In this document: piece by piece, positions 1 through 64,000 of the stretch
How positions within the stretch are numbered: the stretch's first letter is position 1
Layout: every line of letters begins with the position of its first letter
Source: Alphaproteobacteria bacterium
GTDB lineage: Bacteria; Pseudomonadota; Alphaproteobacteria; Rhodobacterales; Rhodobacteraceae
Assembly: GCA_030426685.1 (NCBI GenBank)
Contig: JAUHYC010000005.1
Location: forward strand, 62,001-126,000
Direction of reading: 5' to 3'
Length of the DNA stretch: 64,000 bases
Notes under the pieces: model-generated
The model's database searches: none
Told to the model about the DNA's origin: nothing
The model's input: only the letters and a program-made list of their open reading frames with translations
Position numbers and translations under genes: made by a program

Positions 1-192
1 GTGCCCGAATGAGACCAACCCGGTATAACCGATGAGCAGATCCAGGCTGACCGCCGCTATGGCAAAGATCACCAGCCGGGTTGCGGTGGAAATCAGATAA
101 GACGAGCCAGATGCGTTCAGCATCAGGGGCAGCAGCAACAGCACAAGCACGCCGAGTGCCATGAGCTTGGGCAAATGACGCTCGCTGATCAT
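1..192 (-). CDS. livM: Branched-chain amino acid ABC transporter permease, LivM type (partial)
   Basis: Only the first 64 codons lie in the window; the gene runs off the left edge. The translation starts MISERHLPKLMALG, continues into a hydrophobic segment rich in Leu and Val, and reaches LDLLIGYTGLVSFGH, the conserved early motif of LivM permeases. The ATG overlaps the TGA of the upstream livH by 4 nt, so the two permeases are translationally coupled. It would pair with LivH as the inner-membrane channel of a branched-chain-amino-acid-type importer; members of this family also carry amides, urea or aromatic acids. The ATPases are presumably beyond the edge. Confidence 0.85.
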   Translation of the reverse strand, partial: MISERHLPKLMALGVLVLLLLPLMLNASGSSYLISTATRLVIFAIAAVSLDLLIGYTGLVSFGH

Positions 193-1115
193 GAGATTCG
201 CCCTGCAACCGGGAACAGGCCCGTGGGTTTCAGCACCAGGACGATCACCATCAACAGGTAGATCGACATTGATGATAGGCCGGCCGCAATCCCACTGGCC
301 GAAGCCGGGTCAAGAAACGCCCCAAGGATCGACGGCAGAAACGACCGCCCCATAGTGTCGACGATCCCCACTGTCAGCGCTCCGAACAGAGCGCCGCGGA
401 TCGAACCGATCCCGCCGATGACGATGCAGACGAAGCACAGGATCAAAAGGTTTTCACCCATTCCAACCTCGACCGAGGTCAGCGGCCCTGCCATGGCCCC
501 CGCAAGCCCTGCGAACATTGCCCCGACGAGAAAGATTGCAGTGTTCAGACCGTCGATATTGACTCCCAGTTGCTGAACAATCTCTCGGTTCGTTGTGCCC
601 GCCCGAATCTGCATGCCAACCCGGGTCTTGGTGATGATGAACCACAGGATCGCGGCGACGATGATTCCTGAGGCGATGATTGCAAGCCGGTAGAGCGGAT
701 AAGAGAACACTCCGAATAGAGTGACACTGCCGGACAGGGCCTCGGGCATGTCGACGAATTGCGGCGTCCGCCCCATCAGCATGGTTGTACCCTCGTTGAT
801 GAACAGAATAAGCCCGAAAGTCGCCAGCACCTGATCCAGATGATCGCGCGTATACAGAGGGCGGATGATCAGAACCTCGATGATGAATGCCGCCAGCGCA
901 GTGACCGGCAGACACAGGATCAACCCGATCCAGAACGATCCTGTCGCGCCCGAGATCAGCGCAATCGAATATGCGCCGATCATGAACAGTGAACCATGGG
1001 CCAGATTGATGATGTTCATGAAGCCGAACACCAGTGTCAAACCGGCTGAGACCAGAAACAGGAACATGCCGAGCTGGATGCCGTTCAGAAACTGCTCGAA
1101 GACAAGCTGAGACAC
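189..1115 (-). CDS. livH: Branched-chain amino acid ABC transporter permease, LivH type
   Basis: A 308-residue membrane protein with the usual LivH length and about eight hydrophobic segments. Near the N-terminus it has GLTLVFGFMNIINLAHG, the LivH hallmark (G-L-x-F-G-x-M-x-x-I-N-x-A-H-G). A later GIGSIRGALFGAL is the permease/ATPase coupling loop. It should form the translocation pore with LivM, whose start codon overlaps its stop. The gene lies 84 bp downstream of the binding-protein gene in the same direction, so they are likely one transcript. The substrate cannot be read from the permease; the neighbours suggest an aromatic or amino-acid-like compound. Confidence 0.9.
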   Translation of the reverse strand: MSQLVFEQFLNGIQLGMFLFLVSAGLTLVFGFMNIINLAHGSLFMIGAYSIALISGATGSFWIGLILCLPVTALAAFIIEVLIIRPLYTRDHLDQVLATFGLILFINEGTTMLMGRTPQFVDMPEALSGSVTLFGVFSYPLYRLAIIASGIIVAAILWFIITKTRVGMQIRAGTTNREIVQQLGVNIDGLNTAIFLVGAMFAGLAGAMAGPLTSVEVGMGENLLILCFVCIVIGGIGSIRGALFGALTVGIVDTMGRSFLPSILGAFLDPASASGIAAGLSSMSIYLLMVIVLVLKPTGLFPVAGRIS

Positions 1116-1199
1116 GTCTTTGGATACCTGTTGGGAAGGAAGCGGTTTTGTTCAGACCGGCATATCACCGACATGCCGGTCCAGATTGTCAGGCAGCGA

Positions 1200-2363
1200 T
1201 TACAGATTGCAATCGCCGACATAGGCATCGGCATGATCCTCAGCGACGATGCCCGTGGTCTTGTTGCGGAATTCGCCATCTTCCTCGACAACGATACGGC
1301 TATACCAGTTCTGAACCGGGTGATTGTTCGAGTTGAACCGGAACGGGCCGCGGACCGAGTCAAAATCAGCGGCACGTAGAGCTTCCCGGAAACCATCCAT
1401 ATCTTCGGTCACCTTGCCCCCGGTCGCCTTCAGCGCGCTGGCGATCAGGCGTGCGGTGTCATAGCCTTGGCTGGCGTAGACTGTTGGCAGACGGTCATAT
1501 TTCTCGGCAAAGCTTGCGACAAACGCCTTGTTCGCTTCGTTATCCAAATCGTGGTTCCAGTGTGAAGTATTGGCGACGCCCACCATCGCCTCGCCCACCG
1601 CCCGCAGGATATTGATATCCGCAGAAGGTGCAGCCAGAACCAGCGGAACCTCATCGCGCAGACCAGCCTGATCATATTGCTTCATGAAGTTGATGCCCAT
1701 GCCACCGGGCAGGAACTGGAACACCATTTCGGGATCAGCGGCACGGATCTTGGCGATCTCGGCGGCATAATCTGTCTGACCCAGCTGGGTGTAGGTTTCG
1801 CCGACGATCTCGCCATTGAAATAGCGTTTGAACCCGGCAAGAGCATCTTTGCCCGCCTGATAGTTCGGCGCAAGGATGTAAGCGTTTTTGAAGCCGAGGT
1901 TGTTGGCGTTTATCCCTGCGGATTCGTGCAGCGAGTCATTCTGCCAGGAGGCCACGAAATAGTTCTCATGGCATTTGCTGCCGGCAAACTGAGAGGGGCC
2001 TGAATTGGGCGAGATATAGAACCGATCGGCCCGCAATGTCAGCGGGGCAACAACAGGCGCGATATTGGAGAAGATGATGCCGGTCATGATCTCCACCTGA
2101 TCACGCTCCAGAAAGCGCTCGGCGATTGCGCGTCCGTTTTCGGGTTTCAACCCGTCATCTTCGACCAACACATCGACCGGGACACCGCCCAATGTTCCCC
2201 CCTCTTCGTCGATGGCCAGCATGAAGCCGTCGCGAACATCCGCACCGAGATAACCTGCCGGTCCCGAGAGCGTGGTGATCATGCCAATCTTTAGGTCCTC
2301 TGCAACAGCCGCAGTTGCCGACAACATGAGTCCGGCCAAAAGCCCAAGTTTCGTGGTCCTCAT
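1200..2363 (-). CDS. ABC transporter periplasmic substrate-binding protein, LivK/type I fold
   Basis: 387 residues with a clear Sec signal peptide (MRTTKLGLLAGLMLSATAAVAED, probable cleavage after AVA). The mature protein begins LKIGMITTLSGPAGYLGADV, the standard opening of type I leucine/amide-binding proteins. The family fold (Peripla_BP_6) extends through the chain. It captures substrate in the periplasm and delivers it to LivH/LivM. It is the first gene of the transporter run and is separated from the dioxygenase gene upstream by 93 bp, so it may be co-transcribed with it or have its own promoter. Homologues next to aromatic-degradation genes often bind aromatic acids rather than leucine; that is inference here. 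Confidence 0.88.
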   Translation of the reverse strand: MRTTKLGLLAGLMLSATAAVAEDLKIGMITTLSGPAGYLGADVRDGFMLAIDEEGGTLGGVPVDVLVEDDGLKPENGRAIAERFLERDQVEIMTGIIFSNIAPVVAPLTLRADRFYISPNSGPSQFAGSKCHENYFVASWQNDSLHESAGINANNLGFKNAYILAPNYQAGKDALAGFKRYFNGEIVGETYTQLGQTDYAAEIAKIRAADPEMVFQFLPGGMGINFMKQYDQAGLRDEVPLVLAAPSADINILRAVGEAMVGVANTSHWNHDLDNEANKAFVASFAEKYDRLPTVYASQGYDTARLIASALKATGGKVTEDMDGFREALRAADFDSVRGPFRFNSNNHPVQNWYSRIVVEEDGEFRNKTTGIVAEDHADAYVGDCNL

Positions 2364-2456
2364 TTCAGTCTCCCTATTGTTGTGTGCAGCGGTTTGCTCC
2401 GCTTTTATTTGAACTCTATGCGCTCTGAGAATTACTTCAAGCCTAAATCTTCAAGC

Positions 2457-3020
2457 TTAAAGATTCACCCATCCTTCGGGTGGCTTGCCTTTTCCGGGAT
2501 GCAACGTGCCGCACTGGGGGCAAGTGCGCGCCTCGATGCTATTGTGAAAAGCCTCGTAAATCTTGGGCAGAGCGGTGACGATCCCCTCGGGCCCGTCAAG
2601 TGCCACTTCTTCGCGGTGGACCAGCCCCTCGCAACTGAAGCAGAACCACTCGAACCCCTCTTTCATGCCTGGTTGGCGGGGTGCTTCGACCACGATGCCG
2701 ACCGAACCCTCTTGCGGGCGCTGGGGGGCGTGGCGGACATGCGGGGGTAGTAAAAAAACCTCGCCCTCGCGGATTGGGACATCATAGATTTTACCACCAT
2801 CCGCGATCTTCAGCATCATGTCGCCCTTTTGCTGAAAGAACCACTCCTCGACCGGGTCATCATGGAAATCGACACGCGTATTGGGCCCGCCCACGACCAT
2901 GACGATCATGTCCCCTTCCTTGTGCAGCAACTGATTGCCCACCGGGGGGCGCAGCTTGTCAGCGTTGTCTTCGACCCATTTCCCGAAATTGAAAGGTTTC
3001 AGCGTCGGATGCGGTGCCAT
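2457..3020 (-). CDS. nbaC: 3-hydroxyanthranilate 3,4-dioxygenase
   Basis: 187 residues; the ATG at 3020 is chosen because it follows a strong GGAGGAG ribosome site, while a longer frame to 3128 lacks one. The protein is a bacterial cupin dioxygenase. In its own numbering the ferrous-iron ligands are H53, E59 and H97, and the substrate-contact residues are R49, R101 and E112, in the same spacing as the Cupriavidus enzyme (as I recall it). The C-terminal rubredoxin-like site is present as C127/C130 (CFSC) and a later CPQC. It opens 3-hydroxyanthranilate to 2-amino-3-carboxymuconate semialdehyde, which can be degraded or can cyclise to quinolinate. No ACMS decarboxylase is visible in the window. 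Confidence 0.92.
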   Translation of the reverse strand: MAPHPTLKPFNFGKWVEDNADKLRPPVGNQLLHKEGDMIVMVVGGPNTRVDFHDDPVEEWFFQQKGDMMLKIADGGKIYDVPIREGEVFLLPPHVRHAPQRPQEGSVGIVVEAPRQPGMKEGFEWFCFSCEGLVHREEVALDGPEGIVTALPKIYEAFHNSIEARTCPQCGTLHPGKGKPPEGWVNL

Positions 3021-3162
3021 GGTCTCCTCCGAATTGCTCAGTGTCGTAGCAGGACCGTCGGTCCTGATATGAAAGCGTAGCGGAGGCTCGTGCAAGGAAA
3101 CATTTGTTTCGGGGAAACTGGATATCACCTTTCCTGATAGCTGACGCTGCTCGGGCCAGAGG

Positions 3163-4116
3163 CTAAGATCGCAGACCGCAGGTTGCGAATGCGGAGACGG
3201 TTGCGGCCTTTTCGGCCTCGGTCAGCTCCAACATTGGATGTCTGACTCGCCCGCCCGTCTGACCCAGAAGTTCTTGCCAGAATTTGCTGTGAGCGGTGGG
3301 TTTTCCACCCGGTTTGGTGCGCCGGATCGCATCGCGGACGGGGTTGAGGCTATCCCGCACACGCCGCGCCGCTTCGAGTTTTCCGGCAAACGCCAGCTCG
3401 GTATATTCATGCATCCGGCGGTCGTTCCTGGTCTGTAGCAGGTAGGGAGGCGAGGAACAGAGATAGAGCTGCCAGCCAAGGTCAGCGATATTGTCCAGCC
3501 AGTCATCTTCCGCTGAGGTCGACACAAGGATCTTGTCCCCGACCATCTGCGTCAATCGGGCGTACATCTCGCGCGGGACCGAATATTTGATCGCCATGAT
3601 ATTGGGCAATTCGGCGATCCGGGCACAGGTTTCAGGCTCCATCAGATAGCCGCTGTCAGGGTGGCTCCACATGGCGATGCCAATATCCAGCCGGTCGCAA
3701 AGGTATTTGTAGTACCGGTACAGCACCTCATCCCTTTCATGGCAAAAGCTCAGCATAGGGGCGTGGACCACCACATAATCAGCGCCGCATTCCTGCGCAT
3801 GGCGGCCCAGCTCCAGCACAGTGTCGACCGACTGATCCGAGATGGACATGATGGTCCCGGCTTTGCCCGCGCATTCCTGTACGGCGACGGTCATGTTGCG
3901 CTTGCGCTCGTCCAGAGACATCGACCAAAACTCGCCCTGTTTGCCTGCTATGAAAAGCCCTTGAATGCCAAGGTCGTCAATCCAGTGACGAATATTGCTG
4001 CGCAGCCCGGTCTCGTCAAAATCGAGATTGGCGTCGAACGGGTTCAAGGCTGCGGCCCAGATGCCGCGCATGGTCTCGCGCGCGTGCGCTTTGGCTTCGT
4101 GTTTGGCATATTCCAT
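3163..4116 (-). CDS. Dihydrodipicolinate synthase-superfamily lyase/aldolase of unknown substrate
   Basis: 317 residues from the ATG at 4116, which follows GGGAG; an in-frame GTG at 4131 is an alternative. It has the (beta/alpha)8 DHDPS fold signature: RGIWAAALNPFD at the start, FIAGKQGEFWSMS in place of the canonical GTTGE loop, and the Schiff-base lysine in IMAIKYSV. The catalytic threonines of DapA are replaced by K-Q, and the usual TPYY tyrosine region reads VHAPML, so it is unlikely to make dihydrodipicolinate. It is better described as an aldolase or hydratase-aldolase of the superfamily. It lies downstream of the divergent promoter region and upstream of the dioxygenase gene, so a role in the same catabolic route is plausible. 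Confidence 0.75.
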   Translation of the reverse strand: MEYAKHEAKAHARETMRGIWAAALNPFDANLDFDETGLRSNIRHWIDDLGIQGLFIAGKQGEFWSMSLDERKRNMTVAVQECAGKAGTIMSISDQSVDTVLELGRHAQECGADYVVVHAPMLSFCHERDEVLYRYYKYLCDRLDIGIAMWSHPDSGYLMEPETCARIAELPNIMAIKYSVPREMYARLTQMVGDKILVSTSAEDDWLDNIADLGWQLYLCSSPPYLLQTRNDRRMHEYTELAFAGKLEAARRVRDSLNPVRDAIRRTKPGGKPTAHSKFWQELLGQTGGRVRHPMLELTEAEKAATVSAFATCGLRS

Positions 4117-4259
4117 CGCGCGGACTCCCACTCTTCACTTTGGCATAAAGGCGTTGCGCCGCGCCGGAATGCCAATCCATTGCAATAATATGGCTATCCA
4201 AAAATTTTATACCCACGCCCCTCGGATTTCCTATATCTGGATTCCAAACAGGAGGGGCC
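4117..4259. promoter_or_regulatory. Divergent intergenic control region with a dyad around TTGCAA
   Basis: This 143-bp gap separates the minus-strand lyase/dioxygenase genes from the plus-strand nadX-like/LysR genes. It contains CCAT-N9-ATGG at 4177-4193, enclosing the palindrome ATTGCAAT (4179-4186), followed by an AT-rich stretch near 4199-4211. LysR regulators usually bind T-N11-A dyads between divergent genes, and the LysR gene is two positions downstream. The assignment of this dyad as the operator is inference. Confidence 0.35.
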
Positions 4260-5030
4260 ATGAAAATCGGAATTATCGGAGAAGGCGCAATCGGGCGCTA
4301 TGTCTGCAAGCATCTGGGTCCCCCTCATGTCCTACTTGTTCAGCCGGGCAAGCTAAACGCGACCGCAGAAGACGGGGCACAGCGGGTATCGAACGTGGCG
4401 TCAGTGCCCGCAGATACCGATCTGATGGTGGATTGCGCCGGGCACTCGGCGCTGATTGAACATGGCCCGGCAATACTTGAGCGCGGCGTCGATCTTGTGA
4501 CCGTGTCGGTTGGAGCGCTTGCGGATGAGGATGTTCACGACCGATTGCTCAAGGCGGCTAAGCGCGGTGGAGCCCGCCTGCTGCTGGCCAATGGAGCAAT
4601 CGGGGCATTGGATTGCCTAACGGCAGCCCGCGTGGGTGGTCTGTCTGAGGTCATCTATACCGGGCGAAAGCCCCCCGCCGGATGGAAAGGCTCTGCCGCC
4701 GAAGACAAGTTAAACCTTGATGCATTGACCGAGCCCGCGATCCATTTCGAAGGGGGCGCTCGGCAGGCCTCACTCAGATACCCGAAAAACGCCAATGTCG
4801 CCGCAGCTGTTGCTCTGGCGGGCGCCGGGTTTGACGCTACGCAGGTGCGTCTGGTCGCTGATCCGGGCATTGCCGAGAATATCCACGAAATTCAGGCGGC
4901 AGGTACATTTGGCTCGTTTTCCTTTCGCATTGAAGGGCGCGCCTTGCCTGACAATCCCCGCAGTTCTGCGCTGGCTGCGATGAGCGTCGTGGCTGCGATC
5001 GCGCGGGAACGATCTGACATCGTAATCTGA
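4260..5030 (+). CDS. nadX: L-aspartate dehydrogenase-like (NadX/DUF108 family) oxidoreductase
   Basis: 256 residues, starting after a strong AGGAGG site. The N-terminus MKIGIIGEGAIGRYVCKHLG is a Rossmann NAD(P)-binding motif (G-E-G-A-I-G). Further on are the family's VDCAGHSALIEHG, the ANGAIGALD segment and a C-terminal DNPRSSALAAMSVVAAI, which are typical of aspartate dehydrogenases (length about 250-270). Characterised members interconvert L-aspartate and iminoaspartate, which can feed quinolinate and NAD synthesis. Next to a dioxygenase and an aldehyde dehydrogenase it might instead act on another amino or imino acid in a degradation route. The LysR gene follows after 10 bp. Confidence 0.75.
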   Translation: MKIGIIGEGAIGRYVCKHLGPPHVLLVQPGKLNATAEDGAQRVSNVASVPADTDLMVDCAGHSALIEHGPAILERGVDLVTVSVGALADEDVHDRLLKAAKRGGARLLLANGAIGALDCLTAARVGGLSEVIYTGRKPPAGWKGSAAEDKLNLDALTEPAIHFEGGARQASLRYPKNANVAAAVALAGAGFDATQVRLVADPGIAENIHEIQAAGTFGSFSFRIEGRALPDNPRSSALAAMSVVAAIARERSDIVI

Positions 5031-5040
5031 GGTCTAGTAC

Positions 5041-6006
5041 ATGGTCACTCGTCACAATCGTATTGTGGACCGGGCGCTGACCCGACTGAAGCTGCGGCAG
5101 CTTCGACTGCTTGTAGCGGTCGGGCAGCGCGGCAGCATTCAGAATGCAGCGCGCGATCTGGGCATATCTCAGCCCGCGGCGACGAAGATGATTCAGGATC
5201 TCGAACTTGACTTTGAGGTCAAGTTGTTTGAGCGCACCAATCGCGGTGTAGTGCCCACGGTATTCGGTGAAACGCTGATCCGGCACGGCAAACTGATCTT
5301 TGCGCAGGTGTCGACCGCTGCGCAGGAGTTGGATGATCTGAACGAAGGCAACAGTGGTCGTGTCGTGGTTGGGACACTTCTGGCGGCGTCCCCAACGCTG
5401 CTACCTTTGGCGGTCGAGCAAATTCTTCGGGATCGCCCGAAGGTTGCGATCAAGATTGCCGAAGGTACAAACGAGGTGCTGATGCCGGGCCTGCTGACCG
5501 GTGAGATCGACATCGTTGTGGGGCGGCTGCCCAGCCGCCGCCACCGTGCCAAGATCGTACAGGAAAAGTTCTTTGACGAACGGGTTATCGCCGTTGCCGG
5601 GTCAGAGCATCCACTGGCAGAGGCGCAGGCCGTGACTTTCGATCAACTCAAGCGTTACAGTTGGATTCTGCCTCCGGCCGAGACCACGTTGCGCCGTCAG
5701 ATCGATCAGTATTTCGTCAAGCAGAACCAATTTACACCGGATATCGCCATCGAGTCGGTGTCGTATCTTGCCAACCGGTCCTTGTTACGCAGCCATACGT
5801 TTGTTGGGCTGATGCCAGCGCACGTCGCCGCCCCGGATATTGACCGCGGCGTGCTGAGCCAGATCGATTGGGAGGTGCCCTTTGGGACTGGTCCGGTTGG
5901 AGCCTCGCATCGGGGAGAGCAGTCGCTTTCCCCTGCAGGTGCCGCTTTTCTTCAGGCTTTGCGCAGCGCCGCGCTCAGGTTGAAGGAAATGCAGGGTTCG
6001 GTCTGA
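5041..6006 (+). CDS. LysR-family transcriptional regulator
   Basis: 321 residues. The N-terminal winged helix-turn-helix is clear from LKLRQLRLLVAVGQRGSIQN through the AARDLGISQPAATKMIQ recognition helix and LFERTNRGVVPT (about residues 15-75). A periplasmic-binding-like effector domain follows (about 100-305; VVVGTLLAASPTLLP, EIDIVVGRLP). It is most like the GbpR/CbbR-type branch in which the HTH starts LKLRQLRLL. It is co-directional with the nadX-like gene and lies opposite the dioxygenase arm, so it probably controls the divergent promoter in response to a pathway metabolite. The effector is unknown. Confidence 0.9.
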   Translation: MVTRHNRIVDRALTRLKLRQLRLLVAVGQRGSIQNAARDLGISQPAATKMIQDLELDFEVKLFERTNRGVVPTVFGETLIRHGKLIFAQVSTAAQELDDLNEGNSGRVVVGTLLAASPTLLPLAVEQILRDRPKVAIKIAEGTNEVLMPGLLTGEIDIVVGRLPSRRHRAKIVQEKFFDERVIAVAGSEHPLAEAQAVTFDQLKRYSWILPPAETTLRRQIDQYFVKQNQFTPDIAIESVSYLANRSLLRSHTFVGLMPAHVAAPDIDRGVLSQIDWEVPFGTGPVGASHRGEQSLSPAGAAFLQALRSAALRLKEMQGSV

Positions 6007-6100
6007 TATCAGTCAAACGGATACCGGTATTTGCTCAATTCAATTGAAGCAGGGTGCAGAAGCATGGGACTCTGCCCCATCAGGCGATTATGAGGGCCCT

Positions 6101-7537
6101 ATGAGCATCTACCCGGACCTGCATCTCTATATCAACGGCGCGTGGCGAAAGACTCCTGAAACGATGCCTGTCGTCAACCCGGCCACCGAGGAAGAGATTG
6201 GTCGCCTGCCGCATGCACGGCAAGGCGATTTGGATGATGCCCTGGAGGCTGCCGAGGCCGGTTTCCGAATCTGGCGTAGAACTCCCCCGCGGGAGCGCGC
6301 CGATATTTTGGTGAAAGCTGCGGCGCTGATGCGTGAAAGACAAGAAGAGATCGCGCAATCAATTACTGCCGAGCATGGAAAACCCTTGGCCCAGGCCCGG
6401 CTTGAGGTCATCCGGGGGTGCGAGTTTTTCGAGTGGGATGCGGGTGAGGCGGTACGTACCTACGGCCGCGTGATCCCGTCCGCATCGGGTGTGCGTTATG
6501 TCGTACATCACCAGCCCATCGGAGTAACATTGGGCCTGTCACCCTGGAATTTCCCCATGAGCCAGCCCGCGCGAAAGATCGCGGGTGCGCTGGCGTCCGG
6601 ATGCTCGATCATACTGAAAGCCGCCGAGGAAACACCCGCGGGCGCGTTGCATATCGTGCAGGCGTTTCACGATGCCGGACTACCCAAAGGTGTCCTGAAC
6701 CTTGTGTTCGGCACCCCGTCCGATATCTCGACCCATCTGATCCGCCAGAACTCGGTGCGTCTGGTTGCCTTTACCGGATCAACTGTTGTTGGTCGCCAAT
6801 TGTCTGGCCTTGCTGCGCAGCATGACACGCGGGTTCTGATGGAGTTGGGCGGGCATGCCCCGGTCATCGTTTGTGAAGATGCCGATGTGGAGCTGGCAGC
6901 GCTCAGCGGTGCTTTGCGCAAGTACCGTAATGCCGGGCAGGTCTGCACTTCACCAACCCGGTTCTTCGTGCACGAAAGCATTTTCGACAGGTTTCTGACC
7001 ACTTTCGTCGAACGTGCGGCGGCAACGGTTGTGGGCAATGGCATCGAACCCGGTGTTGAAATGGGGCCCTTGGCCAACGAGCGCCGGGTGCCCGCACTTC
7101 TCGATCTGATCGAAGACGCCAAATCGAAAGGCTCACGCGTCTGCACCGGGGGTGAGGCCATTGAGGGCAAAGGATACTTCCTGCAACCCACAGTTCTGGC
7201 AAATGTTCCGGATACCGCCCGGGTCATGCAGGAAGAGCCGTTCGGACCGCTGGCGGTGATCAACCCCGTTTCGTCGCTGGACGAGGCGATCCATCAGGCC
7301 AACGCAGTCCTTTACGGGCTTGCCGCCTACGGGTTCACCAACCGGGCTGATTACATCGACCAAATGACGGACGAAATCGAGGCGGGGAACATCTCGTTCA
7401 ATACGCTTGAGGCTTCGTTGCCGGAGACACCGTTTGGAGGGGTGAAATCCAGCGGGTCAGGACGCGAGGGCGGAACTGAGGGGTTGGCCAATTACCAGAT
7501 CGTCAAGAACATCTCGCATAGCATGAAGATCGTGTAG
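6101..7537 (+). CDS. NAD(P)-dependent aldehyde dehydrogenase (semialdehyde type)
   Basis: 478 residues from the ATG at 6101; an upstream TTG at 6044 would add 19 residues of poor quality. It carries all ALDH superfamily landmarks: GVTLGLSPWNFPMSQPARK (cofactor loop with catalytic Asn), FTGSTVVG, MELGGHAP with the general-base Glu, and the nucleophile Cys in GQVCTSPTR, then EEPFGPLAVI. The overall sequence resembles succinate-semialdehyde and related omega-semialdehyde dehydrogenases. Given the 3-hydroxyanthranilate dioxygenase nearby, oxidation of 2-aminomuconate semialdehyde is a possible role, but the sequence alone does not decide the substrate. It is 95 bp after the LysR gene. Confidence 0.88.
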   Translation: MSIYPDLHLYINGAWRKTPETMPVVNPATEEEIGRLPHARQGDLDDALEAAEAGFRIWRRTPPRERADILVKAAALMRERQEEIAQSITAEHGKPLAQARLEVIRGCEFFEWDAGEAVRTYGRVIPSASGVRYVVHHQPIGVTLGLSPWNFPMSQPARKIAGALASGCSIILKAAEETPAGALHIVQAFHDAGLPKGVLNLVFGTPSDISTHLIRQNSVRLVAFTGSTVVGRQLSGLAAQHDTRVLMELGGHAPVIVCEDADVELAALSGALRKYRNAGQVCTSPTRFFVHESIFDRFLTTFVERAAATVVGNGIEPGVEMGPLANERRVPALLDLIEDAKSKGSRVCTGGEAIEGKGYFLQPTVLANVPDTARVMQEEPFGPLAVINPVSSLDEAIHQANAVLYGLAAYGFTNRADYIDQMTDEIEAGNISFNTLEASLPETPFGGVKSSGSGREGGTEGLANYQIVKNISHSMKIV

Positions 7538-7548
7538 CCTCCTGCAGA

Positions 7549-8229
7549 TCAGCCAAGATGCGCCGGAGCCTCGGTCTTCGGATGGATCACCGAGACGCAG
7601 AGAATGTGATGCGGCAGGTGTATCAAATAACCGGTGATGGTAGGCGCGCCTTCGGTCCGGGCAGTGAAATGCGTGATTTGTGAGTTGAAAGTGACGCGCA
7701 TGTCGGCGAATTCGATGACGTTTTTCGTCAGCGGGTAAATGGCTTTGTACGCACTTTCTTTGGCACAGAAAATCTGCTTGCCAATTTGACCGTGTTCAGT
7801 TGATGCGTGGGTTTCCAGCCATTTGCGTTCCCCAGTTGTGCAGATGATTTCGATCATGTCGGCGGGCAGAGGAGTGCTGGGTTCGATGTCGATTCCGATG
7901 CATTGCAGCGCGTGCCGGTTGCCGACGACTGCAATGCAAAGGTCTCTGCAATGAGTGATGGACCCGACGATACCAGCGGGCCAGACCGGGCTTCGGTCGG
8001 GAGCGCTCGGGATGGCTGCGGCGGGATGACCGATCTGGGCCAGCGCCGCCCGGGCTGCGATCCGGCCGGCGGTGAACTCGGATCTGCGGGCCGGGACAGC
8101 GCGCGCGACTGCGGGCTCTTCTTCCGGCAAGAGCGGTCCGCCTGGATTGGACGGGTCGGTGACGGCGACACCGACACCCGCACCAAGTATCCGGTGCAAG
8201 GGAGCGATGATCGCCGCCGGGTCGGTCAT
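7549..8229 (-). CDS. 4'-phosphopantetheinyl transferase, EntD/Sfp type
   Basis: 226 residues. The diagnostic motifs are present: GSITHC (substrate and CoA contact), the Mg-binding CIGIDIEP, and FCAKESAYKAIYP (the W/F-(S/C)-x-K-E-(A/S)-x-x-K signature). An EntD-like N-terminal FTAGRIAARAAL motif (FxxGRxxAxxAL) is also seen. It transfers phosphopantetheine from CoA to carrier-protein serines. The gene is last in the PKS-GT-NRPS operon, and its ATG overlaps the NRPS stop by 4 nt, so it is dedicated to activating the ACP and PCP of these two enzymes. It converges on the aldehyde dehydrogenase gene with an 11-bp gap. Confidence 0.92.
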   Translation of the reverse strand: MTDPAAIIAPLHRILGAGVGVAVTDPSNPGGPLLPEEEPAVARAVPARRSEFTAGRIAARAALAQIGHPAAAIPSAPDRSPVWPAGIVGSITHCRDLCIAVVGNRHALQCIGIDIEPSTPLPADMIEIICTTGERKWLETHASTEHGQIGKQIFCAKESAYKAIYPLTKNVIEFADMRVTFNSQITHFTARTEGAPTITGYLIHLPHHILCVSVIHPKTEAPAHLG

Positions 8230-11200
8230 ACGGATTGTTGGCGTCTGGATCGCATCTGGCGGCGCCGGGCCATGGCATCACTGCGCTCGGCGGCGCGTTC
8301 GGCTTTGGCGGCGGCAACTTCTTCCGCGCTCTCGGCAGGTGCAGAACCTCCCGTCTTTTGATCGATAACCTCGGCCAGTGCAGACAGGGTCGGGCAGCGG
8401 AAAATGTCGGTAATGCTGAGCGATGGCACGTCCAGCTCTGTCCGGATCTCGCGATGGGCCTGAACCGCCAGTAGCGAATGCCCGCCCAGATCAAAGAAAC
8501 TGTCGCGACCGGTGACGCCGGTGACACCCAAAATTCGCTCCCAAATTGCAGCTATCTTTTGCTGATTGCTGCCGCTGGCAATGGTTTTCGCCGCAGCCAC
8601 CGAAGTGCTCACGCGGCGAGGAGCCGGAGCGGGTAGCGCTTTTCTGTCGATCTTTTTGTTCGGCGTCAGCGGGAATTTCTCGAGTGTCACGAAATGCGCC
8701 GGGATCATGAAGTCGGGCAACTGCGCTGACAACGCTTCCTTCAGCACAGTATCAGCAACCGGTGCATCAGTGATCATGTAAGCCACCAGTTGAATCACCG
8801 AAGGCGTATCTTCGCGTGCTATAACAACTGATTGGCGGATGCCAGGGCAAGCATCCAGAAGGCTCTCGATCTCACCCAGTTCGATGCGATAACCGCGCAG
8901 CTTGACCTGATGATCGGCACGGCCCAGGAAGTCGAGCTTGCCATCGGTCCGCCAACGCACCAGATCACCGGTGCGATAAAGCCGCGCGCCAGGCAGATCC
9001 GAGAACGGGTCGGGCACGAACTGTTCAGCCGTCAGGTCCTCGCGCTGCCAATAGCCGCGCGCGACGCCCGCACCGCCAACATAAAGCTCACCGGCTGATC
9101 CGATGGGAACAGGCGACATCGCTTCATCCAGAACGTAGACTTGCGTGTTGGCGATCGGGGTGCCGACATTGACCACCCCAGCGACCGGTTCGGCCATTTC
9201 CGTGGTAGACCAGATCGTGGTTTCAGTCGGTCCGTACATATTCTGAATTTGTGCCTGAGTGATCTTGTTCAGCTCGGACACCAGCGCGCCGGGAAGGGCT
9301 TCGCCGCCAATCATCATGTGCTGCAGATGACCCAGCGCATATCGCGCCTCGTCATTCATCACCAGCATCTGAGCCATGGATGGGGTGCACTGCAAATGCG
9401 TGACCTTGTGGCGGATAATCTGGGCCGCGATGGAATGGTCATTGTCGTCCAGCGCGGTTTCCAGATTGGACTGCCGCAGAACCTCGGCCAGCGGGCGCAG
9501 ACCATCCAGCACCTGTGGCACTGGGATCCCATAGTCGATCAGGCAGGTGATTTCATCGACGCCAATGCGTTTGAGTTCTTCGACCCGTTGCAGACAATCC
9601 TCGACCGTCCCAAACAGGCCGGAATCCTCGAAATAACGCTGGAAAGCGAAGTCCAGAATTCCTTCGAGTTCATCTTCGGTCAGACCCCCGAGATCCAGTT
9701 CGAACGGGTTGGTAACGCCTTTGGGCTTCTTGAACGCCGGGAAGGCCCAGGCGTACTGCTTGATCAGGCCAGCAGCGGCGCGCAGATAATCCTTCATCGG
9801 CTCGCGGGCGATCTCGCGCACAGCCTCGCGCTCTTCGCCTACAAACGTGTGCAGCATCAGCGTCACTTTGAAGTCTTTGGGGTCATAACCGGCTTCGCGC
9901 AGGGCCTCATGATAGATACCAATCTTTCCGGCCACCTCATCGATGCTTTGGCCCAGAAGGTGAGTCAGGACGTTCGCACCAATCGCGCCTGCCTCGCGCC
10001 ACGTATCCGGGTTGCCTGCCGTGGTCACCCAGATCGGAAGCGTTTTCGAGACCGGGCGCGGTTGCGTGACGACACCGTGCATGTCACCGGATTTGGTTGG
10101 GAATTCGACTGTTTCTCCGGCCCAAAGCTGGCGTAACGTGGCGATGGATTCCAGCATGGCGGGTTTGTTATTTGGCGGCGTGTTCTCGGGCCGCAAGACG
10201 AAATCATCCGGCTGCCAGCCTGAGGCGATGGCAAGTCCGGCCCGCCCGTTGGTCAGGTTGTCGATTACTGCCCATTCCTCGGCTATTCGGGCGGTATGGT
10301 GCAGGGGCGCGACACAGCTACCAGCCCGCACGCTGATATTCTGCGTGACGGCGGCAACGGCGGCACCGGTAACTGACGGGTTAGGGTAGGGGCCACCAAA
10401 GGCATGAAAATGACGTTCGGGCGTCCAGACCGCGCAGAACCCGTTCTGATCGGCGAATTGCGCACCTTCCAGCAGCAGCTTGTATTTGTCGCGCCCAACG
10501 CCGTCGTCATTACCCCAGTAGAACAGGCTGAACTCCATCCCGCGGCCTGTGATGGCCTTGGAGTAATCTGCGTCTCCCGCGACAAGCGTGCGATTTTCAT
10601 CATCGCTGAGCACAATCTTGAAGCCGCGCGCCAGTGTCCAGAACAGCTCCAGCACCGAGATGTCAAAGGACAGGCTGGTGACGGCCAGCCAAACGCCCGG
10701 AGGGTCATGGCGAATGCGCCCGTCCATGCCGGTAAAGAAGTTCGACACATTGCGGTGTTCGATCATCACGCCTTTGGGACGTCCGGTCGAGCCGGACGTA
10801 TAGATCAAATAGGCGAGATCATCGGCACTGACGCCGCTGTTGATATTGTCCGCAGCGGCAGCGGCAATGCGGGGATCGCTATCCAGTTCCAAAACCTGCG
10901 CCTTATGTGGCGGCAGGTCTGCAGCAAGGCTGGCATCGGTTACCACGACAGCGGCTCCGCTGTCTTCGAGATAGAGCGCGATCCGATCCGCCGGATAGGT
11001 TGGATCTATGGGCACGTAAGCGCCACCGGCCTTGAGGACGGCCAATGCGCCGATCAGTAGAGCGGGCGAGCGACGGGTGTGCACGCCGACCAGCACGCCG
11101 GGGCCTACGCCCATGTCACGTAGAACATGTGCCACGCGATTGGCGGCGGCATTCAACTCGGCATAGCTGTAGGTGGTGTTCTCAAACACAAGCGCCTCAG

Positions 11201-12854
11201 CCTGTGGCGTGCGGGCAGCCTGTTCTTCGAATAGCTGATGAACGCATGAGGTCTGATCGTATTCTGCTGCGGTGGTGTTCCAGTCCAGTACGATTTGCTG
11301 CCGCTCGGGCTCAGGCAGGATTGGCAGGTCAGCGACGGGGCGCTCGGCCATTCCGGGTTCGTTCAGTGCCGCCATCAGGCTTTCCAGACGCGCCGACAAC
11401 AGCCGTTGCGCGGTTTCTTCGACATGGCCGCTATCGGCGATCAGGATGACCTGATCCCCATTTTGTGCCAGCGTCAGGCTGGTGCCCGGCACCAGACCCG
11501 ATGCGACCGAATTGGTGAGGCCGATCTGAGGTGTCTGAACCGGTGCTGGAATCCTGGCAGGCAGATCACAGGCGAACGGTCCGCGTATCTGCGCATTGGC
11601 GCGTTCGGCATCGAACTTGGCACTGGATGCGGCAAAACTTGAGCCCGTATTGAAGCGGACGGGAACCCAAGGTGATAAATGCGTGCCGCCACTGTTGTCC
11701 TGCTGGGCCAGGTCCAAGCTATTGGCATCGGCCAGACGGCAGAATAACGCGGCAAGTGTTGCTGTAACATGCGCCTCGGACACTCCGGCAGGGACGTGCA
11801 GCGTCTGCATGCGTGGTGCGCCAGACGCTGCGGTGCTGTCGATCAACGGAATATCGGGATGTGTGAGGCTTTCCAGATCCTTGCGCCAGCCGGGTTCCGA
11901 AGCCAGCGTACCAGCCAGTTCCTTTGTCAGCGCTTCGCTCTCGGCCGCCGTGGGAGAGGTCAGAACAGAGCTGCCATTTGTAACGGTACCGGGGTCAACT
12001 GCCGTCCCGAAACAGTCGCGAAACTCACTCAGCGTGATGGCTCCATCCGCTGTGGCGATGGTCAGGCTGTCATCGGCACGTGACAGGATCGTACCTGGAG
12101 CTTCGGAGGTCTCGAAGGCGGTGACTTCCGCCTTGCCCACCAGCCAGATACGACCGCCACGTTCCACTTTGGCACAGATCAGGGGGTTCCAGTATTCACC
12201 ATGATCCAGCGCCCGTACCAGCGTGACCAGCTCTTGTGCCGGTTTGGTGAAATCCAGACGCGCGGCCGCCGGGGGGCGCATATCTTTGCCAAAATAGCTG
12301 CGCTGGGACAAGTCCTGCCTGGTCAGTGTGGGCTGTTCACTATCCAGCTCGGAAATAACCTGATGAAAGCTTTCAATGGCAGCAGCATAGCATTTGGTGT
12401 TCAGTGTCAGCGCGGTCTCACCTGCGTCGATATCGAACATCCTCTGCGCAACGATGTCACCTTCATCCACCCCGCCCGAGATCGTGTGCCATGTGATACC
12501 ATGCCGGGTTTCGCCGTTCAGAATTGCCCAGACCGGCGCATTCAAACCCGCATAACGCGGCAACGGCCCGTCGTGGAAATTGACTGCCCCTCTCCCTGCC
12601 AGGTCCAGCAGGGATTGCGGCAGAAGGTCCAGATTGGCGATGCTAAGCAGCCAATCGAATGAGGTATCGCCCAGCCGGGCTTCGAGATCCTCGCCGGGCG
12701 CGTGAACAGGCAATCCCTCGGCCTCGGCCCAAGCACGCACGTCGTCGTTTCGCGTCACCACCCCCTGAACACCATGACCCGCCTCGCGCAGCATGGTCCC
12801 ACATTGAATCACAAGGGATTCGTGGCCGATCAAAAGCGTGGTAAACGACATCAT
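8226..12854 (-). CDS. NRPS loading module: formyltransferase - adenylation(Gly) with inserted luciferase-like monooxygenase - PCP
   Basis: 1542 residues. Residues 1-300 form a methionyl-tRNA-formyltransferase-like domain with N92, H94 (VNFHDGPLPRY) and D130 intact. Residues 300-530 look like a shortened condensation-type linker without HHxxxDG. The adenylation domain starts near 535 (A3 YTSGSTGRPKG at about 680) and is interrupted at about 770-1120 by a flavin-dependent luciferase-like monooxygenase (FSLFYWGNDDG, WTPERHFHAFGG). It resumes with the core from LQCTPS through YGPTET and YRTGDLVRW. Pocket residues read D, I, L, Q, M, G, M, I, W, very close to the glycine code DILQLGLIW. The PCP serine is in FFDLGGHSLLAV (about 1455), and an Arg/Ala-rich tail ends the protein. 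There is no TE. It should load glycine, N-formylate it and possibly hydroxylate its alpha carbon. The start forms TAATG with the GT gene's stop. Confidence 0.9.
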   Translation of the reverse strand: MMSFTTLLIGHESLVIQCGTMLREAGHGVQGVVTRNDDVRAWAEAEGLPVHAPGEDLEARLGDTSFDWLLSIANLDLLPQSLLDLAGRGAVNFHDGPLPRYAGLNAPVWAILNGETRHGITWHTISGGVDEGDIVAQRMFDIDAGETALTLNTKCYAAAIESFHQVISELDSEQPTLTRQDLSQRSYFGKDMRPPAAARLDFTKPAQELVTLVRALDHGEYWNPLICAKVERGGRIWLVGKAEVTAFETSEAPGTILSRADDSLTIATADGAITLSEFRDCFGTAVDPGTVTNGSSVLTSPTAAESEALTKELAGTLASEPGWRKDLESLTHPDIPLIDSTAASGAPRMQTLHVPAGVSEAHVTATLAALFCRLADANSLDLAQQDNSGGTHLSPWVPVRFNTGSSFAASSAKFDAERANAQIRGPFACDLPARIPAPVQTPQIGLTNSVASGLVPGTSLTLAQNGDQVILIADSGHVEETAQRLLSARLESLMAALNEPGMAERPVADLPILPEPERQQIVLDWNTTAAEYDQTSCVHQLFEEQAARTPQAEALVFENTTYSYAELNAAANRVAHVLRDMGVGPGVLVGVHTRRSPALLIGALAVLKAGGAYVPIDPTYPADRIALYLEDSGAAVVVTDASLAADLPPHKAQVLELDSDPRIAAAAADNINSGVSADDLAYLIYTSGSTGRPKGVMIEHRNVSNFFTGMDGRIRHDPPGVWLAVTSLSFDISVLELFWTLARGFKIVLSDDENRTLVAGDADYSKAITGRGMEFSLFYWGNDDGVGRDKYKLLLEGAQFADQNGFCAVWTPERHFHAFGGPYPNPSVTGAAVAAVTQNISVRAGSCVAPLHHTARIAEEWAVIDNLTNGRAGLAIASGWQPDDFVLRPENTPPNNKPAMLESIATLRQLWAGETVEFPTKSGDMHGVVTQPRPVSKTLPIWVTTAGNPDTWREAGAIGANVLTHLLGQSIDEVAGKIGIYHEALREAGYDPKDFKVTLMLHTFVGEEREAVREIAREPMKDYLRAAAGLIKQYAWAFPAFKKPKGVTNPFELDLGGLTEDELEGILDFAFQRYFEDSGLFGTVEDCLQRVEELKRIGVDEITCLIDYGIPVPQVLDGLRPLAEVLRQSNLETALDDNDHSIAAQIIRHKVTHLQCTPSMAQMLVMNDEARYALGHLQHMMIGGEALPGALVSELNKITQAQIQNMYGPTETTIWSTTEMAEPVAGVVNVGTPIANTQVYVLDEAMSPVPIGSAGELYVGGAGVARGYWQREDLTAEQFVPDPFSDLPGARLYRTGDLVRWRTDGKLDFLGRADHQVKLRGYRIELGEIESLLDACPGIRQSVVIAREDTPSVIQLVAYMITDAPVADTVLKEALSAQLPDFMIPAHFVTLEKFPLTPNKKIDRKALPAPAPRRVSTSVAAAKTIASGSNQQKIAAIWERILGVTGVTGRDSFFDLGGHSLLAVQAHREIRTELDVPSLSITDIFRCPTLSALAEVIDQKTGGSAPAESAEEVAAAKAERAAERSDAMARRRQMRSRRQQSV

Positions 12855-13864
12855 TACTCTCCAACAACAGGTTCTGGGGTGCTGACATGCTTGTTACGGC
12901 CCAGCACCGCGCGAAATAGCGCACGGGTATCATGCCAGAGCAGGGTCAGCAGAAAATAGGGTGAAACGCCGCGTTCCTTACGCGTGATCAGGCACCGTAG
13001 CCAATGCAGGAAGCCACCCGTCAGGTGGGTCAGCGTGGCACCGGCGGCATAAAGGCCGCCATGATTTTTGACGAAATAGTGCAGACGGGAATCGTACCAA
13101 TAGCCAGGCACGCGCTTCCACGTCTTCATACCCGTCGAGGCCGAACCGATATGCATGACCTCGCTGCTGCGCACGTAGTCAGTGCGAAACCCGGCAAGAG
13201 CGGCGCGACGGCAGAGGTCGGTTTCCTCGAAATAAAGGAAAAAGGTTTTGTCAAACAGTCCGATTTCGGACAACACACTGTCGCGCATCATCAGGCTGGC
13301 CCCGGCCAGCCAATCTACCGGCTGTGTTTGGGCAGGGATCGGGATGGGAACAGCCTTGTGACCCAGCAACTTTGTAACCGGGCCGAAATTGATCGACCCT
13401 TCGAACTCGCTGGCAATAGAGGGGAAGCGGAAGCTGGTCAGGTGCGGCTCACCGTCGTCGCCAAAGATATAGCTGCCTGCGAACCCGGCCTCGGGCGTTG
13501 TCTCCAGATGGTTCAACAACACGCAGATTGCATCCGGTGCAGGGAAGGCGTCGGAATTGACGATATAGCAGTAGTCCGGGCGCGTCCCATCACTGAGACC
13601 AGCGCGGATGCCCACATTGTTGCCTGCACCAAAGCCGCCATTACGGCCCGACTGGATCACCCGGACACGTCCATCGTTGTCCCAGCCCTGTTGGGTCACG
13701 TGGGCCGAGATCGCCTCATAGGATCCATCCCGGGAATCGTTGTCGACTATGATGATCTCACCCTTGATCCCATCCATCGCTGTCCGCACGGCTTCGGCCG
13801 AACGCAATGTCATGTCGGCGGTCTTGTAGTTCAGAAGAATGGTCAGGACGCTGGGGTCAGACAT
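12854..13864 (-). CDS. Family 2 glycosyltransferase (rhamnosyltransferase-like)
   Basis: 336 residues with a GT-A fold: LTILLNYKTADMTLRSAEAV at the start, IIIVDNDSRDGS for nucleotide-sugar binding, the GFGAGNNVGIRAG and YIVNSDAFPAP (DxD-like) stretches, and FLYFEETDLCRRA (ED-x-x-x catalytic region). It resembles WcaA/rhamnosyltransferase-type GT2 enzymes. Its start lies 22 nt inside the PKS gene and its stop overlaps the NRPS start, so it is embedded in the biosynthetic operon. This suggests it glycosylates the PKS-NRPS product or its carrier-bound form rather than serving the polysaccharide locus. Donor and acceptor are unknown. Confidence 0.85.
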   Translation of the reverse strand: MSDPSVLTILLNYKTADMTLRSAEAVRTAMDGIKGEIIIVDNDSRDGSYEAISAHVTQQGWDNDGRVRVIQSGRNGGFGAGNNVGIRAGLSDGTRPDYCYIVNSDAFPAPDAICVLLNHLETTPEAGFAGSYIFGDDGEPHLTSFRFPSIASEFEGSINFGPVTKLLGHKAVPIPIPAQTQPVDWLAGASLMMRDSVLSEIGLFDKTFFLYFEETDLCRRAALAGFRTDYVRSSEVMHIGSASTGMKTWKRVPGYWYDSRLHYFVKNHGGLYAAGATLTHLTGGFLHWLRCLITRKERGVSPYFLLTLLWHDTRALFRAVLGRNKHVSTPEPVVGE

Positions 13865-16800
13865 TTTTTCTCGGCCTCATCCAGGCATCGTTTCATACGG
13901 GACGCGAGCACGCGTACATTTGGTTCCAGAACCATCGAGTCATGATCGCCGGGCACCTCGGACACCTCGACCCTGGGCGCCCATGGCGTCCAGTCGTTGT
14001 CGTGAGTGATGTAATCACGCTCGTGGTTGATCAGTCGATCCGGGGCCACCTTCCATTTCGCCACCAGCGGCGGACGGAACAGGGTTAGCGGGCCGGACCA
14101 GGGTTTTAGCGGGTAGGAACCAACGCTTTCCAAAAACGCCTCTTCGATGGCAGCGTTGTGGAACTGCTGACCGTCCGATTCGGGCTCATCACCGGATCTG
14201 CGTTTTTCCATTTCCCAAGAGATACGATTTTTGGCCCATTCGACGGGATAGCTGGGACCACGCTCGCGCAGTTCCAGAAGCTGGATCATGATCCGGTCGC
14301 GTTTGCTGATCGCGGGGCGGACGGGCAGGGGGGTGTCGAGCATGACCAAAGCGCTGACCTCTTCACCGGCAGCGGTCAGTTGCTGGGCAATCTCATAAGC
14401 AGTGATACCGCCACCCGAGAAGCCCCCCAACATGTAGGGCCCGTGCGGCTGCACTTGTCGCATCTCGGCAATATAGTCGCGTGCCGCTTCGCAGAGATCG
14501 CGGTGAGGGTCTTCATCACCGAACAAACCACGCGCCTGAAGCCCGTAGAAGGGCCGGTCGGTTCCGATCAGATGCGCAAGGTGGCGCAGGTTCAGGACGT
14601 TTCCGAACATGCCTGCCACCAGGAAAAACGGCGTTTTGGGGCCGCCTTCGCCGGTGTGCATCGGAACCAGGTGAGTGAACCGGCGTTCCGGAGCCGCGGG
14701 GGCAGCCGAAGGTGCGTCGCTGCCGCCGCCACCCTCGGTTGGAACACCGCGTGCAGCGATCAGCTCGGCGCATTTGCGGATCGTCGGAGCTTCGAACAGA
14801 ACCGATATCGGGAAGTCCACGTTATAGGTTTTGCGGATTTGCGCGAAGAGGCGCACAGCGATCAGGGAATGGCCGCCGAGATCAAAGAAACTGTCCTCGA
14901 CCCCTATCTGATCCACGCCCAGCAACTCCTGCCAGAACCCGGCGAGACGGATTTCGATATCGTTTTCAGGCGCGACGTAGTCCGAGTCCAGCTCGGGCCG
15001 CTCAAATTTCTGATCTGACCCGGCGGCATTCGCATTGGTCTCGCCCGCCTGCGCCACAAGGCTGTTGAGATCAAGCGAGGACAGAATGACCTGAGATTGC
15101 TTCGAAGCCAGTGCGCGGAAGAACAGATCGGCGCCCTCACTGGCCAGAATACCTTGGGACAGGTTGTGGCGCAGCCGTTCCTCGGCCGGTGAAAGCGGGG
15201 CCGGAGTGTCCAACTCACCCGATTGCGAAGTCGGAGCCTCAGTTGCAGCGAACCCGGCGGCTTCTTCCATGCGGCGGATCGAGAAACCTTCGATCTCGAC
15301 GCAGACAGTGCCATCGGGGGCCGCAATCGTGACGTCGAAACTTGCTGTCTCTCCATCGGCGCGGTTGTTACCGGCGTTACGGACCCAACTGACGATTTTG
15401 GCGGGCAGCGATTGGTGAACGCGAACCGACCGGTATGAGACCGGCACCCACAAATGGGTCGGCTCATAGCCTTCGATCAGGGGCATGGCCCAACCGGTTG
15501 CCAGGTCCATCAGACCCGGGTGCAGGTGGTAACCGGCATCAATGTCACCGCGCAGGTCTTCCGTCAGGGCCAGATGCGCAAGGCCCTCACCTTGACCAAG
15601 CGCAGTCGAGGTCAGAACGCGCCAGCGTGGGCCAAAGGCCAGATGCGCCTCCTGGCTGGACCGCAGGCGCCCACCTTCGGGGGCTTGCCGCGGATCGGAA
15701 CAGCGCGCGGCAATCGAAGCGATATCGATGGGGTCGGGCGCAGGCAGCGGCAGCAGAGACAGGCTGGCCTGTGCATTCATCTCAAACGGTTCGCCGTCGG
15801 CGGCGCTTTCGACGACCAGATCGTAGCCTACATCGTTGCGTGGCAGGCGGAGTTTGACCTGCTGGTCCTTGCTGTCCGACACCGCTAGCGGGCGCAGGAA
15901 ATACAGATCCCTGATTTCGAACGGCGTGCTTTCTCCTTGAGCCGCCATCGCTTCGGAGGCCAGTTCCAGATATCCGGTACCAGGGATCAGTGCGTCGCCC
16001 GCCTTGGTGCGGTGATCGTTGAGGAACCAGCGGTCCTGTGCGTCGTAGGCCGCGGTGAACAGGCGATTGCCGGATGGATCGAACGTCGCCTCATCCAACA
16101 TCGGAACGGAGGCGGGTTGCGTTGGGGGTGGGGTACCTCCCGTGCGGGCCTCCATCGCGTCAGCGGCCATGCCGACATCGGACCAGATGCCCCAGTTGAT
16201 CGCCAGCACCTGCGTGTTGTCTGTTGCCCGTGCCCGGGCATAGGCGTTCAAGTATTCGTTTGCGGCCACATAGTCGACCTGACCAATCGGAGCCGTTGCG
16301 GTCGAGGTCGACGAGAACAGGACGAGCCAGTCCAGAGCGCCATCTGGGAACAGCTGATCGATGACCTGTGTGCCGTGGAGTTTCGGGGTGAACACGTCTT
16401 CGATTTCCATCATCGACTTGGTCATGATGGGGGCATCGTCGATCAGACCGGCGGCGTGGATGACGCCGTTGATCTGCCCAAGCTCTGCCGTCACCTGATC
16501 AATGGCGGCGCGCATGTCTTCGACATTCGAGACATCGGCACTGATCGACAGAACCTTACCGCCGGCAGCCTCCAATGCTTCAATCGCGCGGATGCGGCGG
16601 GCTGTGCTGTCTTGCGGCGCGCTGTTCTGCAGAATTCGGGGCCACTGGTCGCGAGGTGGCAGAGCACCGCGTGAGACCAGAACGATATTCGCCTTGCAAC
16701 GGTTAATGAGCGACTCGGCCAGTGTCAGGCCAATGCCGCCAAAACCGCCGGTGATCAGATAAACGCCACCATCGCGCAAAGGCAGGTCCTGAGGCATCGG

Positions 16801-19800
16801 GTCAGGCAGCGTTTGCGCGCGGTATTGTTGCTCCATCCGCTTGCCGCCGCGCAGGGCAGCCGTCCAGTTGCCGGGGGTGGCCAGCAAGTCTTCAAGCACC
16901 TGATCGGCCAGCTCGGGCGACGGTGCCGGGGCTTTGCGTTTACCGTTTTGCTGGGGCAGATCGATATCCAACACACCGCAAGTGATACCCGGGTATTCGC
17001 GCGGGATCACACGGGCGGGGCCGGTTAGCGTGGCCTTTTCGGGATGGGGCAGCCCTTCATCCCTTACCTGAAACGCGCCGGAACTGAGAACACTGATGTG
17101 CATGTGACCCGAGAGGTCTTCCTCTCCAATTGCCTGCGCCAGGAAGAACAGGCTGAAAAATCCCTGCTCCAGATTGCGGTGGAAGAAGCTGCTTCCAGGG
17201 CGGAAGCTTTCGTCCTGGGTCAGCAGCCAGCCATGGACAATTCGGTTGGGAATGCGGTCGTTGGCTGCCAGATCGGCAAGCAATGCCTGATACCCTTCGC
17301 GTCCGCGTTCTGGAGCGAGCCGATAGGTATCGGCGTCAATACGCGCGAATGCATCACCAGTGGTGACGACGGTCACCGTATGCCCGGCCTTGCGCAGGCG
17401 TTCGGCAAGCCCTCCGCACAGCCCGGCCTCATCCGCGAAGATCAGCCAGTTTTCCGCCGTGCTGTCCGACAGATCGCCCGAGACATCCACATCGCATTCG
17501 GCATACCGAGGCGACCACGCCACGCGATAGCCCCAGTCTTCGGGATCGTCTGTCCGCATCAGCCATTGTTGCGCGGTATCGCTCTGCACTTTTCCCGGCT
17601 CAATGAAATAGGGCGAGCGCTGGAACCGATAGGTTGGCAGAGGCACCCGATTGCGCCGCGCCTCACCCCAGATCTGTGCCCAATCGAACTCACCACCAAG
17701 GGCCCAGACACGACCCAGCATCGCCATGAAATAGGCGTCATCGGCCACGGTATCATCCGGGTGGCGCAAGCTGCCGATCACCTGATTGGCATCGACCTTG
17801 TCATGCTGCCCCGTTAGCGAGGCCAGCGCCTTGCCGGGGCCAACTTCGATAAAGATACGTTCAGGGTTTTCGGCCAGAGTGCCGATGCAGTCGGCAAAGT
17901 GTACGGTGCCGCGCAGGTGGCCGACCCAATATTCCGGATCGGTCGCTTCAGCCTCGGTGATCCATGTACCACTGCGGTTTGACGGGAAGGGGATTTGCGG
18001 TGCGTTGAGTTCGATCGACCGTAGGTAATCGCCGAAATCCCGAAGGATCGGTTCCAACATCCGCGAATGGGCGGCGATATCGATCGGAATGCGCTGACAG
18101 TCGACATCCTGTTTCGCCAACCTCGCCTGCAGATCATCCAGCGCCGCTTGTGGCCCGGTGGCCACAGTCAGACCGGGTGCATTCACCGCGCCCAGATCAA
18201 GATCATCACCCAGAAGCGGACGCAGTTCGTCAGCGGGTAGCGGTACGCTGAGCATACCGCCAGCGGGCACCGTATCGAAGAGTTTGCCGCGCAGGTGGAC
18301 CAGCCCGATGCAATCTTCGAACGACATCACTCCGGCGACACACGCCGCGGTGTTCTCGCCCATTGAGTGGCCGACCAGGGCGGCCGGTTCCACGCCCCAC
18401 GACATCCAAAGCTGCGCCAGCGCGTATTCGGTGATCATGATCAGCGGCAGTTGCACCGAGGGTGTCTTTAACCGCTCATCTGCCTCGGCCATCTGATCCG
18501 CCTCGGGCAGCCAGATCGCGCGGATGTCGTAATCGAGTTTGGGTTGCAGGATATCCAGACCCTTGTCCATCCAGTCGGCAAAGACCGGCTCGGTCTCATA
18601 AAGATCGCGCGCCATGCCCGCGTATTGTGCCCCGCCGCCGGGGAACATAAAGACATGATCCGGATTGTCTGAGATCACTGTATGGGTGAACACGCGGCGC
18701 GGGTCGTTTTCTTCCAACATCGCGGCTGCCTGTTCGTGGGTCTCAGCCACCACAACCCGACGTTTTTCAAACGCGCGCCTCCCAGATTTCAGCGTCCAGG
18801 CCACATCTGCAAGATTCTGGTCCGGATTTGTGCGCAGATGCGCAGCCAGCGCATCGGCACCTTGATCCAGCGCCTTCTTGCTGCGCGCCGACACGGTCAG
18901 CAACTGAAACGGCCAGTCTGAGGGATCAGATTCCGGCCGTGCAGGTGCTTCCTGCAGGATCGCATGTGCATTGGTGCCGCCAACACCCAGCGAGTTCACT
19001 CCGGCGCGGCGCGGACCGTTCTGCGGAACCCAGTCAGTCAACGTGTCATTAACGCGGAAGGGGCTGGTTTCAAAATCAATGGCCGGGTTTGGCTTCTCAA
19101 AGCCCAAGCTTGGTGGCAACTCTCTGTGATGCAGCGACAAGGACGCCTTGATCAGGCTCGCCACACCTGCGGCGGTATCTAGATGGCCGATATTGGTTTT
19201 GACCGACCCCAAGCGGCAGAACCCGGTTTTCTGAGTGGTTTCGGAAAACGCCTTGCTCAAAGCTGCCACTTCGATCGGATCACCCAGGTAGGTGCCTGTG
19301 CCGTGGCATTCGACATAGTCGATGGTGTCGGCTGTAACATCCGCCATCATATGCGCTTCGGATATCGCGGCGGATTGGCCATCAACCGACGGTGCGAGAT
19401 AGCCAGCCTTGGCGGCACCGTCATTGTTGATCGCCGTGCCGCGGATGACGGCCCAGATGTGGTCTCGGTCAGCCAGAGCATCTGCCAGCCTTCGCAGCAC
19501 AACAACACCGGCGCCTGAGCCAAATACGGTTCCCTGCGCGCGGTGATCAAAGGCGTGGCACTGACCGTCGGGTGACAGCACCTCACCCTCTTTGAAGATA
19601 TAGCCCCGGTTCTGCGGCAACTCGATCGTGACGCCACCTGCCAATGCCATGTCACATTCGCCGGTCATCAGAGCCTGAACGGCGTAGTGGGCCGCGACCA
19701 GCGAGGTTGAGCAGGCGGTCTGCACATTGACGCTGGGCCCTTTGAGGTCCAACACATGGCTGACGCGGGTGGACAGGAAATCCTTGTCATTCCCGGTGTG

Positions 19801-20268
19801 ACGCAACAGAAACATGCCCACATCGTCGACCAGATCGGGGTTCGAGCAGACGTTGAAATAGAAATAGCTGCCCATGCCGCAGCCTGCGAAGACACCGATT
19901 GGTCCGGGGAAGCTCTCGGGTGGATGACCCGCGTTCTCCAGGGCTTCCCAGGCGCATTCCAGCAATTGCCGGTGCTGCGGGTCCATGATGGCGGCTTCTT
20001 TGGGAGACAGGCCGAAGAATTCCGCATCGAACCTGTCGAACCCGTCCAGAGGGGCAGCGAAGGGTACATAATCCGGGCGTTTTAACAGATGCGGAGCTTC
20101 GCCTGAGGCCAGCAGCTCTTCTTCGCTGATGCGGCGGATGGATTCCACACCTCCGCGCAGGTTTGACCAAAATGTCTCAATCGAATCGGCGCCAGGCAAA
20201 TGCGCCGCCATGCCAACGATCGCGATGTCGCCATCTCTGGCTGAGTTATTCACTTTTGAACCGTCCAT
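13843..20268 (-). CDS. Modular type I polyketide synthase KS-AT-KR-DH-ACP-TE
   Basis: 2141 residues from the ATG at 20268; a GTG sits one codon upstream. KS is at about 10-435 (TACSTS nucleophile near 187, HGTGT, KTNIGHLD). AT is at about 540-830 (GHSMGE; specificity stretch IAAHS, which does not separate malonyl from methylmalonyl clearly). KR is at about 1165-1365 (TGGFGGIG, catalytic Ser in FSSTST, Tyr in VDYVAANEY; an IDD motif suggests B-type reduction). A DH hot-dog region follows at about 1410-1670 (DHRTKAGDALIPG, HPGLMD). ACP is near 1797 (FFDLGGHSLIAV). TE is at about 1870-2125 (GGFSGGG, MLDTP, PGDHDS). KR before DH is an unusual order, and the HxxxG spacing in the DH is one residue long. 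As the only extension module with a TE, it should extend the NRPS-bound starter once and release the product. Confidence 0.92.
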   Translation of the reverse strand: MDGSKVNNSARDGDIAIVGMAAHLPGADSIETFWSNLRGGVESIRRISEEELLASGEAPHLLKRPDYVPFAAPLDGFDRFDAEFFGLSPKEAAIMDPQHRQLLECAWEALENAGHPPESFPGPIGVFAGCGMGSYFYFNVCSNPDLVDDVGMFLLRHTGNDKDFLSTRVSHVLDLKGPSVNVQTACSTSLVAAHYAVQALMTGECDMALAGGVTIELPQNRGYIFKEGEVLSPDGQCHAFDHRAQGTVFGSGAGVVVLRRLADALADRDHIWAVIRGTAINNDGAAKAGYLAPSVDGQSAAISEAHMMADVTADTIDYVECHGTGTYLGDPIEVAALSKAFSETTQKTGFCRLGSVKTNIGHLDTAAGVASLIKASLSLHHRELPPSLGFEKPNPAIDFETSPFRVNDTLTDWVPQNGPRRAGVNSLGVGGTNAHAILQEAPARPESDPSDWPFQLLTVSARSKKALDQGADALAAHLRTNPDQNLADVAWTLKSGRRAFEKRRVVVAETHEQAAAMLEENDPRRVFTHTVISDNPDHVFMFPGGGAQYAGMARDLYETEPVFADWMDKGLDILQPKLDYDIRAIWLPEADQMAEADERLKTPSVQLPLIMITEYALAQLWMSWGVEPAALVGHSMGENTAACVAGVMSFEDCIGLVHLRGKLFDTVPAGGMLSVPLPADELRPLLGDDLDLGAVNAPGLTVATGPQAALDDLQARLAKQDVDCQRIPIDIAAHSRMLEPILRDFGDYLRSIELNAPQIPFPSNRSGTWITEAEATDPEYWVGHLRGTVHFADCIGTLAENPERIFIEVGPGKALASLTGQHDKVDANQVIGSLRHPDDTVADDAYFMAMLGRVWALGGEFDWAQIWGEARRNRVPLPTYRFQRSPYFIEPGKVQSDTAQQWLMRTDDPEDWGYRVAWSPRYAECDVDVSGDLSDSTAENWLIFADEAGLCGGLAERLRKAGHTVTVVTTGDAFARIDADTYRLAPERGREGYQALLADLAANDRIPNRIVHGWLLTQDESFRPGSSFFHRNLEQGFFSLFFLAQAIGEEDLSGHMHISVLSSGAFQVRDEGLPHPEKATLTGPARVIPREYPGITCGVLDIDLPQQNGKRKAPAPSPELADQVLEDLLATPGNWTAALRGGKRMEQQYRAQTLPDPMPQDLPLRDGGVYLITGGFGGIGLTLAESLINRCKANIVLVSRGALPPRDQWPRILQNSAPQDSTARRIRAIEALEAAGGKVLSISADVSNVEDMRAAIDQVTAELGQINGVIHAAGLIDDAPIMTKSMMEIEDVFTPKLHGTQVIDQLFPDGALDWLVLFSSTSTATAPIGQVDYVAANEYLNAYARARATDNTQVLAINWGIWSDVGMAADAMEARTGGTPPPTQPASVPMLDEATFDPSGNRLFTAAYDAQDRWFLNDHRTKAGDALIPGTGYLELASEAMAAQGESTPFEIRDLYFLRPLAVSDSKDQQVKLRLPRNDVGYDLVVESAADGEPFEMNAQASLSLLPLPAPDPIDIASIAARCSDPRQAPEGGRLRSSQEAHLAFGPRWRVLTSTALGQGEGLAHLALTEDLRGDIDAGYHLHPGLMDLATGWAMPLIEGYEPTHLWVPVSYRSVRVHQSLPAKIVSWVRNAGNNRADGETASFDVTIAAPDGTVCVEIEGFSIRRMEEAAGFAATEAPTSQSGELDTPAPLSPAEERLRHNLSQGILASEGADLFFRALASKQSQVILSSLDLNSLVAQAGETNANAAGSDQKFERPELDSDYVAPENDIEIRLAGFWQELLGVDQIGVEDSFFDLGGHSLIAVRLFAQIRKTYNVDFPISVLFEAPTIRKCAELIAARGVPTEGGGGSDAPSAAPAAPERRFTHLVPMHTGEGGPKTPFFLVAGMFGNVLNLRHLAHLIGTDRPFYGLQARGLFGDEDPHRDLCEAARDYIAEMRQVQPHGPYMLGGFSGGGITAYEIAQQLTAAGEEVSALVMLDTPLPVRPAISKRDRIMIQLLELRERGPSYPVEWAKNRISWEMEKRRSGDEPESDGQQFHNAAIEEAFLESVGSYPLKPWSGPLTLFRPPLVAKWKVAPDRLINHERDYITHDNDWTPWAPRVEVSEVPGDHDSMVLEPNVRVLASRMKRCLDEAEKKCLTPAS

Positions 20269-20700
20269 CACCTTAACCGAGTAACCTTTGAACGTATGTC
20301 GTAACCTGCCGCACTAAACAATTAATACTTTGATATCAGTGAACTGAATCACGGAGCTTGCGGCTGTTTCCGATCAACAAGTCTATCTGATTGTGAATCT
20401 GAACCAATAATCCCAGTTTAGACAAAAAGGTGCCAGAAATATGGCCAGGCGTGCAGTTTTTGCCAACTCGAATGTTCAGATGTTCAATCCTTGCCAATAT
20501 AGGAAACAGTTTTTCCTTTGGCCACGGATTGTAGAGAATTTGACGCAGCTTGTTCGGCCTCCCAGCCGGCTTTCATAGAAGCCATTGAATCTCTCATTTG
20601 CCAAAACAACTGCAATTAAAGTACTTGTAGGGTTCTCTTTGTTTGCCGGGTCTCCCGTAGTTCTTTGTATAAGTGTGTTTGAGTTCAGGTTTGGTTCAAG
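20269..20700. other. Divergent intergenic region, PKS operon / acyltransferase
   Basis: This 432-bp AT-richer gap must hold the promoters for the minus-strand PKS-GT-NRPS-PPTase operon and the plus-strand acyltransferase. I see no convincing sigma-70 pair, terminator or known operator. Short frames here (for example on the minus strand at 20476-20775) have no recognisable product. It is also the boundary between the natural-product operon and the polysaccharide locus. Confidence 0.5.
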
Positions 20701-21765
20701 ATGGTCTCTACCAACTATATTCCCTCTTTGGATGGCATTCGCGCAGTTTCCATCGCCCTGGTATTCCTGAGCCATGCGGGTGTTTCGGACAAGATACCCG
20801 GCGGGTTTGGTGTGACCGTCTTTTTCTTCTTATCAGGTTATCTGATCACAACGCTGTTGACAAAGGAGTGGGATAAATTTGGGTCGATTGCGATGCGCGC
20901 TTTCTATGTGCGCAGGGTTCTGCGGCTGGGACCGCCATTAATAATCACTCTGGCCCTCAGTCTGACGCTTGTGGCCTTGGGGTGGGCGCAGGGGCAATGG
21001 GATACCGGCACAATTTTGAGTCAGGTGCTTTTCTATTTCAATTATTACTCGCTTTACGGAGATGCGCACACCGTCGATGGGCTGGGCATTTTGTGGTCTC
21101 TGGCGGTTGAGGAGCATTTCTATCTGGTCTGGCCAACAATATTTGTGCTGCTTGCCCGTAACTATCTGAATTCCGGCCACTTGATCGCCCTACTGGTGGT
21201 GGTTCTTCTTTGGCGGTTTGTTCGCTATTTCGTGTTCGCGGACCCGGAGTGGACGATCTATATCTCCACGGATACCCGAATTGATAGCATCTTGTTTGGT
21301 TGTCTGCTTGCATTGTTGAAGTGGAGACACATGGCTGATGCATTGTTTCCAGGCGGGCGCGTGGGAAGATACGCTGTTTTGTTCTGTGCAATAGGGCTAA
21401 TTCTGGCCAGTTTTCTTATCCGGGATGAAGCGTTCCGGTCCACGTTTCGATACAGTCTGCAGGGGCTGGCCTTGATGCCATTGTTCTACTATGCGGTTGC
21501 GCGACCGGAGGATCCGTTTTTTAGACCGCTCAACTGGACGCCAGTTCGCTGGATTGGGATCTGGTCCTACAACATCTACCTCATTCATTATGTGATTATC
21601 GAAGCGCTGGCCTATAATCGGATAGGCACGTTTGGAAGCCCGCTCTTTCTTCTACTCGCCGCCTCGTTGTCGATCGGGATTTCTGCCCTGATTTTTTCGA
21701 CGGTCGAAAAGCCATTCAGGGCCTTGCGCAAAAAAGAACATCGCGAGCCCAGCCCGACGCACTAG
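20701..21765 (+). CDS. Integral membrane acyltransferase, OafA/YrhL (acyltransferase 3) family
   Basis: 354 residues with about ten hydrophobic segments. The N-terminus shows the family hallmark IPSLDGIRAVSIALVFLSH with the conserved His, followed by GGFGVTVFFFLSGYLIT and a conserved RVLRLGPP loop. WSLAVEEHFYLVWP is the second signature. Such proteins move acetyl or other acyl groups across the inner membrane onto surface sugars. The gene converges with the flippase gene (4-bp gap) and is divergent from the PKS operon. Acylation of the exopolysaccharide is the likeliest role; acylation of the natural product is possible. Confidence 0.9.
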   Translation: MVSTNYIPSLDGIRAVSIALVFLSHAGVSDKIPGGFGVTVFFFLSGYLITTLLTKEWDKFGSIAMRAFYVRRVLRLGPPLIITLALSLTLVALGWAQGQWDTGTILSQVLFYFNYYSLYGDAHTVDGLGILWSLAVEEHFYLVWPTIFVLLARNYLNSGHLIALLVVVLLWRFVRYFVFADPEWTIYISTDTRIDSILFGCLLALLKWRHMADALFPGGRVGRYAVLFCAIGLILASFLIRDEAFRSTFRYSLQGLALMPLFYYAVARPEDPFFRPLNWTPVRWIGIWSYNIYLIHYVIIEALAYNRIGTFGSPLFLLLAASLSIGISALIFSTVEKPFRALRKKEHREPSPTH

Positions 21766-21769
21766 CTGA

Positions 21770-23125
21770 TCAGAGAAGTAGCTTTATCGCATCTGCATTC
21801 AGCCATATGGCACAGAGGCCCAACCCAAGCCCGAGAATGGCGAAGGTCGAGTCATGCAGAGGATCCCAGGCTTTGTGCCGTCGCGCCAGCAGGATCAGCA
21901 TCGGAGTTATGGCAACATTTGCCAGAAACTGTCCGGCGAGCGCGCCAACAAGCCCGAACTGACTGACGCCGATCAGGAAAAATGAGATCTGAGTTGTCGA
22001 TCTGGCAACGACATACAGGCAAAAATTGCGAGAATCTCCGGCCGCCAACGCAACCCGGTCATATGTCTGCAGTATGACCTGCGGGATCATGGTGATTGAG
22101 ATCAGCGTTGCAATGCCTCCGGCAGCCGAATAGCGCGGGTCGTAGAGAAATGACACAATGATCGGAGCCAGCATGGCGATGATGACGGTCATGCCAAGCA
22201 AACCGCTTGTTGCCGCAAAACGCATCTGCCGAAGTTGGCGAAAATTCTCAGCCGATTCGGATGGGGGCTTCTCGCGATACAATGGGATAAGAATGCGCCC
22301 CAGAACGGCATCTCCCAGCAAAAATGGAAAGCTGGCGATAAAGAAACCGATACTGTATATGCCGAGCAGTTCGATGGTCAGAAACTTGCCCAGGATGATG
22401 CGGTCGCCCTGAGTGGCGATGAAACCGGCAATCGTGCTGATGTAGATCCATTTGCCAAAATGAAACAGCTCATTGACCGATTGGCTTTCCCACCGGAAAT
22501 GATTGCGTTCTCCGGTGAGGAACAGCATGTAAAGCGTGACCTTGGCTGCGCTGGAGATAACCACGCCAGCGACCAGAACCCAGATTGATTTGAACACCAG
22601 CGCCAGAGCAACCATGGCGATCACTCCGATTGTCTGCCCGATGAAGTCCAGCAGCATGACGCGGCCGATCATCAGGTGACGTCCGGCGGTTTCCACTCGC
22701 GTCGGCTTAAACCCCTCAATCAACAGTGAAACCCCCGCGACGGGTAGCATCATCAGCAGGGCGGGTTCATTGTAAAAGCTTGCCAGGGGATAGGCGAGTG
22801 CGCAACTGGCCAGCCAGAGTATCGTGCCGCGCGCCACCTGCATGGTCCAGGCCGTGTTCAGGAAGTCCGGATCATCGCCCCGCTTGTTTTGCTGAATCGA
22901 AGGGCTGATCCCCGCATCCGAGACCATCGACAAGCCGATCATCACGGCAACGATCAAAGCCATCAGCCCGAAAGCTTCAGGAAACAGCAGACGCGTCAGA
23001 ATGAGGTTCGAGGCAAGTCGAACCGCCTGGGTTCCTCCGAAGGAAAAGAATGTCCACAGAGAACTGCGCATGGCGCGCGCCTTAAGGCCCTGATCAGAGA
23101 ACCCTTGCTTGTATCGCTTTAACAT
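21770..23125 (-). CDS. Polysaccharide flippase, Wzx/MOP superfamily
   Basis: 451 residues from the ATG at 23125; a TTG at 23191 would add 22 residues. The chain is very hydrophobic, with about 12-14 membrane segments. It has the lipopolysaccharide-biosynthesis-protein pattern SLWTFFSFGGTQAVRLASNLILTRLLFPEAFGLMAL at the N-terminus (spaced over residues 20-55), closest to the WzxC/AmsL-like branch of MOP transporters. It should translocate undecaprenyl-linked repeat units to the periplasmic face for the Wzy-type protein encoded at 49790. It stands alone on the minus strand, between the acyltransferase and the chain-length/kinase operon. Confidence 0.88.
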   Translation of the reverse strand: MLKRYKQGFSDQGLKARAMRSSLWTFFSFGGTQAVRLASNLILTRLLFPEAFGLMALIVAVMIGLSMVSDAGISPSIQQNKRGDDPDFLNTAWTMQVARGTILWLASCALAYPLASFYNEPALLMMLPVAGVSLLIEGFKPTRVETAGRHLMIGRVMLLDFIGQTIGVIAMVALALVFKSIWVLVAGVVISSAAKVTLYMLFLTGERNHFRWESQSVNELFHFGKWIYISTIAGFIATQGDRIILGKFLTIELLGIYSIGFFIASFPFLLGDAVLGRILIPLYREKPPSESAENFRQLRQMRFAATSGLLGMTVIIAMLAPIIVSFLYDPRYSAAGGIATLISITMIPQVILQTYDRVALAAGDSRNFCLYVVARSTTQISFFLIGVSQFGLVGALAGQFLANVAITPMLILLARRHKAWDPLHDSTFAILGLGLGLCAIWLNADAIKLLL

Positions 23126-23584
23126 TATGAACCTGATACCATCAAAACAAGAAAACACGATCGTTCGAATATCTGTCGACCGGATTAACAAGTTTCCTGG
23201 CCAAACCCACGCCTAAAACATCAATCTGGCATTTTTTTGATATGGGTGCCATCCACAGCAAATGTTGTGTGTGTTGCGCGGCTTCGTTCTTCCCGTTATG
23301 AGTGAGTGCGACGACGCGCAAGTGTGCGCCATCATGTTTTTTTGTATCGAGTAGCTTTGGGTGATCAGATATGACTATGATGAGAATCGGGGCTGCTCTG
23401 CCTCAGAGGGCCAATTCGGCCAAGAATGACTTTTTTGCTAAAGATTACTCAACAGAACAGCTCATTCGGAGGGGTGGCTGTGCCTTAGTGCTGCGGAAAT
23501 CGTGATATTAACCCGATTCCGAACAAGATGCCTCAAACTCGCCTCTTTTTAATGTAGTATGATACACGCGGTGGTGTATTTTGT
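23126..23584. other. Divergent intergenic region, flippase / export-regulation operon
   Basis: About 460 bp with no supported gene. It must carry promoters for the flippase (minus) and the ATPase-Wzz-kinase operon (plus). A TATGAT hexamer lies near 23560, about 25 bp before the assumed start, but no good -35 partner is spaced correctly. The ATPase start is itself uncertain, so part of this region could be leader. Confidence 0.4.
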
Positions 23585-24517
23585 GTGTGCGCCGCGAGTA
23601 CAAGAGTAAACACGTTGAACATTCGTACTGGCCATACGTCCGGCAACCAAACGACCGGTAGCTCATTGGATATATATACGGACCACTTCGGGTTGACCGA
23701 ACGGCCCTTTTCGCTTGTGCCTGATCCGGGCTTCTTGTTCTGGTCAGAGTCGCATCAGCGCGCCTTCACCATGCTGGAATATGGTATTCTGACACGGGCA
23801 CCAATCACATTGATCACGGGTGAAGTCGGATCGGGTAAGACGACCCTGGTACACCATCTGCTGAAATCTGTGGGCAGCGACGTCAAGATCGGGTTGATCT
23901 CAAACGCGCATGGTGACCGAGGTGAGCTGTTGCGCTGGGTGCTGATGGCGCTGGATCAGCCCGCACCCGCCGGCGGGACCTATGTTGATCTGTTCGCAGC
24001 CTTTCAGGCCTATCTGATTGAGCAATATGCAACCGGGCGCCGCGTGATCCTTATCTTTGACGAGGCGCAGAACCTGAGCACGGAATCCCTTGAAGAGCTC
24101 AGAATGTTCACCAATATCAATTCCAATAAGGATGAGTTGCTGCAGCTGGTTCTGGTTGGTCAGCCCGAGCTTTTGGATATGATCCGGCGACCAGAGATGC
24201 GGCAGTTTGCACAACGTGTCGCGTCAAGTTTTCATCTGACTGCGATGGATGCGCGAACCGTTCGCAAATATGTGGGGCATCGGTTGGCCGTGGCAGGGGC
24301 GAAGCGTAATCTGTTCAGCCGGGCTGCGACCGATCTGGTCCACGAAGCAACCGGGGGCGTACCCCGCCTTGTCAATCAGTTGTGTGACCTGTCGATGGTC
24401 TACGCCTTCACACGCGGCAACAAAAGTATCATTGGGCATACTGTACAAAAGGTTCTGGATGATGGTGCCTTTTTTGCGGCGCACCAACCCGAGCAAGGAA
24501 GCGAATTTAAGCTATGA
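23585..24517 (+). CDS. ExeA/PEP-CTERM-locus-type secretion ATPase
   Basis: 310 residues from a GTG; relatives usually begin at the equivalent of DHFGLTERPFSLVPDP, so a TTG at 23666 is a serious alternative start. The Walker A is ITGEVGSGKTTL, the Walker B ILIFDEAQNLS, followed by a sensor-like LVLVGQPELL. This matches the AAA ATPase family found in exosortase/EPS loci beside a GNVR chain-length protein. Its TGA overlaps the ATG of the wzz-like gene. The probable role is energising or regulating polysaccharide assembly or export at the inner membrane. No exosortase gene is visible in the window. Confidence 0.82.
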   Translation: MCAASTRVNTLNIRTGHTSGNQTTGSSLDIYTDHFGLTERPFSLVPDPGFLFWSESHQRAFTMLEYGILTRAPITLITGEVGSGKTTLVHHLLKSVGSDVKIGLISNAHGDRGELLRWVLMALDQPAPAGGTYVDLFAAFQAYLIEQYATGRRVILIFDEAQNLSTESLEELRMFTNINSNKDELLQLVLVGQPELLDMIRRPEMRQFAQRVASSFHLTAMDARTVRKYVGHRLAVAGAKRNLFSRAATDLVHEATGGVPRLVNQLCDLSMVYAFTRGNKSIIGHTVQKVLDDGAFFAAHQPEQGSEFKL

Positions 24518-26073
24518 TGAGTGAATTTCGGTTTTATCTTTCGCTGTTCTTTCGGCGCTTTCACTATCTGGCTTTGATCGTGATCAGCTGCACCGTGGCC
24601 GGGCTGGTGCTGGCATTTGCCCTGCCGCCGGTTTATCGGGCGCAGGCCCGCCTTGTCGTTGAATCGCCACAGATCCCGGGTGAACTCGCGTCTTCGACCG
24701 TTCAGGCAAGTGGCTTGGAAATTCTTGAGGTCATTCAGCAGCGTCTTTTAACCCGTTCGAAACTACTGGAATTGTCTGACATGTTCGGTGTTCATGCCGA
24801 TCAGCCAAACCTGCCGGACGATGCGATCGTTGCTGACATGAACGAGCGCATCACGATTGATTTGCCGTTGTACGATTTCAATAACAGGGCTTCGTTTGTC
24901 CGCGTTTCCTTCGCCGCACCAACGGGTGAACTCTCGGCCCTGGTGACCAATGAGCTGGTTGAGCAAATTCTGGACCAGAATATCGAGATGCGTACCAGTG
25001 TGACCAGTCAAACACTGGAATTCTTCGTCGGTGAGGTCGCCCGACTGGATAAGGAACTGGGCAAACAGGGCGCACTTATTCTGGAATATCAGGAAGCGCA
25101 TAAAGACGCTCTGCCAGACAATCTTGAATACCGGCGAAACCGCCAGTCGACGCTGCAAGAACGTGTACTGCAACTTGATCGGGAGCTGTCGGGGCTCCGA
25201 GATCGACGGTCACGATTGGTCGAAGTTTATGAGCGCACCGGACGCCCGGATATTCTGGGTGAGAGCCTGACTCCAGAACAGCGCCAGTTGCGGCAGCTTC
25301 AGGATCAGCGCGCCTCGGCGCGGACCATCTACTCGGACGACCACCCCAGGATCAAATCTCTTGATGCCCAGATTGCGGCATTGGAGGCGGCCAATATCCG
25401 GCTGGGCCTTGGAACCGAAACGGCGCCGAATATTACATCGTTTGAATTGCAACTGGCGGATATCGATGGTCAGATTTCGTTCATCGAAGAAGAACGCGCG
25501 ATAATCGAGGGTGAACTGGAAAAGCTGGCCGCGTCGATTGAAGCGACGCCGAGCAACGCGATAACGCTAGGCACGCTGGAGCGAGACTATGACAATCTCC
25601 GGATGCAATACGCTCAGGCCACTGCCAGTCTGGCCGAAGCCAGGACCGGTGACCAGATCGAAGCACAATCGCGGGGGCAGCGCGTCACCGTAACCGAGAT
25701 GGCCGCCATTCCGTTGCACCCAGCAGATCCGAACCGTAAACTGATTGCCTTTTTCGGATTGATGGCAGGGCTTGGTCTGGCGGCGGCTTTGTTCTTGCTG
25801 CTTGAGGTTCTGAATAACAAGATCCGCAGGCCAAAAGAACTTGAGGCACAATTTGGCACGCCGGTGTTCGGGTCGATCCCATATATCAAAACCAATGAAC
25901 AGATCGCTTTTCGGAAAGGCATGATTGCGATGTCAGTTCTGGTGCCAGTGGCCGGAATTTGCCTGATAATCTACCTGATCCAGATAAACTACGAACCGAT
26001 TGATCAGCTTATTTCGATCATGACCGAAAAACTGGGCATCGGTGAAGCGGCCGACCCGTCCGGTAACGGCTGA
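24514..26073 (+). CDS. Polysaccharide chain-length regulator, Wzz/GNVR type
   Basis: 519 residues. A first membrane segment at about 18-38 (ALIVISCTVAGLVLAFALP) leads into a Wzz domain (VYRAQARLVVESP). A long periplasmic coiled coil (about 160-390, Glu/Leu/Arg rich) follows, then a second membrane segment near 410-435 with the Pro/Gly-rich LHPADPNRK motif just before it. An extra hydrophobic segment near 470 (VLVPVAGICLIIYLIQ) is typical of the exosortase-locus version. It should set polymer length together with the kinase encoded immediately downstream. It overlaps the ATPase gene by 4 nt. Confidence 0.88.
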   Translation: MMSEFRFYLSLFFRRFHYLALIVISCTVAGLVLAFALPPVYRAQARLVVESPQIPGELASSTVQASGLEILEVIQQRLLTRSKLLELSDMFGVHADQPNLPDDAIVADMNERITIDLPLYDFNNRASFVRVSFAAPTGELSALVTNELVEQILDQNIEMRTSVTSQTLEFFVGEVARLDKELGKQGALILEYQEAHKDALPDNLEYRRNRQSTLQERVLQLDRELSGLRDRRSRLVEVYERTGRPDILGESLTPEQRQLRQLQDQRASARTIYSDDHPRIKSLDAQIAALEAANIRLGLGTETAPNITSFELQLADIDGQISFIEEERAIIEGELEKLAASIEATPSNAITLGTLERDYDNLRMQYAQATASLAEARTGDQIEAQSRGQRVTVTEMAAIPLHPADPNRKLIAFFGLMAGLGLAAALFLLLEVLNNKIRRPKELEAQFGTPVFGSIPYIKTNEQIAFRKGMIAMSVLVPVAGICLIIYLIQINYEPIDQLISIMTEKLGIGEAADPSGNG

Positions 26074-26086
26074 GAAGGAAACTCTT

Positions 26087-26929
26087 ATGGAACGCATCCA
26101 GTCCGCTATTCAGAAAGCCAGGGCCGCACGCGAGAAAAACCTGACAGATGTCGCGGCGGCAACGCCTGTTGCAGCGGCGGCACTTGTCAAAGACGTTGCC
26201 GGACCGAGACCAGCCACGGATATCGACAAAGCCTGGGCAGAACTGCCTCAACAGGAGTTCAGCGCCAAAATCCTAAGTCGCGCGCGTATTGTGACGGATC
26301 AGGCGGGTGACAATTCCGGGGCGTTCGATGGCATGCGAACCCGGTTGCTGCATGAGATGCGCAAAAACGGTTGGCGCCGCGTTGCAATTACATCCCCCGG
26401 CAGCGCATGCGGAAAGTCGACATTATGCCTTAACCTCGCTTTCGGTCTGGCTCGTCAGCGCGATATCCGAACCATGCTTATTGATCTGGACATGCGCAGA
26501 CCGTCCATCGAGAAGATGCTCAATGTGTCTGAACGACACGCCTTTGCCACGGCTCTGGCGGGTGAGTCGATGCCTGAAGAGCATATGTTCTGCTACAAAC
26601 AGAAACTGGCATTTGCCACCAATCGCCGCCCTGCACATGACCCGTCAGAGTTGCTGCAGGGCAAGGATGCAGCGCGTGTGATCGACGGGCTGGAGGAGCG
26701 CTATGACCCGGATGTCATGATTTTTGATACACCGCCCCTGCTGACCTGCGATGACACATCGGCCTTTCTGGACCAGATCGATTGCGTACTTCTCGTCGCC
26801 GCGTCCGAGGCGTCGACGGTCGAGGAAATGAAGAAATGCGAACAAGAAATTCGCGAGAGAAGCAATCTTCTGGGTGTTGTGCTGAACAAGTGCCGCTATC
26901 TGGAAAAGCCCTATACTTATGGGTACTAA
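26087..26929 (+). CDS. Tyrosine autokinase of the Wzc/CpsD (BY-kinase) family
   Basis: 280 residues from the ATG at 26087, preceded by GAAGGAAA. The P-loop is SPGSACGKSTL (about residue 105), Walker A' is LIDLDMRRPS and Walker B VMIFDTPPLL. This matches the free-standing cytoplasmic half of BY-kinases. The protein ends CRYLEKPYTYGY, a four-tyrosine C-terminal cluster expected to be autophosphorylated. It would work with the chain-length protein encoded 13 bp upstream to gate polymerisation and export. The first 85 residues are Ala/Lys rich and poorly conserved. Confidence 0.9.
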   Translation: MERIQSAIQKARAAREKNLTDVAAATPVAAAALVKDVAGPRPATDIDKAWAELPQQEFSAKILSRARIVTDQAGDNSGAFDGMRTRLLHEMRKNGWRRVAITSPGSACGKSTLCLNLAFGLARQRDIRTMLIDLDMRRPSIEKMLNVSERHAFATALAGESMPEEHMFCYKQKLAFATNRRPAHDPSELLQGKDAARVIDGLEERYDPDVMIFDTPPLLTCDDTSAFLDQIDCVLLVAASEASTVEEMKKCEQEIRERSNLLGVVLNKCRYLEKPYTYGY

Positions 26930-27010
26930 GCGCGATGCCAAAACCAATCCGATGGGACCCTGGCATGGTCGGGTATAGTGCTGCCGAGCGGGTGAAACCG
27001 GAGGCGGTCC

Positions 27011-27901
27011 ATGTGGTCTGAAGCTCAGCGACACCATATCAGGAACCAGCTGTTGGGAGAGGGCTCTGATAACCTGATCCGGCTCATGCTGCACAAAAGT
27101 CTTGGGACTGAACCGGAACCAAACCTGTCGGACGCCGCAAGGATCGCCGCGGAACTGGGCTGGATTGAGAACCCCTCAGGCCGTTTGACAGATGAAGGTC
27201 GGCTGGCCTCAGATTCCTGCCGCGAGTATTCGTTTTGGTTGGATCGCCAAAAGGCGTTGCCGTTTGAGGGTGCGGCGCCACATCTGACGGCAGACTATTT
27301 TATCAACCGAAATGTGGTCGAAATCGGTTCGGGCATGGGTGCGAACCTTTTGTCGCTGTCAGCTGCAGGCGCGGAAGTTTGCGGAATTGAACCAGTCGCA
27401 GATTATCGCGAGATGGGTGAATTATTTGCGGAACGCGAGGGATTGCCCACCATGGATGTACGCGACGGCAAGGGTGAAAATCTGCCATTCGCGGACGACC
27501 AGGTGGACACTGTTTTGTGCGTCTCGACGCACCAGTATTTTGACATCCACGCCGCTTTGCATGAGATCGCGCGCATCCTGCGCCCCGGCGGTGAGTTGAT
27601 CATCGTGGGAGGCACCCTGGGGGTATACGGCCCGGAGGCCGCGATCGAGCTTCTTGGAGGGCTCAGCCGGGCCAAGGCCTATGTCATCACCATGGTGAAT
27701 ACGGTCAGCTACATGGTTGCAGGCAAACGCATCCTTGCGTCGCGTAACGAATTTTCCACCTCGCGGCCCATTTATCCCAGCAAACGGGCGATGCAGCGCT
27801 GGTTATCAGCCGCCGGAATGGGAGAGATCACGCCACCATGCCGTGTCGAGGGTGAGACCTGTTTCCACTACTGTGCTGAGTTGGAGGTTCGGCAACAATA
27901 G
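27011..27901 (+). CDS. Class I SAM-dependent methyltransferase
   Basis: 296 residues, with a good GGAGG site before the ATG. A helical N-terminal region (about 1-95) precedes the Rossmann-like core. Motif I is VVEIGSGMGANLL, the acidic end of beta-2 is VCGIEP, and LPFADDQVDTVLCVSTHQYF plus ILRPGGELIIVGG are motifs II-III of the UbiE/SmtA-type family. It is likely an O- or N-methyltransferase acting on a sugar or sugar nucleotide of the exopolysaccharide, since it lies between the kinase and the nucleotidyltransferase cassette. The target is unknown. Confidence 0.8.
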   Translation: MWSEAQRHHIRNQLLGEGSDNLIRLMLHKSLGTEPEPNLSDAARIAAELGWIENPSGRLTDEGRLASDSCREYSFWLDRQKALPFEGAAPHLTADYFINRNVVEIGSGMGANLLSLSAAGAEVCGIEPVADYREMGELFAEREGLPTMDVRDGKGENLPFADDQVDTVLCVSTHQYFDIHAALHEIARILRPGGELIIVGGTLGVYGPEAAIELLGGLSRAKAYVITMVNTVSYMVAGKRILASRNEFSTSRPIYPSKRAMQRWLSAAGMGEITPPCRVEGETCFHYCAELEVRQQ

Positions 27902-28018
27902 TGACATTCACGCGGTAATGTTGCGAAATATTGTTCAGTTTTTATGCGGCCTGCAAATTTCTTGAGGCTGTTATGTGTTAATCTTAGAGTAGAGTTGTTT
28001 TAGCGAGTAGTCACAGTC

Positions 28019-28651
28019 ATGCAGGTACTTAGCCATAGGGGTTATTGGAAAACACCGGAAGAAAAAAACCTGCCGGTTGCTTTCAGACGTTCATTTGAAC
28101 TTGGTTTCGGGACTGAAACGGATTTGCGAGATCTCGCAGGGTCTTTGGTTGTCTCACATGATCCGCCGCCTGGTGAGTGCCTGATTGCCTCGGACATGGC
28201 CGACATCCACCGCAAACTTGGTCCGGATCTGACACTGGCCCTGAACGTCAAGTCGGACGGTTTGACCGACTTGACCCGCGATCTGCTGGAGGAGTTTTCC
28301 ATCCGCGATGCCTTTGTCTTCGATATGTCCGTACCCGACGCCCTGCGCTGGTTGAATTCTGGGATTCCCGTGTTCACGCGGCACAGTGACGAAGAATTGG
28401 ACCCGAGCTTTTATGACCGCGCTGCGGGCGTGTGGCTGGATGCGTTTCACTCGGATTGGTGGGATGCGCATGTGATTGCACAGCATCTTGATGCGGGCAA
28501 ACGGGTCTGCGTCGTGTCGCCTGAATTACATGGCCGCGATCATCGTTCCGTGTGGGAAATGCTGCGCGGCTCTGAAGTAACAGGTCATGAAAATGCCCTT
28601 ATTTGCACCGATTATCCTGAACAAGCCAGAGAGTTTTTCAATGACAATTAA
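28019..28651 (+). CDS. Glycerophosphodiester phosphodiesterase-like protein
   Basis: 210 residues, shorter than typical GDPDs (about 240-300). Catalytic features of the TIM-barrel family are intact: H6-R7 in LSHRGYW, E33 and D35 in GTETDLRD, and H47-D48 in VSHDPP. It has no signal peptide, so it should act in the cytoplasm. It is the first gene of a six-gene overlapping cassette (HAD, two nucleotidyltransferases, cupin, WavE-like). That position suggests it acts on a phosphodiester- or phosphate-linked polysaccharide precursor rather than in lipid turnover; this is inference. Confidence 0.78.
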   Translation: MQVLSHRGYWKTPEEKNLPVAFRRSFELGFGTETDLRDLAGSLVVSHDPPPGECLIASDMADIHRKLGPDLTLALNVKSDGLTDLTRDLLEEFSIRDAFVFDMSVPDALRWLNSGIPVFTRHSDEELDPSFYDRAAGVWLDAFHSDWWDAHVIAQHLDAGKRVCVVSPELHGRDHRSVWEMLRGSEVTGHENALICTDYPEQAREFFNDN

Positions 28652-29273
28652 AGCCGTAGTATTCGACATGGACGGCGTGCTTATTGACGCCAAAGAGTGG
28701 CACTTCCACGCCCTGAACCGGGCGCTGGAACATTTCGGGTATGAGATTTCACGCGCCGATCACCTATCAACCTTCGATGGGCTGCCGACGCGCGTGAAAC
28801 TCGAAATGCTGTCGAAGGAACGCGGATTACCGCGCGAATTGCACGGGTTCCTGAACACGCTGAAACAGAAATTCACCATCGATCAGGTGCATCTGAACTG
28901 TAATCCGATCTTCGTACATGAATATGCACTGTCGAACCTCAAGGCGCGGGGCTACAAGCTGGGTCTGGCCTCGAACGCGGTGCGCAGCAGTGTCGAGCTG
29001 ATGATGGATCAGGCAGCGCTATCCAAATATCTCGATGTTATGCTCAGCAACGAGGATGTGAAAAAGGCCAAGCCGCACCCCGAGATTTATCTGACCGCGG
29101 CCGAAAAGCTGGGTTTGAAACCGGAGCAGTGTCTAGTCGTCGAGGACAACCCAAATGGGATCAAAGCCGCGGAAGATGCAGGGTGCCCATTGCTGGTTGT
29201 TCAAACAGTCTTTGATGTGCAACTTGACCGTATCCTTGATGCCATCGCTCAGGAAGAGGAGCGCGCCGCATGA
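28641..29273 (+). CDS. HAD-superfamily hydrolase, beta-phosphoglucomutase/phosphatase type
   Basis: 210 residues from the ATG at 28641, which overlaps the GDPD-like gene's end by 11 nt. The catalytic motifs are D9-x-D11 in VFDMDGVLID, LASNA (motif II), KKAKPHPEIY (motif III Lys) and VVEDNPNG (motif IV), with an alpha-helical cap between. The family includes sugar-phosphate phosphatases and phosphomutases. Its partners are two sugar-1-phosphate nucleotidyltransferases, so it may prepare or recycle a sugar phosphate for activation. Its stop overlaps the next start by 4 nt. Confidence 0.85.
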   Translation: MTIKAVVFDMDGVLIDAKEWHFHALNRALEHFGYEISRADHLSTFDGLPTRVKLEMLSKERGLPRELHGFLNTLKQKFTIDQVHLNCNPIFVHEYALSNLKARGYKLGLASNAVRSSVELMMDQAALSKYLDVMLSNEDVKKAKPHPEIYLTAAEKLGLKPEQCLVVEDNPNGIKAAEDAGCPLLVVQTVFDVQLDRILDAIAQEEERAA

Positions 29274-30016
29274 AAATCGTGATCCCGATGGCAGGCGGAG
29301 ATGATCTGTTCCGCAAACATGGTTTTCCCTTTGCCAAGCCGATCATCGAAATCGACGGACGGCCGTTGATCGACCATGCGACCGAACCCCTGACCGGCAT
29401 CGATGGGGCCGAGTTTGTCTTTATCGTCCGCAAGGAAGACGATCTTCGATTCCATCTGGGAGATGTATTGCGTTTGTTGATCCCCGGTTGTTCGGTCGTA
29501 CGGGCCGATGGCAAGACTGCCGGTGCGGCATGCACGGCGCTGTTGGCGGTGGCGCATATGGACAATGACGAAGAGTTGCTGATTACCAATTCCGATCAGG
29601 TTCTGGCCTTCGAAGTCGGCTCGGTGATCGATGGGTTCCGCGCGCGAGATCTGGATGCCGGAACGGTCGTCTTCGACAGCGTCCATCCGCGCTGGTCCTT
29701 TGTTAAAACCGACAGCGACGGTCTTGTGATCGAAGCCGCCGAGAAACGCCCGATCAGCCGCAACGCGACTGCGGGGATCTATTACTTCCGCAAAGGTGCA
29801 GATTTTGTCGAAGCAGCAAAAACCATGATCCTGAAAGGGGCCGATGTGAATGGCGGTTTCTTCGTCTGCCCGTCCTTCAATGAGATGATCCTGTCGCAGA
29901 AAAAGATCGGGGTTCATCGGATTGAGCGCGACCAGTATATCTCATTGGCGACGCCACAGGCGGTTGAGGAATATGAACAAGAGCTGGTAGCACGCAAGAA
30001 GGCGGCGCGGCTATGA
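29270..30016 (+). CDS. Sugar nucleotidyltransferase-like protein with altered signature motif
   Basis: 248 residues with the NTP_transferase fold: MKIVIPMAGGDDLF at the N-terminus, KPIIEIDGRPLIDH, AGAACTALLA and an ITNSDQ metal-site motif. It is clearly paralogous to the protein encoded at 30327, but the nucleotide-binding loop, GRGSRF in that copy, is GGDDLF here. The loop arginine is therefore missing while K and the NSDQ region remain. It may use a different nucleotide or sugar, or be a non-catalytic partner. Both ends overlap neighbours by 4 nt. Confidence 0.75.
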   Translation: MKIVIPMAGGDDLFRKHGFPFAKPIIEIDGRPLIDHATEPLTGIDGAEFVFIVRKEDDLRFHLGDVLRLLIPGCSVVRADGKTAGAACTALLAVAHMDNDEELLITNSDQVLAFEVGSVIDGFRARDLDAGTVVFDSVHPRWSFVKTDSDGLVIEAAEKRPISRNATAGIYYFRKGADFVEAAKTMILKGADVNGGFFVCPSFNEMILSQKKIGVHRIERDQYISLATPQAVEEYEQELVARKKAARL

Positions 30017-30333
30017 AAACCTTTCGCCTTAATGACATGACCAAAGGGTGGTTCGTCGGTGATTTCGACCCTGCGGTTCTGCGGACCGATGCCGCCGAGG
30101 TTGCGGTCAAATCCTATGACGCAGGCAGCTTTGAACCGCGCCACATGCACAAGATCGCACCCGAGGTGACGCTGATTGTTTCGGGTCGTGTACGCATGAA
30201 CGCTCAGGAGTATTCGGATGGCGATATCATCCTGATCGAGCCAGGCGAGGCCACGGATTTCGAAGCTTTGACCGACACCACGACAGTGGTGGTAAAACTG
30301 CCGAGCGTAGCTGGGGACAAGTATCTATGTTGA
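30013..30333 (+). CDS. Small cupin-domain protein
   Basis: 106 residues forming a single jelly-roll. A cupin motif 1 is visible as SFEPRHMHKIAPEVTLIVSGRV (histidines and Glu across about 40-61) and motif 2 as DGDIILIEPGEATDFEAL. It lies between two paralogous nucleotidyltransferases and overlaps both. Such small cupins in polysaccharide loci are often sugar isomerases or epimerases, or regulatory sugar-binding proteins. No specific reaction can be assigned. Confidence 0.75.
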   Translation: MKTFRLNDMTKGWFVGDFDPAVLRTDAAEVAVKSYDAGSFEPRHMHKIAPEVTLIVSGRVRMNAQEYSDGDIILIEPGEATDFEALTDTTTVVVKLPSVAGDKYLC

Positions 30334-31085
30334 ACATTGTTGTGCCGATGGCGGGCCGTGGCAGCCGGTTTGCAACGGCTGGCTATGAATTGCCCAAACC
30401 TTTGATCCCGGTGCACGGGTATCCGATGATACAGGTTGTCATAGCCAACCTAACCCCAAGTGTTCCGCATCGGTTCACCTTTCTGATCCTGCGGGATCAC
30501 GACACGGAATATGGGCTGGCGGATAAACTCCGCAAATGGGCCCCGGGCTGCGGTATCATCTATGTCGATGAGGTGACCGAGGGCGCGGCATGTACCGTGT
30601 TGCTGGCGCGCGATGTGATCGACAACGACGAGCCGTTGATGATTGCGAATTGCGATCAGTATATCGATGCCAGCATTGATGACTATCTGGCAGATATCGC
30701 CGAAGCAGACGGGCTGATCATGACAATGTGGGCAGATGACGACAAATGGTCCTTTGTCCGTCGCGACGAAAGCGGGCGTGTGGTTGAAGTGATCGAAAAG
30801 GTTGTTGTCTCGGACGAGGCAACTGTTGGTATCTACAACTTTGCAAAAGGGTCCGCGTTTGTTGCTGCCGCAGACAGCATGATTGCAGCAGATATTCGGG
30901 TGAATGGAGAGTTCTACGTGGCCCCGGTCTACACCGCGATGGCCGAACAGGGTGCGCAAATCGTTTGCCATTCGATCGGTAAAGTGGGGGCAGGCATGCA
31001 CGGGATTGGCGTGCCCGTTGATCTGGATGCTTTCCTTGCGTCTCCGGTTTCGCAATCGGCCATCGAGGGGTTGGCCGATGAATAA
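30327..31085 (+). CDS. Sugar-1-phosphate nucleotidyltransferase
   Basis: 252 residues with a canonical signature: IVVPMAGRGSRFATAGY, ELPKPLIPVHGYPMI, EGAACTVLLA and IANCDQYID as the metal-binding motif. It ends at the NTP-transferase core, without a left-handed beta-helix acyltransferase domain. It should make an NDP-sugar from a sugar-1-phosphate; base and sugar are not readable. It overlaps the cupin gene by 7 nt and the WavE-like gene by 8 nt. It is the intact partner of the diverged paralogue encoded at 29270. Confidence 0.82.
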   Translation: MLNIVVPMAGRGSRFATAGYELPKPLIPVHGYPMIQVVIANLTPSVPHRFTFLILRDHDTEYGLADKLRKWAPGCGIIYVDEVTEGAACTVLLARDVIDNDEPLMIANCDQYIDASIDDYLADIAEADGLIMTMWADDDKWSFVRRDESGRVVEVIEKVVVSDEATVGIYNFAKGSAFVAAADSMIAADIRVNGEFYVAPVYTAMAEQGAQIVCHSIGKVGAGMHGIGVPVDLDAFLASPVSQSAIEGLADE

Positions 31086-32151
31086 CGACCCCGAAAGTGA
31101 CAGCGGCATACTGTTCAAGGTCGGTCGTCGGATACTGATGTGGACGATGCGTCAGATGAACAGGCGCGGGCAGGCCTTTCTGACCTATACAAGCCGGCCC
31201 AAGTACAGCTCTCAGATCGCGCCTATGGCCGAGCCAGAGAAAGACCTCGGCCCGATGGCAATTGTCATGCAGGGACCGATCGCAGAAGAGGACAATGTCA
31301 CCCTTGAGACTATGCGCATCTATGCGCGCACCATGCCCAACGCCCGGCGCTATCTGTCGACATGGGAGGACACGCCCGAGCATCTTCTTGCCCCATTGCG
31401 CAAGGAGGGAGTTGAAATTGTTCTGTCTGCCAAGCCCGATGTGCCGGGCTTCTCCAATGTTAATATGCAACTGGTCAGCGCCGGCGCCGGAGTGCGCAAA
31501 GCCCATGGGGACGGGGCGGAATGGATTCTGAAAACGCGCACTGACCAGCGCCTGTACCGTCACAATGTCATGGGGTTTCTGGCCAGTATGGCGCTGACCT
31601 ATCCACCCGAAGGGGGCTTCGATCAGAAGTACCGCATCATTGGTGTCGGACATGGAACGCTGAAATTTGCTCCGTATCACATGGGGGATCAAACCGTTTT
31701 TGGACATGCTAATGACATGCTGAACTATTGGACCCCGGATCTGATCTCTGCCCCGCCGCCGGATTATTTCCCCGAAACGGTTCCTGAAATGTACGATACG
31801 ATGCCGATCGGTGAAATGTGCAAACACGCGGTCGCGGAAAGCTATATAGCCTCAAGCTATCTGAAAAAGATCGGGCGCCCACTGGATTGGAGCGTCGAGG
31901 ATAGCTGGGCAGCTTACCGCGATTGTTTCGCTGTTGTCGACTATGGCACAACCGATTTCTTCTGGGCCAAGGTTCAGACCGGCACCTTACGGGAATTCAT
32001 CAATCGCTATGACCTGCTGTGGATTCGGAACGAGCTGACATTTGCAGATTGGATGATGCTTTATGCTGGCACAGTGACGGTGGCGGATGCACGAAAATAC
32101 GAAAAGGCGTTGGACCTGAAGTTTATGGACGTCATTGACGCAGATACATAG
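31078..32151 (+). CDS. WavE-like lipopolysaccharide/capsule glycosyltransferase
   Basis: 357 residues; the ATG at 31078 overlaps the previous stop. The region GPMAIVMQGPIAEEDN followed by LETMRIYARTMPNARRYLSTWEDT, with later WILKTRTDQRLY and MGDQTVFGHAND, matches the WavE lipopolysaccharide-synthesis family (Vibrio cholerae core). KTRTDQRLY has the form of a donor/metal-binding region. It is the last gene of the overlapping cassette and is therefore the likely user of the sugar nucleotide made by that cassette. No signal peptide or membrane span is seen. Confidence 0.78.
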   Translation: MNNDPESDSGILFKVGRRILMWTMRQMNRRGQAFLTYTSRPKYSSQIAPMAEPEKDLGPMAIVMQGPIAEEDNVTLETMRIYARTMPNARRYLSTWEDTPEHLLAPLRKEGVEIVLSAKPDVPGFSNVNMQLVSAGAGVRKAHGDGAEWILKTRTDQRLYRHNVMGFLASMALTYPPEGGFDQKYRIIGVGHGTLKFAPYHMGDQTVFGHANDMLNYWTPDLISAPPPDYFPETVPEMYDTMPIGEMCKHAVAESYIASSYLKKIGRPLDWSVEDSWAAYRDCFAVVDYGTTDFFWAKVQTGTLREFINRYDLLWIRNELTFADWMMLYAGTVTVADARKYEKALDLKFMDVIDADT

Positions 32152-32310
32152 GGCAGGCCGGATGGGCGACTATCCCAGTTTGCGAAACAATGATCCAAAT
32201 TTAATATGTCATGGCGCAGAGCGAGGTTGAATGCGCTGAATTAGGTTCATTTTGTATCGAATTTCGATCAGGATAAGGCCGCTTGGATTTGACCAGGATT
32301 TGATTTGTAT

Positions 32311-33888
32311 ATGAGTAAGACCCTTCTTTCGATCGCAATTGTTGCCGCATTTGTTTTTGGTGTCCTCTATCGCCTGTTTCCGCTTGTGGCGGGAGAAGAC
32401 GCCATTGCCCAGTTCTTTATCACGGAAGACGGGTATCTGATGCTGACGATCGCGCGGAACATGGCAATCGGGCTGGGCATGACCGTGTCCGAAGGAACGA
32501 TTGTCACCAACGGCGTCCAGCCATTGGCGACGTTCATCTTCACGGTGCCTTATCTTCTGACGGATGGAGACAAGCTGCAAAGCCTGGTGGGAATTATCCT
32601 GATCTCGACGGCAATATCCGTGGCGGCCTATTTCACGTTGCAACGGTTTGCACAGTTGGTCCTGTCGCCGTTCACGGATGACCGGATCTGGAGCTGGCTG
32701 GTCGCAACCCTGTGGTTCATTGGCCCGTTGCTGTTGTTTCATTCCATGAATGCGCTTGAGACGGGACTTTATACCTGGATGGTTCTGCTGACGCTGTTGC
32801 AGTTTGGACGCGTACTCGACAAGGGTGCAGACAGCACGTCGGGTGACCGCTTGCTTCTGGGCGCGATCTGCGGAGTGACGTTTCTTGCGCGGATCGATGG
32901 TGCGCTGTTGGTCGTCGCCGTTTTCCTGGTCTGGGGTATCTATGAGCTGTTTGCCCTGCGGATCAAATTTCTGGCGGTGATTACACGGTTGGTGCCGCCG
33001 GGCGTTCTGTCGTTGATCTTTGCCGCACCATGGCTGGTCTACAACAAGTTGCTCTTCGGGTCACTCACACCAATCAGCGGTCTCTCGCAGTCGCACGGGG
33101 CCGGTTTCGCCAGCAATCTGCCATTGTTGCCGTCACGAATATTTGAGTATCTGTTTCCGATGCTACCGGTTCCATCCGGCATTGAGACCACACAGGTGGC
33201 AATCGGAGCATTCACTCTGATCGCCTCGGTGATGCTGACGGTCTTTTTGCTGTCGGCACTTCGGGCGGGTGGCAAGGTACCCCTGCTGGTGGTGACCAAT
33301 CTGCTGTTTGCGGCTTTCCTTGCAAGCTATTACAGCCTCTATTTCGGTGCACCGCATTTTCTGAGCCGCTATCTGGCACCTTTGGCACCGCTGTTTATCC
33401 TGGCAACCGTGATAACCGGGTTGAAGCTGGCTGACTGGTTGCAGGGTTGGATCACCATGCCCAGGTTACAAATTCTGGGGGTTGTTGCGATTGTTCTGTC
33501 GCTAGGATTGTTGGGCCGTCTGCTGGTTCCCGGCATCAAGGAACAAGGGCACTTTCAGGTGGTGGACTGGGTGCAGGAGAACGTGCCCGAAGATATTTGG
33601 GTCGGGGCGGTTCAGACCGGGACGCTCGGTTATTGGCGCGATCGGACGATCAATCTGGATGGCAAAGTGAACCCAAGCGCCCTGCGCGCGCTGAAAGAAG
33701 AGGGCGACGTGTTCAACTACGTCCTGATCAGCGACATCCAGTATATCGCAGATTGGAGCGGTATAGCCGACTGGCCCGTGACCGAGGATAATCGGGATAA
33801 ACCCTTTGCAAGTGTCTTTGAGGTTCTGGTCAAAGATGACGCGGCTAATCTGGGTGTGCTGAAACGCAAAGCGGACCCATCTTCCTGA
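32311..33888 (+). CDS. Multi-pass membrane protein, GT-C glycosyltransferase-like
   Basis: 525 residues from the ATG at 32311 (a TTG lies two codons upstream). About ten to eleven membrane segments are followed by a soluble C-terminal domain of roughly 110 residues. The first periplasmic loop contains FITEDGYLMLTIARNMAIG and then VTNGVQPL, the acidic pair and context seen in GT39/ArnT-like GT-C enzymes that use polyprenyl-phosphate sugars. If so, it acts in the outer leaflet of the inner membrane. The locus also encodes a possible polyprenyl-phosphoryl-arabinose pathway, which could supply its donor. Family assignment is moderate, donor assignment speculative. Confidence 0.65.
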   Translation: MSKTLLSIAIVAAFVFGVLYRLFPLVAGEDAIAQFFITEDGYLMLTIARNMAIGLGMTVSEGTIVTNGVQPLATFIFTVPYLLTDGDKLQSLVGIILISTAISVAAYFTLQRFAQLVLSPFTDDRIWSWLVATLWFIGPLLLFHSMNALETGLYTWMVLLTLLQFGRVLDKGADSTSGDRLLLGAICGVTFLARIDGALLVVAVFLVWGIYELFALRIKFLAVITRLVPPGVLSLIFAAPWLVYNKLLFGSLTPISGLSQSHGAGFASNLPLLPSRIFEYLFPMLPVPSGIETTQVAIGAFTLIASVMLTVFLLSALRAGGKVPLLVVTNLLFAAFLASYYSLYFGAPHFLSRYLAPLAPLFILATVITGLKLADWLQGWITMPRLQILGVVAIVLSLGLLGRLLVPGIKEQGHFQVVDWVQENVPEDIWVGAVQTGTLGYWRDRTINLDGKVNPSALRALKEEGDVFNYVLISDIQYIADWSGIADWPVTEDNRDKPFASVFEVLVKDDAANLGVLKRKADPSS

Positions 33889-33894
33889 CACTCC

Positions 33895-34878
33895 CTATTG
33901 CCCGATGAACCGCAGTCGCAATCGGGCAAGGCTGTCATAGCGGCCAACCAGCACGCGTGGGATTGCATATGGGTTGGTTCGCAGCGGATCGCACAATTTT
34001 GACCCCAGCACGGTCGCTGAAGCGAAGCCGGCCTGTTTGACAGCGTCATGCAGGTCAGGATTGTGGTTGCCATTCGGATAGGCAAAATGGTTGATGGGTT
34101 GGTTTGTCCAGTCCTGCAGCAATCGGCGTGAAGTGCGGATGCTGTATGCAGCTTCTTCCAGAGGAATCTGATCCAGCAGGTTGTGGCAGTGGCTGTGGGC
34201 GCCGATTGTGATGTGCGGGCTTTGGGCCAAAGTGCGCAACTGATCCGCAGAGAGGGGAGCCAGTGGGGTAAATCTAGACTGAACCGGTCCGGCCTGTTGC
34301 AGGATTTCAAGCGTCAGGGCCACACGCAGCGCAGGGGGTACGCGTTTCAGCGTTTCAAGAATGTCAGAGATCACCATCCACCGCGCGACTCCGGTCTCTG
34401 GTCCGACATGCCAGGTCTTTGGTCCCCCGGTATCGATACTGATCGTGGAGCGGATGGGGTTTTGCAGGGCATTCATGATCCGGTCGAACCAGTAGGGCTG
34501 CCCGCTCTCGATCTGTGCGGTCGCAATATAGAGCGTTACAGGCAGTGCTTCAGCTTCGACAATCGGCATGAGATGGGTGAACAGGCCGATATCTCCATCG
34601 TCAAACGTGATCACCGCGCGTGGTCGTGAAGCAGGATCTGCAGGGTCAAGCGCCTGATCAAGGCTTACGATATCGAAATGCTTCCGCAAGAACGCAACCT
34701 GTTGCCGGAAGTCGCTGGCGCGCACGACTGTCCAGGCATCCATCACGTCAGTGTCAGGACCCAACGTATGATAGCAGAGAACCAGCGTCGGGTTGTGGCG
34801 TAATGCCTTTGAACGGAGCGCGGAATAGACCGGTCCGGAGCTCAGGACAGACAAAGCGGTTTGTTTCAACATACCCAT
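33895..34878 (-). CDS. Polysaccharide deacetylase (NodB-fold, CE4)
   Basis: 327 residues. The CE4 motif 1 is AVITFDDGDIGL with the catalytic Asp pair, and the metal-site motif 2 is IGAHSHCHNLL. A later FAYPNGNHN corresponds to the RxPxG/YPxG motif region. There is no clear cleavable signal peptide, so it may be cytoplasmic or use an atypical export route. It should remove N- or O-acetyl groups from the polysaccharide or its precursor. It follows the GT4 gene by 3 bp and converges with the GT-C-like gene. Confidence 0.88.
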   Translation of the reverse strand: MGMLKQTALSVLSSGPVYSALRSKALRHNPTLVLCYHTLGPDTDVMDAWTVVRASDFRQQVAFLRKHFDIVSLDQALDPADPASRPRAVITFDDGDIGLFTHLMPIVEAEALPVTLYIATAQIESGQPYWFDRIMNALQNPIRSTISIDTGGPKTWHVGPETGVARWMVISDILETLKRVPPALRVALTLEILQQAGPVQSRFTPLAPLSADQLRTLAQSPHITIGAHSHCHNLLDQIPLEEAAYSIRTSRRLLQDWTNQPINHFAYPNGNHNPDLHDAVKQAGFASATVLGSKLCDPLRTNPYAIPRVLVGRYDSLARLRLRFIGQ

Positions 34879-34881
34879 GGA

Positions 34882-36087
34882 TCAGGATTGACCCTGATAC
34901 AGTGAACGCAAAATCTCAACCTCGCGGGCGATACTGTGACGCGCCGCGACGCGCTCCAGGGCGCATCTGCCCATCTTCTCGCGATCCTTCGCCGGGACAG
35001 ACAAGGCGGTTTGCATTGCGTCGACCAAGGCATCCGCATCTCCAGCCGGAACCAGCCAGCCGGTTTTTCCGGGCTGAACCAGTTCTGGAATGCCCCCGAC
35101 ATAGGTTGAGATGACCGGGCGGGCCTGCGCCATTGCCTCCATGATAACAACGGGAAGGCCCTCGATCAGGCTGGGTTGTACCAGCGTGTGGCAGTTCAGA
35201 ATCTCTGCCCGGACTTGCTCCGAGGAAATCCACCCGGTGATGCGGACCGCATCGCAGATACCCAGCTCCGCCATCTTGCGCTCAATCGGTGCGCGAAGCT
35301 CGCCATCTCCGGCCAGAACCAGGCGGGCGTCGGGATGCGATTTCAGAACCCCGGCGAAGGCGTCCAGTAAAATCAGATGGCCTTTCTCGGGGCTCAGGCG
35401 GCCGATGCACAGAAGTTGCGGATCGCCAACAACGCGGATCAAGTCTGGGTCTGCGAACGCGTCTTTTTCCAATCCGCAATGCACGACCTTGAGTTTCGAC
35501 CAATCAGCAGGCGCGACATAGCGCATCAGCTGGCTGCGGCTGAAGGCACTGATCGCAACAGCAAATCGCGCGCTGCCCACTTTGCGATCAAAGGCAAGTT
35601 TGGGCGCGTTGTCGGCCTCGTCCATGCCGTGGATGGTGAAGCTGTAATCAGGGCCACCCAGTTCGCGGATCAACAAGGCGACCTCGGCCGGATTGGTTCC
35701 GAAGTGCGCGTGCAGATGCGACACCGGGTTTTGGTCAAGCCACAGTTTGATCTGGCAGGCATGTGCCAGATAGATCAGATGATAGGGCCAGGGACGCATG
35801 GAATTGCGCGACAGTGACAAGGCCGATTTCATCGCCTTCCAGAATGGACCCGGGTTGCGCAAGGCAAATTTCGCTGCCGTCAGCAGCAGTGAACCTGCGC
35901 CATTTTGCAGGGTATAGCGTGTATTGTGGCGCTCGGTCTCGTCCTGAGGATCGGCGACCTTGGCATCCCAGCCACGAAAGGCAAAGCGTTCAACCACGAC
36001 CCCTTGCCGCTCAAGCTCGTTGATCTCACGCCGGATGAAGGTGTGACTTACTTTTGGGTACTGATTTGTCAGATAGGCCACGCGCAT
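34882..36087 (-). CDS. Family 4 glycosyltransferase
   Basis: 401 residues with the GT-B architecture. The N-terminal domain begins MRVAYLTNQYPKVSHTFIRREI. The C-terminal donor domain has LLCIGRLSPEKGH, ALVLAGDGEL-like RLVLAGDGEL, and the E-x7-E motif region QPSLIEGLPVVIMEAMAQ. This matches retaining GT4 enzymes of exopolysaccharide clusters (colanic-acid-type). It is in a minus-strand trio with a GT2 gene upstream (143-bp gap) and the deacetylase downstream. Sugar specificity is unknown. Confidence 0.9.
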   Translation of the reverse strand: MRVAYLTNQYPKVSHTFIRREINELERQGVVVERFAFRGWDAKVADPQDETERHNTRYTLQNGAGSLLLTAAKFALRNPGPFWKAMKSALSLSRNSMRPWPYHLIYLAHACQIKLWLDQNPVSHLHAHFGTNPAEVALLIRELGGPDYSFTIHGMDEADNAPKLAFDRKVGSARFAVAISAFSRSQLMRYVAPADWSKLKVVHCGLEKDAFADPDLIRVVGDPQLLCIGRLSPEKGHLILLDAFAGVLKSHPDARLVLAGDGELRAPIERKMAELGICDAVRITGWISSEQVRAEILNCHTLVQPSLIEGLPVVIMEAMAQARPVISTYVGGIPELVQPGKTGWLVPAGDADALVDAMQTALSVPAKDREKMGRCALERVAARHSIAREVEILRSLYQGQS

Positions 36088-36230
36088 CGCAATTACCTTA
36101 ACTATTACTCGTCAAAATCGCTGTTGGGTATCTGAAGAGGGCGATTGTCTTCAAATCACCATCCTGTGGCGGCAAGAGGGCAGAAAGCTGACAATCGGAC
36201 GGGCGTCCAGATTGTAGAGACGATGATGTG

Positions 36231-37211
36231 CTATTTATATTCAATGATCCCCGCCGGTTTTCCCCGCCATTGCCGCAGGTGGTATTCCAGAACGCCAAGG
36301 GCCTCGGGGAAATTGCCCAATACCAGAAAGAACGCATATTCATATGCGGTCCTGTCGCGGGGCTTTTGGCGCGACGCGATGCGCAGGACCTGAAGCGGGT
36401 AGATGAGAAACCCGATCAGTGCCAAGGGTGAAATTAGAGCTGCCGCAAGCAGCAAAACGACCGGCAGAACCGCGCCCCACGCCAGAATACGTTTGACCGC
36501 ACCGACGCTGTGGCGTTCCGGGCGAGAGCCGTGCAGGGCGGCGCCTTCGGCAAAGGCGTGCCCGCTGCGTCGAGCGCGTTTCCACCATTGGCGCAGACGT
36601 GTCATGTCGGCATCATGCAGTGTCATTTCCTCATCAAGCCGCCAGACTTGCCAGCCTTCGGCGCGCAGGCGCACGCAAAGCTCGGGCTCTTCACCGGCGA
36701 TCATGGTGTCACGATACCCACCGACCTGTATCAGAGCATCAACACGCATCATCGCGTCTCCTCCGCAAGCATCCGCCTGACCGGGCGGAGTGTTCCATTC
36801 AACGTCACACAGCCGGTTGAACACAGTGTTGTCGGGAAATCGTTCACGCCGCCGACCACAAACAACAGCAGTTTTTGGATTCTCGGTCAAAAAACGTGCA
36901 GCGGCCTGGATCCATCCCGGCTGAACCTCACAATCGCCATCGATGAACTGCACAAAGCGAATGTCCTTATCAGCCACCAATTTTCGAAACCCGGTGTTTC
37001 TGGCGCGTGCGGCGGTGAATGGCTGGTCCAAGTTCAGCTCAACCACCTTAGCACCGGCTTTGCGGGCCTGTATCAGGCTGTCGTCGGTTGATCCAGAATC
37101 GACATATACGACCTGTGCGATGTCGCAGGGAATCGATTCCAGACAGGCGACCAGCCTGCTGCCTTCATTTCGCCCTATTATGACGACGCCAATGCCCAAA
37201 CCTTCTTCCAT
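36231..37211 (-). CDS. Membrane-anchored family 2 glycosyltransferase
   Basis: 326 residues from the ATG at 37211, which follows GGAG; an earlier start at 37238 lacks a ribosome site. The GT-A core shows IGVVIIGRNEGSRLVACLES, YVDSGSTDDS, FIDGDCEVQPGW (DxD-type) and IAGEEPELCVRLRAEGW (ED catalytic region). About 240-285 hold two hydrophobic segments that anchor it in the membrane. It is the first gene of the minus-strand GT2/GT4/deacetylase group and probably acts in side-chain or backbone assembly on the lipid carrier. Confidence 0.88.
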   Translation of the reverse strand: MEEGLGIGVVIIGRNEGSRLVACLESIPCDIAQVVYVDSGSTDDSLIQARKAGAKVVELNLDQPFTAARARNTGFRKLVADKDIRFVQFIDGDCEVQPGWIQAAARFLTENPKTAVVCGRRRERFPDNTVFNRLCDVEWNTPPGQADACGGDAMMRVDALIQVGGYRDTMIAGEEPELCVRLRAEGWQVWRLDEEMTLHDADMTRLRQWWKRARRSGHAFAEGAALHGSRPERHSVGAVKRILAWGAVLPVVLLLAAALISPLALIGFLIYPLQVLRIASRQKPRDRTAYEYAFFLVLGNFPEALGVLEYHLRQWRGKPAGIIEYK

Positions 37212-37645
37212 ACCGTCTCCGGACGTAGGGGAAACCAACTAAAATCGGCGTATTTGCGCCCATAGGTCAAAAAATTGCGCTGCAAATTGCTTGTCGTCAA
37301 TGTTGTGCCGATCCTTAACTTGCACTGTCAAGCAAATTGAAACAGTTCATGGTCAAGGGTTGCGGTAGAGACGCAATGTGATGGGCGAGCAGTAAGTATG
37401 TGGAATCATTGGGGCAATAGCGCCATGCGACGGCTTGAGTGCGTGCGTGGTCAAATGTGCCTGAAAGATCGTCCGGAGGTCACGAAAACGGGCCTCAAAC
37501 ACAGTACTCAAGTTGTTTCTAGTTTTTGGGCGAAGACCGCGGCAGCTGTCGCCCGACATAGTTTTGCCGCACTTGAGCCTCGCTGAGGCCAGCAAGTGGA
37601 AACAATCATCCCGTTACATCGGGATTTGAGCAAACGGACGTGGCT
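37212..37645. other. Divergent intergenic region upstream of the giant G8/PA14 gene
   Basis: About 430 bp of lower-GC sequence between the minus-strand GT2 gene and the plus-strand giant-protein gene. Short frames on both strands here look random. It should contain both promoters. I see no convincing -35/-10 pair or known operator. Confidence 0.45.
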
Positions 37646-40600
37646 ATGAGTCTGAACGCAGAATATTTTACCCTGAACTCGGGTTATACCGGGCTTGCAG
37701 ATGTCGACTTTGACTCTGAGCCTACGGACACTTCAACCGTCGACGCGCTCGATATCAAGCGGATGCGTGGCGAATTTTGGGAAGGCGGCGCTAAGAACTA
37801 CTTTGCCGCGCGCTACTTTGGCGATCTCAATATAACGACGGCTGGTCTGTACACATTCTTCCTGAAATCCGACAGCAACGCGATGCTCTACATCAATGGT
37901 GAGTTGGTCGCGGAAAACGCTGGCGGTCGGGGCGGTCGCAAGAGCGAGATTACATTGGACCTCGAGGCGGGTGCCAATGAGATCGAGATCCGGTACTTCG
38001 ATGGTCGCGGTCGATCGACTCTTCAGTTGGAGTGGCAAGGCCCTGATAGTGACGGCCAGCGAGAGGTTATCACCGGGGATTCGTTTTCTCTCGGTGATCA
38101 GACCGACAGTGATAAGGAAGACACTGATACCGGCACTGGCGACGATACTGGTGGTGATGCTGGTACGGGTGACGATACCGGCGGTGATACCGGTACGGGT
38201 GACGAAACTGGCGGTGATACCGGTACAGGTGACGAAACTGGTGACGAGACCAGTGGAGGTGACAGCGGTGACACCGGGACCGGAGATGGGACCGGTGACA
38301 ATGACGGCGGCGATACCGGTACCGGCGACGAGACCGGTGGAGACACTGGAGGGAGCGACAGTGGCGATACCGACACTGGCGGCGAGACTGGTGGCAGTGA
38401 CGGCGGCGATGCCGGAAGCGACGACGAGACCGGTGGTGACACTGGTGGCACTGACGGCGGCGAAACTGGTACGGGCGATGAGACTGGTGAAGACACCGGT
38501 GGCGACGACGGCGGTGATACCGACACAGGTGACGAGACCAGTGGTGGTTCGGATGACACCAATACCGACGACACCGGAACCGGTGGCGATGCGCCCGCTG
38601 GCCGCCAAGGGTTGCATGGTTCTTACTTCATTCTGCCGTGGACTTTCAGCAGCATCAATGAGATCGATTTTGACGCGACCCCACACGGCACCGGTACGGT
38701 CGAAAATCTGAGCTTCATGAACGGAGAAGAGCCCTTCTGGGAAGGTGGCCCAAATGATCTGTTCGCCGTACGCTATTCGGGGAACCTGAATGTTGCCGAG
38801 GCGGGGACATATACGCTTTATCTGACCTCAGATGATGGTTCTGCGCTATATATCGACGGTGAGCCGGTTATTGATAATGACGGCTTGCATGGAACCCGGG
38901 AACAGCGTGTGGTGCTGGACTTGTCAGCGGGTGCACATGACATCGAAATCCGCTATTTCGAAGCATTTGGCAAAGCCACTTTGCAACTGGAATGGGCTGG
39001 TCCGGATAGTGACGGCCGTCGCGAAGTGATCAGCGGCGACGCGTTGAGCTATTCAGATGGCACAGATGCTGGCGGTGACTACGGCTCAGGCGATCAGGAC
39101 CATACCGATGGTAGTGATCAGACCGATGGCGGCGACCACACCGATGGCGGCGACCACACCGATGGTAGTGATCAGACCGATGGCGGCGACCACACCGATG
39201 GCGGCGACCACACCGATGGCGGCGACCACACCGATGGCGGTGATCACACTGATGGTGGTGACCAAACCAATGGTGGTGACCATACCGATGGCGGCGACCA
39301 TACCGATGGCGGTGACCACACTGATGGTGGTGACCATACCGATGGCGGCGATCATACCGATGGCGGTGACCACACTGATGGTGGTGACCATACCGATGGC
39401 GGCGACCATACCGATGGCGGCGATCACACCGATGGTGGTGATCACACCGATGGTGGCGACCACACCGATGGCAGTGACCAAACCGATGGTGGCGATCATG
39501 GGTCTCATGGTGGACATGACAGCCATAGCGATGGCCATGTTCCTCCGCCGACCAGCCCGGATCAGTATGATGATTATGTAGCCGCAGTCATGGCGCAGCC
39601 GGACTCCCATGCCCATAGCGGTGACTCGGGAATGTCGGAAGAGCACGCTCAGGTTCTGAATCTCGTGCCTCGCGCCGAAGCAACGCATGTGGCGGTCAGC
39701 GACGGTGACTGGTTCGATCCCAACACCTGGCATGAAGGTCGAATACCGGACGCTGGTGCTCAGGTCCTGATTCCTGAAAGTATTTCGGTACGTTACGACG
39801 GTGAAAGCGAAGAATCTTTGTTTACCGTGCGTGTGGATGGTGAGCTGTCGTTTGCGCACGATGTGAACTCGAAGATTCTCGTCGATACGATGATCGTTTC
39901 GCCAACAGGCCGTCTGGAGATTGGGACAGAAGAGAACCCGATCAATGAAGATGTCGATGTCGAGATTGTCATCGCCAATAATGGTGATATCGATGTCGGC
40001 TGGGATCCGATGCTCTTGTCTCGCGGTGTAATCTCGCACGGCTCGGTCGAGATTCACGGTGCGGAAAAGACCAGCTTCCTAACTGTCGACGAAGCTCCGA
40101 TGGCGGGTGATACTCAGATCACGTTGAGCGAGATTCCGGAAGGTTGGCAGGTTGGCGATACCATCGTCTTGACGGGTACGCATAAGGAAGGCTGGTACTG
40201 GGATCAGGCGGCAGGCGCAGTCATCCATCACGAAAGTCAGGATGAAGAAGTTGTCATCACCGCTATTGATGGTAACACGATTACGCTGGATCGTGCGCTT
40301 GAACATGATCACGATACGCCACGAGAAGATTTGTCGGCCTATGTGGCCAACACGACGCGCAATATCACTTTCTACAGTGAAGATGGTGAGGACACCGCCA
40401 CCCATCACCGCGGGCATACGATGTTCATGCACTCGGATGATGTGGATGTGCGCTATGCCGCATTCGATGACCTTGGCCGGACCGACAAGTCCGAAGCCGC
40501 ATTTGATGTTACGGCATTGGACAATGTCCAGGCGGATTCGAACATCAAAACCCGTTATCCGTTCCACTTCCACCGGACCGGAACCGAAGATCAGGAAAAC

Positions 40601-42103
40601 CCGGCGATTGCCATCGGAAACTCGGTCAGCGGGTCTCCGGGCTGGGGCTATGCCCATCACGACAGCCATGCGATTTTCACCGATAACGTAGCCTGGGATA
40701 TCTTTGGTGCCGCTTTTGTTGCCGAGGATGGGAACGAAACAGGCGTCTGGTCGCGCAACATTGCGATCAGGACCGAAGGCGTGTCCTACGGTGAATCCGA
40801 GGTGAAGCTGCAGAGTGACGTGGATCGGCATGATAACGGGCGTACCGGCGAAGGGTTTTTCTTCGCGGGCCGTCTGGTCGAAGCCTCTGACAACGTGGCG
40901 GCCAATACAACCCACGGCTTTGTCTGGATGACCCGCGGTCATCCCCGCGATCCGCTGAGTGAAAATCTCGATCAGTCGGAAATCGCGTATGGCAATGAAT
41001 ATATGCGCCTCGATCAGCCGCCAATTCAGGGGTTCTCGAACAACGAAGCCTTTGGCACCGAGGTTGGTCTGATCGTGATCAAGAACGGCCCGGATCAGAA
41101 TCACGATGTGCGATCGGTCATGGATGGGTTTACGAATTGGGAAACCTCTCGTGGTGTGGATTTGTCCTACAGCGCGCACTACACGCTGATTGATTTCGAT
41201 CTTCTGGCAACACAAAGCGGTTATCCGCAATATCCCGAGATTGGCTTCCAATTGAATGGTAATGCGTTCGACATTGTGGCCAATGGCATGACGATCGAAG
41301 GCTTTGTAACTGGTGCGAACCTGGATCAGGTGTTCCACTTCGGTGAGAATGGCGCAGATTATGACGACGTGTTCATTGATCTGGTGATGCGGGACAACGG
41401 CACTGATTTTGTCGGGTTCAACCCGGATCGTCACACGATCATGAATTCCGAAGATCTGGTCGAGGGTCGTCTGGGCTTTGTCCTCGATACCGACACCGTG
41501 ATATCTGAGGGTGAGGACTTCCACTTCAGCGGTACAAAAACCGACTCGATCGGCAGCCGCGAACGTGATTTTCGTGGTGACCAGCAGACTTTGTGGTGGC
41601 ACGAAGATATCGCCCAGTTCATCGCCAATGAGGGCTACTACAAAACCGAAACTGGCGAAAACATCCTGCTGATCGAAGATTTCGTGGCGGATCGCGCAAC
41701 GGGCGAGTTGCATAAGATGAGCCATGTCATCACGCTCGATATGACCGATGAGCAGATCGAAAGATCCTGGTCGATCAATCAATGGGGCGGTGCGCAGTAC
41801 AACGGCGTGATCACGTTCGATAATGTGAACCCCGATGCGCAGGATGACTCGGCCACCACCAGTTCTGGAATGGGAGTGTTGATCGACGTGCTCGCCAATG
41901 ACTCTCACGCAGGTGGGGATGAACTGCGGGTTGATGGCTTGTCGACGACGCCAAATGGCAATGTCTATGTTCAGGACGATGGGCAGTTGCTGTACGTCGC
42001 GAACCCGGATTTTGTCGGGATTGATACCTTCAGTTACTGGGCAGGTGATGAGGATGGGGACTTTACCCAGGCAACCGTCACCGTCGAAGTATTCGATGTG
42101 TAA
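37646..42103 (+). CDS. Giant PA14 x2 / G8 / beta-helix / cadherin-like surface or secreted protein
   Basis: 1485 residues from the ATG at 37646; a GTG two codons earlier is possible. No Sec signal peptide. Order of parts: PA14 domain (about 2-145), Asp/Thr/Gly repeat (about 155-315), second PA14 (about 320-470; both share LYINGE/LYIDGE and LQLEW), a hexapeptide DHTDGG array (485-617) with a His-rich end, G8 domain (about 680-810, DGDWFDPNTWHEGRIPDAG), a right-handed beta-helix-like region (about 900-1270) with GHTMFMHSDDVDVRYAAFDDLGR resembling animal CEMIP/TMEM2 proteins, and a C-terminal cadherin-like/Ig repeat (DAQDDSATT, VLANDSHA). It probably binds or cleaves a polysaccharide outside the cell. 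Lack of a signal peptide and Asp-rich composition suggest type I secretion (inference). A strong terminator follows. Confidence 0.85.
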   Translation: MSLNAEYFTLNSGYTGLADVDFDSEPTDTSTVDALDIKRMRGEFWEGGAKNYFAARYFGDLNITTAGLYTFFLKSDSNAMLYINGELVAENAGGRGGRKSEITLDLEAGANEIEIRYFDGRGRSTLQLEWQGPDSDGQREVITGDSFSLGDQTDSDKEDTDTGTGDDTGGDAGTGDDTGGDTGTGDETGGDTGTGDETGDETSGGDSGDTGTGDGTGDNDGGDTGTGDETGGDTGGSDSGDTDTGGETGGSDGGDAGSDDETGGDTGGTDGGETGTGDETGEDTGGDDGGDTDTGDETSGGSDDTNTDDTGTGGDAPAGRQGLHGSYFILPWTFSSINEIDFDATPHGTGTVENLSFMNGEEPFWEGGPNDLFAVRYSGNLNVAEAGTYTLYLTSDDGSALYIDGEPVIDNDGLHGTREQRVVLDLSAGAHDIEIRYFEAFGKATLQLEWAGPDSDGRREVISGDALSYSDGTDAGGDYGSGDQDHTDGSDQTDGGDHTDGGDHTDGSDQTDGGDHTDGGDHTDGGDHTDGGDHTDGGDQTNGGDHTDGGDHTDGGDHTDGGDHTDGGDHTDGGDHTDGGDHTDGGDHTDGGDHTDGGDHTDGGDHTDGSDQTDGGDHGSHGGHDSHSDGHVPPPTSPDQYDDYVAAVMAQPDSHAHSGDSGMSEEHAQVLNLVPRAEATHVAVSDGDWFDPNTWHEGRIPDAGAQVLIPESISVRYDGESEESLFTVRVDGELSFAHDVNSKILVDTMIVSPTGRLEIGTEENPINEDVDVEIVIANNGDIDVGWDPMLLSRGVISHGSVEIHGAEKTSFLTVDEAPMAGDTQITLSEIPEGWQVGDTIVLTGTHKEGWYWDQAAGAVIHHESQDEEVVITAIDGNTITLDRALEHDHDTPREDLSAYVANTTRNITFYSEDGEDTATHHRGHTMFMHSDDVDVRYAAFDDLGRTDKSEAAFDVTALDNVQADSNIKTRYPFHFHRTGTEDQENPAIAIGNSVSGSPGWGYAHHDSHAIFTDNVAWDIFGAAFVAEDGNETGVWSRNIAIRTEGVSYGESEVKLQSDVDRHDNGRTGEGFFFAGRLVEASDNVAANTTHGFVWMTRGHPRDPLSENLDQSEIAYGNEYMRLDQPPIQGFSNNEAFGTEVGLIVIKNGPDQNHDVRSVMDGFTNWETSRGVDLSYSAHYTLIDFDLLATQSGYPQYPEIGFQLNGNAFDIVANGMTIEGFVTGANLDQVFHFGENGADYDDVFIDLVMRDNGTDFVGFNPDRHTIMNSEDLVEGRLGFVLDTDTVISEGEDFHFSGTKTDSIGSRERDFRGDQQTLWWHEDIAQFIANEGYYKTETGENILLIEDFVADRATGELHKMSHVITLDMTDEQIERSWSINQWGGAQYNGVITFDNVNPDAQDDSATTSSGMGVLIDVLANDSHAGGDELRVDGLSTTPNGNVYVQDDGQLLYVANPDFVGIDTFSYWAGDEDGDFTQATVTVEVFDV
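38119..38590 (+). repeat. Asp/Thr/Gly-rich coding repeat
   Basis: Imperfect repeats of the type GDETGGDTGTGD joining the two PA14 domains of the giant protein. Codon choice varies between copies, so the DNA repeat is weaker than the protein repeat. It encodes an acidic, presumably flexible and calcium-binding linker. Open frames on the minus strand here are products of the repeat, not genes. Confidence 0.85.
39098..39493 (+). repeat. 22-copy, 18-bp tandem repeat encoding DHTDGG
   Basis: Twenty-two consecutive in-frame 18-bp units (396 bp). Units are DHTDGG with variants DHTDGS, DQTDGG and one DQTNGG. Blocks of identical units recur, for example a three-unit pattern around 39295-39402, pointing to expansion by slippage or unequal recombination. 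The encoded segment is rich in His and Asp and may bind metal ions. Confidence 0.95.
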
Positions 42104-42106
42104 AGT

Positions 42107-42139
42107 CAAAACCCGGTGCTGGACAGGCACCGGGTTTTG
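42107..42139 (+). terminator. Rho-independent terminator after the giant gene
   Basis: A perfect 13-bp stem with a 7-nt loop, the right arm ending GGGTTTTG, begins 4 bp after the TAA. It is symmetric enough (A-run on the left, T-run on the right) to work in both directions. Confidence 0.9.
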
Positions 42140-42163
42140 AGGCTGGGTTCAAATTCAGCAAAT

Positions 42164-42189
42164 ACGGACTCCGGATTTCCGGGGTCCGT
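42164..42189. terminator. Second hairpin, likely terminator for the convergent small gene
   Basis: An 11-bp stem with one G-T wobble and a 4-nt loop (left arm ACGGACTCCGG), followed by TTTCTTT on the plus strand. It lies 31 bp past the stop of the minus-strand small membrane gene and may serve it and back up the previous terminator. Confidence 0.6.
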
Positions 42190-42219
42190 TTCTTTGTAGG
42201 GCTTCTCGATTTGTCAGGA

Positions 42220-42441
42220 TCAGCGCTTGTATTGCGGCTCGTCTGATCTGGGTATGGTGGCGCCCGGGCGCGAGATGCTGAGCTTGGGGCGCATGAGCCG
42301 AAGCAAAATCACGGCAAGCACAACAACTATTCCGGTAGTAGAATAAACGGCCAGTGCAGCCCAGATGCCATAACCCGCCACCAAAAAGGTGGTGCCTGCC
42401 AATAGGCCCAGACAAATGGCTACTCCAATCGCTCCGACCAT
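42220..42441 (-). CDS. Small two-span membrane protein (paralogue of the 60322-60534 gene)
   Basis: 73 residues: two hydrophobic segments (about 4-24 and 29-48) and a basic, Pro-rich C-terminal tail. No known family is recognised. It is supported as a gene by its clear similarity to the second small protein in this locus: both start MV, share G-x-x-AG, a G then WAAL-x-VYS-x-x-G at the start of the second span, and end in a polar tail. The ribosome site is weak. It sits alone between the giant gene and the rfb operon, convergent with the former. A role in exopolysaccharide assembly or its regulation is only suggested by location. Confidence 0.7.
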   Translation of the reverse strand: MVGAIGVAICLGLLAGTTFLVAGYGIWAALAVYSTTGIVVVLAVILLRLMRPKLSISRPGATIPRSDEPQYKR

Positions 42442-42948
42442 GAGAATTTCTGCGTCCTGCCCTTTGAATCATGCATAGTACAAGTAGATTCACCTACCGT
42501 CGCAGAGGACAGAGTCAAATTGCAGCCCACCGCAATAGCGCGGCCTCTTGCCGGTACAAGGCGAATCTTTGCCGATGCCGTACCATACTTGGATATGCCG
42601 CACTGCTGCGGAGCGATCTGAAGTAAATCAACTCAGGATAGAGTATCTGGTTGATACAGAATTGACCAGCCCGGTTAGTTTCCCGGCACCCGTCACTATC
42701 AAGATGAGGACTAAAGATCAGAATTCCCTTCGGCTTAATCAGCAGGATTCTTGCCCATTGCCGGAGAAAGTGTTCACACCAGTAAATGTTGCCGTCATAT
42801 GAAAGACATTTTTGTGTTAAATATCCTCTGAATTGTTTGTAAAATCAGCGGTATCGCAAAAAAGAGTGTTTTGTATTTGTTTGTCTCATCGAAGAAATTT
42901 TCCGGCACCTGCAGCGCCGGCATCGGATCGCTGAGGGAGGGTTGAATA
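42442..42948. other. Intergenic region upstream of the rfb operon
   Basis: About 507 bp of AT-rich sequence. A weak plus-strand frame (42548-42802, TTG start) has no recognisable product and low coding character, so I do not call it. The region presumably carries the rfbCBDA promoter and that of the small minus-strand gene. A GGGAGGG ribosome site lies just before rfbC. Confidence 0.45.
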
Positions 42949-43509
42949 ATGCAGGTGGAATTGACGCCTCTGGCCGGGCTAATGATTCTGACGCCAGATC
43001 GATTTGCCGATGACCGTGGATTTTTCAGCGAAAGCTGGAATCAGGCCCGCCTGCGCGAACACGGAATCGATGTCGAATTTGTACAGGACAATCACTCACT
43101 TTCGCGCCAGACCGGGACAGTACGCGGGTTGCACTTTCAGGCGCCGCCGCATGCGCAGGATAAGCTGGTTCGATGCGGACGCGGTCGGTTGTATGATATT
43201 GCCGTCGACATTCGCAGAGGAAGCCCGACATACGGCAGCTGGTTTGGTACGGAACTGAGCGCTGAGAATGGGCGCCAGATGCTGGTTCCCAAAGGGTTCC
43301 TGCACGGGTTTGCCACCTGCGAACCGGACACTGAAATCTGCTATAAATGCAGCGACTACTATGCGCCCGAATGTGACGGTGCCGTTCGTTTCGACGATCC
43401 GGATATCGGGATTGATTGGGCTCTGAACGGCCCGGCAATTCTGTCTGCCAAGGACGAGCACGCGCAGAGATTTGCAGATTTCGATACCCCTTTCGTGTGG
43501 GAAGGATAG
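42949..43509 (+). CDS. rfbC: dTDP-4-dehydrorhamnose 3,5-epimerase
   Basis: 186 residues, the normal RmlC length. The cupin-fold enzyme shows DDRGFFSESWNQ, the catalytic His region GTVRGLHFQAPPHAQDKLVRC (over about 56-77), DIAVDIRRGSPTYG and PKGFLHGFATCEPD. It converts dTDP-4-keto-6-deoxyglucose to dTDP-4-keto-rhamnose. It is the first gene of the four-gene dTDP-L-rhamnose operon and is followed by rfbB after 3 bp. Confidence 0.96.
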   Translation: MQVELTPLAGLMILTPDRFADDRGFFSESWNQARLREHGIDVEFVQDNHSLSRQTGTVRGLHFQAPPHAQDKLVRCGRGRLYDIAVDIRRGSPTYGSWFGTELSAENGRQMLVPKGFLHGFATCEPDTEICYKCSDYYAPECDGAVRFDDPDIGIDWALNGPAILSAKDEHAQRFADFDTPFVWEG

Positions 43510-43512
43510 AAG

Positions 43513-44556
43513 ATGAAGTTACTGATAACCGGCGGGGCAGGGTTTATCGGATCTGCAGTAGTGCGGTTGGCTGTAGCGCGCGGGCACGACGTTGTGAATG
43601 TCGACGCTCTGACCTATGCGGCATGTTCTGACAATGTCGCGGCTGTTGCGGACAATCCCCGGTACACCTTCATTCACGCAGATATCAGGGATCGTGGTGC
43701 CATGGATGCAGCATTGGCGGTTCATCAACCCGATACAATCCTGCATTTGGCAGCAGAGAGCCATGTGGACCGCTCCATCGACGGACCGGGCACGTTTGTC
43801 GACACCAACATTACAGGCACCTACACGTTGCTGGAGGCCGCGCGAAAATACTGGATTGCGCGTGGCAAACCAGACCGGTTCCGTTTTCATCATATTTCGA
43901 CAGACGAGGTGTTTGGCAGTCTCGGTCCCAAGGGTCTGTTCACCGAGGATACGCCCTATGATCCCCGCAGTCCCTATTCAGCCTCCAAGGCGGCATCGGA
44001 CCATTTGGTGCGTGCGTGGCATGAGACCTATAGCTTGCCTGTGGTTTTGACGAATTGCAGCAACAATTACGGCCCCTACCATTTCCCTGAGAAGCTCATC
44101 CCGGTAGTGATCCTGAACGCATTGGCGGGCAAACCGCTGCCGATCTATGGCACGGGCTCCAATGTGCGCGACTGGCTGTACGTCGAAGATCATGCCGACG
44201 CGCTGTTGCTTGTGGCAAATAAGGGGCAGATCGGGCGATCCTATAACATCGGCGGAAACAACGAGCGCTCCAATCTCGAACTTGTGCGTAGCCTGTGTTC
44301 CATATTGGATGAGCTGCGCCCAAGGTCGCAAGGCAGTTATGCCGAGCAGATTACATTTGTCCCCGACCGGCCCGGCCATGATGCGCGGTACGCGATCGAC
44401 GCATCGCGTATCCGTGACGAGCTGGGTTGGAGCCCGTCCGTGACACTCGAAGAAGGGTTGCGCCGAACTGTCGAGTGGTACCTAGAAAACGAAGACTGGT
44501 GGCAGGCTCTGTTGGACCGGCACAATGTCAGCGACCGGTTGGGGGTTGCTAGGTGA
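43513..44556 (+). CDS. rfbB: dTDP-glucose 4,6-dehydratase
   Basis: 347 residues. Extended-SDR motifs: [14 protein letters not shown] for [17 protein letters not shown], the catalytic THR/SER-Asp-Glu stretch [12 protein letters not shown], and [15 protein letters not shown] with Tyr-x3-Lys. [17 protein letters not shown] is an RmlB signature. It makes dTDP-4-keto-6-deoxyglucose, shared by the rhamnose branch and by the WecE-type aminotransferase encoded at the right edge. Its end overlaps rfbD. Confidence 0.97.
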
Positions 44557-45404
44557 TCCTGGTCTTTGGCTCCTCTGGCCAAGTGGCACGTGAGCTGGCC
44601 CCGCTGCCCGAGGTCGCTTGTGTTCCGCGTTCCCAAGCGGATCTGACCGATCCCGAAGGCTGTGCGGCGTTGATTGCCGAACAGATGCCGTCGGCAGTGA
44701 TCAACGCCGCGGCTTACACGGCCGTGGACCGGGCCGAAGAAGAAGAGGAACTGGCCACGACGATCAACGCCTCCGCACCGGCCGCCATGGCGCAGGCTTG
44801 CGCTGAGCTGAACATACCTTTTGTCACAATTTCAACCGACTACGTATTCGATGGCGGCGGGCTGCGTCCGTGGTGCCCGTCTGATCCGACCAGTCCGTTG
44901 GGGGCCTACGGACGATCAAAGCTGGCGGGGGAACAGAAGGTGGTGAACACCGGGGCGCAAGCGGTCATTCTGCGCACGTCCTGGGTGGTCTCAGAGCATG
45001 GCAATAACTTTGTCAAAACTATGCTGCGGCTTGGAGCCTCGCGGGACAGCCTGACCGTTGTTACCGATCAGGTCGGTGGTCCTACCCCCGCGCGTGACCT
45101 CGCACGGGCGTGCCATCAGATTGCATGCCAGATGTGTGACAACGCAGACCTACGCGGTATCTTCCATTATGCCGGACATCCGTTTGTCAGTTGGGCCGAT
45201 TTCGCGCGCACAATTTTTCGGCAGGCCGATCTCAGTTGCGACGTAGTCGGTATTCCAAGCTCGGACTACCCCACTCCAGCGCGCCGTCCCTTGAATTCGC
45301 GTTTGGACTGTGCGGATACTGAGCGGGTTTTTTCCATGGGCCAGCCGGATTGGCGGCGAGGCCTGGCCGATATTTTGAGTGACCTGAAGGGACGGGACCA
45401 GTGA
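44553..45404 (+). CDS. rfbD: dTDP-4-dehydrorhamnose reductase
   Basis: 283 residues from a GTG that overlaps the rfbB stop (GTGA). It has the short N-terminal [13 protein letters not shown] nucleotide loop, [27 protein letters not shown], and [13 protein letters not shown] with the catalytic Tyr/Lys. [16 protein letters not shown] near the C-terminus is typical of RmlD. It reduces dTDP-4-keto-rhamnose to dTDP-L-rhamnose. Its stop overlaps the rfbA start. Confidence 0.96.
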
Positions 45405-46276
45405 CACAACGTAAAGGGATCATCTTGGCCGGTGGATCGGGTACGCGGCTCTATCCGATTACCGAAGGCGTGTCGAAACAGCTATTGCCGATCTATGACA
45501 AACCGATGGTCTACTATCCGCTCAGCGTACTGATGCTGGCCAATATTCGCGATATTTGCATCATTACAACGCCCCAGGATCAGGAGCAATTTCAGCGTGC
45601 ATTGGGGGATGGCAGCCAGTGGGGTATCTCGCTCAGCTATGTGGTGCAGCCCAGCCCGGACGGCCTGGCTCAGGCCTATATTTTGACCGAAGGGTTTTTG
45701 AACGGCGCCCCGAGCGCGATGGTGCTAGGCGATAATATTTTCTTCGGGCACGGTCTGCCTGAGCTTTTGGCACGGGCGGATCAATCGCCGTTGGGGGCGA
45801 CGGTGTTTGGCTATCACGTCAACGATCCTCAACGCTATGGTGTGGTCGATTTTGATGATCAGGACCGTGTGCGGGCCATCATCGAAAAGCCCGATGTTGC
45901 CCCCTCAAACTACGCCGTCACCGGGCTTTACTTTCTGGACGGGTCGGCGCCTGCGCGCGCCTGCAACGTGACCCCCTCGGCGCGTGGCGAGTTGGAGATC
46001 ACCAGCCTGCTGGAACAATATCTGGCCGAAGATCAGCTTGACCTTGTCCGGATGGGGCGCGGTTACGCATGGCTTGATACAGGAACCCATGGCAGCCTGC
46101 TGGATGCAGGAAACTTTGTGCGCACATTACAGGACCGACAGGGTTTGCAGACCGGGTGCCCTGAAGAGATCAGCTATCAGAAGTCCTGGATCACCCGCGA
46201 ACATCTGGCCGAGCGGGCTGACTTGTTGGCCAAGAATGGCTATGGCAAATACTTGGCTAACCTGATTGACAGTTGA
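45401..46276 (+). CDS. rfbA: Glucose-1-phosphate thymidylyltransferase
   Basis: 291 residues from a GTG overlapping rfbD. The motifs are those of RmlA: GIILAGGSGTRLYPIT, SKQLLPIYDKPMVYYPLS, VLGDNIFFGHGL, and the C-terminal RGYAWLDTGTHGSLLDA. It makes dTDP-glucose, the entry point of the pathway. It ends the operon and converges with the lipoprotein gene (14-bp gap). Confidence 0.97.
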   Translation: MTQRKGIILAGGSGTRLYPITEGVSKQLLPIYDKPMVYYPLSVLMLANIRDICIITTPQDQEQFQRALGDGSQWGISLSYVVQPSPDGLAQAYILTEGFLNGAPSAMVLGDNIFFGHGLPELLARADQSPLGATVFGYHVNDPQRYGVVDFDDQDRVRAIIEKPDVAPSNYAVTGLYFLDGSAPARACNVTPSARGELEITSLLEQYLAEDQLDLVRMGRGYAWLDTGTHGSLLDAGNFVRTLQDRQGLQTGCPEEISYQKSWITREHLAERADLLAKNGYGKYLANLIDS

Positions 46277-46290
46277 ACGCCAGCGCGTGT

Positions 46291-47253
46291 TTACCCTTGC
46301 GGCACACCGGTCGGGGCATAGCTGGTCACCACATCCCAAACCACTTCCTGCATCAGGCGCGCCGCTTCCGGACCCGGATCATCGGCATCCGAGCCATCCG
46401 CACGTTTCAATTGATGAGGCAGGCCAACCGGTGATGTCTGATATAGCACTGCATAATGCGTCAGTGCCACCAGGTAGGCACCGAGGTCGTTGTAATGGAT
46501 ATTGTCCTGAGTGCCATCGTCATTCTTGATGAACAAATCCTCACGGCGCTGAATCGGGCCTACCCCGCCCCGGGCCTCGACTTCGCGGACGAAACGGGCA
46601 AAGACCTGTCCTGCCGGTATTACATAAATAGGGTGGGGCATGTCGTCATACGCCATGGCGCGGCGCAGAAGTTCGGTTTCCCAATACCGGTCAAGGTCAA
46701 GATCAAGGCGTTCCAGCCAGCCTTCTTTGTGGTCTAGCGGGTGCCAGGTTTCATAGAGGTAAACCCGTGTGTCAGGATTTGCTTTCCAACCGGCCTGCGC
46801 CCAACGATGCAGATAGTCGCCGCTATCCATGTATTTGATTGCATCGCGTATTTCGACCATCTCGGTCAGAACCAAAACGTCATATTCACCCGAGGTCACA
46901 GCCTCATGCGCGTCCCGGTACTTGGGGTGGTCATTCTCGACATCGAAGCCATTGATAACCACATCGGGCTCCCAGTGGGCTTTCAATGCCGTGCCCCATC
47001 CCAATTGGCTGTTATAGCTGTGCCCGTCACCGGCAAGCTGTTCGATCATGAAAGGCATGTTGCGGGCGACGAGGCTGTGCCCGATATGAAAGACGCTTTG
47101 CGGACTCGGTGATACCTGGGCGGGAATCCGATAGAGTTCATTGAATTCAGATTTTTCGATGGGCTTGGGGCCGCCGCATTTGGCAAGACTGCCACAAGCG
47201 GCAAGCATCAACAGAAGACCCGGAGAAACAAACCGTTTGAAACTCTTAAACAT
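46291..47253 (-). CDS. Lipoprotein with SGNH-hydrolase-like features
   Basis: 320 residues from the ATG at 47253. The N-terminus is a lipoprotein signal (FVSPGLLLMLAACGS, lipobox LAAC), so it is probably anchored to a membrane on the periplasmic side. SVFHIGHSLVARNMPF resembles the block I nucleophile region (GxSL), and NIHYNDLGAYLVAL resembles the DxxH block V, although DNIH has the Asp three residues before His as expected. Such proteins remove or move acyl groups on polysaccharides. It lies next to, but opposite, the rfb operon. The call is by motif only. Confidence 0.6.
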   Translation of the reverse strand: MFKSFKRFVSPGLLLMLAACGSLAKCGGPKPIEKSEFNELYRIPAQVSPSPQSVFHIGHSLVARNMPFMIEQLAGDGHSYNSQLGWGTALKAHWEPDVVINGFDVENDHPKYRDAHEAVTSGEYDVLVLTEMVEIRDAIKYMDSGDYLHRWAQAGWKANPDTRVYLYETWHPLDHKEGWLERLDLDLDRYWETELLRRAMAYDDMPHPIYVIPAGQVFARFVREVEARGGVGPIQRREDLFIKNDDGTQDNIHYNDLGAYLVALTHYAVLYQTSPVGLPHQLKRADGSDADDPGPEAARLMQEVVWDVVTSYAPTGVPQG

Positions 47254-47391
47254 CACTCACCATATTATCCACGATGTAATTCTGGCGCATCGTAACTTCA
47301 TCATTTTTCAGATATAGATTTGCCACGCGATCCTGGCAAAAATATTCTGGCACGGGCAGTTAGCAAAAGAAAGTTATAGGTCATTCTGTTT

Positions 47392-48612
47392 ATGGTTAAT
47401 GAGAAAAAGACGCTTTTGATCTATGCTCCGGTTCCGCTGTTTCAGGGGCCATCAGGTTTTCTGTTGGAGGATCAGGCCTGTAATGGTCTGCGCCTGTGGG
47501 CTGAGAATTTCGAGCAGGTGATTGCGATGTATCCGGTAGATCCTGGACAACCACCTGAAAGCTGGGTTCCGATCGATGCGGTGGGCCCCGCGTTGGATCG
47601 GGTTGAATTGGTGCCGCTGCCAACCGCATATCGTCCTGACCAGTTCCTAAAACACTGGCCGAGGATACGGAAAACTGTTCGCGCAAAGATCAGGCAGGCG
47701 GATTACCTGTCGTTTTCAATTGGCGGGCTGTTCGGGGATTGGGGCTCGGTATCATGCTTTGAGGCGCATCGTATGAAGCGACCCTATGCTGTCTGGACAG
47801 ATAGGGTTGAATCCGAAGTCGTGCGCCGAACTGCCAATACCGGCCCCTGGCGCAAACGACTTTTGGCCAAACTGTATCATCGACCGATGGCTCATCTGGA
47901 GAAGTTCTTGATTCGTCGGGCTGAGCTTGGGCTTTTCCACGGGCGCGAAACATTCGAGACATATGCGCCATATTGTTCCAATCCCCAGGTGGTCCACGAT
48001 ATCCACATCAAAAAGTCGGAACATATCACGTCGGCACAGATCGAGGCGAAACAGAAGGCAGCCACAAGCGGGCCATTGAAGATCGCGTATGTCGGCCGCG
48101 CAGACCCGATGAAGGGGGGCTATGATTGGGTGAACACTCTGGCTGGCCTTGCAGAAGCGGGGGTGTCATTTCAGGCAACCTGGTTTGGCGAAGGCTCGGA
48201 TTTGGCTGGTATGAAGGCCCAAGTGGCAGAGATGAACCTGACCGATACGGTTTCATTTCCCGGTTTTCTCAGAGACCGCGCAGGCGTTCTTGCGGCTCTG
48301 CGTGAGGCCCAGGTATTCCTGTTTTGCCATAAATCCCCAGAGTCGCCACGTTGCCTGATCGAAGCGTTGATTTCAGGCACGCCAATTGTGGGCTATGACG
48401 GCGCTTTCGCCCGTGACCTCATTTCTCAGCACGGTGGCGGGCGTCTGGTGGCGCTTAATGATGTGGCCGGTCTGGTGGAGGCTGTTTGCGCGCTGGACCA
48501 GGACCGACAAGCCCTGTCCGCTGCGTTCTCGTCGGCGGCACGTGACGGATCAGGTTTCGACGATGAGCACGTTTTTCAGCATCGCAGCGAACTGATCCGC
48601 AAGTTCTTGTAG
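47392..48612 (+). CDS. Family 4 glycosyltransferase
   Basis: 406 residues. The N-terminal half is divergent (LLIYAPVPLFQGPSGFLLEDQ), while the C-terminal GT-B donor domain is clear: LKIAYVGRADPMKGGYDW, ATWFGEGSDL, VSFPGFLRDRAGVLAALREA, and FLFCHKSPESPRCLIEALISGTPIVGYD, which holds the EX7E-like region. It has its own upstream gap of 138 bp and is followed by a bidirectional terminator. Donor unknown; rhamnose is possible given the neighbouring operon. Confidence 0.85.
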   Translation: MVNEKKTLLIYAPVPLFQGPSGFLLEDQACNGLRLWAENFEQVIAMYPVDPGQPPESWVPIDAVGPALDRVELVPLPTAYRPDQFLKHWPRIRKTVRAKIRQADYLSFSIGGLFGDWGSVSCFEAHRMKRPYAVWTDRVESEVVRRTANTGPWRKRLLAKLYHRPMAHLEKFLIRRAELGLFHGRETFETYAPYCSNPQVVHDIHIKKSEHITSAQIEAKQKAATSGPLKIAYVGRADPMKGGYDWVNTLAGLAEAGVSFQATWFGEGSDLAGMKAQVAEMNLTDTVSFPGFLRDRAGVLAALREAQVFLFCHKSPESPRCLIEALISGTPIVGYDGAFARDLISQHGGGRLVALNDVAGLVEAVCALDQDRQALSAAFSSAARDGSGFDDEHVFQHRSELIRKFL

Positions 48613-48634
48613 TCTGATCGACCAAAACTGAAAA

Positions 48635-48669
48635 CGGTTTCTGCCGTCAGGATGACTCGGCAGAAACCG
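48635..48669. terminator. Bidirectional terminator between convergent genes
   Basis: A 12-bp perfect stem (arms CGGTTTCTGCCG at 48635-48646 and its complement at 48658-48669) with an 11-nt loop. A-run AAAA precedes the left arm, giving a T-run for minus-strand transcripts, so it fits the sugar-transferase gene best and may also stop the GT4 transcript. Confidence 0.8.
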
Positions 48670-48690
48670 CTGATGATGTGTTTGAAAGGA

Positions 48691-49383
48691 TCAGTAGCCA
48701 GTCGCGCGTACCACAACACCTACGGTCGCGTAGAGGATGCCAAGGTCCGTTTTCAGCGTGAGATCCTCGGCGTAAGAGTTGTCGAACTCAGCACGGCTGG
48801 CGAAGGTGCTGGCATTACGCTCTGACACCTGCCACGAACCTGTCAGTCCCGGACGCAGCGAGAAATAAGCCTTACCCGGATACAGATCACGCTGTTCCGG
48901 CATCATTGGGCGCGGGCCAACGAGGCTCATTTCGCCAATCAGAACATTCCAGAGTTGCGGCAACTCATCCAGAGATGTCTTGCGCAGAATGTGCCCAAAC
49001 GGCGTGATCCGGGGATCATCCTTCAGTTTTTGGGTCTGCTCCCATTCCAGTCGAGCCAATGTATTTCTCGCCAGATGATCCTCCAGCAGCGCGTGGGCGT
49101 TGGGAACCATGCTGCGCAGTTTCCACATGGTGAATATTTGTCCGTTCTTGCCAACGCGACGCTGCCCATAAAATGGATTAGTGCCGTCCATCGCGATCAA
49201 CGCGGCGAGCACCAACACCACAGGCAATACAATTGGCAATGCAAGCACAACAAACACTACATCCAGAAGACGTTTGAAGATCTTTCTGTAGAGAAGTGCG
49301 GGGCTGGTCAAACTCTGACCTGTTGGGGTGATAACTTTCCGAAGCTTACGCTTGTCGGGTATACTCGTATCCTGAATCGTCAT
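48691..49383 (-). CDS. Initiating sugar-1-phosphate transferase, ExoY/WcaJ/RfbP C-terminal type
   Basis: 230 residues from the ATG at 49383; a GTG at 49422 is an alternative and neither has a clear ribosome site. A single hydrophobic hairpin (about 45-70, DVVFVVLALPIVLPVVLVLAAL) precedes the bacterial sugar transferase domain: FYGQRRVGKNGQIFTMWKLRSM, DPRITPFGHILRKTSLDELPQLWNVL, MSLVGPRPMM, RPGLTGSWQVSERN. It lacks the N-terminal domain of WbaP/WcaJ, like ExoY and PglC. It transfers galactose-, glucose- or related sugar-1-phosphate to undecaprenyl phosphate and starts repeat-unit synthesis. Confidence 0.93.
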   Translation of the reverse strand: MTIQDTSIPDKRKLRKVITPTGQSLTSPALLYRKIFKRLLDVVFVVLALPIVLPVVLVLAALIAMDGTNPFYGQRRVGKNGQIFTMWKLRSMVPNAHALLEDHLARNTLARLEWEQTQKLKDDPRITPFGHILRKTSLDELPQLWNVLIGEMSLVGPRPMMPEQRDLYPGKAYFSLRPGLTGSWQVSERNASTFASRAEFDNSYAEDLTLKTDLGILYATVGVVVRATGY

Positions 49384-49789
49384 CTTACTAACTTTCAAAC
49401 CAAAGCCGAAATATGGCTTCACCTACCTGACACAGACCGGATCGTACAAAAAACGGTGATCCGAAAACACTTATCTCACATCTGCGAACGCGCGAACCAT
49501 TCAAGCCGGAATGCTCATCCACCATTCATGTTTACACTATCTTAACGAACTCTACAAACGGGCATTGCCACAAAAACGGTATATTCTTGTCTCAATTCAT
49601 AGCAAGTACCGTACAATTTGCTGCATTGTTTCTACTTTTTAAGCCGCTATCTCGCTATAGTTGAGAGCCTTAGGCCCAAAACGCCCACGTGGATCTGTTC
49701 CTGCGGACTCAAAATCACCACAATTCGGCGAGCGGGTAGAGATTCGATTGCTCAGGATGATGTCCTTGCTGCCTCTCCGCCCGTACCTA
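49384..49789. other. Intergenic stretch between sugar transferase and Wzy-like genes
   Basis: About 406 bp with no supported gene and moderate AT content. It likely holds the promoter of the sugar-transferase gene. Short frames on both strands have no recognisable product. Confidence 0.5.
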
Positions 49790-51265
49790 TCAGCCCCGCG
49801 GTATACGGATGTTCTTTGGGTGATCTGAGGGTGGAGAATAGGAGATGGCAGGTTCATCCTCAGGGCTTTCTGCAGCTTCCGTTTGCCGGTTTGTAATGTA
49901 ACCGGCGAGAGACCCTGCAATCAGCCATGTGACGGGTGTAAGCGTCGCGTTCGGGATCAGGTCTATCAGGTTCGCCGCCAGCACCAGGCTTAGCCCCCCG
50001 GTCGCAAGAGGTATCGGGCGTGGCAACCCCTTTGCCATCCAGAAAAAGAGTGGGAATGTCAGTAGCCCAAAGCGTGCAATATAGCCGAGCCATCCGTAAC
50101 TCCCAATGAACTCTACCCATTGGCCATCTAGAATTGCAATTTCACGCCCAGTTTGAAAATCAAATACACTGTTGCGGCCATAGCCCCCCCATCCGAAGAA
50201 TGGTTTTTCTGTGGCCCGGTCCAGCAGCAGGTCTTCACTTTCGAGGCGCGTATTGAATGACGCTGCTCGCTGAGGATTTATACTTTCGGCGAAATTCGAA
50301 ATTTGTTCAACCGGTATCCAATCCAATCCGCGCAGCATCGGGTAAAACAGAACGACGAAAGCTATTATGGTCGAAACCCGCATCATTGTACGGCTGCTGC
50401 CAAACAGAATGAACGGGACCAAAACCAACGTGATGATTAAGGCGCCAAGCGACTTAACTAAAACCAAAGTGATCAGCGTAAAGGTTAGCGCTAGAGACCA
50501 CACCAATGAATTGGAAGCCGCGAATTTGCTTCGACGCAACATCGCTGAAACCGCCAGCGTGGTCATGGCAAAGAACATGCCGAGCCACAGCCCATGAGGC
50601 AGGAAAACGAGTGGCCGAAATCCGCTACCCCTCAGGTGTTGATCAAAACTGTGGGGAAAAAACCCATAGATCCATACGTTCAATTGCGGGCTCATTCGCA
50701 CTTCGAACAGTGCCGGAAGGCTGTAGATCAGGCCCGCTGATGCCAAAAAAAGCAGAAGAATCCGATGATCCTTGCTGGTGGGCAGGTACCACCAACCCAA
50801 AAAGAACGGCAACAGTGCCACGAATGTCAGGAGCAGGATGGAAAACGAATCATAGAAACGCATTGGCGGTAAATAGCCCACTCCGAAGTATACACTCTCC
50901 TGGTTTGTTAGGACCATCCCGAAAAGCGCAACAATCAGCAATAAAAGAAGTGAAATCAATATTATAACGTGGACTGACCGGCGGTGTGAAGCCATTGATT
51001 TTCTGAGTAGGGGGTCCGCAGAAATCGATGTTTGGGCGTTGGTCTCCTTGAGGAGCAGGCACATGATCATCGCAGTGAGCGCCGGCAAGAGGGATTTGTC
51101 GATAACGGGTAGCAGCGGCAGATCCAATTCCACCTGAACCGGAAGAAAAAGATAGCCGCCAACGATCGAAACGATGATTGCTTTGTTTCTTTCCAGCGTC
51201 AGAAACAGAATCAGAACCACGACCGGGGAGGCGTACAGAACAAGATGTGCGAAGAGATTTGGCAT
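49790..51265 (-). CDS. O-antigen polymerase/ligase-like membrane protein (Wzy/WaaL)
   Basis: 491 residues with about eleven to twelve membrane segments. A large periplasmic loop (about 190-225 and again 315-375) contains FFGWGGYGRNSVFD, typical of the loop in O-antigen ligase-type proteins (Wzy_C). It should polymerise repeat units flipped by the Wzx-like protein encoded at 21770. The C-terminal ~25 residues are polar and Pro-rich. It is 82 bp downstream of the DprE2-like gene, on the same strand, and may belong to the same long transcript. Confidence 0.85.
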   Translation of the reverse strand: MPNLFAHLVLYASPVVVLILFLTLERNKAIIVSIVGGYLFLPVQVELDLPLLPVIDKSLLPALTAMIMCLLLKETNAQTSISADPLLRKSMASHRRSVHVIILISLLLLLIVALFGMVLTNQESVYFGVGYLPPMRFYDSFSILLLTFVALLPFFLGWWYLPTSKDHRILLLFLASAGLIYSLPALFEVRMSPQLNVWIYGFFPHSFDQHLRGSGFRPLVFLPHGLWLGMFFAMTTLAVSAMLRRSKFAASNSLVWSLALTFTLITLVLVKSLGALIITLVLVPFILFGSSRTMMRVSTIIAFVVLFYPMLRGLDWIPVEQISNFAESINPQRAASFNTRLESEDLLLDRATEKPFFGWGGYGRNSVFDFQTGREIAILDGQWVEFIGSYGWLGYIARFGLLTFPLFFWMAKGLPRPIPLATGGLSLVLAANLIDLIPNATLTPVTWLIAGSLAGYITNRQTEAAESPEDEPAISYSPPSDHPKNIRIPRG

Positions 51266-51347
51266 CGGAATTCTGTCTTTCGCAGGCTGACCGTCAGGAT
51301 TGCCAGCTGGGCCTCGGGGCTGCTGTCGTTTGTCTAGAGGGGCGGGT

Positions 51348-52085
51348 TCAGATGCGCATCTTTTTGAACAGGGGCTCGGGAATGTAGCGTATCACGGTCA
51401 TGACGAGCGCCCAAATGGGCTTCACGTAGATCACATTCTTATGTTTGCGAGTTGCGCGAACGATGGCCTCCCCAACTTCGGACGGTTGTGCTGTCAGTTT
51501 ATTGGGCAAATCCAGATTCTCAGTCATCTTGGTATCAACAAACCCTGGCAATACCGTCACCACATGCACACCCGTATTGGCCAGACGATTGCGCAAGCCT
51601 GACAGAAATGCGGTAAATCCGGCTTTAGCCGAACCGTAGATATAATTCGTCGCGCGACCGCGCTCGCCAGCAACGGAACTGATGCCCACCAACGTGCCTG
51701 ATCCGCGTTGCTCAAACCTGTTGGCAAGCAGCGCAAGGATGCTGGCGGGACCTTCGTAATTGGCACGCATGACCTGGACGGCGGCCAGATGGTCCTGTTC
51801 GTCGCTGTCCTGATCGCCCAAAACGCCAACCGCGCAGACAGCAATCTCGGGCAGTTCAGGCAGGGCGTCTATGAACTCCGCCTGGTTCTCAAGATCGAGA
51901 ACATCGAAGTCGTGCAGGGTCACCTGAACCTGATATCTGATCTCAAGATCTTCCTTGGCGGTCTGCAAGGTTTCCGATTTGCGGGCGGCAAGCTGTATGG
52001 GATGCCCCAATTCGGCATAGCTGTGCGCTGTGGCAAGCGCTATGTCCGAGCGCGCACCTAGGATCAGGACGGGGCCAATGCTCAT
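51348..52085 (-). CDS. Short-chain dehydrogenase, DprE2-like (polyprenyl-phospho-2-keto-pentose reductase)
   Basis: 245 residues. SDR motifs: LILGARSDIALATAHSYA replaces the usual TGxxxGxG (as in DprE2-type enzymes), AVGVLGDQ, the catalytic Ser in VGISSVAGERG and YIYGSAKAGF with Tyr-x3-Lys. The C-terminal segment near 215-240 is hydrophobic (VKPIWALVMTVIRYIP), also seen in DprE2. In mycobacteria this enzyme reduces decaprenylphosphoryl-2-keto-erythro-pentose to the arabinose form. Its ATG overlaps the DprE1-like stop by 4 nt, which strongly supports a joint function. Confidence 0.85.
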   Translation of the reverse strand: MSIGPVLILGARSDIALATAHSYAELGHPIQLAARKSETLQTAKEDLEIRYQVQVTLHDFDVLDLENQAEFIDALPELPEIAVCAVGVLGDQDSDEQDHLAAVQVMRANYEGPASILALLANRFEQRGSGTLVGISSVAGERGRATNYIYGSAKAGFTAFLSGLRNRLANTGVHVVTVLPGFVDTKMTENLDLPNKLTAQPSEVGEAIVRATRKHKNVIYVKPIWALVMTVIRYIPEPLFKKMRI

Positions 52086-53407
52086 AGTTTTAGCCTTTCT
52101 GATTGCACCGAGGCAAAGCGCTCGGCTGCCCCGCTGTTATGTCTGATACGTTCAAATTCGCTGACGCGAGTTGCATCGGTCGCACGCAGGGATTGCGCAT
52201 CCATGATGCTGTCTTTTGCAAGATAAATACGTCCACCATGCGCTGCCGTCATCTGGCCCAGTTTCTGGATCAAGGAGACCGATCTATCGGACATGGGGAA
52301 ATCCAGCGCCAGCGTATATCCCTCCATGGGAAACGAAAACCGGCTGTCTTGTTGTCCGAAGCGTTTGAGCACGGCCAGAAAAGATCCGCGCCCCGACTCC
52401 GATATTTCTTTCAGCATTTCATTCAGGCCAGCCCGGGCGCTGTCCAGCGGCAGAACGCATTGGAATTGCGCAAAACCTTTGCGCCCGTAAATCCGGTTCC
52501 AGTCTCTAATGGAATCCAAAGGATAGAAATAGCTGTTCCAATTCACATAGCTTGTCGTGTCGCCTCGTTGACCATTCCAGTAATAGAGCGCATTGAAGGC
52601 CCGGACGGAGTATTGGTTCAGACAGAACCCCGGCAGGTTAAAGGGGACCCCCAGTTTTTGCGCGGTTACTGAAGGAAAGCGGTTTGCGCGGCATGTGCCG
52701 GGCAACTCGTCCAGCGTTGCGTGCTCACCCAACATGACCAGTGACCGGCCAAGCGTTTCACCGGTGCTCAGGCAATCGATCCAGGCGACCGAATAGGTGG
52801 CATCCAGCGTGTCCTCGAACAGGTCAATGGCGTCGTCGAGATTTTGTGCCACATGGGTGGTTTGTCGTATCCAGCCGGTTTCAACAGATCGAAGCCGAAG
52901 CGCGACACGCAGGACGACGCCTGTCAAACCCATTCCGCCCATGGTCCATTCGAACAGCTCGGTATTCTCGGCGCGAGAGCATCGCATGATCTCGCCGTCG
53001 GGGGTCATCACATCCAGCCAGTCGACGCAATTGCCGAATGATCCATCGATATGGTGGTTCTTGCCATGCACGTCGGCGGCCACCATGCCACCCAGACTTA
53101 CAAACCGGGTGCCCGGGGTCACTGCGGGAAACCACCCGCGCGGCAGAAAGGCTGCGATGATGTCAGAAAGCAAAACCCCAGCTTCGGCGACCAGCTGACC
53201 GGTTTCGGGGTCGAAGGACAGCATATGGTTGAACTTGCGCATGTCGATGGTGTTGGTCCGGCTCAATGCGCTGTCGCCATACGCCCGACCGTTGCCTCGG
53301 GCGATGGCACGTGACGCCATGACTGCGTTGGCAAGTTCTTCCTCGTTTCGAGGTCGGCTAAGCTGACAGTCGACCACCGGGAAGTTTCCCCATCCGGACA
53401 GTTTCAT
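52082..53407 (-). CDS. FAD-linked oxidase, DprE1-like (polyprenyl-phospho-ribose 2'-oxidase)
   Basis: 441 residues. The FAD-binding half has ARGNGRAYGDSALS, TPGTRFVSLGGMVAADVHGKNHH and IDGSFGNCVDWLDVMTPDGE, matching DprE1 (HGKNHH...GSFG). The C-terminal half has YTLALDFPM and RIYLAKDS, aligning with the region of the benzothiazinone-target Cys387 and Lys418 of M. tuberculosis DprE1. The Lys is kept, but the Cys position is Ala here (alignment from memory). With the downstream DprE2-like reductase it would epimerise C2 of a polyprenyl-phospho-ribose to arabinose. Both ends overlap neighbours by 4 nt. Confidence 0.88.
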   Translation of the reverse strand: MKLSGWGNFPVVDCQLSRPRNEEELANAVMASRAIARGNGRAYGDSALSRTNTIDMRKFNHMLSFDPETGQLVAEAGVLLSDIIAAFLPRGWFPAVTPGTRFVSLGGMVAADVHGKNHHIDGSFGNCVDWLDVMTPDGEIMRCSRAENTELFEWTMGGMGLTGVVLRVALRLRSVETGWIRQTTHVAQNLDDAIDLFEDTLDATYSVAWIDCLSTGETLGRSLVMLGEHATLDELPGTCRANRFPSVTAQKLGVPFNLPGFCLNQYSVRAFNALYYWNGQRGDTTSYVNWNSYFYPLDSIRDWNRIYGRKGFAQFQCVLPLDSARAGLNEMLKEISESGRGSFLAVLKRFGQQDSRFSFPMEGYTLALDFPMSDRSVSLIQKLGQMTAAHGGRIYLAKDSIMDAQSLRATDATRVSEFERIRHNSGAAERFASVQSERLKL

Positions 53408-53829
53408 CTGGAGGCCCCGATCGAAAGCGAGGAGTCGGTAAAGACAAACCGACGATCCAGATTGAATTTCACAACATAGCCAATCGCCAGACCAAGCACG
53501 GCGCCAATCTCGCGCATGATATCGGTTTGCCAGATCAGCCAGAACATTGTTTCCATGCCCCAGAAAATAGCAGTCGTGACGATTCCCATGGCGGTATAGG
53601 CTGAAAACTTTTTGCTGTGATCGGAAACGCCCGCACCCAGGTCATAGAATATCCAGCGCTTGTCCAGAACGTATTTCAGAACCAAACCGACGGCGGTTCC
53701 GACCAGAATGGCGGGGATAAGGGCGTTGTCTCCGAGCAGAGCGAACACAACCCTTTGCGCACCAAGATTGGCAATGGTCGCCAGAATGGCAAATAAGGAA
53801 TAGCGCAGTACCAGCGTCCGCAAACTCAC
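53404..53829 (-). CDS. GtrA-family small membrane protein
   Basis: 141 residues from the GTG at 53829, which overlaps the HAD-UbiA stop (GTGA); a longer frame to 53874 lacks support. Four hydrophobic segments with GtrA hallmarks: RYSLFAILATIANLGAQRVVF, LVLKYVLDKRWIF, and GYVVKFNLDRRFVF. GtrA proteins are thought to help move or anchor polyprenyl-phosphate sugars; Rv3789 in the mycobacterial arabinan locus is the closest functional parallel. Its position between UbiA-like and DprE1-like genes fits that role. Confidence 0.87.
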   Translation of the reverse strand: MSLRTLVLRYSLFAILATIANLGAQRVVFALLGDNALIPAILVGTAVGLVLKYVLDKRWIFYDLGAGVSDHSKKFSAYTAMGIVTTAIFWGMETMFWLIWQTDIMREIGAVLGLAIGYVVKFNLDRRFVFTDSSLSIGASR

Positions 53830-55289
53830 AGTACGGCGCCTCCCAAAGCCAGCGCGGCGACCAGCAGGAAACACACCTGACTGTTTCGGTCGCGGGCTGC
53901 AAAAACGATAGGGTCGTCATGCATATGACCGCGATGGGTCATCATTATAACGCGGCTGATCCAATAAAGCAGGATCGGGCAGATGCCCCACAGTACAACT
54001 GGCCAAGCATAGAGTGAGACCACGGTGGGTGAGTTCAGATAAAGCGCCAGAACCAGAACCGACAGATATCCAGACGCAACCGCCATTTGGGTCATCACCG
54101 GCAGGTCGTCGACGTGATAGCCGCGGCCTGATGCGCTCAGTTTGCCGCGCTTTGCGCTGTCCACCAATTCGGCCTGCCGCTTGACGGCCGCCAGTGAAAA
54201 GAACAGAAAAATCGAGAAGGCCAGCAACCAGACGGACAAGACGATACCGGTGGCAACGCCACCCGTGATAATTCGGATGGTATAGAGCCCGGCCAGCGTA
54301 CAGACATCAATGATAAGTTTGCGTTTGAGCGTGATGGAATACGCTGTGGTTATGCTGAAATAGATCAGCATCACGCCAAGAAACGCCAGATTGGTCCACG
54401 CGGCCAGAAAGAACCCACCGAACAACAGCCCGCACGCCATCCAAGGGCCATGCGAAACCGGAATCGCGCCCGAGGCAAAGGGCCGTTCCCGCTTTCGCGG
54501 ATGCGCACGGTCAGCTTTGAGGTCCAGCAGATCGTTCACCACATAAACGCTCGAGGCGATCAGGCAGAAAGACACGAAGGCAAGCAAGCTGTTGGTCACA
54601 GTGCCAAGGGCGAAATTATGTGCTGCGATCATCGGCAGGAACACCAGAATGTTCTTGAGCCATTGATGGGGGCGCAATGCCTTGAGGTAGGCTTTGCGCG
54701 ACACGCCATTCGTGGTCAGATGTTCGGCATCACATCCAAGCTTATCCACTTTACCGCGTATCGAGTCTGATGCGTTCACTGTGATCGCTTTGGCCGCTTT
54801 GCCCCAGACAGCCAGATCGGCGCCGCTGTCGCCCATATAGGCAAACCCATTCGCGCCGTATTTCTGCTCAAGGAAGTTGGCCTTGTTGCCGCCCTTCAGG
54901 TTCACATCCCCATCTGAACCGTAAATCGCATCAAACAATCCAATATGTGTGCCGATCTGATCAGCGATGCGCTGATCCGAGGCGGTGACAAGCACCACCT
55001 GGTTGCCGCGGTCGCGCCAGGATTTGATATAGTCGATGACCACCTGATTGTAGGGCAGGGCGTCGACCTGCACCTTTCCCTTGTCCTGCAGTGCCGATTT
55101 CAGAGCTGCCCGGCCCTTGGTCAGCGCAAGGGGGGCTGTGAACAAGGTGCTCCAATCCTGTGACAATGATGCCCAGAAGGTTTCGTGCAGCATGTCGGAC
55201 GCAATCAGTGTGCCATCCAGATCAACGGCCAGAACAGGGCCTGCAATTTCGACGGCTTCGCTGCCAGAAAGGACGGTCTGATTTGTCAT
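53826..55289 (-). CDS. HAD phosphatase - UbiA prenyltransferase fusion (polyprenyl-phosphate phosphoribosyltransferase-like)
   Basis: 487 residues. Residues 15-195 form a HAD hydrolase (D23-x-D25 in AVDLDGTLIASD; GDSGADLAVWGKA as motif IV). From about 200 on is a UbiA-type membrane enzyme with NDLLDLKADRAHPRKRERP, like the decaprenyl-phosphate phosphoribosyltransferase (Rv3806c) and rhizobial NoeC families. It would attach phosphoribose from PRPP to a polyprenyl phosphate. The fused HAD may remove the 5-phosphate, a step done by a separate protein in mycobacteria. It overlaps galE and gtrA by 4 nt. Confidence 0.85.
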   Translation of the reverse strand: MTNQTVLSGSEAVEIAGPVLAVDLDGTLIASDMLHETFWASLSQDWSTLFTAPLALTKGRAALKSALQDKGKVQVDALPYNQVVIDYIKSWRDRGNQVVLVTASDQRIADQIGTHIGLFDAIYGSDGDVNLKGGNKANFLEQKYGANGFAYMGDSGADLAVWGKAAKAITVNASDSIRGKVDKLGCDAEHLTTNGVSRKAYLKALRPHQWLKNILVFLPMIAAHNFALGTVTNSLLAFVSFCLIASSVYVVNDLLDLKADRAHPRKRERPFASGAIPVSHGPWMACGLLFGGFFLAAWTNLAFLGVMLIYFSITTAYSITLKRKLIIDVCTLAGLYTIRIITGGVATGIVLSVWLLAFSIFLFFSLAAVKRQAELVDSAKRGKLSASGRGYHVDDLPVMTQMAVASGYLSVLVLALYLNSPTVVSLYAWPVVLWGICPILLYWISRVIMMTHRGHMHDDPIVFAARDRNSQVCFLLVAALALGGAVL

Positions 55290-56311
55290 CTATTCTGCCT
55301 ATTCAAAAAATGCCAGTTGCCGACACACATATCCTCAAGCCCAAGCTGTGCCTCAAAACCAAGGACTGCCTTGGCCTGACCTGTCGCAGCACACGATACC
55401 GCCGGATCACCCGCGCGCCGATCCGTGATATGATAAGGAATAGTGCGGCCAGAGACCCGTTCATAGGTTTTGACTACATCCATCACGCTGTAGCCCGTAC
55501 CTGTCCCCAGATTGACACAGTGACTTCCGGTCTCTCCGAACAGGGCGTCGAGCGACAGCACGTGGCCGCGCGCAAGATCCAGAACATGGATATAATCGCG
55601 GATGCCGGTTCCATCCGGGGTTGGGTAATCGCCGCCGAAAATTCTGAGTTCGGCCATCTGGCCTGAGGCAACCCGGGCTATGACAGGAACCAGATTGGTG
55701 GGCGTCTGACTGGGATCTTCTCCAATCAGGCCGGAGGGGTGCGCACCGACCGGATTGAAGTAGCGCAGTATGCCAAGCCGTAGGTCAGGCGTGGCTTGGG
55801 CCAGGCTCGTCAGGAACTCTTCACCCACACGTTTCGTCTGAGCGTAAACGCTCTGAGGGCAGGCGGGGGTCTCTTCAGCGATCGGCATGGATTCGGGATT
55901 GCCGTAAATCGCCGCGCTGGAAGAGAAAACGATACGGCTCACCCCTGTCGCCTGCATCGCCGAAGCGATATTGTAAAGACCGATGCAATTGGTCTCAAAA
56001 TATCCCATCGGGTTGCTCTGGCTCTCTGGCACGCTTTTGAGAGCGGCGAAATGCACCACAGCATCAAACTGTTCGGCTGCAAAGACACCTTGTACGGCTT
56101 CGGTGTTTCGGATGTCGCAGTCAAAGACCTGGGCAGGAGTTCCAACAATCTGTTCCAGCCTGTCAGGCACGTCCCTACGCGCGTTCTCGAAATTGTCGAG
56201 GATTGCGACGTCATAACCGGCCTCGATTAGCGCCACATAGGTATGTGACCCAATAAACCCTGCGCCTCCGGTCAACAGCACCCGTTTATTTGTATGTCGG
56301 TCCTGCGTCAT
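55286..56311 (-). CDS. galE: UDP-glucose 4-epimerase
   Basis: 341 residues from the ATG at 56311, which overlaps the GT2 stop. Extended-SDR signatures: [44 protein letters not shown], and the catalytic YAQTKRVGEEF. RYFNPVGAHPSGLIGEDP and GTGIRDYIHVLDLARGH are GalE hallmarks. It interconverts UDP-glucose and UDP-galactose, or the N-acetyl forms, and so supplies a precursor for the sugar transferase and other transferases here. Confidence 0.94.
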   Translation of the reverse strand: MTQDRHTNKRVLLTGGAGFIGSHTYVALIEAGYDVAILDNFENARRDVPDRLEQIVGTPAQVFDCDIRNTEAVQGVFAAEQFDAVVHFAALKSVPESQSNPMGYFETNCIGLYNIASAMQATGVSRIVFSSSAAIYGNPESMPIAEETPACPQSVYAQTKRVGEEFLTSLAQATPDLRLGILRYFNPVGAHPSGLIGEDPSQTPTNLVPVIARVASGQMAELRIFGGDYPTPDGTGIRDYIHVLDLARGHVLSLDALFGETGSHCVNLGTGTGYSVMDVVKTYERVSGRTIPYHITDRRAGDPAVSCAATGQAKAVLGFEAQLGLEDMCVGNWHFLNRQNR

Positions 56312-57192
56312 CTGCCGCGCACCCAATCCGAATTTTCAGGTCCCATGCGGACAAAGATTTGCAATGTCGAATAGACCGCGAAACTTATCGGAGCCTCGCT
56401 GATTAATCGTATCAATCCGGTGGCCGTCATGGGTGGTTTTTCATCATTGCACAGGAGTTCGGGATAAAGCCTTCGAATTTCTGCGACCCCCGCATCCTGC
56501 CTGCGGCGCACGCGGATGAGGTTGCGAAACCCTTCGACCATTGGCCAATGATATCGCGCGGGAACCTCGATCCGTTCATCGGGGGCAAAATTTAGTCGCA
56601 CAAATGTATCGTCCGAGATAATTGCAGGGAATAGTCCCCAACGCTTCCGGCCTGCGGCGTTCACCGAGAACAGCCCTGCACCTACAGCGCCACCGCGCAC
56701 AAAGGGCAGCCGGACCCAGAAATCCGAATATCGACGGGTGACCCAGGTTTTGGGTGGCGTAACCTGCAACGTACCAGTGGCATAAACCGGTTGCGGCCGG
56801 TCTAGCGCCGTCCGTAATTGACCCAACAATTTGGGATCGCAGCGCACATCCGCATCCAAATAGATTGTCGAATTACCGGTCTTAACCAGATCACCCTGAT
56901 TGAAAGCATTGGGTTTACCGGGCTCATCGATCTTCAACAAAATCAATCGCCAGTGGCGTTCCTCAAAATACGCTCCAAAGCCCGAGACGATTTCGGCCGT
57001 TCGATCCGTGCAGGCATTTGCAGCAACTATGACTTCCACGCGCCCGGCAGATTCATCTTGTTGCAAAAGCGCGTTCAGGCAATCGCCGATATAGCCCTCT
57101 TCGTTGTGGGCTGCGATATTGACGCTCAGGGTCGTTTGAGAGCCCGCTTCGTCCCAGTTCGTGCCGGATAATATGATCTGCTCGGACGGCAT
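56308..57192 (-). CDS. Family 2 glycosyltransferase
   Basis: 294 residues. GT-A motifs: LSVNIAAHNEEGYIGDCLNAL, VIVAANACTDRTAEI, IYLDADVRCDPKL (DxD) and FPAIISDDTFVRL (acceptor-site acidic region). A short hydrophobic C-terminal part (ISFAVYSTLQIFVRM) may touch the membrane. It starts 2 bp after the WecG-family gene and overlaps galE, so it is part of the nine-gene operon. Specificity unknown. Confidence 0.88.
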   Translation of the reverse strand: MPSEQIILSGTNWDEAGSQTTLSVNIAAHNEEGYIGDCLNALLQQDESAGRVEVIVAANACTDRTAEIVSGFGAYFEERHWRLILLKIDEPGKPNAFNQGDLVKTGNSTIYLDADVRCDPKLLGQLRTALDRPQPVYATGTLQVTPPKTWVTRRYSDFWVRLPFVRGGAVGAGLFSVNAAGRKRWGLFPAIISDDTFVRLNFAPDERIEVPARYHWPMVEGFRNLIRVRRRQDAGVAEIRRLYPELLCNDEKPPMTATGLIRLISEAPISFAVYSTLQIFVRMGPENSDWVRGR

Positions 57193-57194
57193 GG

Positions 57195-58001
57195 TTACTT
57201 GCCGCCAAAGGGGTCACGATAGATCCCGAGTTTTTGCTTGAGCAAGGCCCACAACACCGGGGGTTCGTGTACAACGTAACGATGCCAGCGCTGACGGGGT
57301 TCCTTGACCAGACGATAGAGCCATTCAAATCCCCATTCGGTGATCCAGGCGGGCGGGCGTTGGAAGGTGCCCGCTTCGTAGTCGATTGTACCGCCCAGTG
57401 GCAGAAAGAGCCGGATATTGGGCATCCGCTCACGGTATTTCATGATGAACTTTTCCTGGCGCCCGCCGCCAAGCCCGACCAGCAACACCGTCGCGCCCGA
57501 GGCATTGATCCGCTCGATCATGCGGTCGATCTCGGCCGGGTCGTTATCATAGTCGAAAGGTGGGGCATCAGTTCCGACGACAAACTGTCGTCCGGTTTTG
57601 GCGTTGATACGCTCTGCCGCAATATCGGCGATGCCGGGCTTGCCGCCACATAGGAACACGGTCACATCCGGGTTGTCTTTGTGATGCATATAGAATTTCG
57701 GGAAATAGTCCGATCCTGACACGCGTTCGCACACCGGAGTTCCCAGAAACTTGGTCGCGAAATATAGGATCTGGCTGTCGCACGTGATTACGTCGAACTT
57801 GTCGAAAATTTCAAGAAACGCACGGTCCTTCTGCAGCTTCATGATCATATCGACATGCAGCGTCAGCACTGCGCCTTCGGTGAAGTTCTCGACAAGGTCG
57901 TCCATCGAGATGTCGTGGACATAGACATTCAGCACGTCGACACGAGGATAGTTATGACCGGTGGTCCTTTCGGTCATGCCGATTGATGTTCCGTCAGCCA
58001 T
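57195..58001 (-). CDS. WecG/TagA/CpsF-family glycosyltransferase
   Basis: 268 residues from the ATG at 58001, which forms TGATG with the previous stop and follows GGGAGAGG. The GT26 pattern is clear: DVLNVYVHDIS, ITCDSQILYFATKFLG, ERVSGSDYFPKF, FLCGGKPGIAD, LLVGLGGGRQEKFI and the C-terminal GFEWLYRLVKEPRQRWHRYV. Family members add the second sugar (N-acetylmannosamine, its uronic acid, or glucose-type sugars) to undecaprenyl-linked primers, usually at the cytoplasmic membrane face. Confidence 0.93.
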   Translation of the reverse strand: MADGTSIGMTERTTGHNYPRVDVLNVYVHDISMDDLVENFTEGAVLTLHVDMIMKLQKDRAFLEIFDKFDVITCDSQILYFATKFLGTPVCERVSGSDYFPKFYMHHKDNPDVTVFLCGGKPGIADIAAERINAKTGRQFVVGTDAPPFDYDNDPAEIDRMIERINASGATVLLVGLGGGRQEKFIMKYRERMPNIRLFLPLGGTIDYEAGTFQRPPAWITEWGFEWLYRLVKEPRQRWHRYVVHEPPVLWALLKQKLGIYRDPFGGK

Positions 58002-58870
58002 CACGCGGCCTCTCCCATGTAATGATCGACCAATTGTTTCGTGTGGCGGATGTTGCCCGCGCTTGATGCCCCAAAGACCAGCGCCTCGACCCCGGGCAAG
58101 CCCGCGATCCACTCAATCGCTTCTTCGGCTGGGATGGCACCTGACGCATAGACCGACATGGCGATCGCCCGAACGCGGCCTGATTTAAGCGCGTCGAGAT
58201 ACGCGTCATAGCCCCCCGACATGCGAAAGCCGATCTTGTTGATGTTCGAGCAGATGATAGGGCGTTTTATCCCCTCGGATTCCAATGCCTCAAGCAGCAT
58301 TGGCATGTTCATCGTGATATAGGCGGGTTCTGCCCCGTGTTTTTCGCGGATATGGTCGTGGAAAATTCGCAGGGCACGGGTAAAGCCCATTCCCAGCAAC
58401 AGGTCGGTGAACACGTTCTGTACGAAAATAACCGGAGTTTTCAGCCCGGCAAACATCTTCATCTCCATGTCGATCAGAAGCTTGGCCATTCCGTCGACGT
58501 CCTTTGTGGCCAGGGCTTTGCCTCCGGCCAGCGCCGTCGAAAACAATCCGTCCTCGGGCATGAACTGCCGCAGAGCCCCGATCATGCCATGCTCGGTGAC
58601 GGCATTTGCGTATTTGTGCGCATAAGGCATGCACGGGTAGAAGGTGAAATCGGCATAGCGGTTCGGGTTGGCCCGGACACGATCCGCAATTTCCGATATC
58701 CGATCATGGGTGGTGCACATGAACGTGCGCACTCCCGTGTCATAGGCGATATCAAGCACATCCATGATCGCGTCGGTTTTCTGGAACCGCATAGCCTGTG
58801 CGCGGGCCTTTTCCTCGGACATATGGTTGATGCCAAAGAACTGATTGTCGCCGAACAGAAGTTTATCCAT
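58001..58870 (-). CDS. TIM-barrel protein resembling aldo/keto reductases, function unknown
   Basis: 289 residues from the ATG at 58870, which follows AGGAG; a GTG at 58876 overlaps the preceding stop. The N-terminus LLFGDNQFFGINHMS and the C-terminal VEALVFGASSAGNIRHTKQL resemble the first and last strands of aldo/keto reductases. The usual Asp-Tyr-Lys-His tetrad is not obvious (VRTFMCTTHDR where D-T-A-x-x-Y would be). It may be a divergent reductase or a lyase-like barrel. It lies between the Gfo/Idh oxidoreductase and WecG-family genes, so a step in nucleotide-sugar formation is plausible. Confidence 0.6.
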   Translation of the reverse strand: MDKLLFGDNQFFGINHMSEEKARAQAMRFQKTDAIMDVLDIAYDTGVRTFMCTTHDRISEIADRVRANPNRYADFTFYPCMPYAHKYANAVTEHGMIGALRQFMPEDGLFSTALAGGKALATKDVDGMAKLLIDMEMKMFAGLKTPVIFVQNVFTDLLLGMGFTRALRIFHDHIREKHGAEPAYITMNMPMLLEALESEGIKRPIICSNINKIGFRMSGGYDAYLDALKSGRVRAIAMSVYASGAIPAEEAIEWIAGLPGVEALVFGASSAGNIRHTKQLVDHYMGEAA

Positions 58871-58872
58871 GA

Positions 58873-59976
58873 TCACGCTCCTGCCCGACGAAACCAGCTG
58901 CGCTTGGCCGGTTCACTTGTGCGTGGTTTGGGTGGTTCACCCACTGACACACCGGTTTCGTTGTTGCGAATGATCATCGCCATGGTCCGGTCCGTTTCTG
59001 TCGCCGAATGAAAGTCATTCTCTGTAGCCTCGGGCGCGCCGTCGCGAATGGCGCTGATAAAGGCGTCGAGCTGCGCCGAATATTCTTCTCCACGCAGATA
59101 GAACCAGACCTCATCCGTCAGTTCAGTCGTATAGCGCACGGTCCAGCCGGCCTCATACTCGGGGAGTGCGTCAACCTGTTGTCGTAAGTAAAGCTGGCAT
59201 TCCTGTCGATCGGCGTTCACGCGTCCGTTGGTGCCAATGACACTGATCTTGGTCGACATCTTGCGATGGCTCTCGTCGCACCAATTGACCGACAATTGCG
59301 CGGTCGGCCCATCGTTCCAGCGCAAGGTGCTGAACACCTCGTCATCCACATCCGTTGAAAAGACCGAGTTCATGGCTGACCCGCTAACAAGATCTGGCAG
59401 GCCAAAGCACCAGTTCAGCAGGTTAATCGGGTGGGCCGCATAGTCAAAAAGACATCCGCCGCCCTCGGACTTTCGTGTGCGCCATGTCTGCCGTTTGGGA
59501 CGCAGGACCACGGGGCCGTATGCTTCGGCCAGAACATGAGTCACCGTGCCAAGCGCACCGCTGCTCAGAATGCGGTGCAATTCCTGAAACGCACCGACAT
59601 AGCGGTAGTGATAGCCCACCTGGTTGATCAACCCTTTGGACTGCGCCAGTTCGGCCAGTTCCTGACCTTCCTCCCAATCCAAGCAAAACGGTTTCTCGCA
59701 AAAGACATGCAGACCTTTTTCAAGCGCCGCCCGCACCATCGGGCCGTGCGCACGGGAAGGTGTGGCAATTACAACCGCATCCAGTGTTTCATTCGATAGT
59801 AGTGTGTCATAGTCCGTATAAATCTTGGCAGACGTATTTTTGCTGAGGACATCCACCATGAAACTGCTGGCATCACATGCGATCGTCTCGGTGTCAGGAT
59901 GTGCATTGACCAGCGCATAATGGGACAGGCCCATCTTTCCGAGGCCGACAACGGCAATTTTCAACTTTTTGTCCAT
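58873..59976 (-). CDS. Gfo/Idh/MocA-family oxidoreductase
   Basis: 367 residues. The Rossmann N-terminus is IAVVGLGKMGLSHYALV. VIATPSRAHGPMVRAALEKGLHVFCEKPF contains the family's EKP motif with the key Lys. The C-terminal alpha/beta dimerisation domain includes GGGCLFDYAAHPINLLNW with the conserved D-x-x-x-H. Substrates are usually sugars or sugar nucleotides oxidised or reduced with NAD(P). It is the first gene of the long minus-strand operon that runs to the DprE2-like gene. The exact substrate is unknown. Confidence 0.88.
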   Translation of the reverse strand: MDKKLKIAVVGLGKMGLSHYALVNAHPDTETIACDASSFMVDVLSKNTSAKIYTDYDTLLSNETLDAVVIATPSRAHGPMVRAALEKGLHVFCEKPFCLDWEEGQELAELAQSKGLINQVGYHYRYVGAFQELHRILSSGALGTVTHVLAEAYGPVVLRPKRQTWRTRKSEGGGCLFDYAAHPINLLNWCFGLPDLVSGSAMNSVFSTDVDDEVFSTLRWNDGPTAQLSVNWCDESHRKMSTKISVIGTNGRVNADRQECQLYLRQQVDALPEYEAGWTVRYTTELTDEVWFYLRGEEYSAQLDAFISAIRDGAPEATENDFHSATETDRTMAMIIRNNETGVSVGEPPKPRTSEPAKRSWFRRAGA

Positions 59977-60321
59977 GCAGACATGGCCTTTTCAATCGGG
60001 AACAAAATACGAGCTACTGGATCGGTGTCGCCAGTCAAAATACTGTGACGCTACGCACCGAAGAAACAAACACCTAAGAGGTGGGCCTTTGGGGTGATCT
60101 CCTCAATCAACAAACCTCAATCAAAATTTCCTCATCTATCATCCGTCTTTAAACAATTTCTGGGCGATATCTTCAAGAATGTTGGCACGCTGAAGGGTGA
60201 AAATATGTGCAATCCTTCTCCAAGGGCGCAATTGTTTCCCGTCTCGCGCCTCAAGGTCGAAGCTTTGGAAGCCCACTTCTCAAGCATTTTCGCATCGGTA
60301 GGATTCCCCACAAAGGGAGGA
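59977..60321. other. Intergenic region upstream of the nine-gene minus-strand operon
   Basis: About 345 bp, AT-rich. It should include the promoter of the Gfo/Idh-to-DprE2 operon. A plus-strand frame at 60094-60348 has no recognisable product and overlaps the small minus-strand gene, so I do not call it. Confidence 0.45.
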
Positions 60322-60534
60322 TCAGCGATCCGGTTGAGCGATTGGTAAGGAATTTTCATGGATCGTTCTGGTCGCACCCCGGATGGCAACGATCATCGCG
60401 CCGGACAGTAAACACAAGGCACCGATGACGCTGTAAACGAGAAGTGCCGCCCAAACCGACAGCCCGCTGGCAAGACCAACAATTCCGGCGAAGGTGCCAA
60501 TCAGAATTCCGGAGAAGATCAGTCCTGCAACCAT
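60322..60534 (-). CDS. Small two-span membrane protein (paralogue of the 42220-42441 gene)
   Basis: 70 residues with a strong AGGAGGT site 10 nt before the ATG. Two hydrophobic segments (about 4-22 and 27-49) and a polar tail. Shared with the first small protein are G-x-x-AG in span 1 and G-x-x-x-WAAL-x-VYS-x-x-G at the start of span 2, with similar length and topology. No named family is recognised. It stands alone just upstream of the export-protein gene on the opposite strand. The two copies in one polysaccharide locus hint at a locus-linked role. Confidence 0.75.
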   Translation of the reverse strand: MVAGLIFSGILIGTFAGIVGLASGLSVWAALLVYSVIGALCLLSGAMIVAIRGATRTIHENSLPIAQPDR

Positions 60535-60832
60535 CGAAGCTTGTACCTCCTGTCGGGCATAACGGATTGGTCATCCGACCGTTTCAGCCACTCAACACCG
60601 AAAAAAAGGCGAAATTATGCCTCAATCGGTGCATGAATGCGTGGGCCGGTGGAAGTGTTGCTTTTTGGAGGTTGTAGCGCGAGAAATTGGCCGCCTTTGC
60701 AATCGAATTGTAGCGCTCGGTGCGAATCATGTGCAAAGTGACCTTGCTAAGAGGTGCAGCCATTGAGGTTTGCAATTTTTAACGCATGGTGGGGAAACGT
60801 ATACAGGAATGGCATTAGGGAGAGTTTGGCAT
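60535..60832. other. Intergenic region upstream of the export genes
   Basis: About 298 bp between the small minus-strand gene and the export-protein gene. No supported gene; a short run of in-frame codons before the chosen export start (60770-60832) is probably leader. A GGGAGAG ribosome site sits about 9 nt before the ATG at 60833. Confidence 0.45.
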
Positions 60833-61429
60833 ATGAGGCCCGCATTTACGCTGCTTATTTCACTTATCGTTGGGGCGGTGGCTGCTGTTCCTGCGCTGGC
60901 GCAAAGCAGCTATCGTATTCAGCCCGGCGATGTCCTGAGCATCAATGTTCTTGAAGATTCCAGCCTTAGTGACGAATTGCTCGTGCTTCCGGACGGACGT
61001 ATCAATATGCCGCTTGCTGGGCAGTTGGCCGTTGGTGGACGGAATGTCAGGCAGGTCGAAGAGGCGCTGGCAACCCAGCTCGAGCCTAACTTTGCCTCGC
61101 GCCCGACCGTAACGGTTTCGATTGCGACAATCGGCGAGCCGGAGGAGCCTGATCCGATTCTGGTTTACGCCGTGGGCGAGGCCGGTTCGCCGGGCCGCTA
61201 TGAGGTGCCTCCGGGCACGACTTTGCTGCAGTTCTTTGCTGAGATGGGGGGCTTTTCACGATTTGCAGCGACGAAACGCGTCATGCTGCGGCGCACCGAT
61301 AGTGCCGGCAATGAACGGGTATTCCGATTCAATTATGACGCAATTCTGGAAGGAACCGGACAAGGAGCAACGACCAGACTGGCGGATGGCGATGTGGTTG
61401 TCGTACCGCAGCGACGTCTGTTTGAATAA
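60833..61429 (+). CDS. Polysaccharide export protein (Wza/KpsD-like, Poly_export-SLBB)
   Basis: 198 residues from the ATG at 60833. The Sec signal (FTLLISLIVGAVAAVPALAQ) has no lipobox, unlike classic Wza. The Poly_export domain follows immediately (YRIQPGDVLSINVLED, LLVLPDGRINMPLAGQL), then an SLBB-type domain (ILVYAVGEAGSPGRYEVPPG). The short form without a C-terminal barrel helix matches the export proteins of exosortase-type EPS loci. It should help carry polymer across the periplasm and outer membrane, with the barrel protein encoded next. Its gene lies far from the Wzz/kinase genes. Confidence 0.9.
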   Translation: MRPAFTLLISLIVGAVAAVPALAQSSYRIQPGDVLSINVLEDSSLSDELLVLPDGRINMPLAGQLAVGGRNVRQVEEALATQLEPNFASRPTVTVSIATIGEPEEPDPILVYAVGEAGSPGRYEVPPGTTLLQFFAEMGGFSRFAATKRVMLRRTDSAGNERVFRFNYDAILEGTGQGATTRLADGDVVVVPQRRLFE

Positions 61430-61446
61430 ACACGAAAGTTGGGGCA

Positions 61447-62859
61447 GTGACAAAAGACGAGAGGTTTCGCCTGTCAGGTGTTGGCGCCGTATTTGCGGCG
61501 TCACTGACGGCTAGCGCAGTACAGGCTCAGGAAATTCCGGTAGAGCCTGGTGGACTAGAGATGCGTTTCGGTATCGCCGAACGCCTTGAATACGGTCGTA
61601 ACCTGTCTCTGGATGTGCCGGACCCCGGCAATGGCTTTATCGCGTCCACTATCCTGTCTTTTGGACTGTCCAGTGAAACGCGCACTCAGACCCTCGAACT
61701 GGATGCAGTCACCGGGCTGCGGTTACAGGATCTTCCCGATAACGAGGACAGCTTTGATATCGGTGATGCCCGTCTGGATTTCGGCTACACGCGCGAAGCC
61801 GCGAATTCTGGACTGGAACTGGATGCAGAATTTCTGCGGTTCGATATCGGCTTTCTCCGGTCTCTGTCCGATTTCGAGGATGAAGACGGCTTTATCGTTC
61901 TGCCCGGAGATTTTGCAGATCTGACCGGGGACGGGACACGCAACGAGTATAGCTATGGCCTCGCTTTCGATGGTGGGCGGCAGAATCTGATTGGGTACCG
62001 CTTCAGCCTGGCGGGTTCTGGTCTGCGTTACACCGACACTACAGATCCCGGATTGTCAGACAACGACCGGATTGAGGGTGATGTCGGGCTGTCATTCGCC
62101 CTTTCGCCTGTTACGACCGCTACCGTGGATATTGGTGCCGAGCGTTTCGACGAGGATGACGATGAAGAGACAGAGCGCGACACCGATGTGATAGCCTTTG
62201 GTCTGCTTCATGAGTTTTCTTCGGTTACCCGTCTTGAGGCCGCGATAGGATATACCGACATTGATGAGAGACAGGTAATTTCAGGCGATTCCAGTGAATC
62301 GGGTCTGATTGGCAATGTCGGTGTTGTCCACGATGTATCCAATGGTTCAGTATCGGCGCTGTGGGATACCAGCCGGACAATTGCCGGTCGTCTGGATCGG
62401 TTTTTACTGGGTCGAAGCCTTGCCGTCCCCGATGGAAGCCTTGCCGCTACACTTGGCGCAGCGCGCCGTCCAGGCGGGTCGGTCGATGCAATCGGGTCTC
62501 TGGCTTACGATCAGGATTATGGCCCCAACACTCTGCGCGTACGCCTAAGCCGGGATATTCTGTCAGATGAGGATGATGACTATTTTGCCGCGACAGTGGT
62601 CGATGTCGGCTATATCTGGGGTCTGACGCCATTGTCTCAATTTGCCGTGCGTGCAGCCTATGCCGTTTCGGAAGAAACCAGTACGTCTTCGCGCGTGGAA
62701 TTTACCTCGGTAAGTGCGGTTTTCAGTCATGATCTGGGTCAGGATTGGAACTTTAACGCAGGCGTCAACTACAGGATTCGTGACGAAGAGGATTTTGGAC
62801 GCGCTACTAGCCCGTTGGTATTTGCTGGTATCGGGAAGAGTTTTCTCTGGCGACCTTGA
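61447..62859 (+). CDS. Outer-membrane beta-barrel protein of the EPS export locus
   Basis: 470 residues from a GTG preceded by GGGG. An N-terminal signal (GAVFAASLTASAVQAQE) is followed by alternating amphipathic strands with acidic turns, for example LELDAVTGLRL and VGLSFALSPVTTATVDIGAERF, and a final residue pattern ending ...GKSFLWRP. This is the composition of a large outer-membrane barrel. Proteins of this type sit beside short Poly_export proteins in exosortase-type loci. It likely provides the outer-membrane exit or anchoring site; direct homology was not tested. It starts 17 bp after the export gene. Confidence 0.78.
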   Translation: MTKDERFRLSGVGAVFAASLTASAVQAQEIPVEPGGLEMRFGIAERLEYGRNLSLDVPDPGNGFIASTILSFGLSSETRTQTLELDAVTGLRLQDLPDNEDSFDIGDARLDFGYTREAANSGLELDAEFLRFDIGFLRSLSDFEDEDGFIVLPGDFADLTGDGTRNEYSYGLAFDGGRQNLIGYRFSLAGSGLRYTDTTDPGLSDNDRIEGDVGLSFALSPVTTATVDIGAERFDEDDDEETERDTDVIAFGLLHEFSSVTRLEAAIGYTDIDERQVISGDSSESGLIGNVGVVHDVSNGSVSALWDTSRTIAGRLDRFLLGRSLAVPDGSLAATLGAARRPGGSVDAIGSLAYDQDYGPNTLRVRLSRDILSDEDDDYFAATVVDVGYIWGLTPLSQFAVRAAYAVSEETSTSSRVEFTSVSAVFSHDLGQDWNFNAGVNYRIRDEEDFGRATSPLVFAGIGKSFLWRP

Positions 62860-63187
62860 CCGTTCCCCGGCCCGTTTCAGCTTGTAGGATTCTTGTTTGC
62901 CGCGCGGCGAATCTCGATGTGTCATGATGACCGACACCGACCGGAGCATTTGTTCAGAAGTCGGGACAATTTGCCCGCAGCTCCGACATTGTCGCCTCAG
63001 ATGATCCAGCCGCAATAAACAATTACACGTTGTGTTGTTCTTTTGATGGTTTTTAGTCGCTTCATGACGTCACCATGCTATCAAAGAATATGTTGAATTT
63101 GGCGCGTATGCGCAAACTCTATGCTCTGCGGTAGTTAGATTTAACAGGCGTAAGTGTGTGTGAGAATTGGAATAGTTAGTCTTCCAG
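62860..63187. other. Intergenic region before the aminotransferase gene
   Basis: About 328 bp, AT-rich toward the right, with no supported gene. No clear terminator for the barrel gene and no clear promoter for the aminotransferase were identified. Confidence 0.45.
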
Positions 63188-64000
63188 ATGCCAAAAGATG
63201 CCAAGATCTATATAAATCAAAACTTGGCTGACGAGGCGGCAATCAGATTCAATGTTCCAACACTAACCAGCAAAACGTTTACCTATCTTCATACTGTACT
63301 TGAACAAGGGCATCTTGCCGGAGGCGGACAATTCACGGTTGCGTGTGAATCGCGCCTGCGTGAACTGACGGGATCTCTCAAGGCGCAGCTGGTTCACTCC
63401 TGTACCGGCGCGTTGGAGATGGCTGCAATCTTGTGCGATCTGGGGCCGGGTGATGAAGTAATCATGCCCTCGTTTACCTTCGTCTCCACAGCCAATGCCG
63501 TGGTCTTGCGAGGGGCAGTACCCGTATTTGTCGACGTGGATCCGCAGACGCTCAACCTTGCTCCCCAGGCGGTTGCTGAGGCTGTTACGGAGCGGACCAA
63601 AGCCATTTTCGCGGTGCACTATGCCGGTGTCCCAGCTGAAATGGCCCCGCTTGCCGAGATTGCGCGCGCTCATGGGTTGATACTTGTCGAGGACGCGGCG
63701 CAAGCGTTGGGCTCGAAATATCACGGTCGACCCTGTGGTAGCCTGGGTGACATCGCAACGTTCAGTTTCCACGAGACAAAGAACGTCACCTCGGGCGAGG
63801 GGGGGGCTTTGACGATAAACCGGCCCGATCTTGTCGAACGCGCTGACATCATCCGCGACAAGGGGACAAACAGGGCGGGATATCTTGAAGGAGCAGTCGA
63901 CAAATACACCTGGGTCGATATCGGATCCTCTTATTCCCCTTCTGAATTGACCGCCGCCATGCTGTTGGCTCAGCTTGAGCACATTGACGAAATCAATGCT
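63188..64000 (+). CDS. wecE: dTDP-4-amino-4,6-dideoxygalactose transaminase-like (WecE family, partial)
   Basis: The frame is open from the ATG at 63188 to the window end (271 codons), so the C-terminus is missing. It reads very close to WecE/RffA: HLAGGGQFTVACES, SCTGALEMAAILCDLGPGDEV, MPSFTFVSTANAVVLRGA, VHYAGVPAEM, the PLP region EDAAQALGS, and SFHETKNVTSGEGGAL with the Schiff-base Lys. VDKYTWVDIGSSY is also conserved. It aminates dTDP-4-keto-6-deoxyglucose, which the RmlA/RmlB enzymes of this locus can supply. About 20 extra N-terminal residues leave the start uncertain. Confidence 0.92.
   Translation, partial: MPKDAKIYINQNLADEAAIRFNVPTLTSKTFTYLHTVLEQGHLAGGGQFTVACESRLRELTGSLKAQLVHSCTGALEMAAILCDLGPGDEVIMPSFTFVSTANAVVLRGAVPVFVDVDPQTLNLAPQAVAEAVTERTKAIFAVHYAGVPAEMAPLAEIARAHGLILVEDAAQALGSKYHGRPCGSLGDIATFSFHETKNVTSGEGGALTINRPDLVERADIIRDKGTNRAGYLEGAVDKYTWVDIGSSYSPSELTAAMLLAQLEHIDEINA

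Follow-up and report, generated by a model that had tools for sequence, protein, structure and literature searches.

The window, by which we mean the whole 64,000-nucleotide stretch of DNA analysed, carries a four-gene operon encoding a PKS, a glycosyltransferase, a protein that we call FAL here and a phosphopantetheinyl transferase. FAL is the product of the ORF at 8226-12854 on the minus strand, which encodes 1542 aa from an ATG start. The parts of FAL and the neighbouring genes are as follows.

7552..8229 (-), 4'-phosphopantetheinyl transferase, last gene of the operon (Pfam; found at 25/33 relatives' loci)
8226..12854 (-), FAL, predicted F-(C remnant)-A(LLM)-PCP starter protein, 1542 aa (Pfam, NCBIfam, motifs)
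8229..8363 (-), Arg-rich C-terminal tail of FAL (residue conservation)
8364..8561 (-), peptidyl carrier domain, LGGHS at residues 1456-1460 (Pfam, motif)
8625..9452 (-), C part of the adenylation core with A-sub, residues 1135-1410 (Pfam, motifs)
9480..10532 (-), inserted TIGR04020 luciferase-like monooxygenase (LLM), residues 775-1125 (NCBIfam; 6ket match)
10590..11231 (-), N part of the adenylation core, residues 542-755, motifs A3 and A4 (Pfam, motifs)
11265..11924 (-), segment 311-530, probable condensation domain remnant (without HHxxxDG; weak Pfam Condensation match)
11958..12854 (-), formyltransferase (FMT) domain including its C-terminal domain, residues 1-299 (ArnA-like fold)
12857..13864 (-), family 2 glycosyltransferase between PKS and FAL (Pfam; 29/33 relatives' loci)
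13846..20271 (-), PKS KS-AT-KR-DH-ACP-TE, partner of FAL (Pfam, active residues)
20701..21762 (+), Acyltransferase_3, divergent neighbour of the PKS (Pfam)

The initial annotation had read the protein as a formyltransferase followed by a glycine-type adenylation domain, split by an LLM-type monooxygenase, and a carrier domain. All of these were present, with Pfam, NCBIfam and motif positions in agreement. Pfam matched Formyl_trans_N (E 1.1e-15), Formyl_trans_C (7e-8), AMP-binding in two separate stretches (2.2e-93), Bac_luciferase at residues 784-1101 (1.7e-46) and PP-binding (1.2e-12), and detected no TE domain on FAL. A motif scan of the entire protein found no HHxxxDG condensation motif; FAL thus appears to occupy the starter position, as had been claimed. 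Three arginines of the C-terminal tail (R1531, R1532 and R1535) were nearly invariant among the aligned relatives, and the tail is possibly a docking element to the PKS.

The formyltransferase residues N92, H94 and D130 named earlier were all found, and the N-H-D site was intact in 19/20 aligned rows, including that of the window; the exception, L106, reads N-H-A. The AlphaFold model of the FMT and linker had a mean pLDDT of 92.2. Sequence comparison placed the domain nearer to ArnA (E 6.5e-19), with LgrA's formylation domain a more distant match (E 6e-5). Segment 311-530 gave a weak Pfam Condensation match in 2/20 rows (best E 0.0017) and is probably a remnant of a condensation domain. The fusion of an N-terminal formyltransferase to A-PCP conforms to the formylating initiation modules of the F-A-PCP type, of which the linear gramicidin LgrA is an example, and formylation of a carrier-bound amino acid is predicted; compared with LgrA, FAL has an additional condensation-like segment, the LLM insert and a glycine code. 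The Bradyrhizobium barranii NRPS WP_248577267 shares the FMT, the same linker segment, A and PCP with FAL; unlike FAL, no LLM was found in it, and a further A domain follows its PCP.

The LLM insert (775-1125) lies between motif A4 (FDIS, 730) and motif A5 (NMYGPTE, 1205), where it had been placed before. When the pocket was read with what we take to be the glycine reference code and pocket positions, the string D-I-L-Q-M-G-M-I-W reported earlier was recovered, which supports a glycine-type pocket. Among 64 FMT-bearing rows, which include the window and near-duplicates of the same species, exact DILQMGMIW occurred in 38 and DILQxGxxW fitted all 64, and a non-glycine pocket was rejected on this alignment. 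The insert scored 478.8 bits with NCBIfam TIGR04020 (MupA/Atu3671 FMN-dependent LLM; cut-off 244.45) and belongs to the same LLM family as the PuwE monooxygenase domain (PDB 6ket; E 1.2e-102, 45% identity, TMt 0.87); the AlphaFold model of A and LLM had a mean pLDDT of 80.9. Across 32 rows, 97/355 LLM positions were invariant. A degenerate LLM was rejected on residue conservation only, and the chosen LLM residue string, being taken from invariant columns, is no separate test of LLM integrity. Rows with and without FMT shared the A-domain code and, for the most part, the chosen LLM residues. The conserved LLM is predicted to be an FMN-dependent monooxygenase. Glycine A domains with an inserted monooxygenase are also described for the myxothiazol/melithiazol type; there, according to the accessible text of PMC11342130, a terminating TE follows, whereas FAL is an initiating module that carries a formyltransferase and has its PKS as a separate protein. 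The starter position, the F-A(LLM)-PCP anatomy, the glycine-type pocket and the conserved LLM therefore lead us to predict an N-formyl-alpha-hydroxyglycyl thioester. The initial annotation had made this starter prediction, which stands as a reading of the sequence, but had left out the operon PKS that decides the product.

The catalytic residues of this PKS were present and its TE was intact. The AT has GHSMG, D-C-Q and AAH in the lid motif, and its closest solved relative is ZmaA-AT (PDB 4qbu), which shares the AAH. A methylmalonyl AT was ruled out by the lack of YASH and of Gln in GHSxG. In the available portions of PMC4207774, ZmaA-AT is described as taking hydroxymalonyl-ACP, and ATs of its type as having a hydrophobic carrier motif, MXW/MXM, ahead of the lid. 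The AT here resembles that type in its lid motif but not in its carrier motif, which is D-C-Q. The extender may not be malonate, because ZmaA-AT is the nearest solved relative; ZmaA-AT has GYSFG and M-C-M where the AT here has GHSMG and D-C-Q. Acyltransferase_3 at 20701..21762 is possibly a glycan O-acyltransferase; its partial relatives (28-40% identity) were found in 9/61 flank windows and 1/40 control windows, and no acyltransferase was constant beside the operon in this comparison. In Aminobacter and Shinella the operon GT2 was missing from this position, and other glycosyltransferases follow the PPTase.

In an order-wide sample of 292 genomes, TIGR04020 was above cut-off in 125 (50/112 genera) and the FMT-linker profile, which covers the FMT-linker part alone and was also used for the class sample, in 124 (50/112 genera); the LLM was checked in the order sample. 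TIGR04020 was also above cut-off in 34/196 genomes near the window, and both TIGR04020 counts include the window genome. The occurrence of the feature is thus more than chance. Among the matches listed, the pairing of FAL with the PKS was also seen in Hyphomicrobiales, Deinococcus, Acanthopleuribacter and a Salinivenus MAG; the homologue rows were the best 80 of 572, so that the spread outside Alphaproteobacteria is undersampled. On the tree, L098 was labelled as lacking the FMT though its contig picks up the gene only partway (query match from residue 252), L052 was labelled as having it though its contig is without that part, and the FMT of L075 lies in another frame; for these reasons, FMT label changes are upper estimates.

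The initial annotation gave no genomic setting, which turned out to be an exopolysaccharide locus in the window and in most of the Rhodobacterales relatives examined. The window has features of a Wzx/Wzy-type locus, with a flippase, an initiating sugar transferase, Wzz/BY-kinase and glycosyltransferases nearby:

21773..23191 (-), polysaccharide flippase, Wzx-like
24514..26070 (+), Wzz-type chain-length protein
26042..26926 (+), ParA/CpsD-type tyrosine-kinase-like protein
33898..37238 (-), three genes: polysaccharide deacetylase, GT4 and GT2
42949..46273 (+), dTDP-rhamnose genes rfbC, rfbB, rfbD and rfbA (similarity to annotated R. conchae genes)
48697..49422 (-), bacterial sugar transferase
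56311..58112 (-), GT2 and WecG/TagA glycosyltransferases

The Wzy polymerase candidates at 49793-51265 of the window and 13555-15042 of L036 had no Pfam match. In Rhodobacterales, a core polysaccharide marker was found in 46/59 flanking windows versus 1/40 control windows on the same contigs, the latter set by hand at round coordinates and not randomly drawn. The marker library was built from the window and from loci surrounding relatives of FAL, and the tested genomes are others, with possible overlap in that G032 may match the Ruegeria SCSIO 43209 plasmid, which gave two markers, and in other source species as well. Of 61 flank windows, two of less than 11 kb were dropped from this count yet kept in the per-genome count, which covered 30/33 relatives, leaving out three without two fetched flanks; control pairs were built from 38/40 windows. 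Polysaccharide genes also flanked the operon in Aminobacter, Shinella, Agrobacterium and a Deinococcus capsule locus.

Among the matches listed, 9/24 named FMT-bearing genome loci had no core marker in the 10-kb flanks of FAL. Three of the nine were contigs of less than 8 kb, and the others were those of Litoreibacter (L079), Salinivenus (L092), Acanthopleuribacter (L093), Myxococcota (L094), a Ruegeria variant (L106) and Terricaulis (L107). Two of ten plasmid loci were without a marker (Aliiroseovarius L071 and Methylobacterium L074), and seven of the remaining eight had supplied markers. Few or no markers were seen in the divergent Ruegeria/Aliiroseovarius variant or in most loci beyond Rhodobacterales and Hyphomicrobiales, the Deinococcus locus being the only one outside these two orders with a core marker among the matches listed; the markers are alphaproteobacterial and may miss distant genes. 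The Salinivenus locus had two GT2 genes and one DegT gene despite having no core marker, and two GT4 genes in the Myxococcota locus and one in the Methylobacterium locus were likewise found without one. No sugar gene was present among six scanned neighbours in Acanthopleuribacter, where the sequence reaches 1.7 kb past the PKS. Non-FMT NRPS loci had no core markers either, and were left out of the control since their taxa are distant. Among the 30 commonest neighbour families, several of them without identification, no transporter or resistance gene was recognised.

Martens et al. reportedly described a conserved roseobacter PKS/GT/NRPS/PPTase cluster in 2007. In the accessible text of Collins 2015 (PMC4337385; also Gromek 2016, PMC5014874), such a block is conserved in 28/57 roseobacter genomes and its product is unknown. 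The window has the same four gene kinds in Gromek's order and is a member of this cluster. The earlier statement that no product had been described from this arrangement holds for the product, while the gene cluster itself was already in print (PMC4337385, PMC5014874, as far as their available parts go). Those parts contain no NRPS domain anatomy, starter prediction, polysaccharide link or members outside roseobacters. No description of the FAL architecture or of the polysaccharide link was found in the literature searched, most subscription journals being outside reach. What is new here is the pairing of FAL with the PKS beyond roseobacters and the placement of the Rhodobacterales block in exopolysaccharide loci.

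Based on these results, we propose that an N-formyl-alpha-hydroxyglycyl starter is converted to a short acid that decorates the surrounding exopolysaccharide, a reading to which, taken as a whole, we give slightly less than an even chance. FAL would activate glycine, load it on its own carrier domain and N-formylate it, and the LLM in the A domain would use reduced FMN and O2 to hydroxylate the alpha carbon, giving N-formyl-alpha-hydroxyglycyl-S-PCP, the formyl group stopping collapse of the hemiaminal. The operon PKS would take this starter, add one (or a few) malonate-type units, reduce and dehydrate, and its thioesterase would release or transfer a short acid, e.g. 4-formamido-4-hydroxybut-2-enoate (computed mass of the acid, 145.0375 Da; of the lactone, 127.0269). 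The acid may be a building block or an acyl decoration of the exopolysaccharide, attached via the operon glycosyltransferase or a local acyltransferase. Because polysaccharide genes surround the operon in many relatives, its product may decorate the coat and not be a free antibiotic; co-location with polysaccharide genes is not proof of linked function.

It is rather unlikely that the same starter leads to a free small natural product (a signal, an antibiotic or a metallophore-like acid) and that the position in a polysaccharide/biofilm island is incidental. The marker-free loci that retain FAL and the PKS, e.g. those of Acanthopleuribacter and the Aliiroseovarius variant, the intact TE and the treatment of the block as a secondary-metabolite cluster in the accessible parts of PMC4337385 and PMC5014874 are consistent with such a product, but the enrichment of polysaccharide genes in the flanks over the same contigs, their recurrence from Aminobacter to the Deinococcus capsule locus and the lack of a recognised transporter or resistance gene among the commonest neighbour families, incompletely identified as these are, argue against it. 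We also doubt, to a similar degree, that the hydroxylated N-formylglycine breaks as proposed for myxothiazol with loss of formamide, so that the PKS would start from glyoxylyl and the formyl group would be a disposable handle. The available text of PMC11342130 reports that the myxothiazol/melithiazol insert cleaves N-C and leaves carrier-bound glyoxylate, and the likeness of the A-domain code and LLM residues with and without FMT fits this course, but the near-complete retention of the formyltransferase site would be odd for a group that is always discarded. Another oxidation by the LLM, of Baeyer-Villiger or Favorskii-like type and on a later intermediate, appears very improbable; a Favorskii-type reaction, which we count in its favour, is said to have been proposed for FbnE. 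FbnE is a flavin-dependent monooxygenase (PMC12971057, accessible part), and Baeyer-Villiger-type chain shortening is proposed for the LLMs CalD and MndB in the available portion of PMC8739492, but in FAL the LLM is built into the A domain of a glycine starter module, a placement also reported for myxothiazol-type systems (PMC11342130, same text). Formylation of an amino sugar of the polysaccharide instead of glycyl-PCP, with the fusion a mere co-location of enzymes, would suit the closeness to ArnA and the polysaccharide setting but is highly improbable given the N-terminal fusion to A-PCP, as in LgrA, and the Bradyrhizobium protein, an NRPS whose F-linker-A-PCP start has no LLM and is followed by another A domain.

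If the N-formyl-alpha-hydroxyglycyl starter does become an exopolysaccharide decoration, the operon would be a hybrid NRPS-PKS for polysaccharide chemistry. We suggest only tentatively that it provides a new non-sugar N-formyl hemiaminal acid residue (4-formamido-4-hydroxycrotonate or its lactone/aldehyde) in the exopolysaccharide of many roseobacters, some rhizobia and a Deinococcus, and with it a reactive aminal handle on the coat. Matches to the LLM and FMT-linker profiles are common (50/112 genera of the order each), yet the published accounts, in their accessible parts, name no product. A starter made from formylated, oxidised glycine, in a polysaccharide setting, predicts that the product is to be found on the exopolysaccharide, not just in culture extracts. 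If this is true, NRPS/PKS enzymes would count among the means by which marine bacteria modify their surface polysaccharides, with relevance to biofilms and algal association.

The starter protein, FAL, was encoded in an operon with a family 2 glycosyltransferase (GT2), a polyketide synthase (PKS) and a phosphopantetheinyl transferase (PPTase):

7552-8229, PPTase, downstream of FAL
8226-12854, minus strand, FAL (1,542 aa)
12857-13864, same strand as FAL, GT2, upstream of FAL
13846-20271, same strand as FAL, PKS (KS-AT-KR-DH-ACP-TE), upstream of FAL

Pfam and NCBIfam profiles placed in FAL the N and C domains of a formyltransferase (FMT), a split AMP-binding domain, a luciferase-like monooxygenase (LLM; TIGR04020, 478.8 bits vs a cut-off of 244.45) between its two parts, and then a carrier domain. 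The LLM occupied residues 775-1125, between A4 (FDIS, 730) and A5 (NMYGPTE, 1205), which confirms the F-A-PCP module with an LLM inside the A domain proposed in the initial annotation. The formyltransferase, claimed there to be intact, had N92, H94 and D130, and N-H-D was found in 19 of 20 aligned rows including the window, the sole deviation being N-H-A in a Ruegeria variant (L106). At what we take to be the pocket positions, FAL read D-I-L-Q-M-G-M-I-W as annotated, resembling what is presumably the glycine code; DILQxGxxW fitted all 64 FMT-bearing rows, 38 of them identical to the window. Since A domains with an LLM but without FMT had the same code type (L077 alone reading DMVQLGMVW), the code tracks the LLM-type A domain and not formylation.

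TIGR04020 scored above its cut-off in 34 of 196 genomes near the window, its own genome included. In the loci of the other 33, several of which are short contigs, tblastn detected the PKS in 32, GT2 in 29 and the PPTase in 25. On the Ruegeria SCSIO 43209 plasmid (L072, 26827-27613) the PPTase place was occupied by a 77-aa frame adjoining a transposase. Among 292 genomes sampled from the order, the formyltransferase-linker profile matched 124 and TIGR04020, above its cut-off, 125, each in 50 of 112 genera; among 385 sampled from the class, 10 matched the former profile, which covers that part only and not the LLM, and 5 of the 10 belonged to families other than that of the window. Plasmid-borne members occurred in Ruegeria, Parasedimentitalea, Paracoccus, Aliiroseovarius, Aminobacter, Shinella, Rhizobium, Neorhizobium and Methylobacterium, and the best 80 of 572 matches further included Agrobacterium AGB01, Acanthopleuribacter and MAGs of Salinivenus, Myxococcota and gammaproteobacteria. 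FAL and the PKS occurred together in Hyphomicrobiales, Methylobacterium, Deinococcus (FMT in a separate frame), Acanthopleuribacter and Salinivenus; no PKS lay within the 10-kb flanks of FAL in the Myxococcota MAG. With the species' shared ancestry still included, the FAL-PKS distance correlation was 0.964 (37 loci; reached by 0 of 999 permutations), and those of FAL with GT2 and the PPTase were 0.805 (29 loci) and 0.591 (24 loci).

In the A(LLM) tree, one group united 53 of 58 FMT-labelled rows (SH-aLRT 98). A second held the remaining L092 (Salinivenus), L074 (Methylobacterium), L071 (Aliiroseovarius), L033 and L035, with L098, whose contig starts inside the FAL gene. L033, L035 and L071 carry divergent FMT-A(LLM)-PCP proteins (about 40% identity) with a PKS or NRPS/PKS behind and no GT2, and are a separate sub-family. 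Copies in a Terricaulis MAG (L107) and Paracoccus marcusii NZ_CP143307 (H20) were broken into several frames or pieces and are apparently decaying or badly sequenced. A Bradyrhizobium barranii plasmid (L262) encoded a start of the same FMT-linker-A-PCP layout without the LLM, followed by a further A domain.

Motif listings of the PKS from the window and 29 relatives' loci, read by eye, retained the KS Cys, KR Tyr/Asn, DH His and Asp, ACP Ser and TE Ser/Asp/His in all 30 rows, and AT GHSxG in 29 (AHSVG in L033). The AT lid was IAAH, and the nearest solved relative was ZmaA-AT, described in PMC4207774 as a hydroxymalonyl-ACP enzyme; its carrier motif is M-C-M, whereas the window AT has D-C-Q. 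On these features methylmalonate is an unlikely extender, and we chose malonate, although another extender may be used.

FAL would activate glycine, which would be formylated on the carrier domain, and the LLM would hydroxylate the carrier-bound glycine unit. The PKS would then extend this starter, its KR and DH leaving a double bond, and the TE would release or transfer an acid that may decorate a polysaccharide. The N-formyl-alpha-hydroxyglycine starter suggested in the initial annotation is plausible. Loss of formamide from the hydroxylated intermediate, which would give a glyoxylyl starter, matches a scheme reported for myxothiazol (PMC11342130) and is a possible, if less probable, alternative. 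The N-formyl-alpha-hydroxyglycine reading, like the polysaccharide link, found no description among the literature searched. That no product had been described agrees with Collins 2015 (PMC4337385) and Gromek 2016 (PMC5014874): both report the four genes as conserved among roseobacters, Collins in 28 of 57 genomes, and both cite Martens and give the product as unknown. As these papers describe the cluster itself, the operon represents a known orphan cluster. The Phaeobacter inhibens genome paper (PMC4062626) counts one PKS gene and three NRPS genes, and we infer that Inhi_1972 and Inhi_1974 are the same cluster.

Past the PKS side of the operon, the window encoded a flippase, Wzz, a BY-kinase-like protein, glycosyltransferases, a sugar transferase and WecG, together with dTDP-rhamnose genes. 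At least two core markers (polysaccharide genes taken from such loci) were present in 28 of 33 relatives' loci, the exceptions being G027, G093, G007 and two short contigs (G081, G075). Flanking windows, mostly of 20 kb, had at least one marker in 46 of 59 and at least two in 19 of 59, vs 1 of 40 and 0 of 40 control windows placed at round coordinates in other parts of these contigs. Counted by genome, the figures were 24 of 30 flank vs 0 of 19 control pairs (Fisher p 1.2e-8). Outside the operon, the most frequent neighbour families in 41 sources were GT4 (23), GT2 (22), sugar transferase (21), WecG (20), a 496-aa protein without Pfam match (19), flippase (18) and Wzz-like (17). In public annotation, polysaccharide genes adjoin the operon in Ruegeria, Aminobacter, Shinella, Paracoccus, Parasedimentitalea and a Deinococcus capsule locus.

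Among the 24 genome loci with FMT from named organisms, 9 lacked core markers, namely three contigs below 8 kb and L079 (Litoreibacter), L092, L093 (Acanthopleuribacter), L094 (Myxococcota MAG), L106 and L107; L071 and L074 lacked them too. An exosortase gene, xrtD, lay near L071, and Pfam detected glycosyltransferases at the Salinivenus, Myxococcota and Methylobacterium loci; no sugar gene was seen in the 1.7 kb visible beyond the Acanthopleuribacter PKS. From the marker counts, control windows and marker-free loci, Rhodobacterales show a strong polysaccharide link, which was seen in the examined Hyphomicrobiales loci and is thin outside these two orders.

The window also encoded an adjacent FAD_binding_4 oxidoreductase, UbiA+HAD protein and epimerase/dehydratase (52085-56326, minus strand), a set that resembles a DprE1/UbiA polyprenyl-phosphate pentose module. 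The plasmid of Ruegeria SCSIO 43209 has an annotated set of UbiA, FAD oxidoreductase and SDR genes. A 1,487-aa protein with PA14, G8, CEMIP beta-helix and Ig domains lay within the polysaccharide locus (37640-42103, plus strand), and a 321-aa protein without Pfam match (46294-47256, minus strand) had family members in 10 of 41 sources.

Taken as a whole, the neighbourhood of the operon points towards a polysaccharide of the cell surface, not a free antibiotic.
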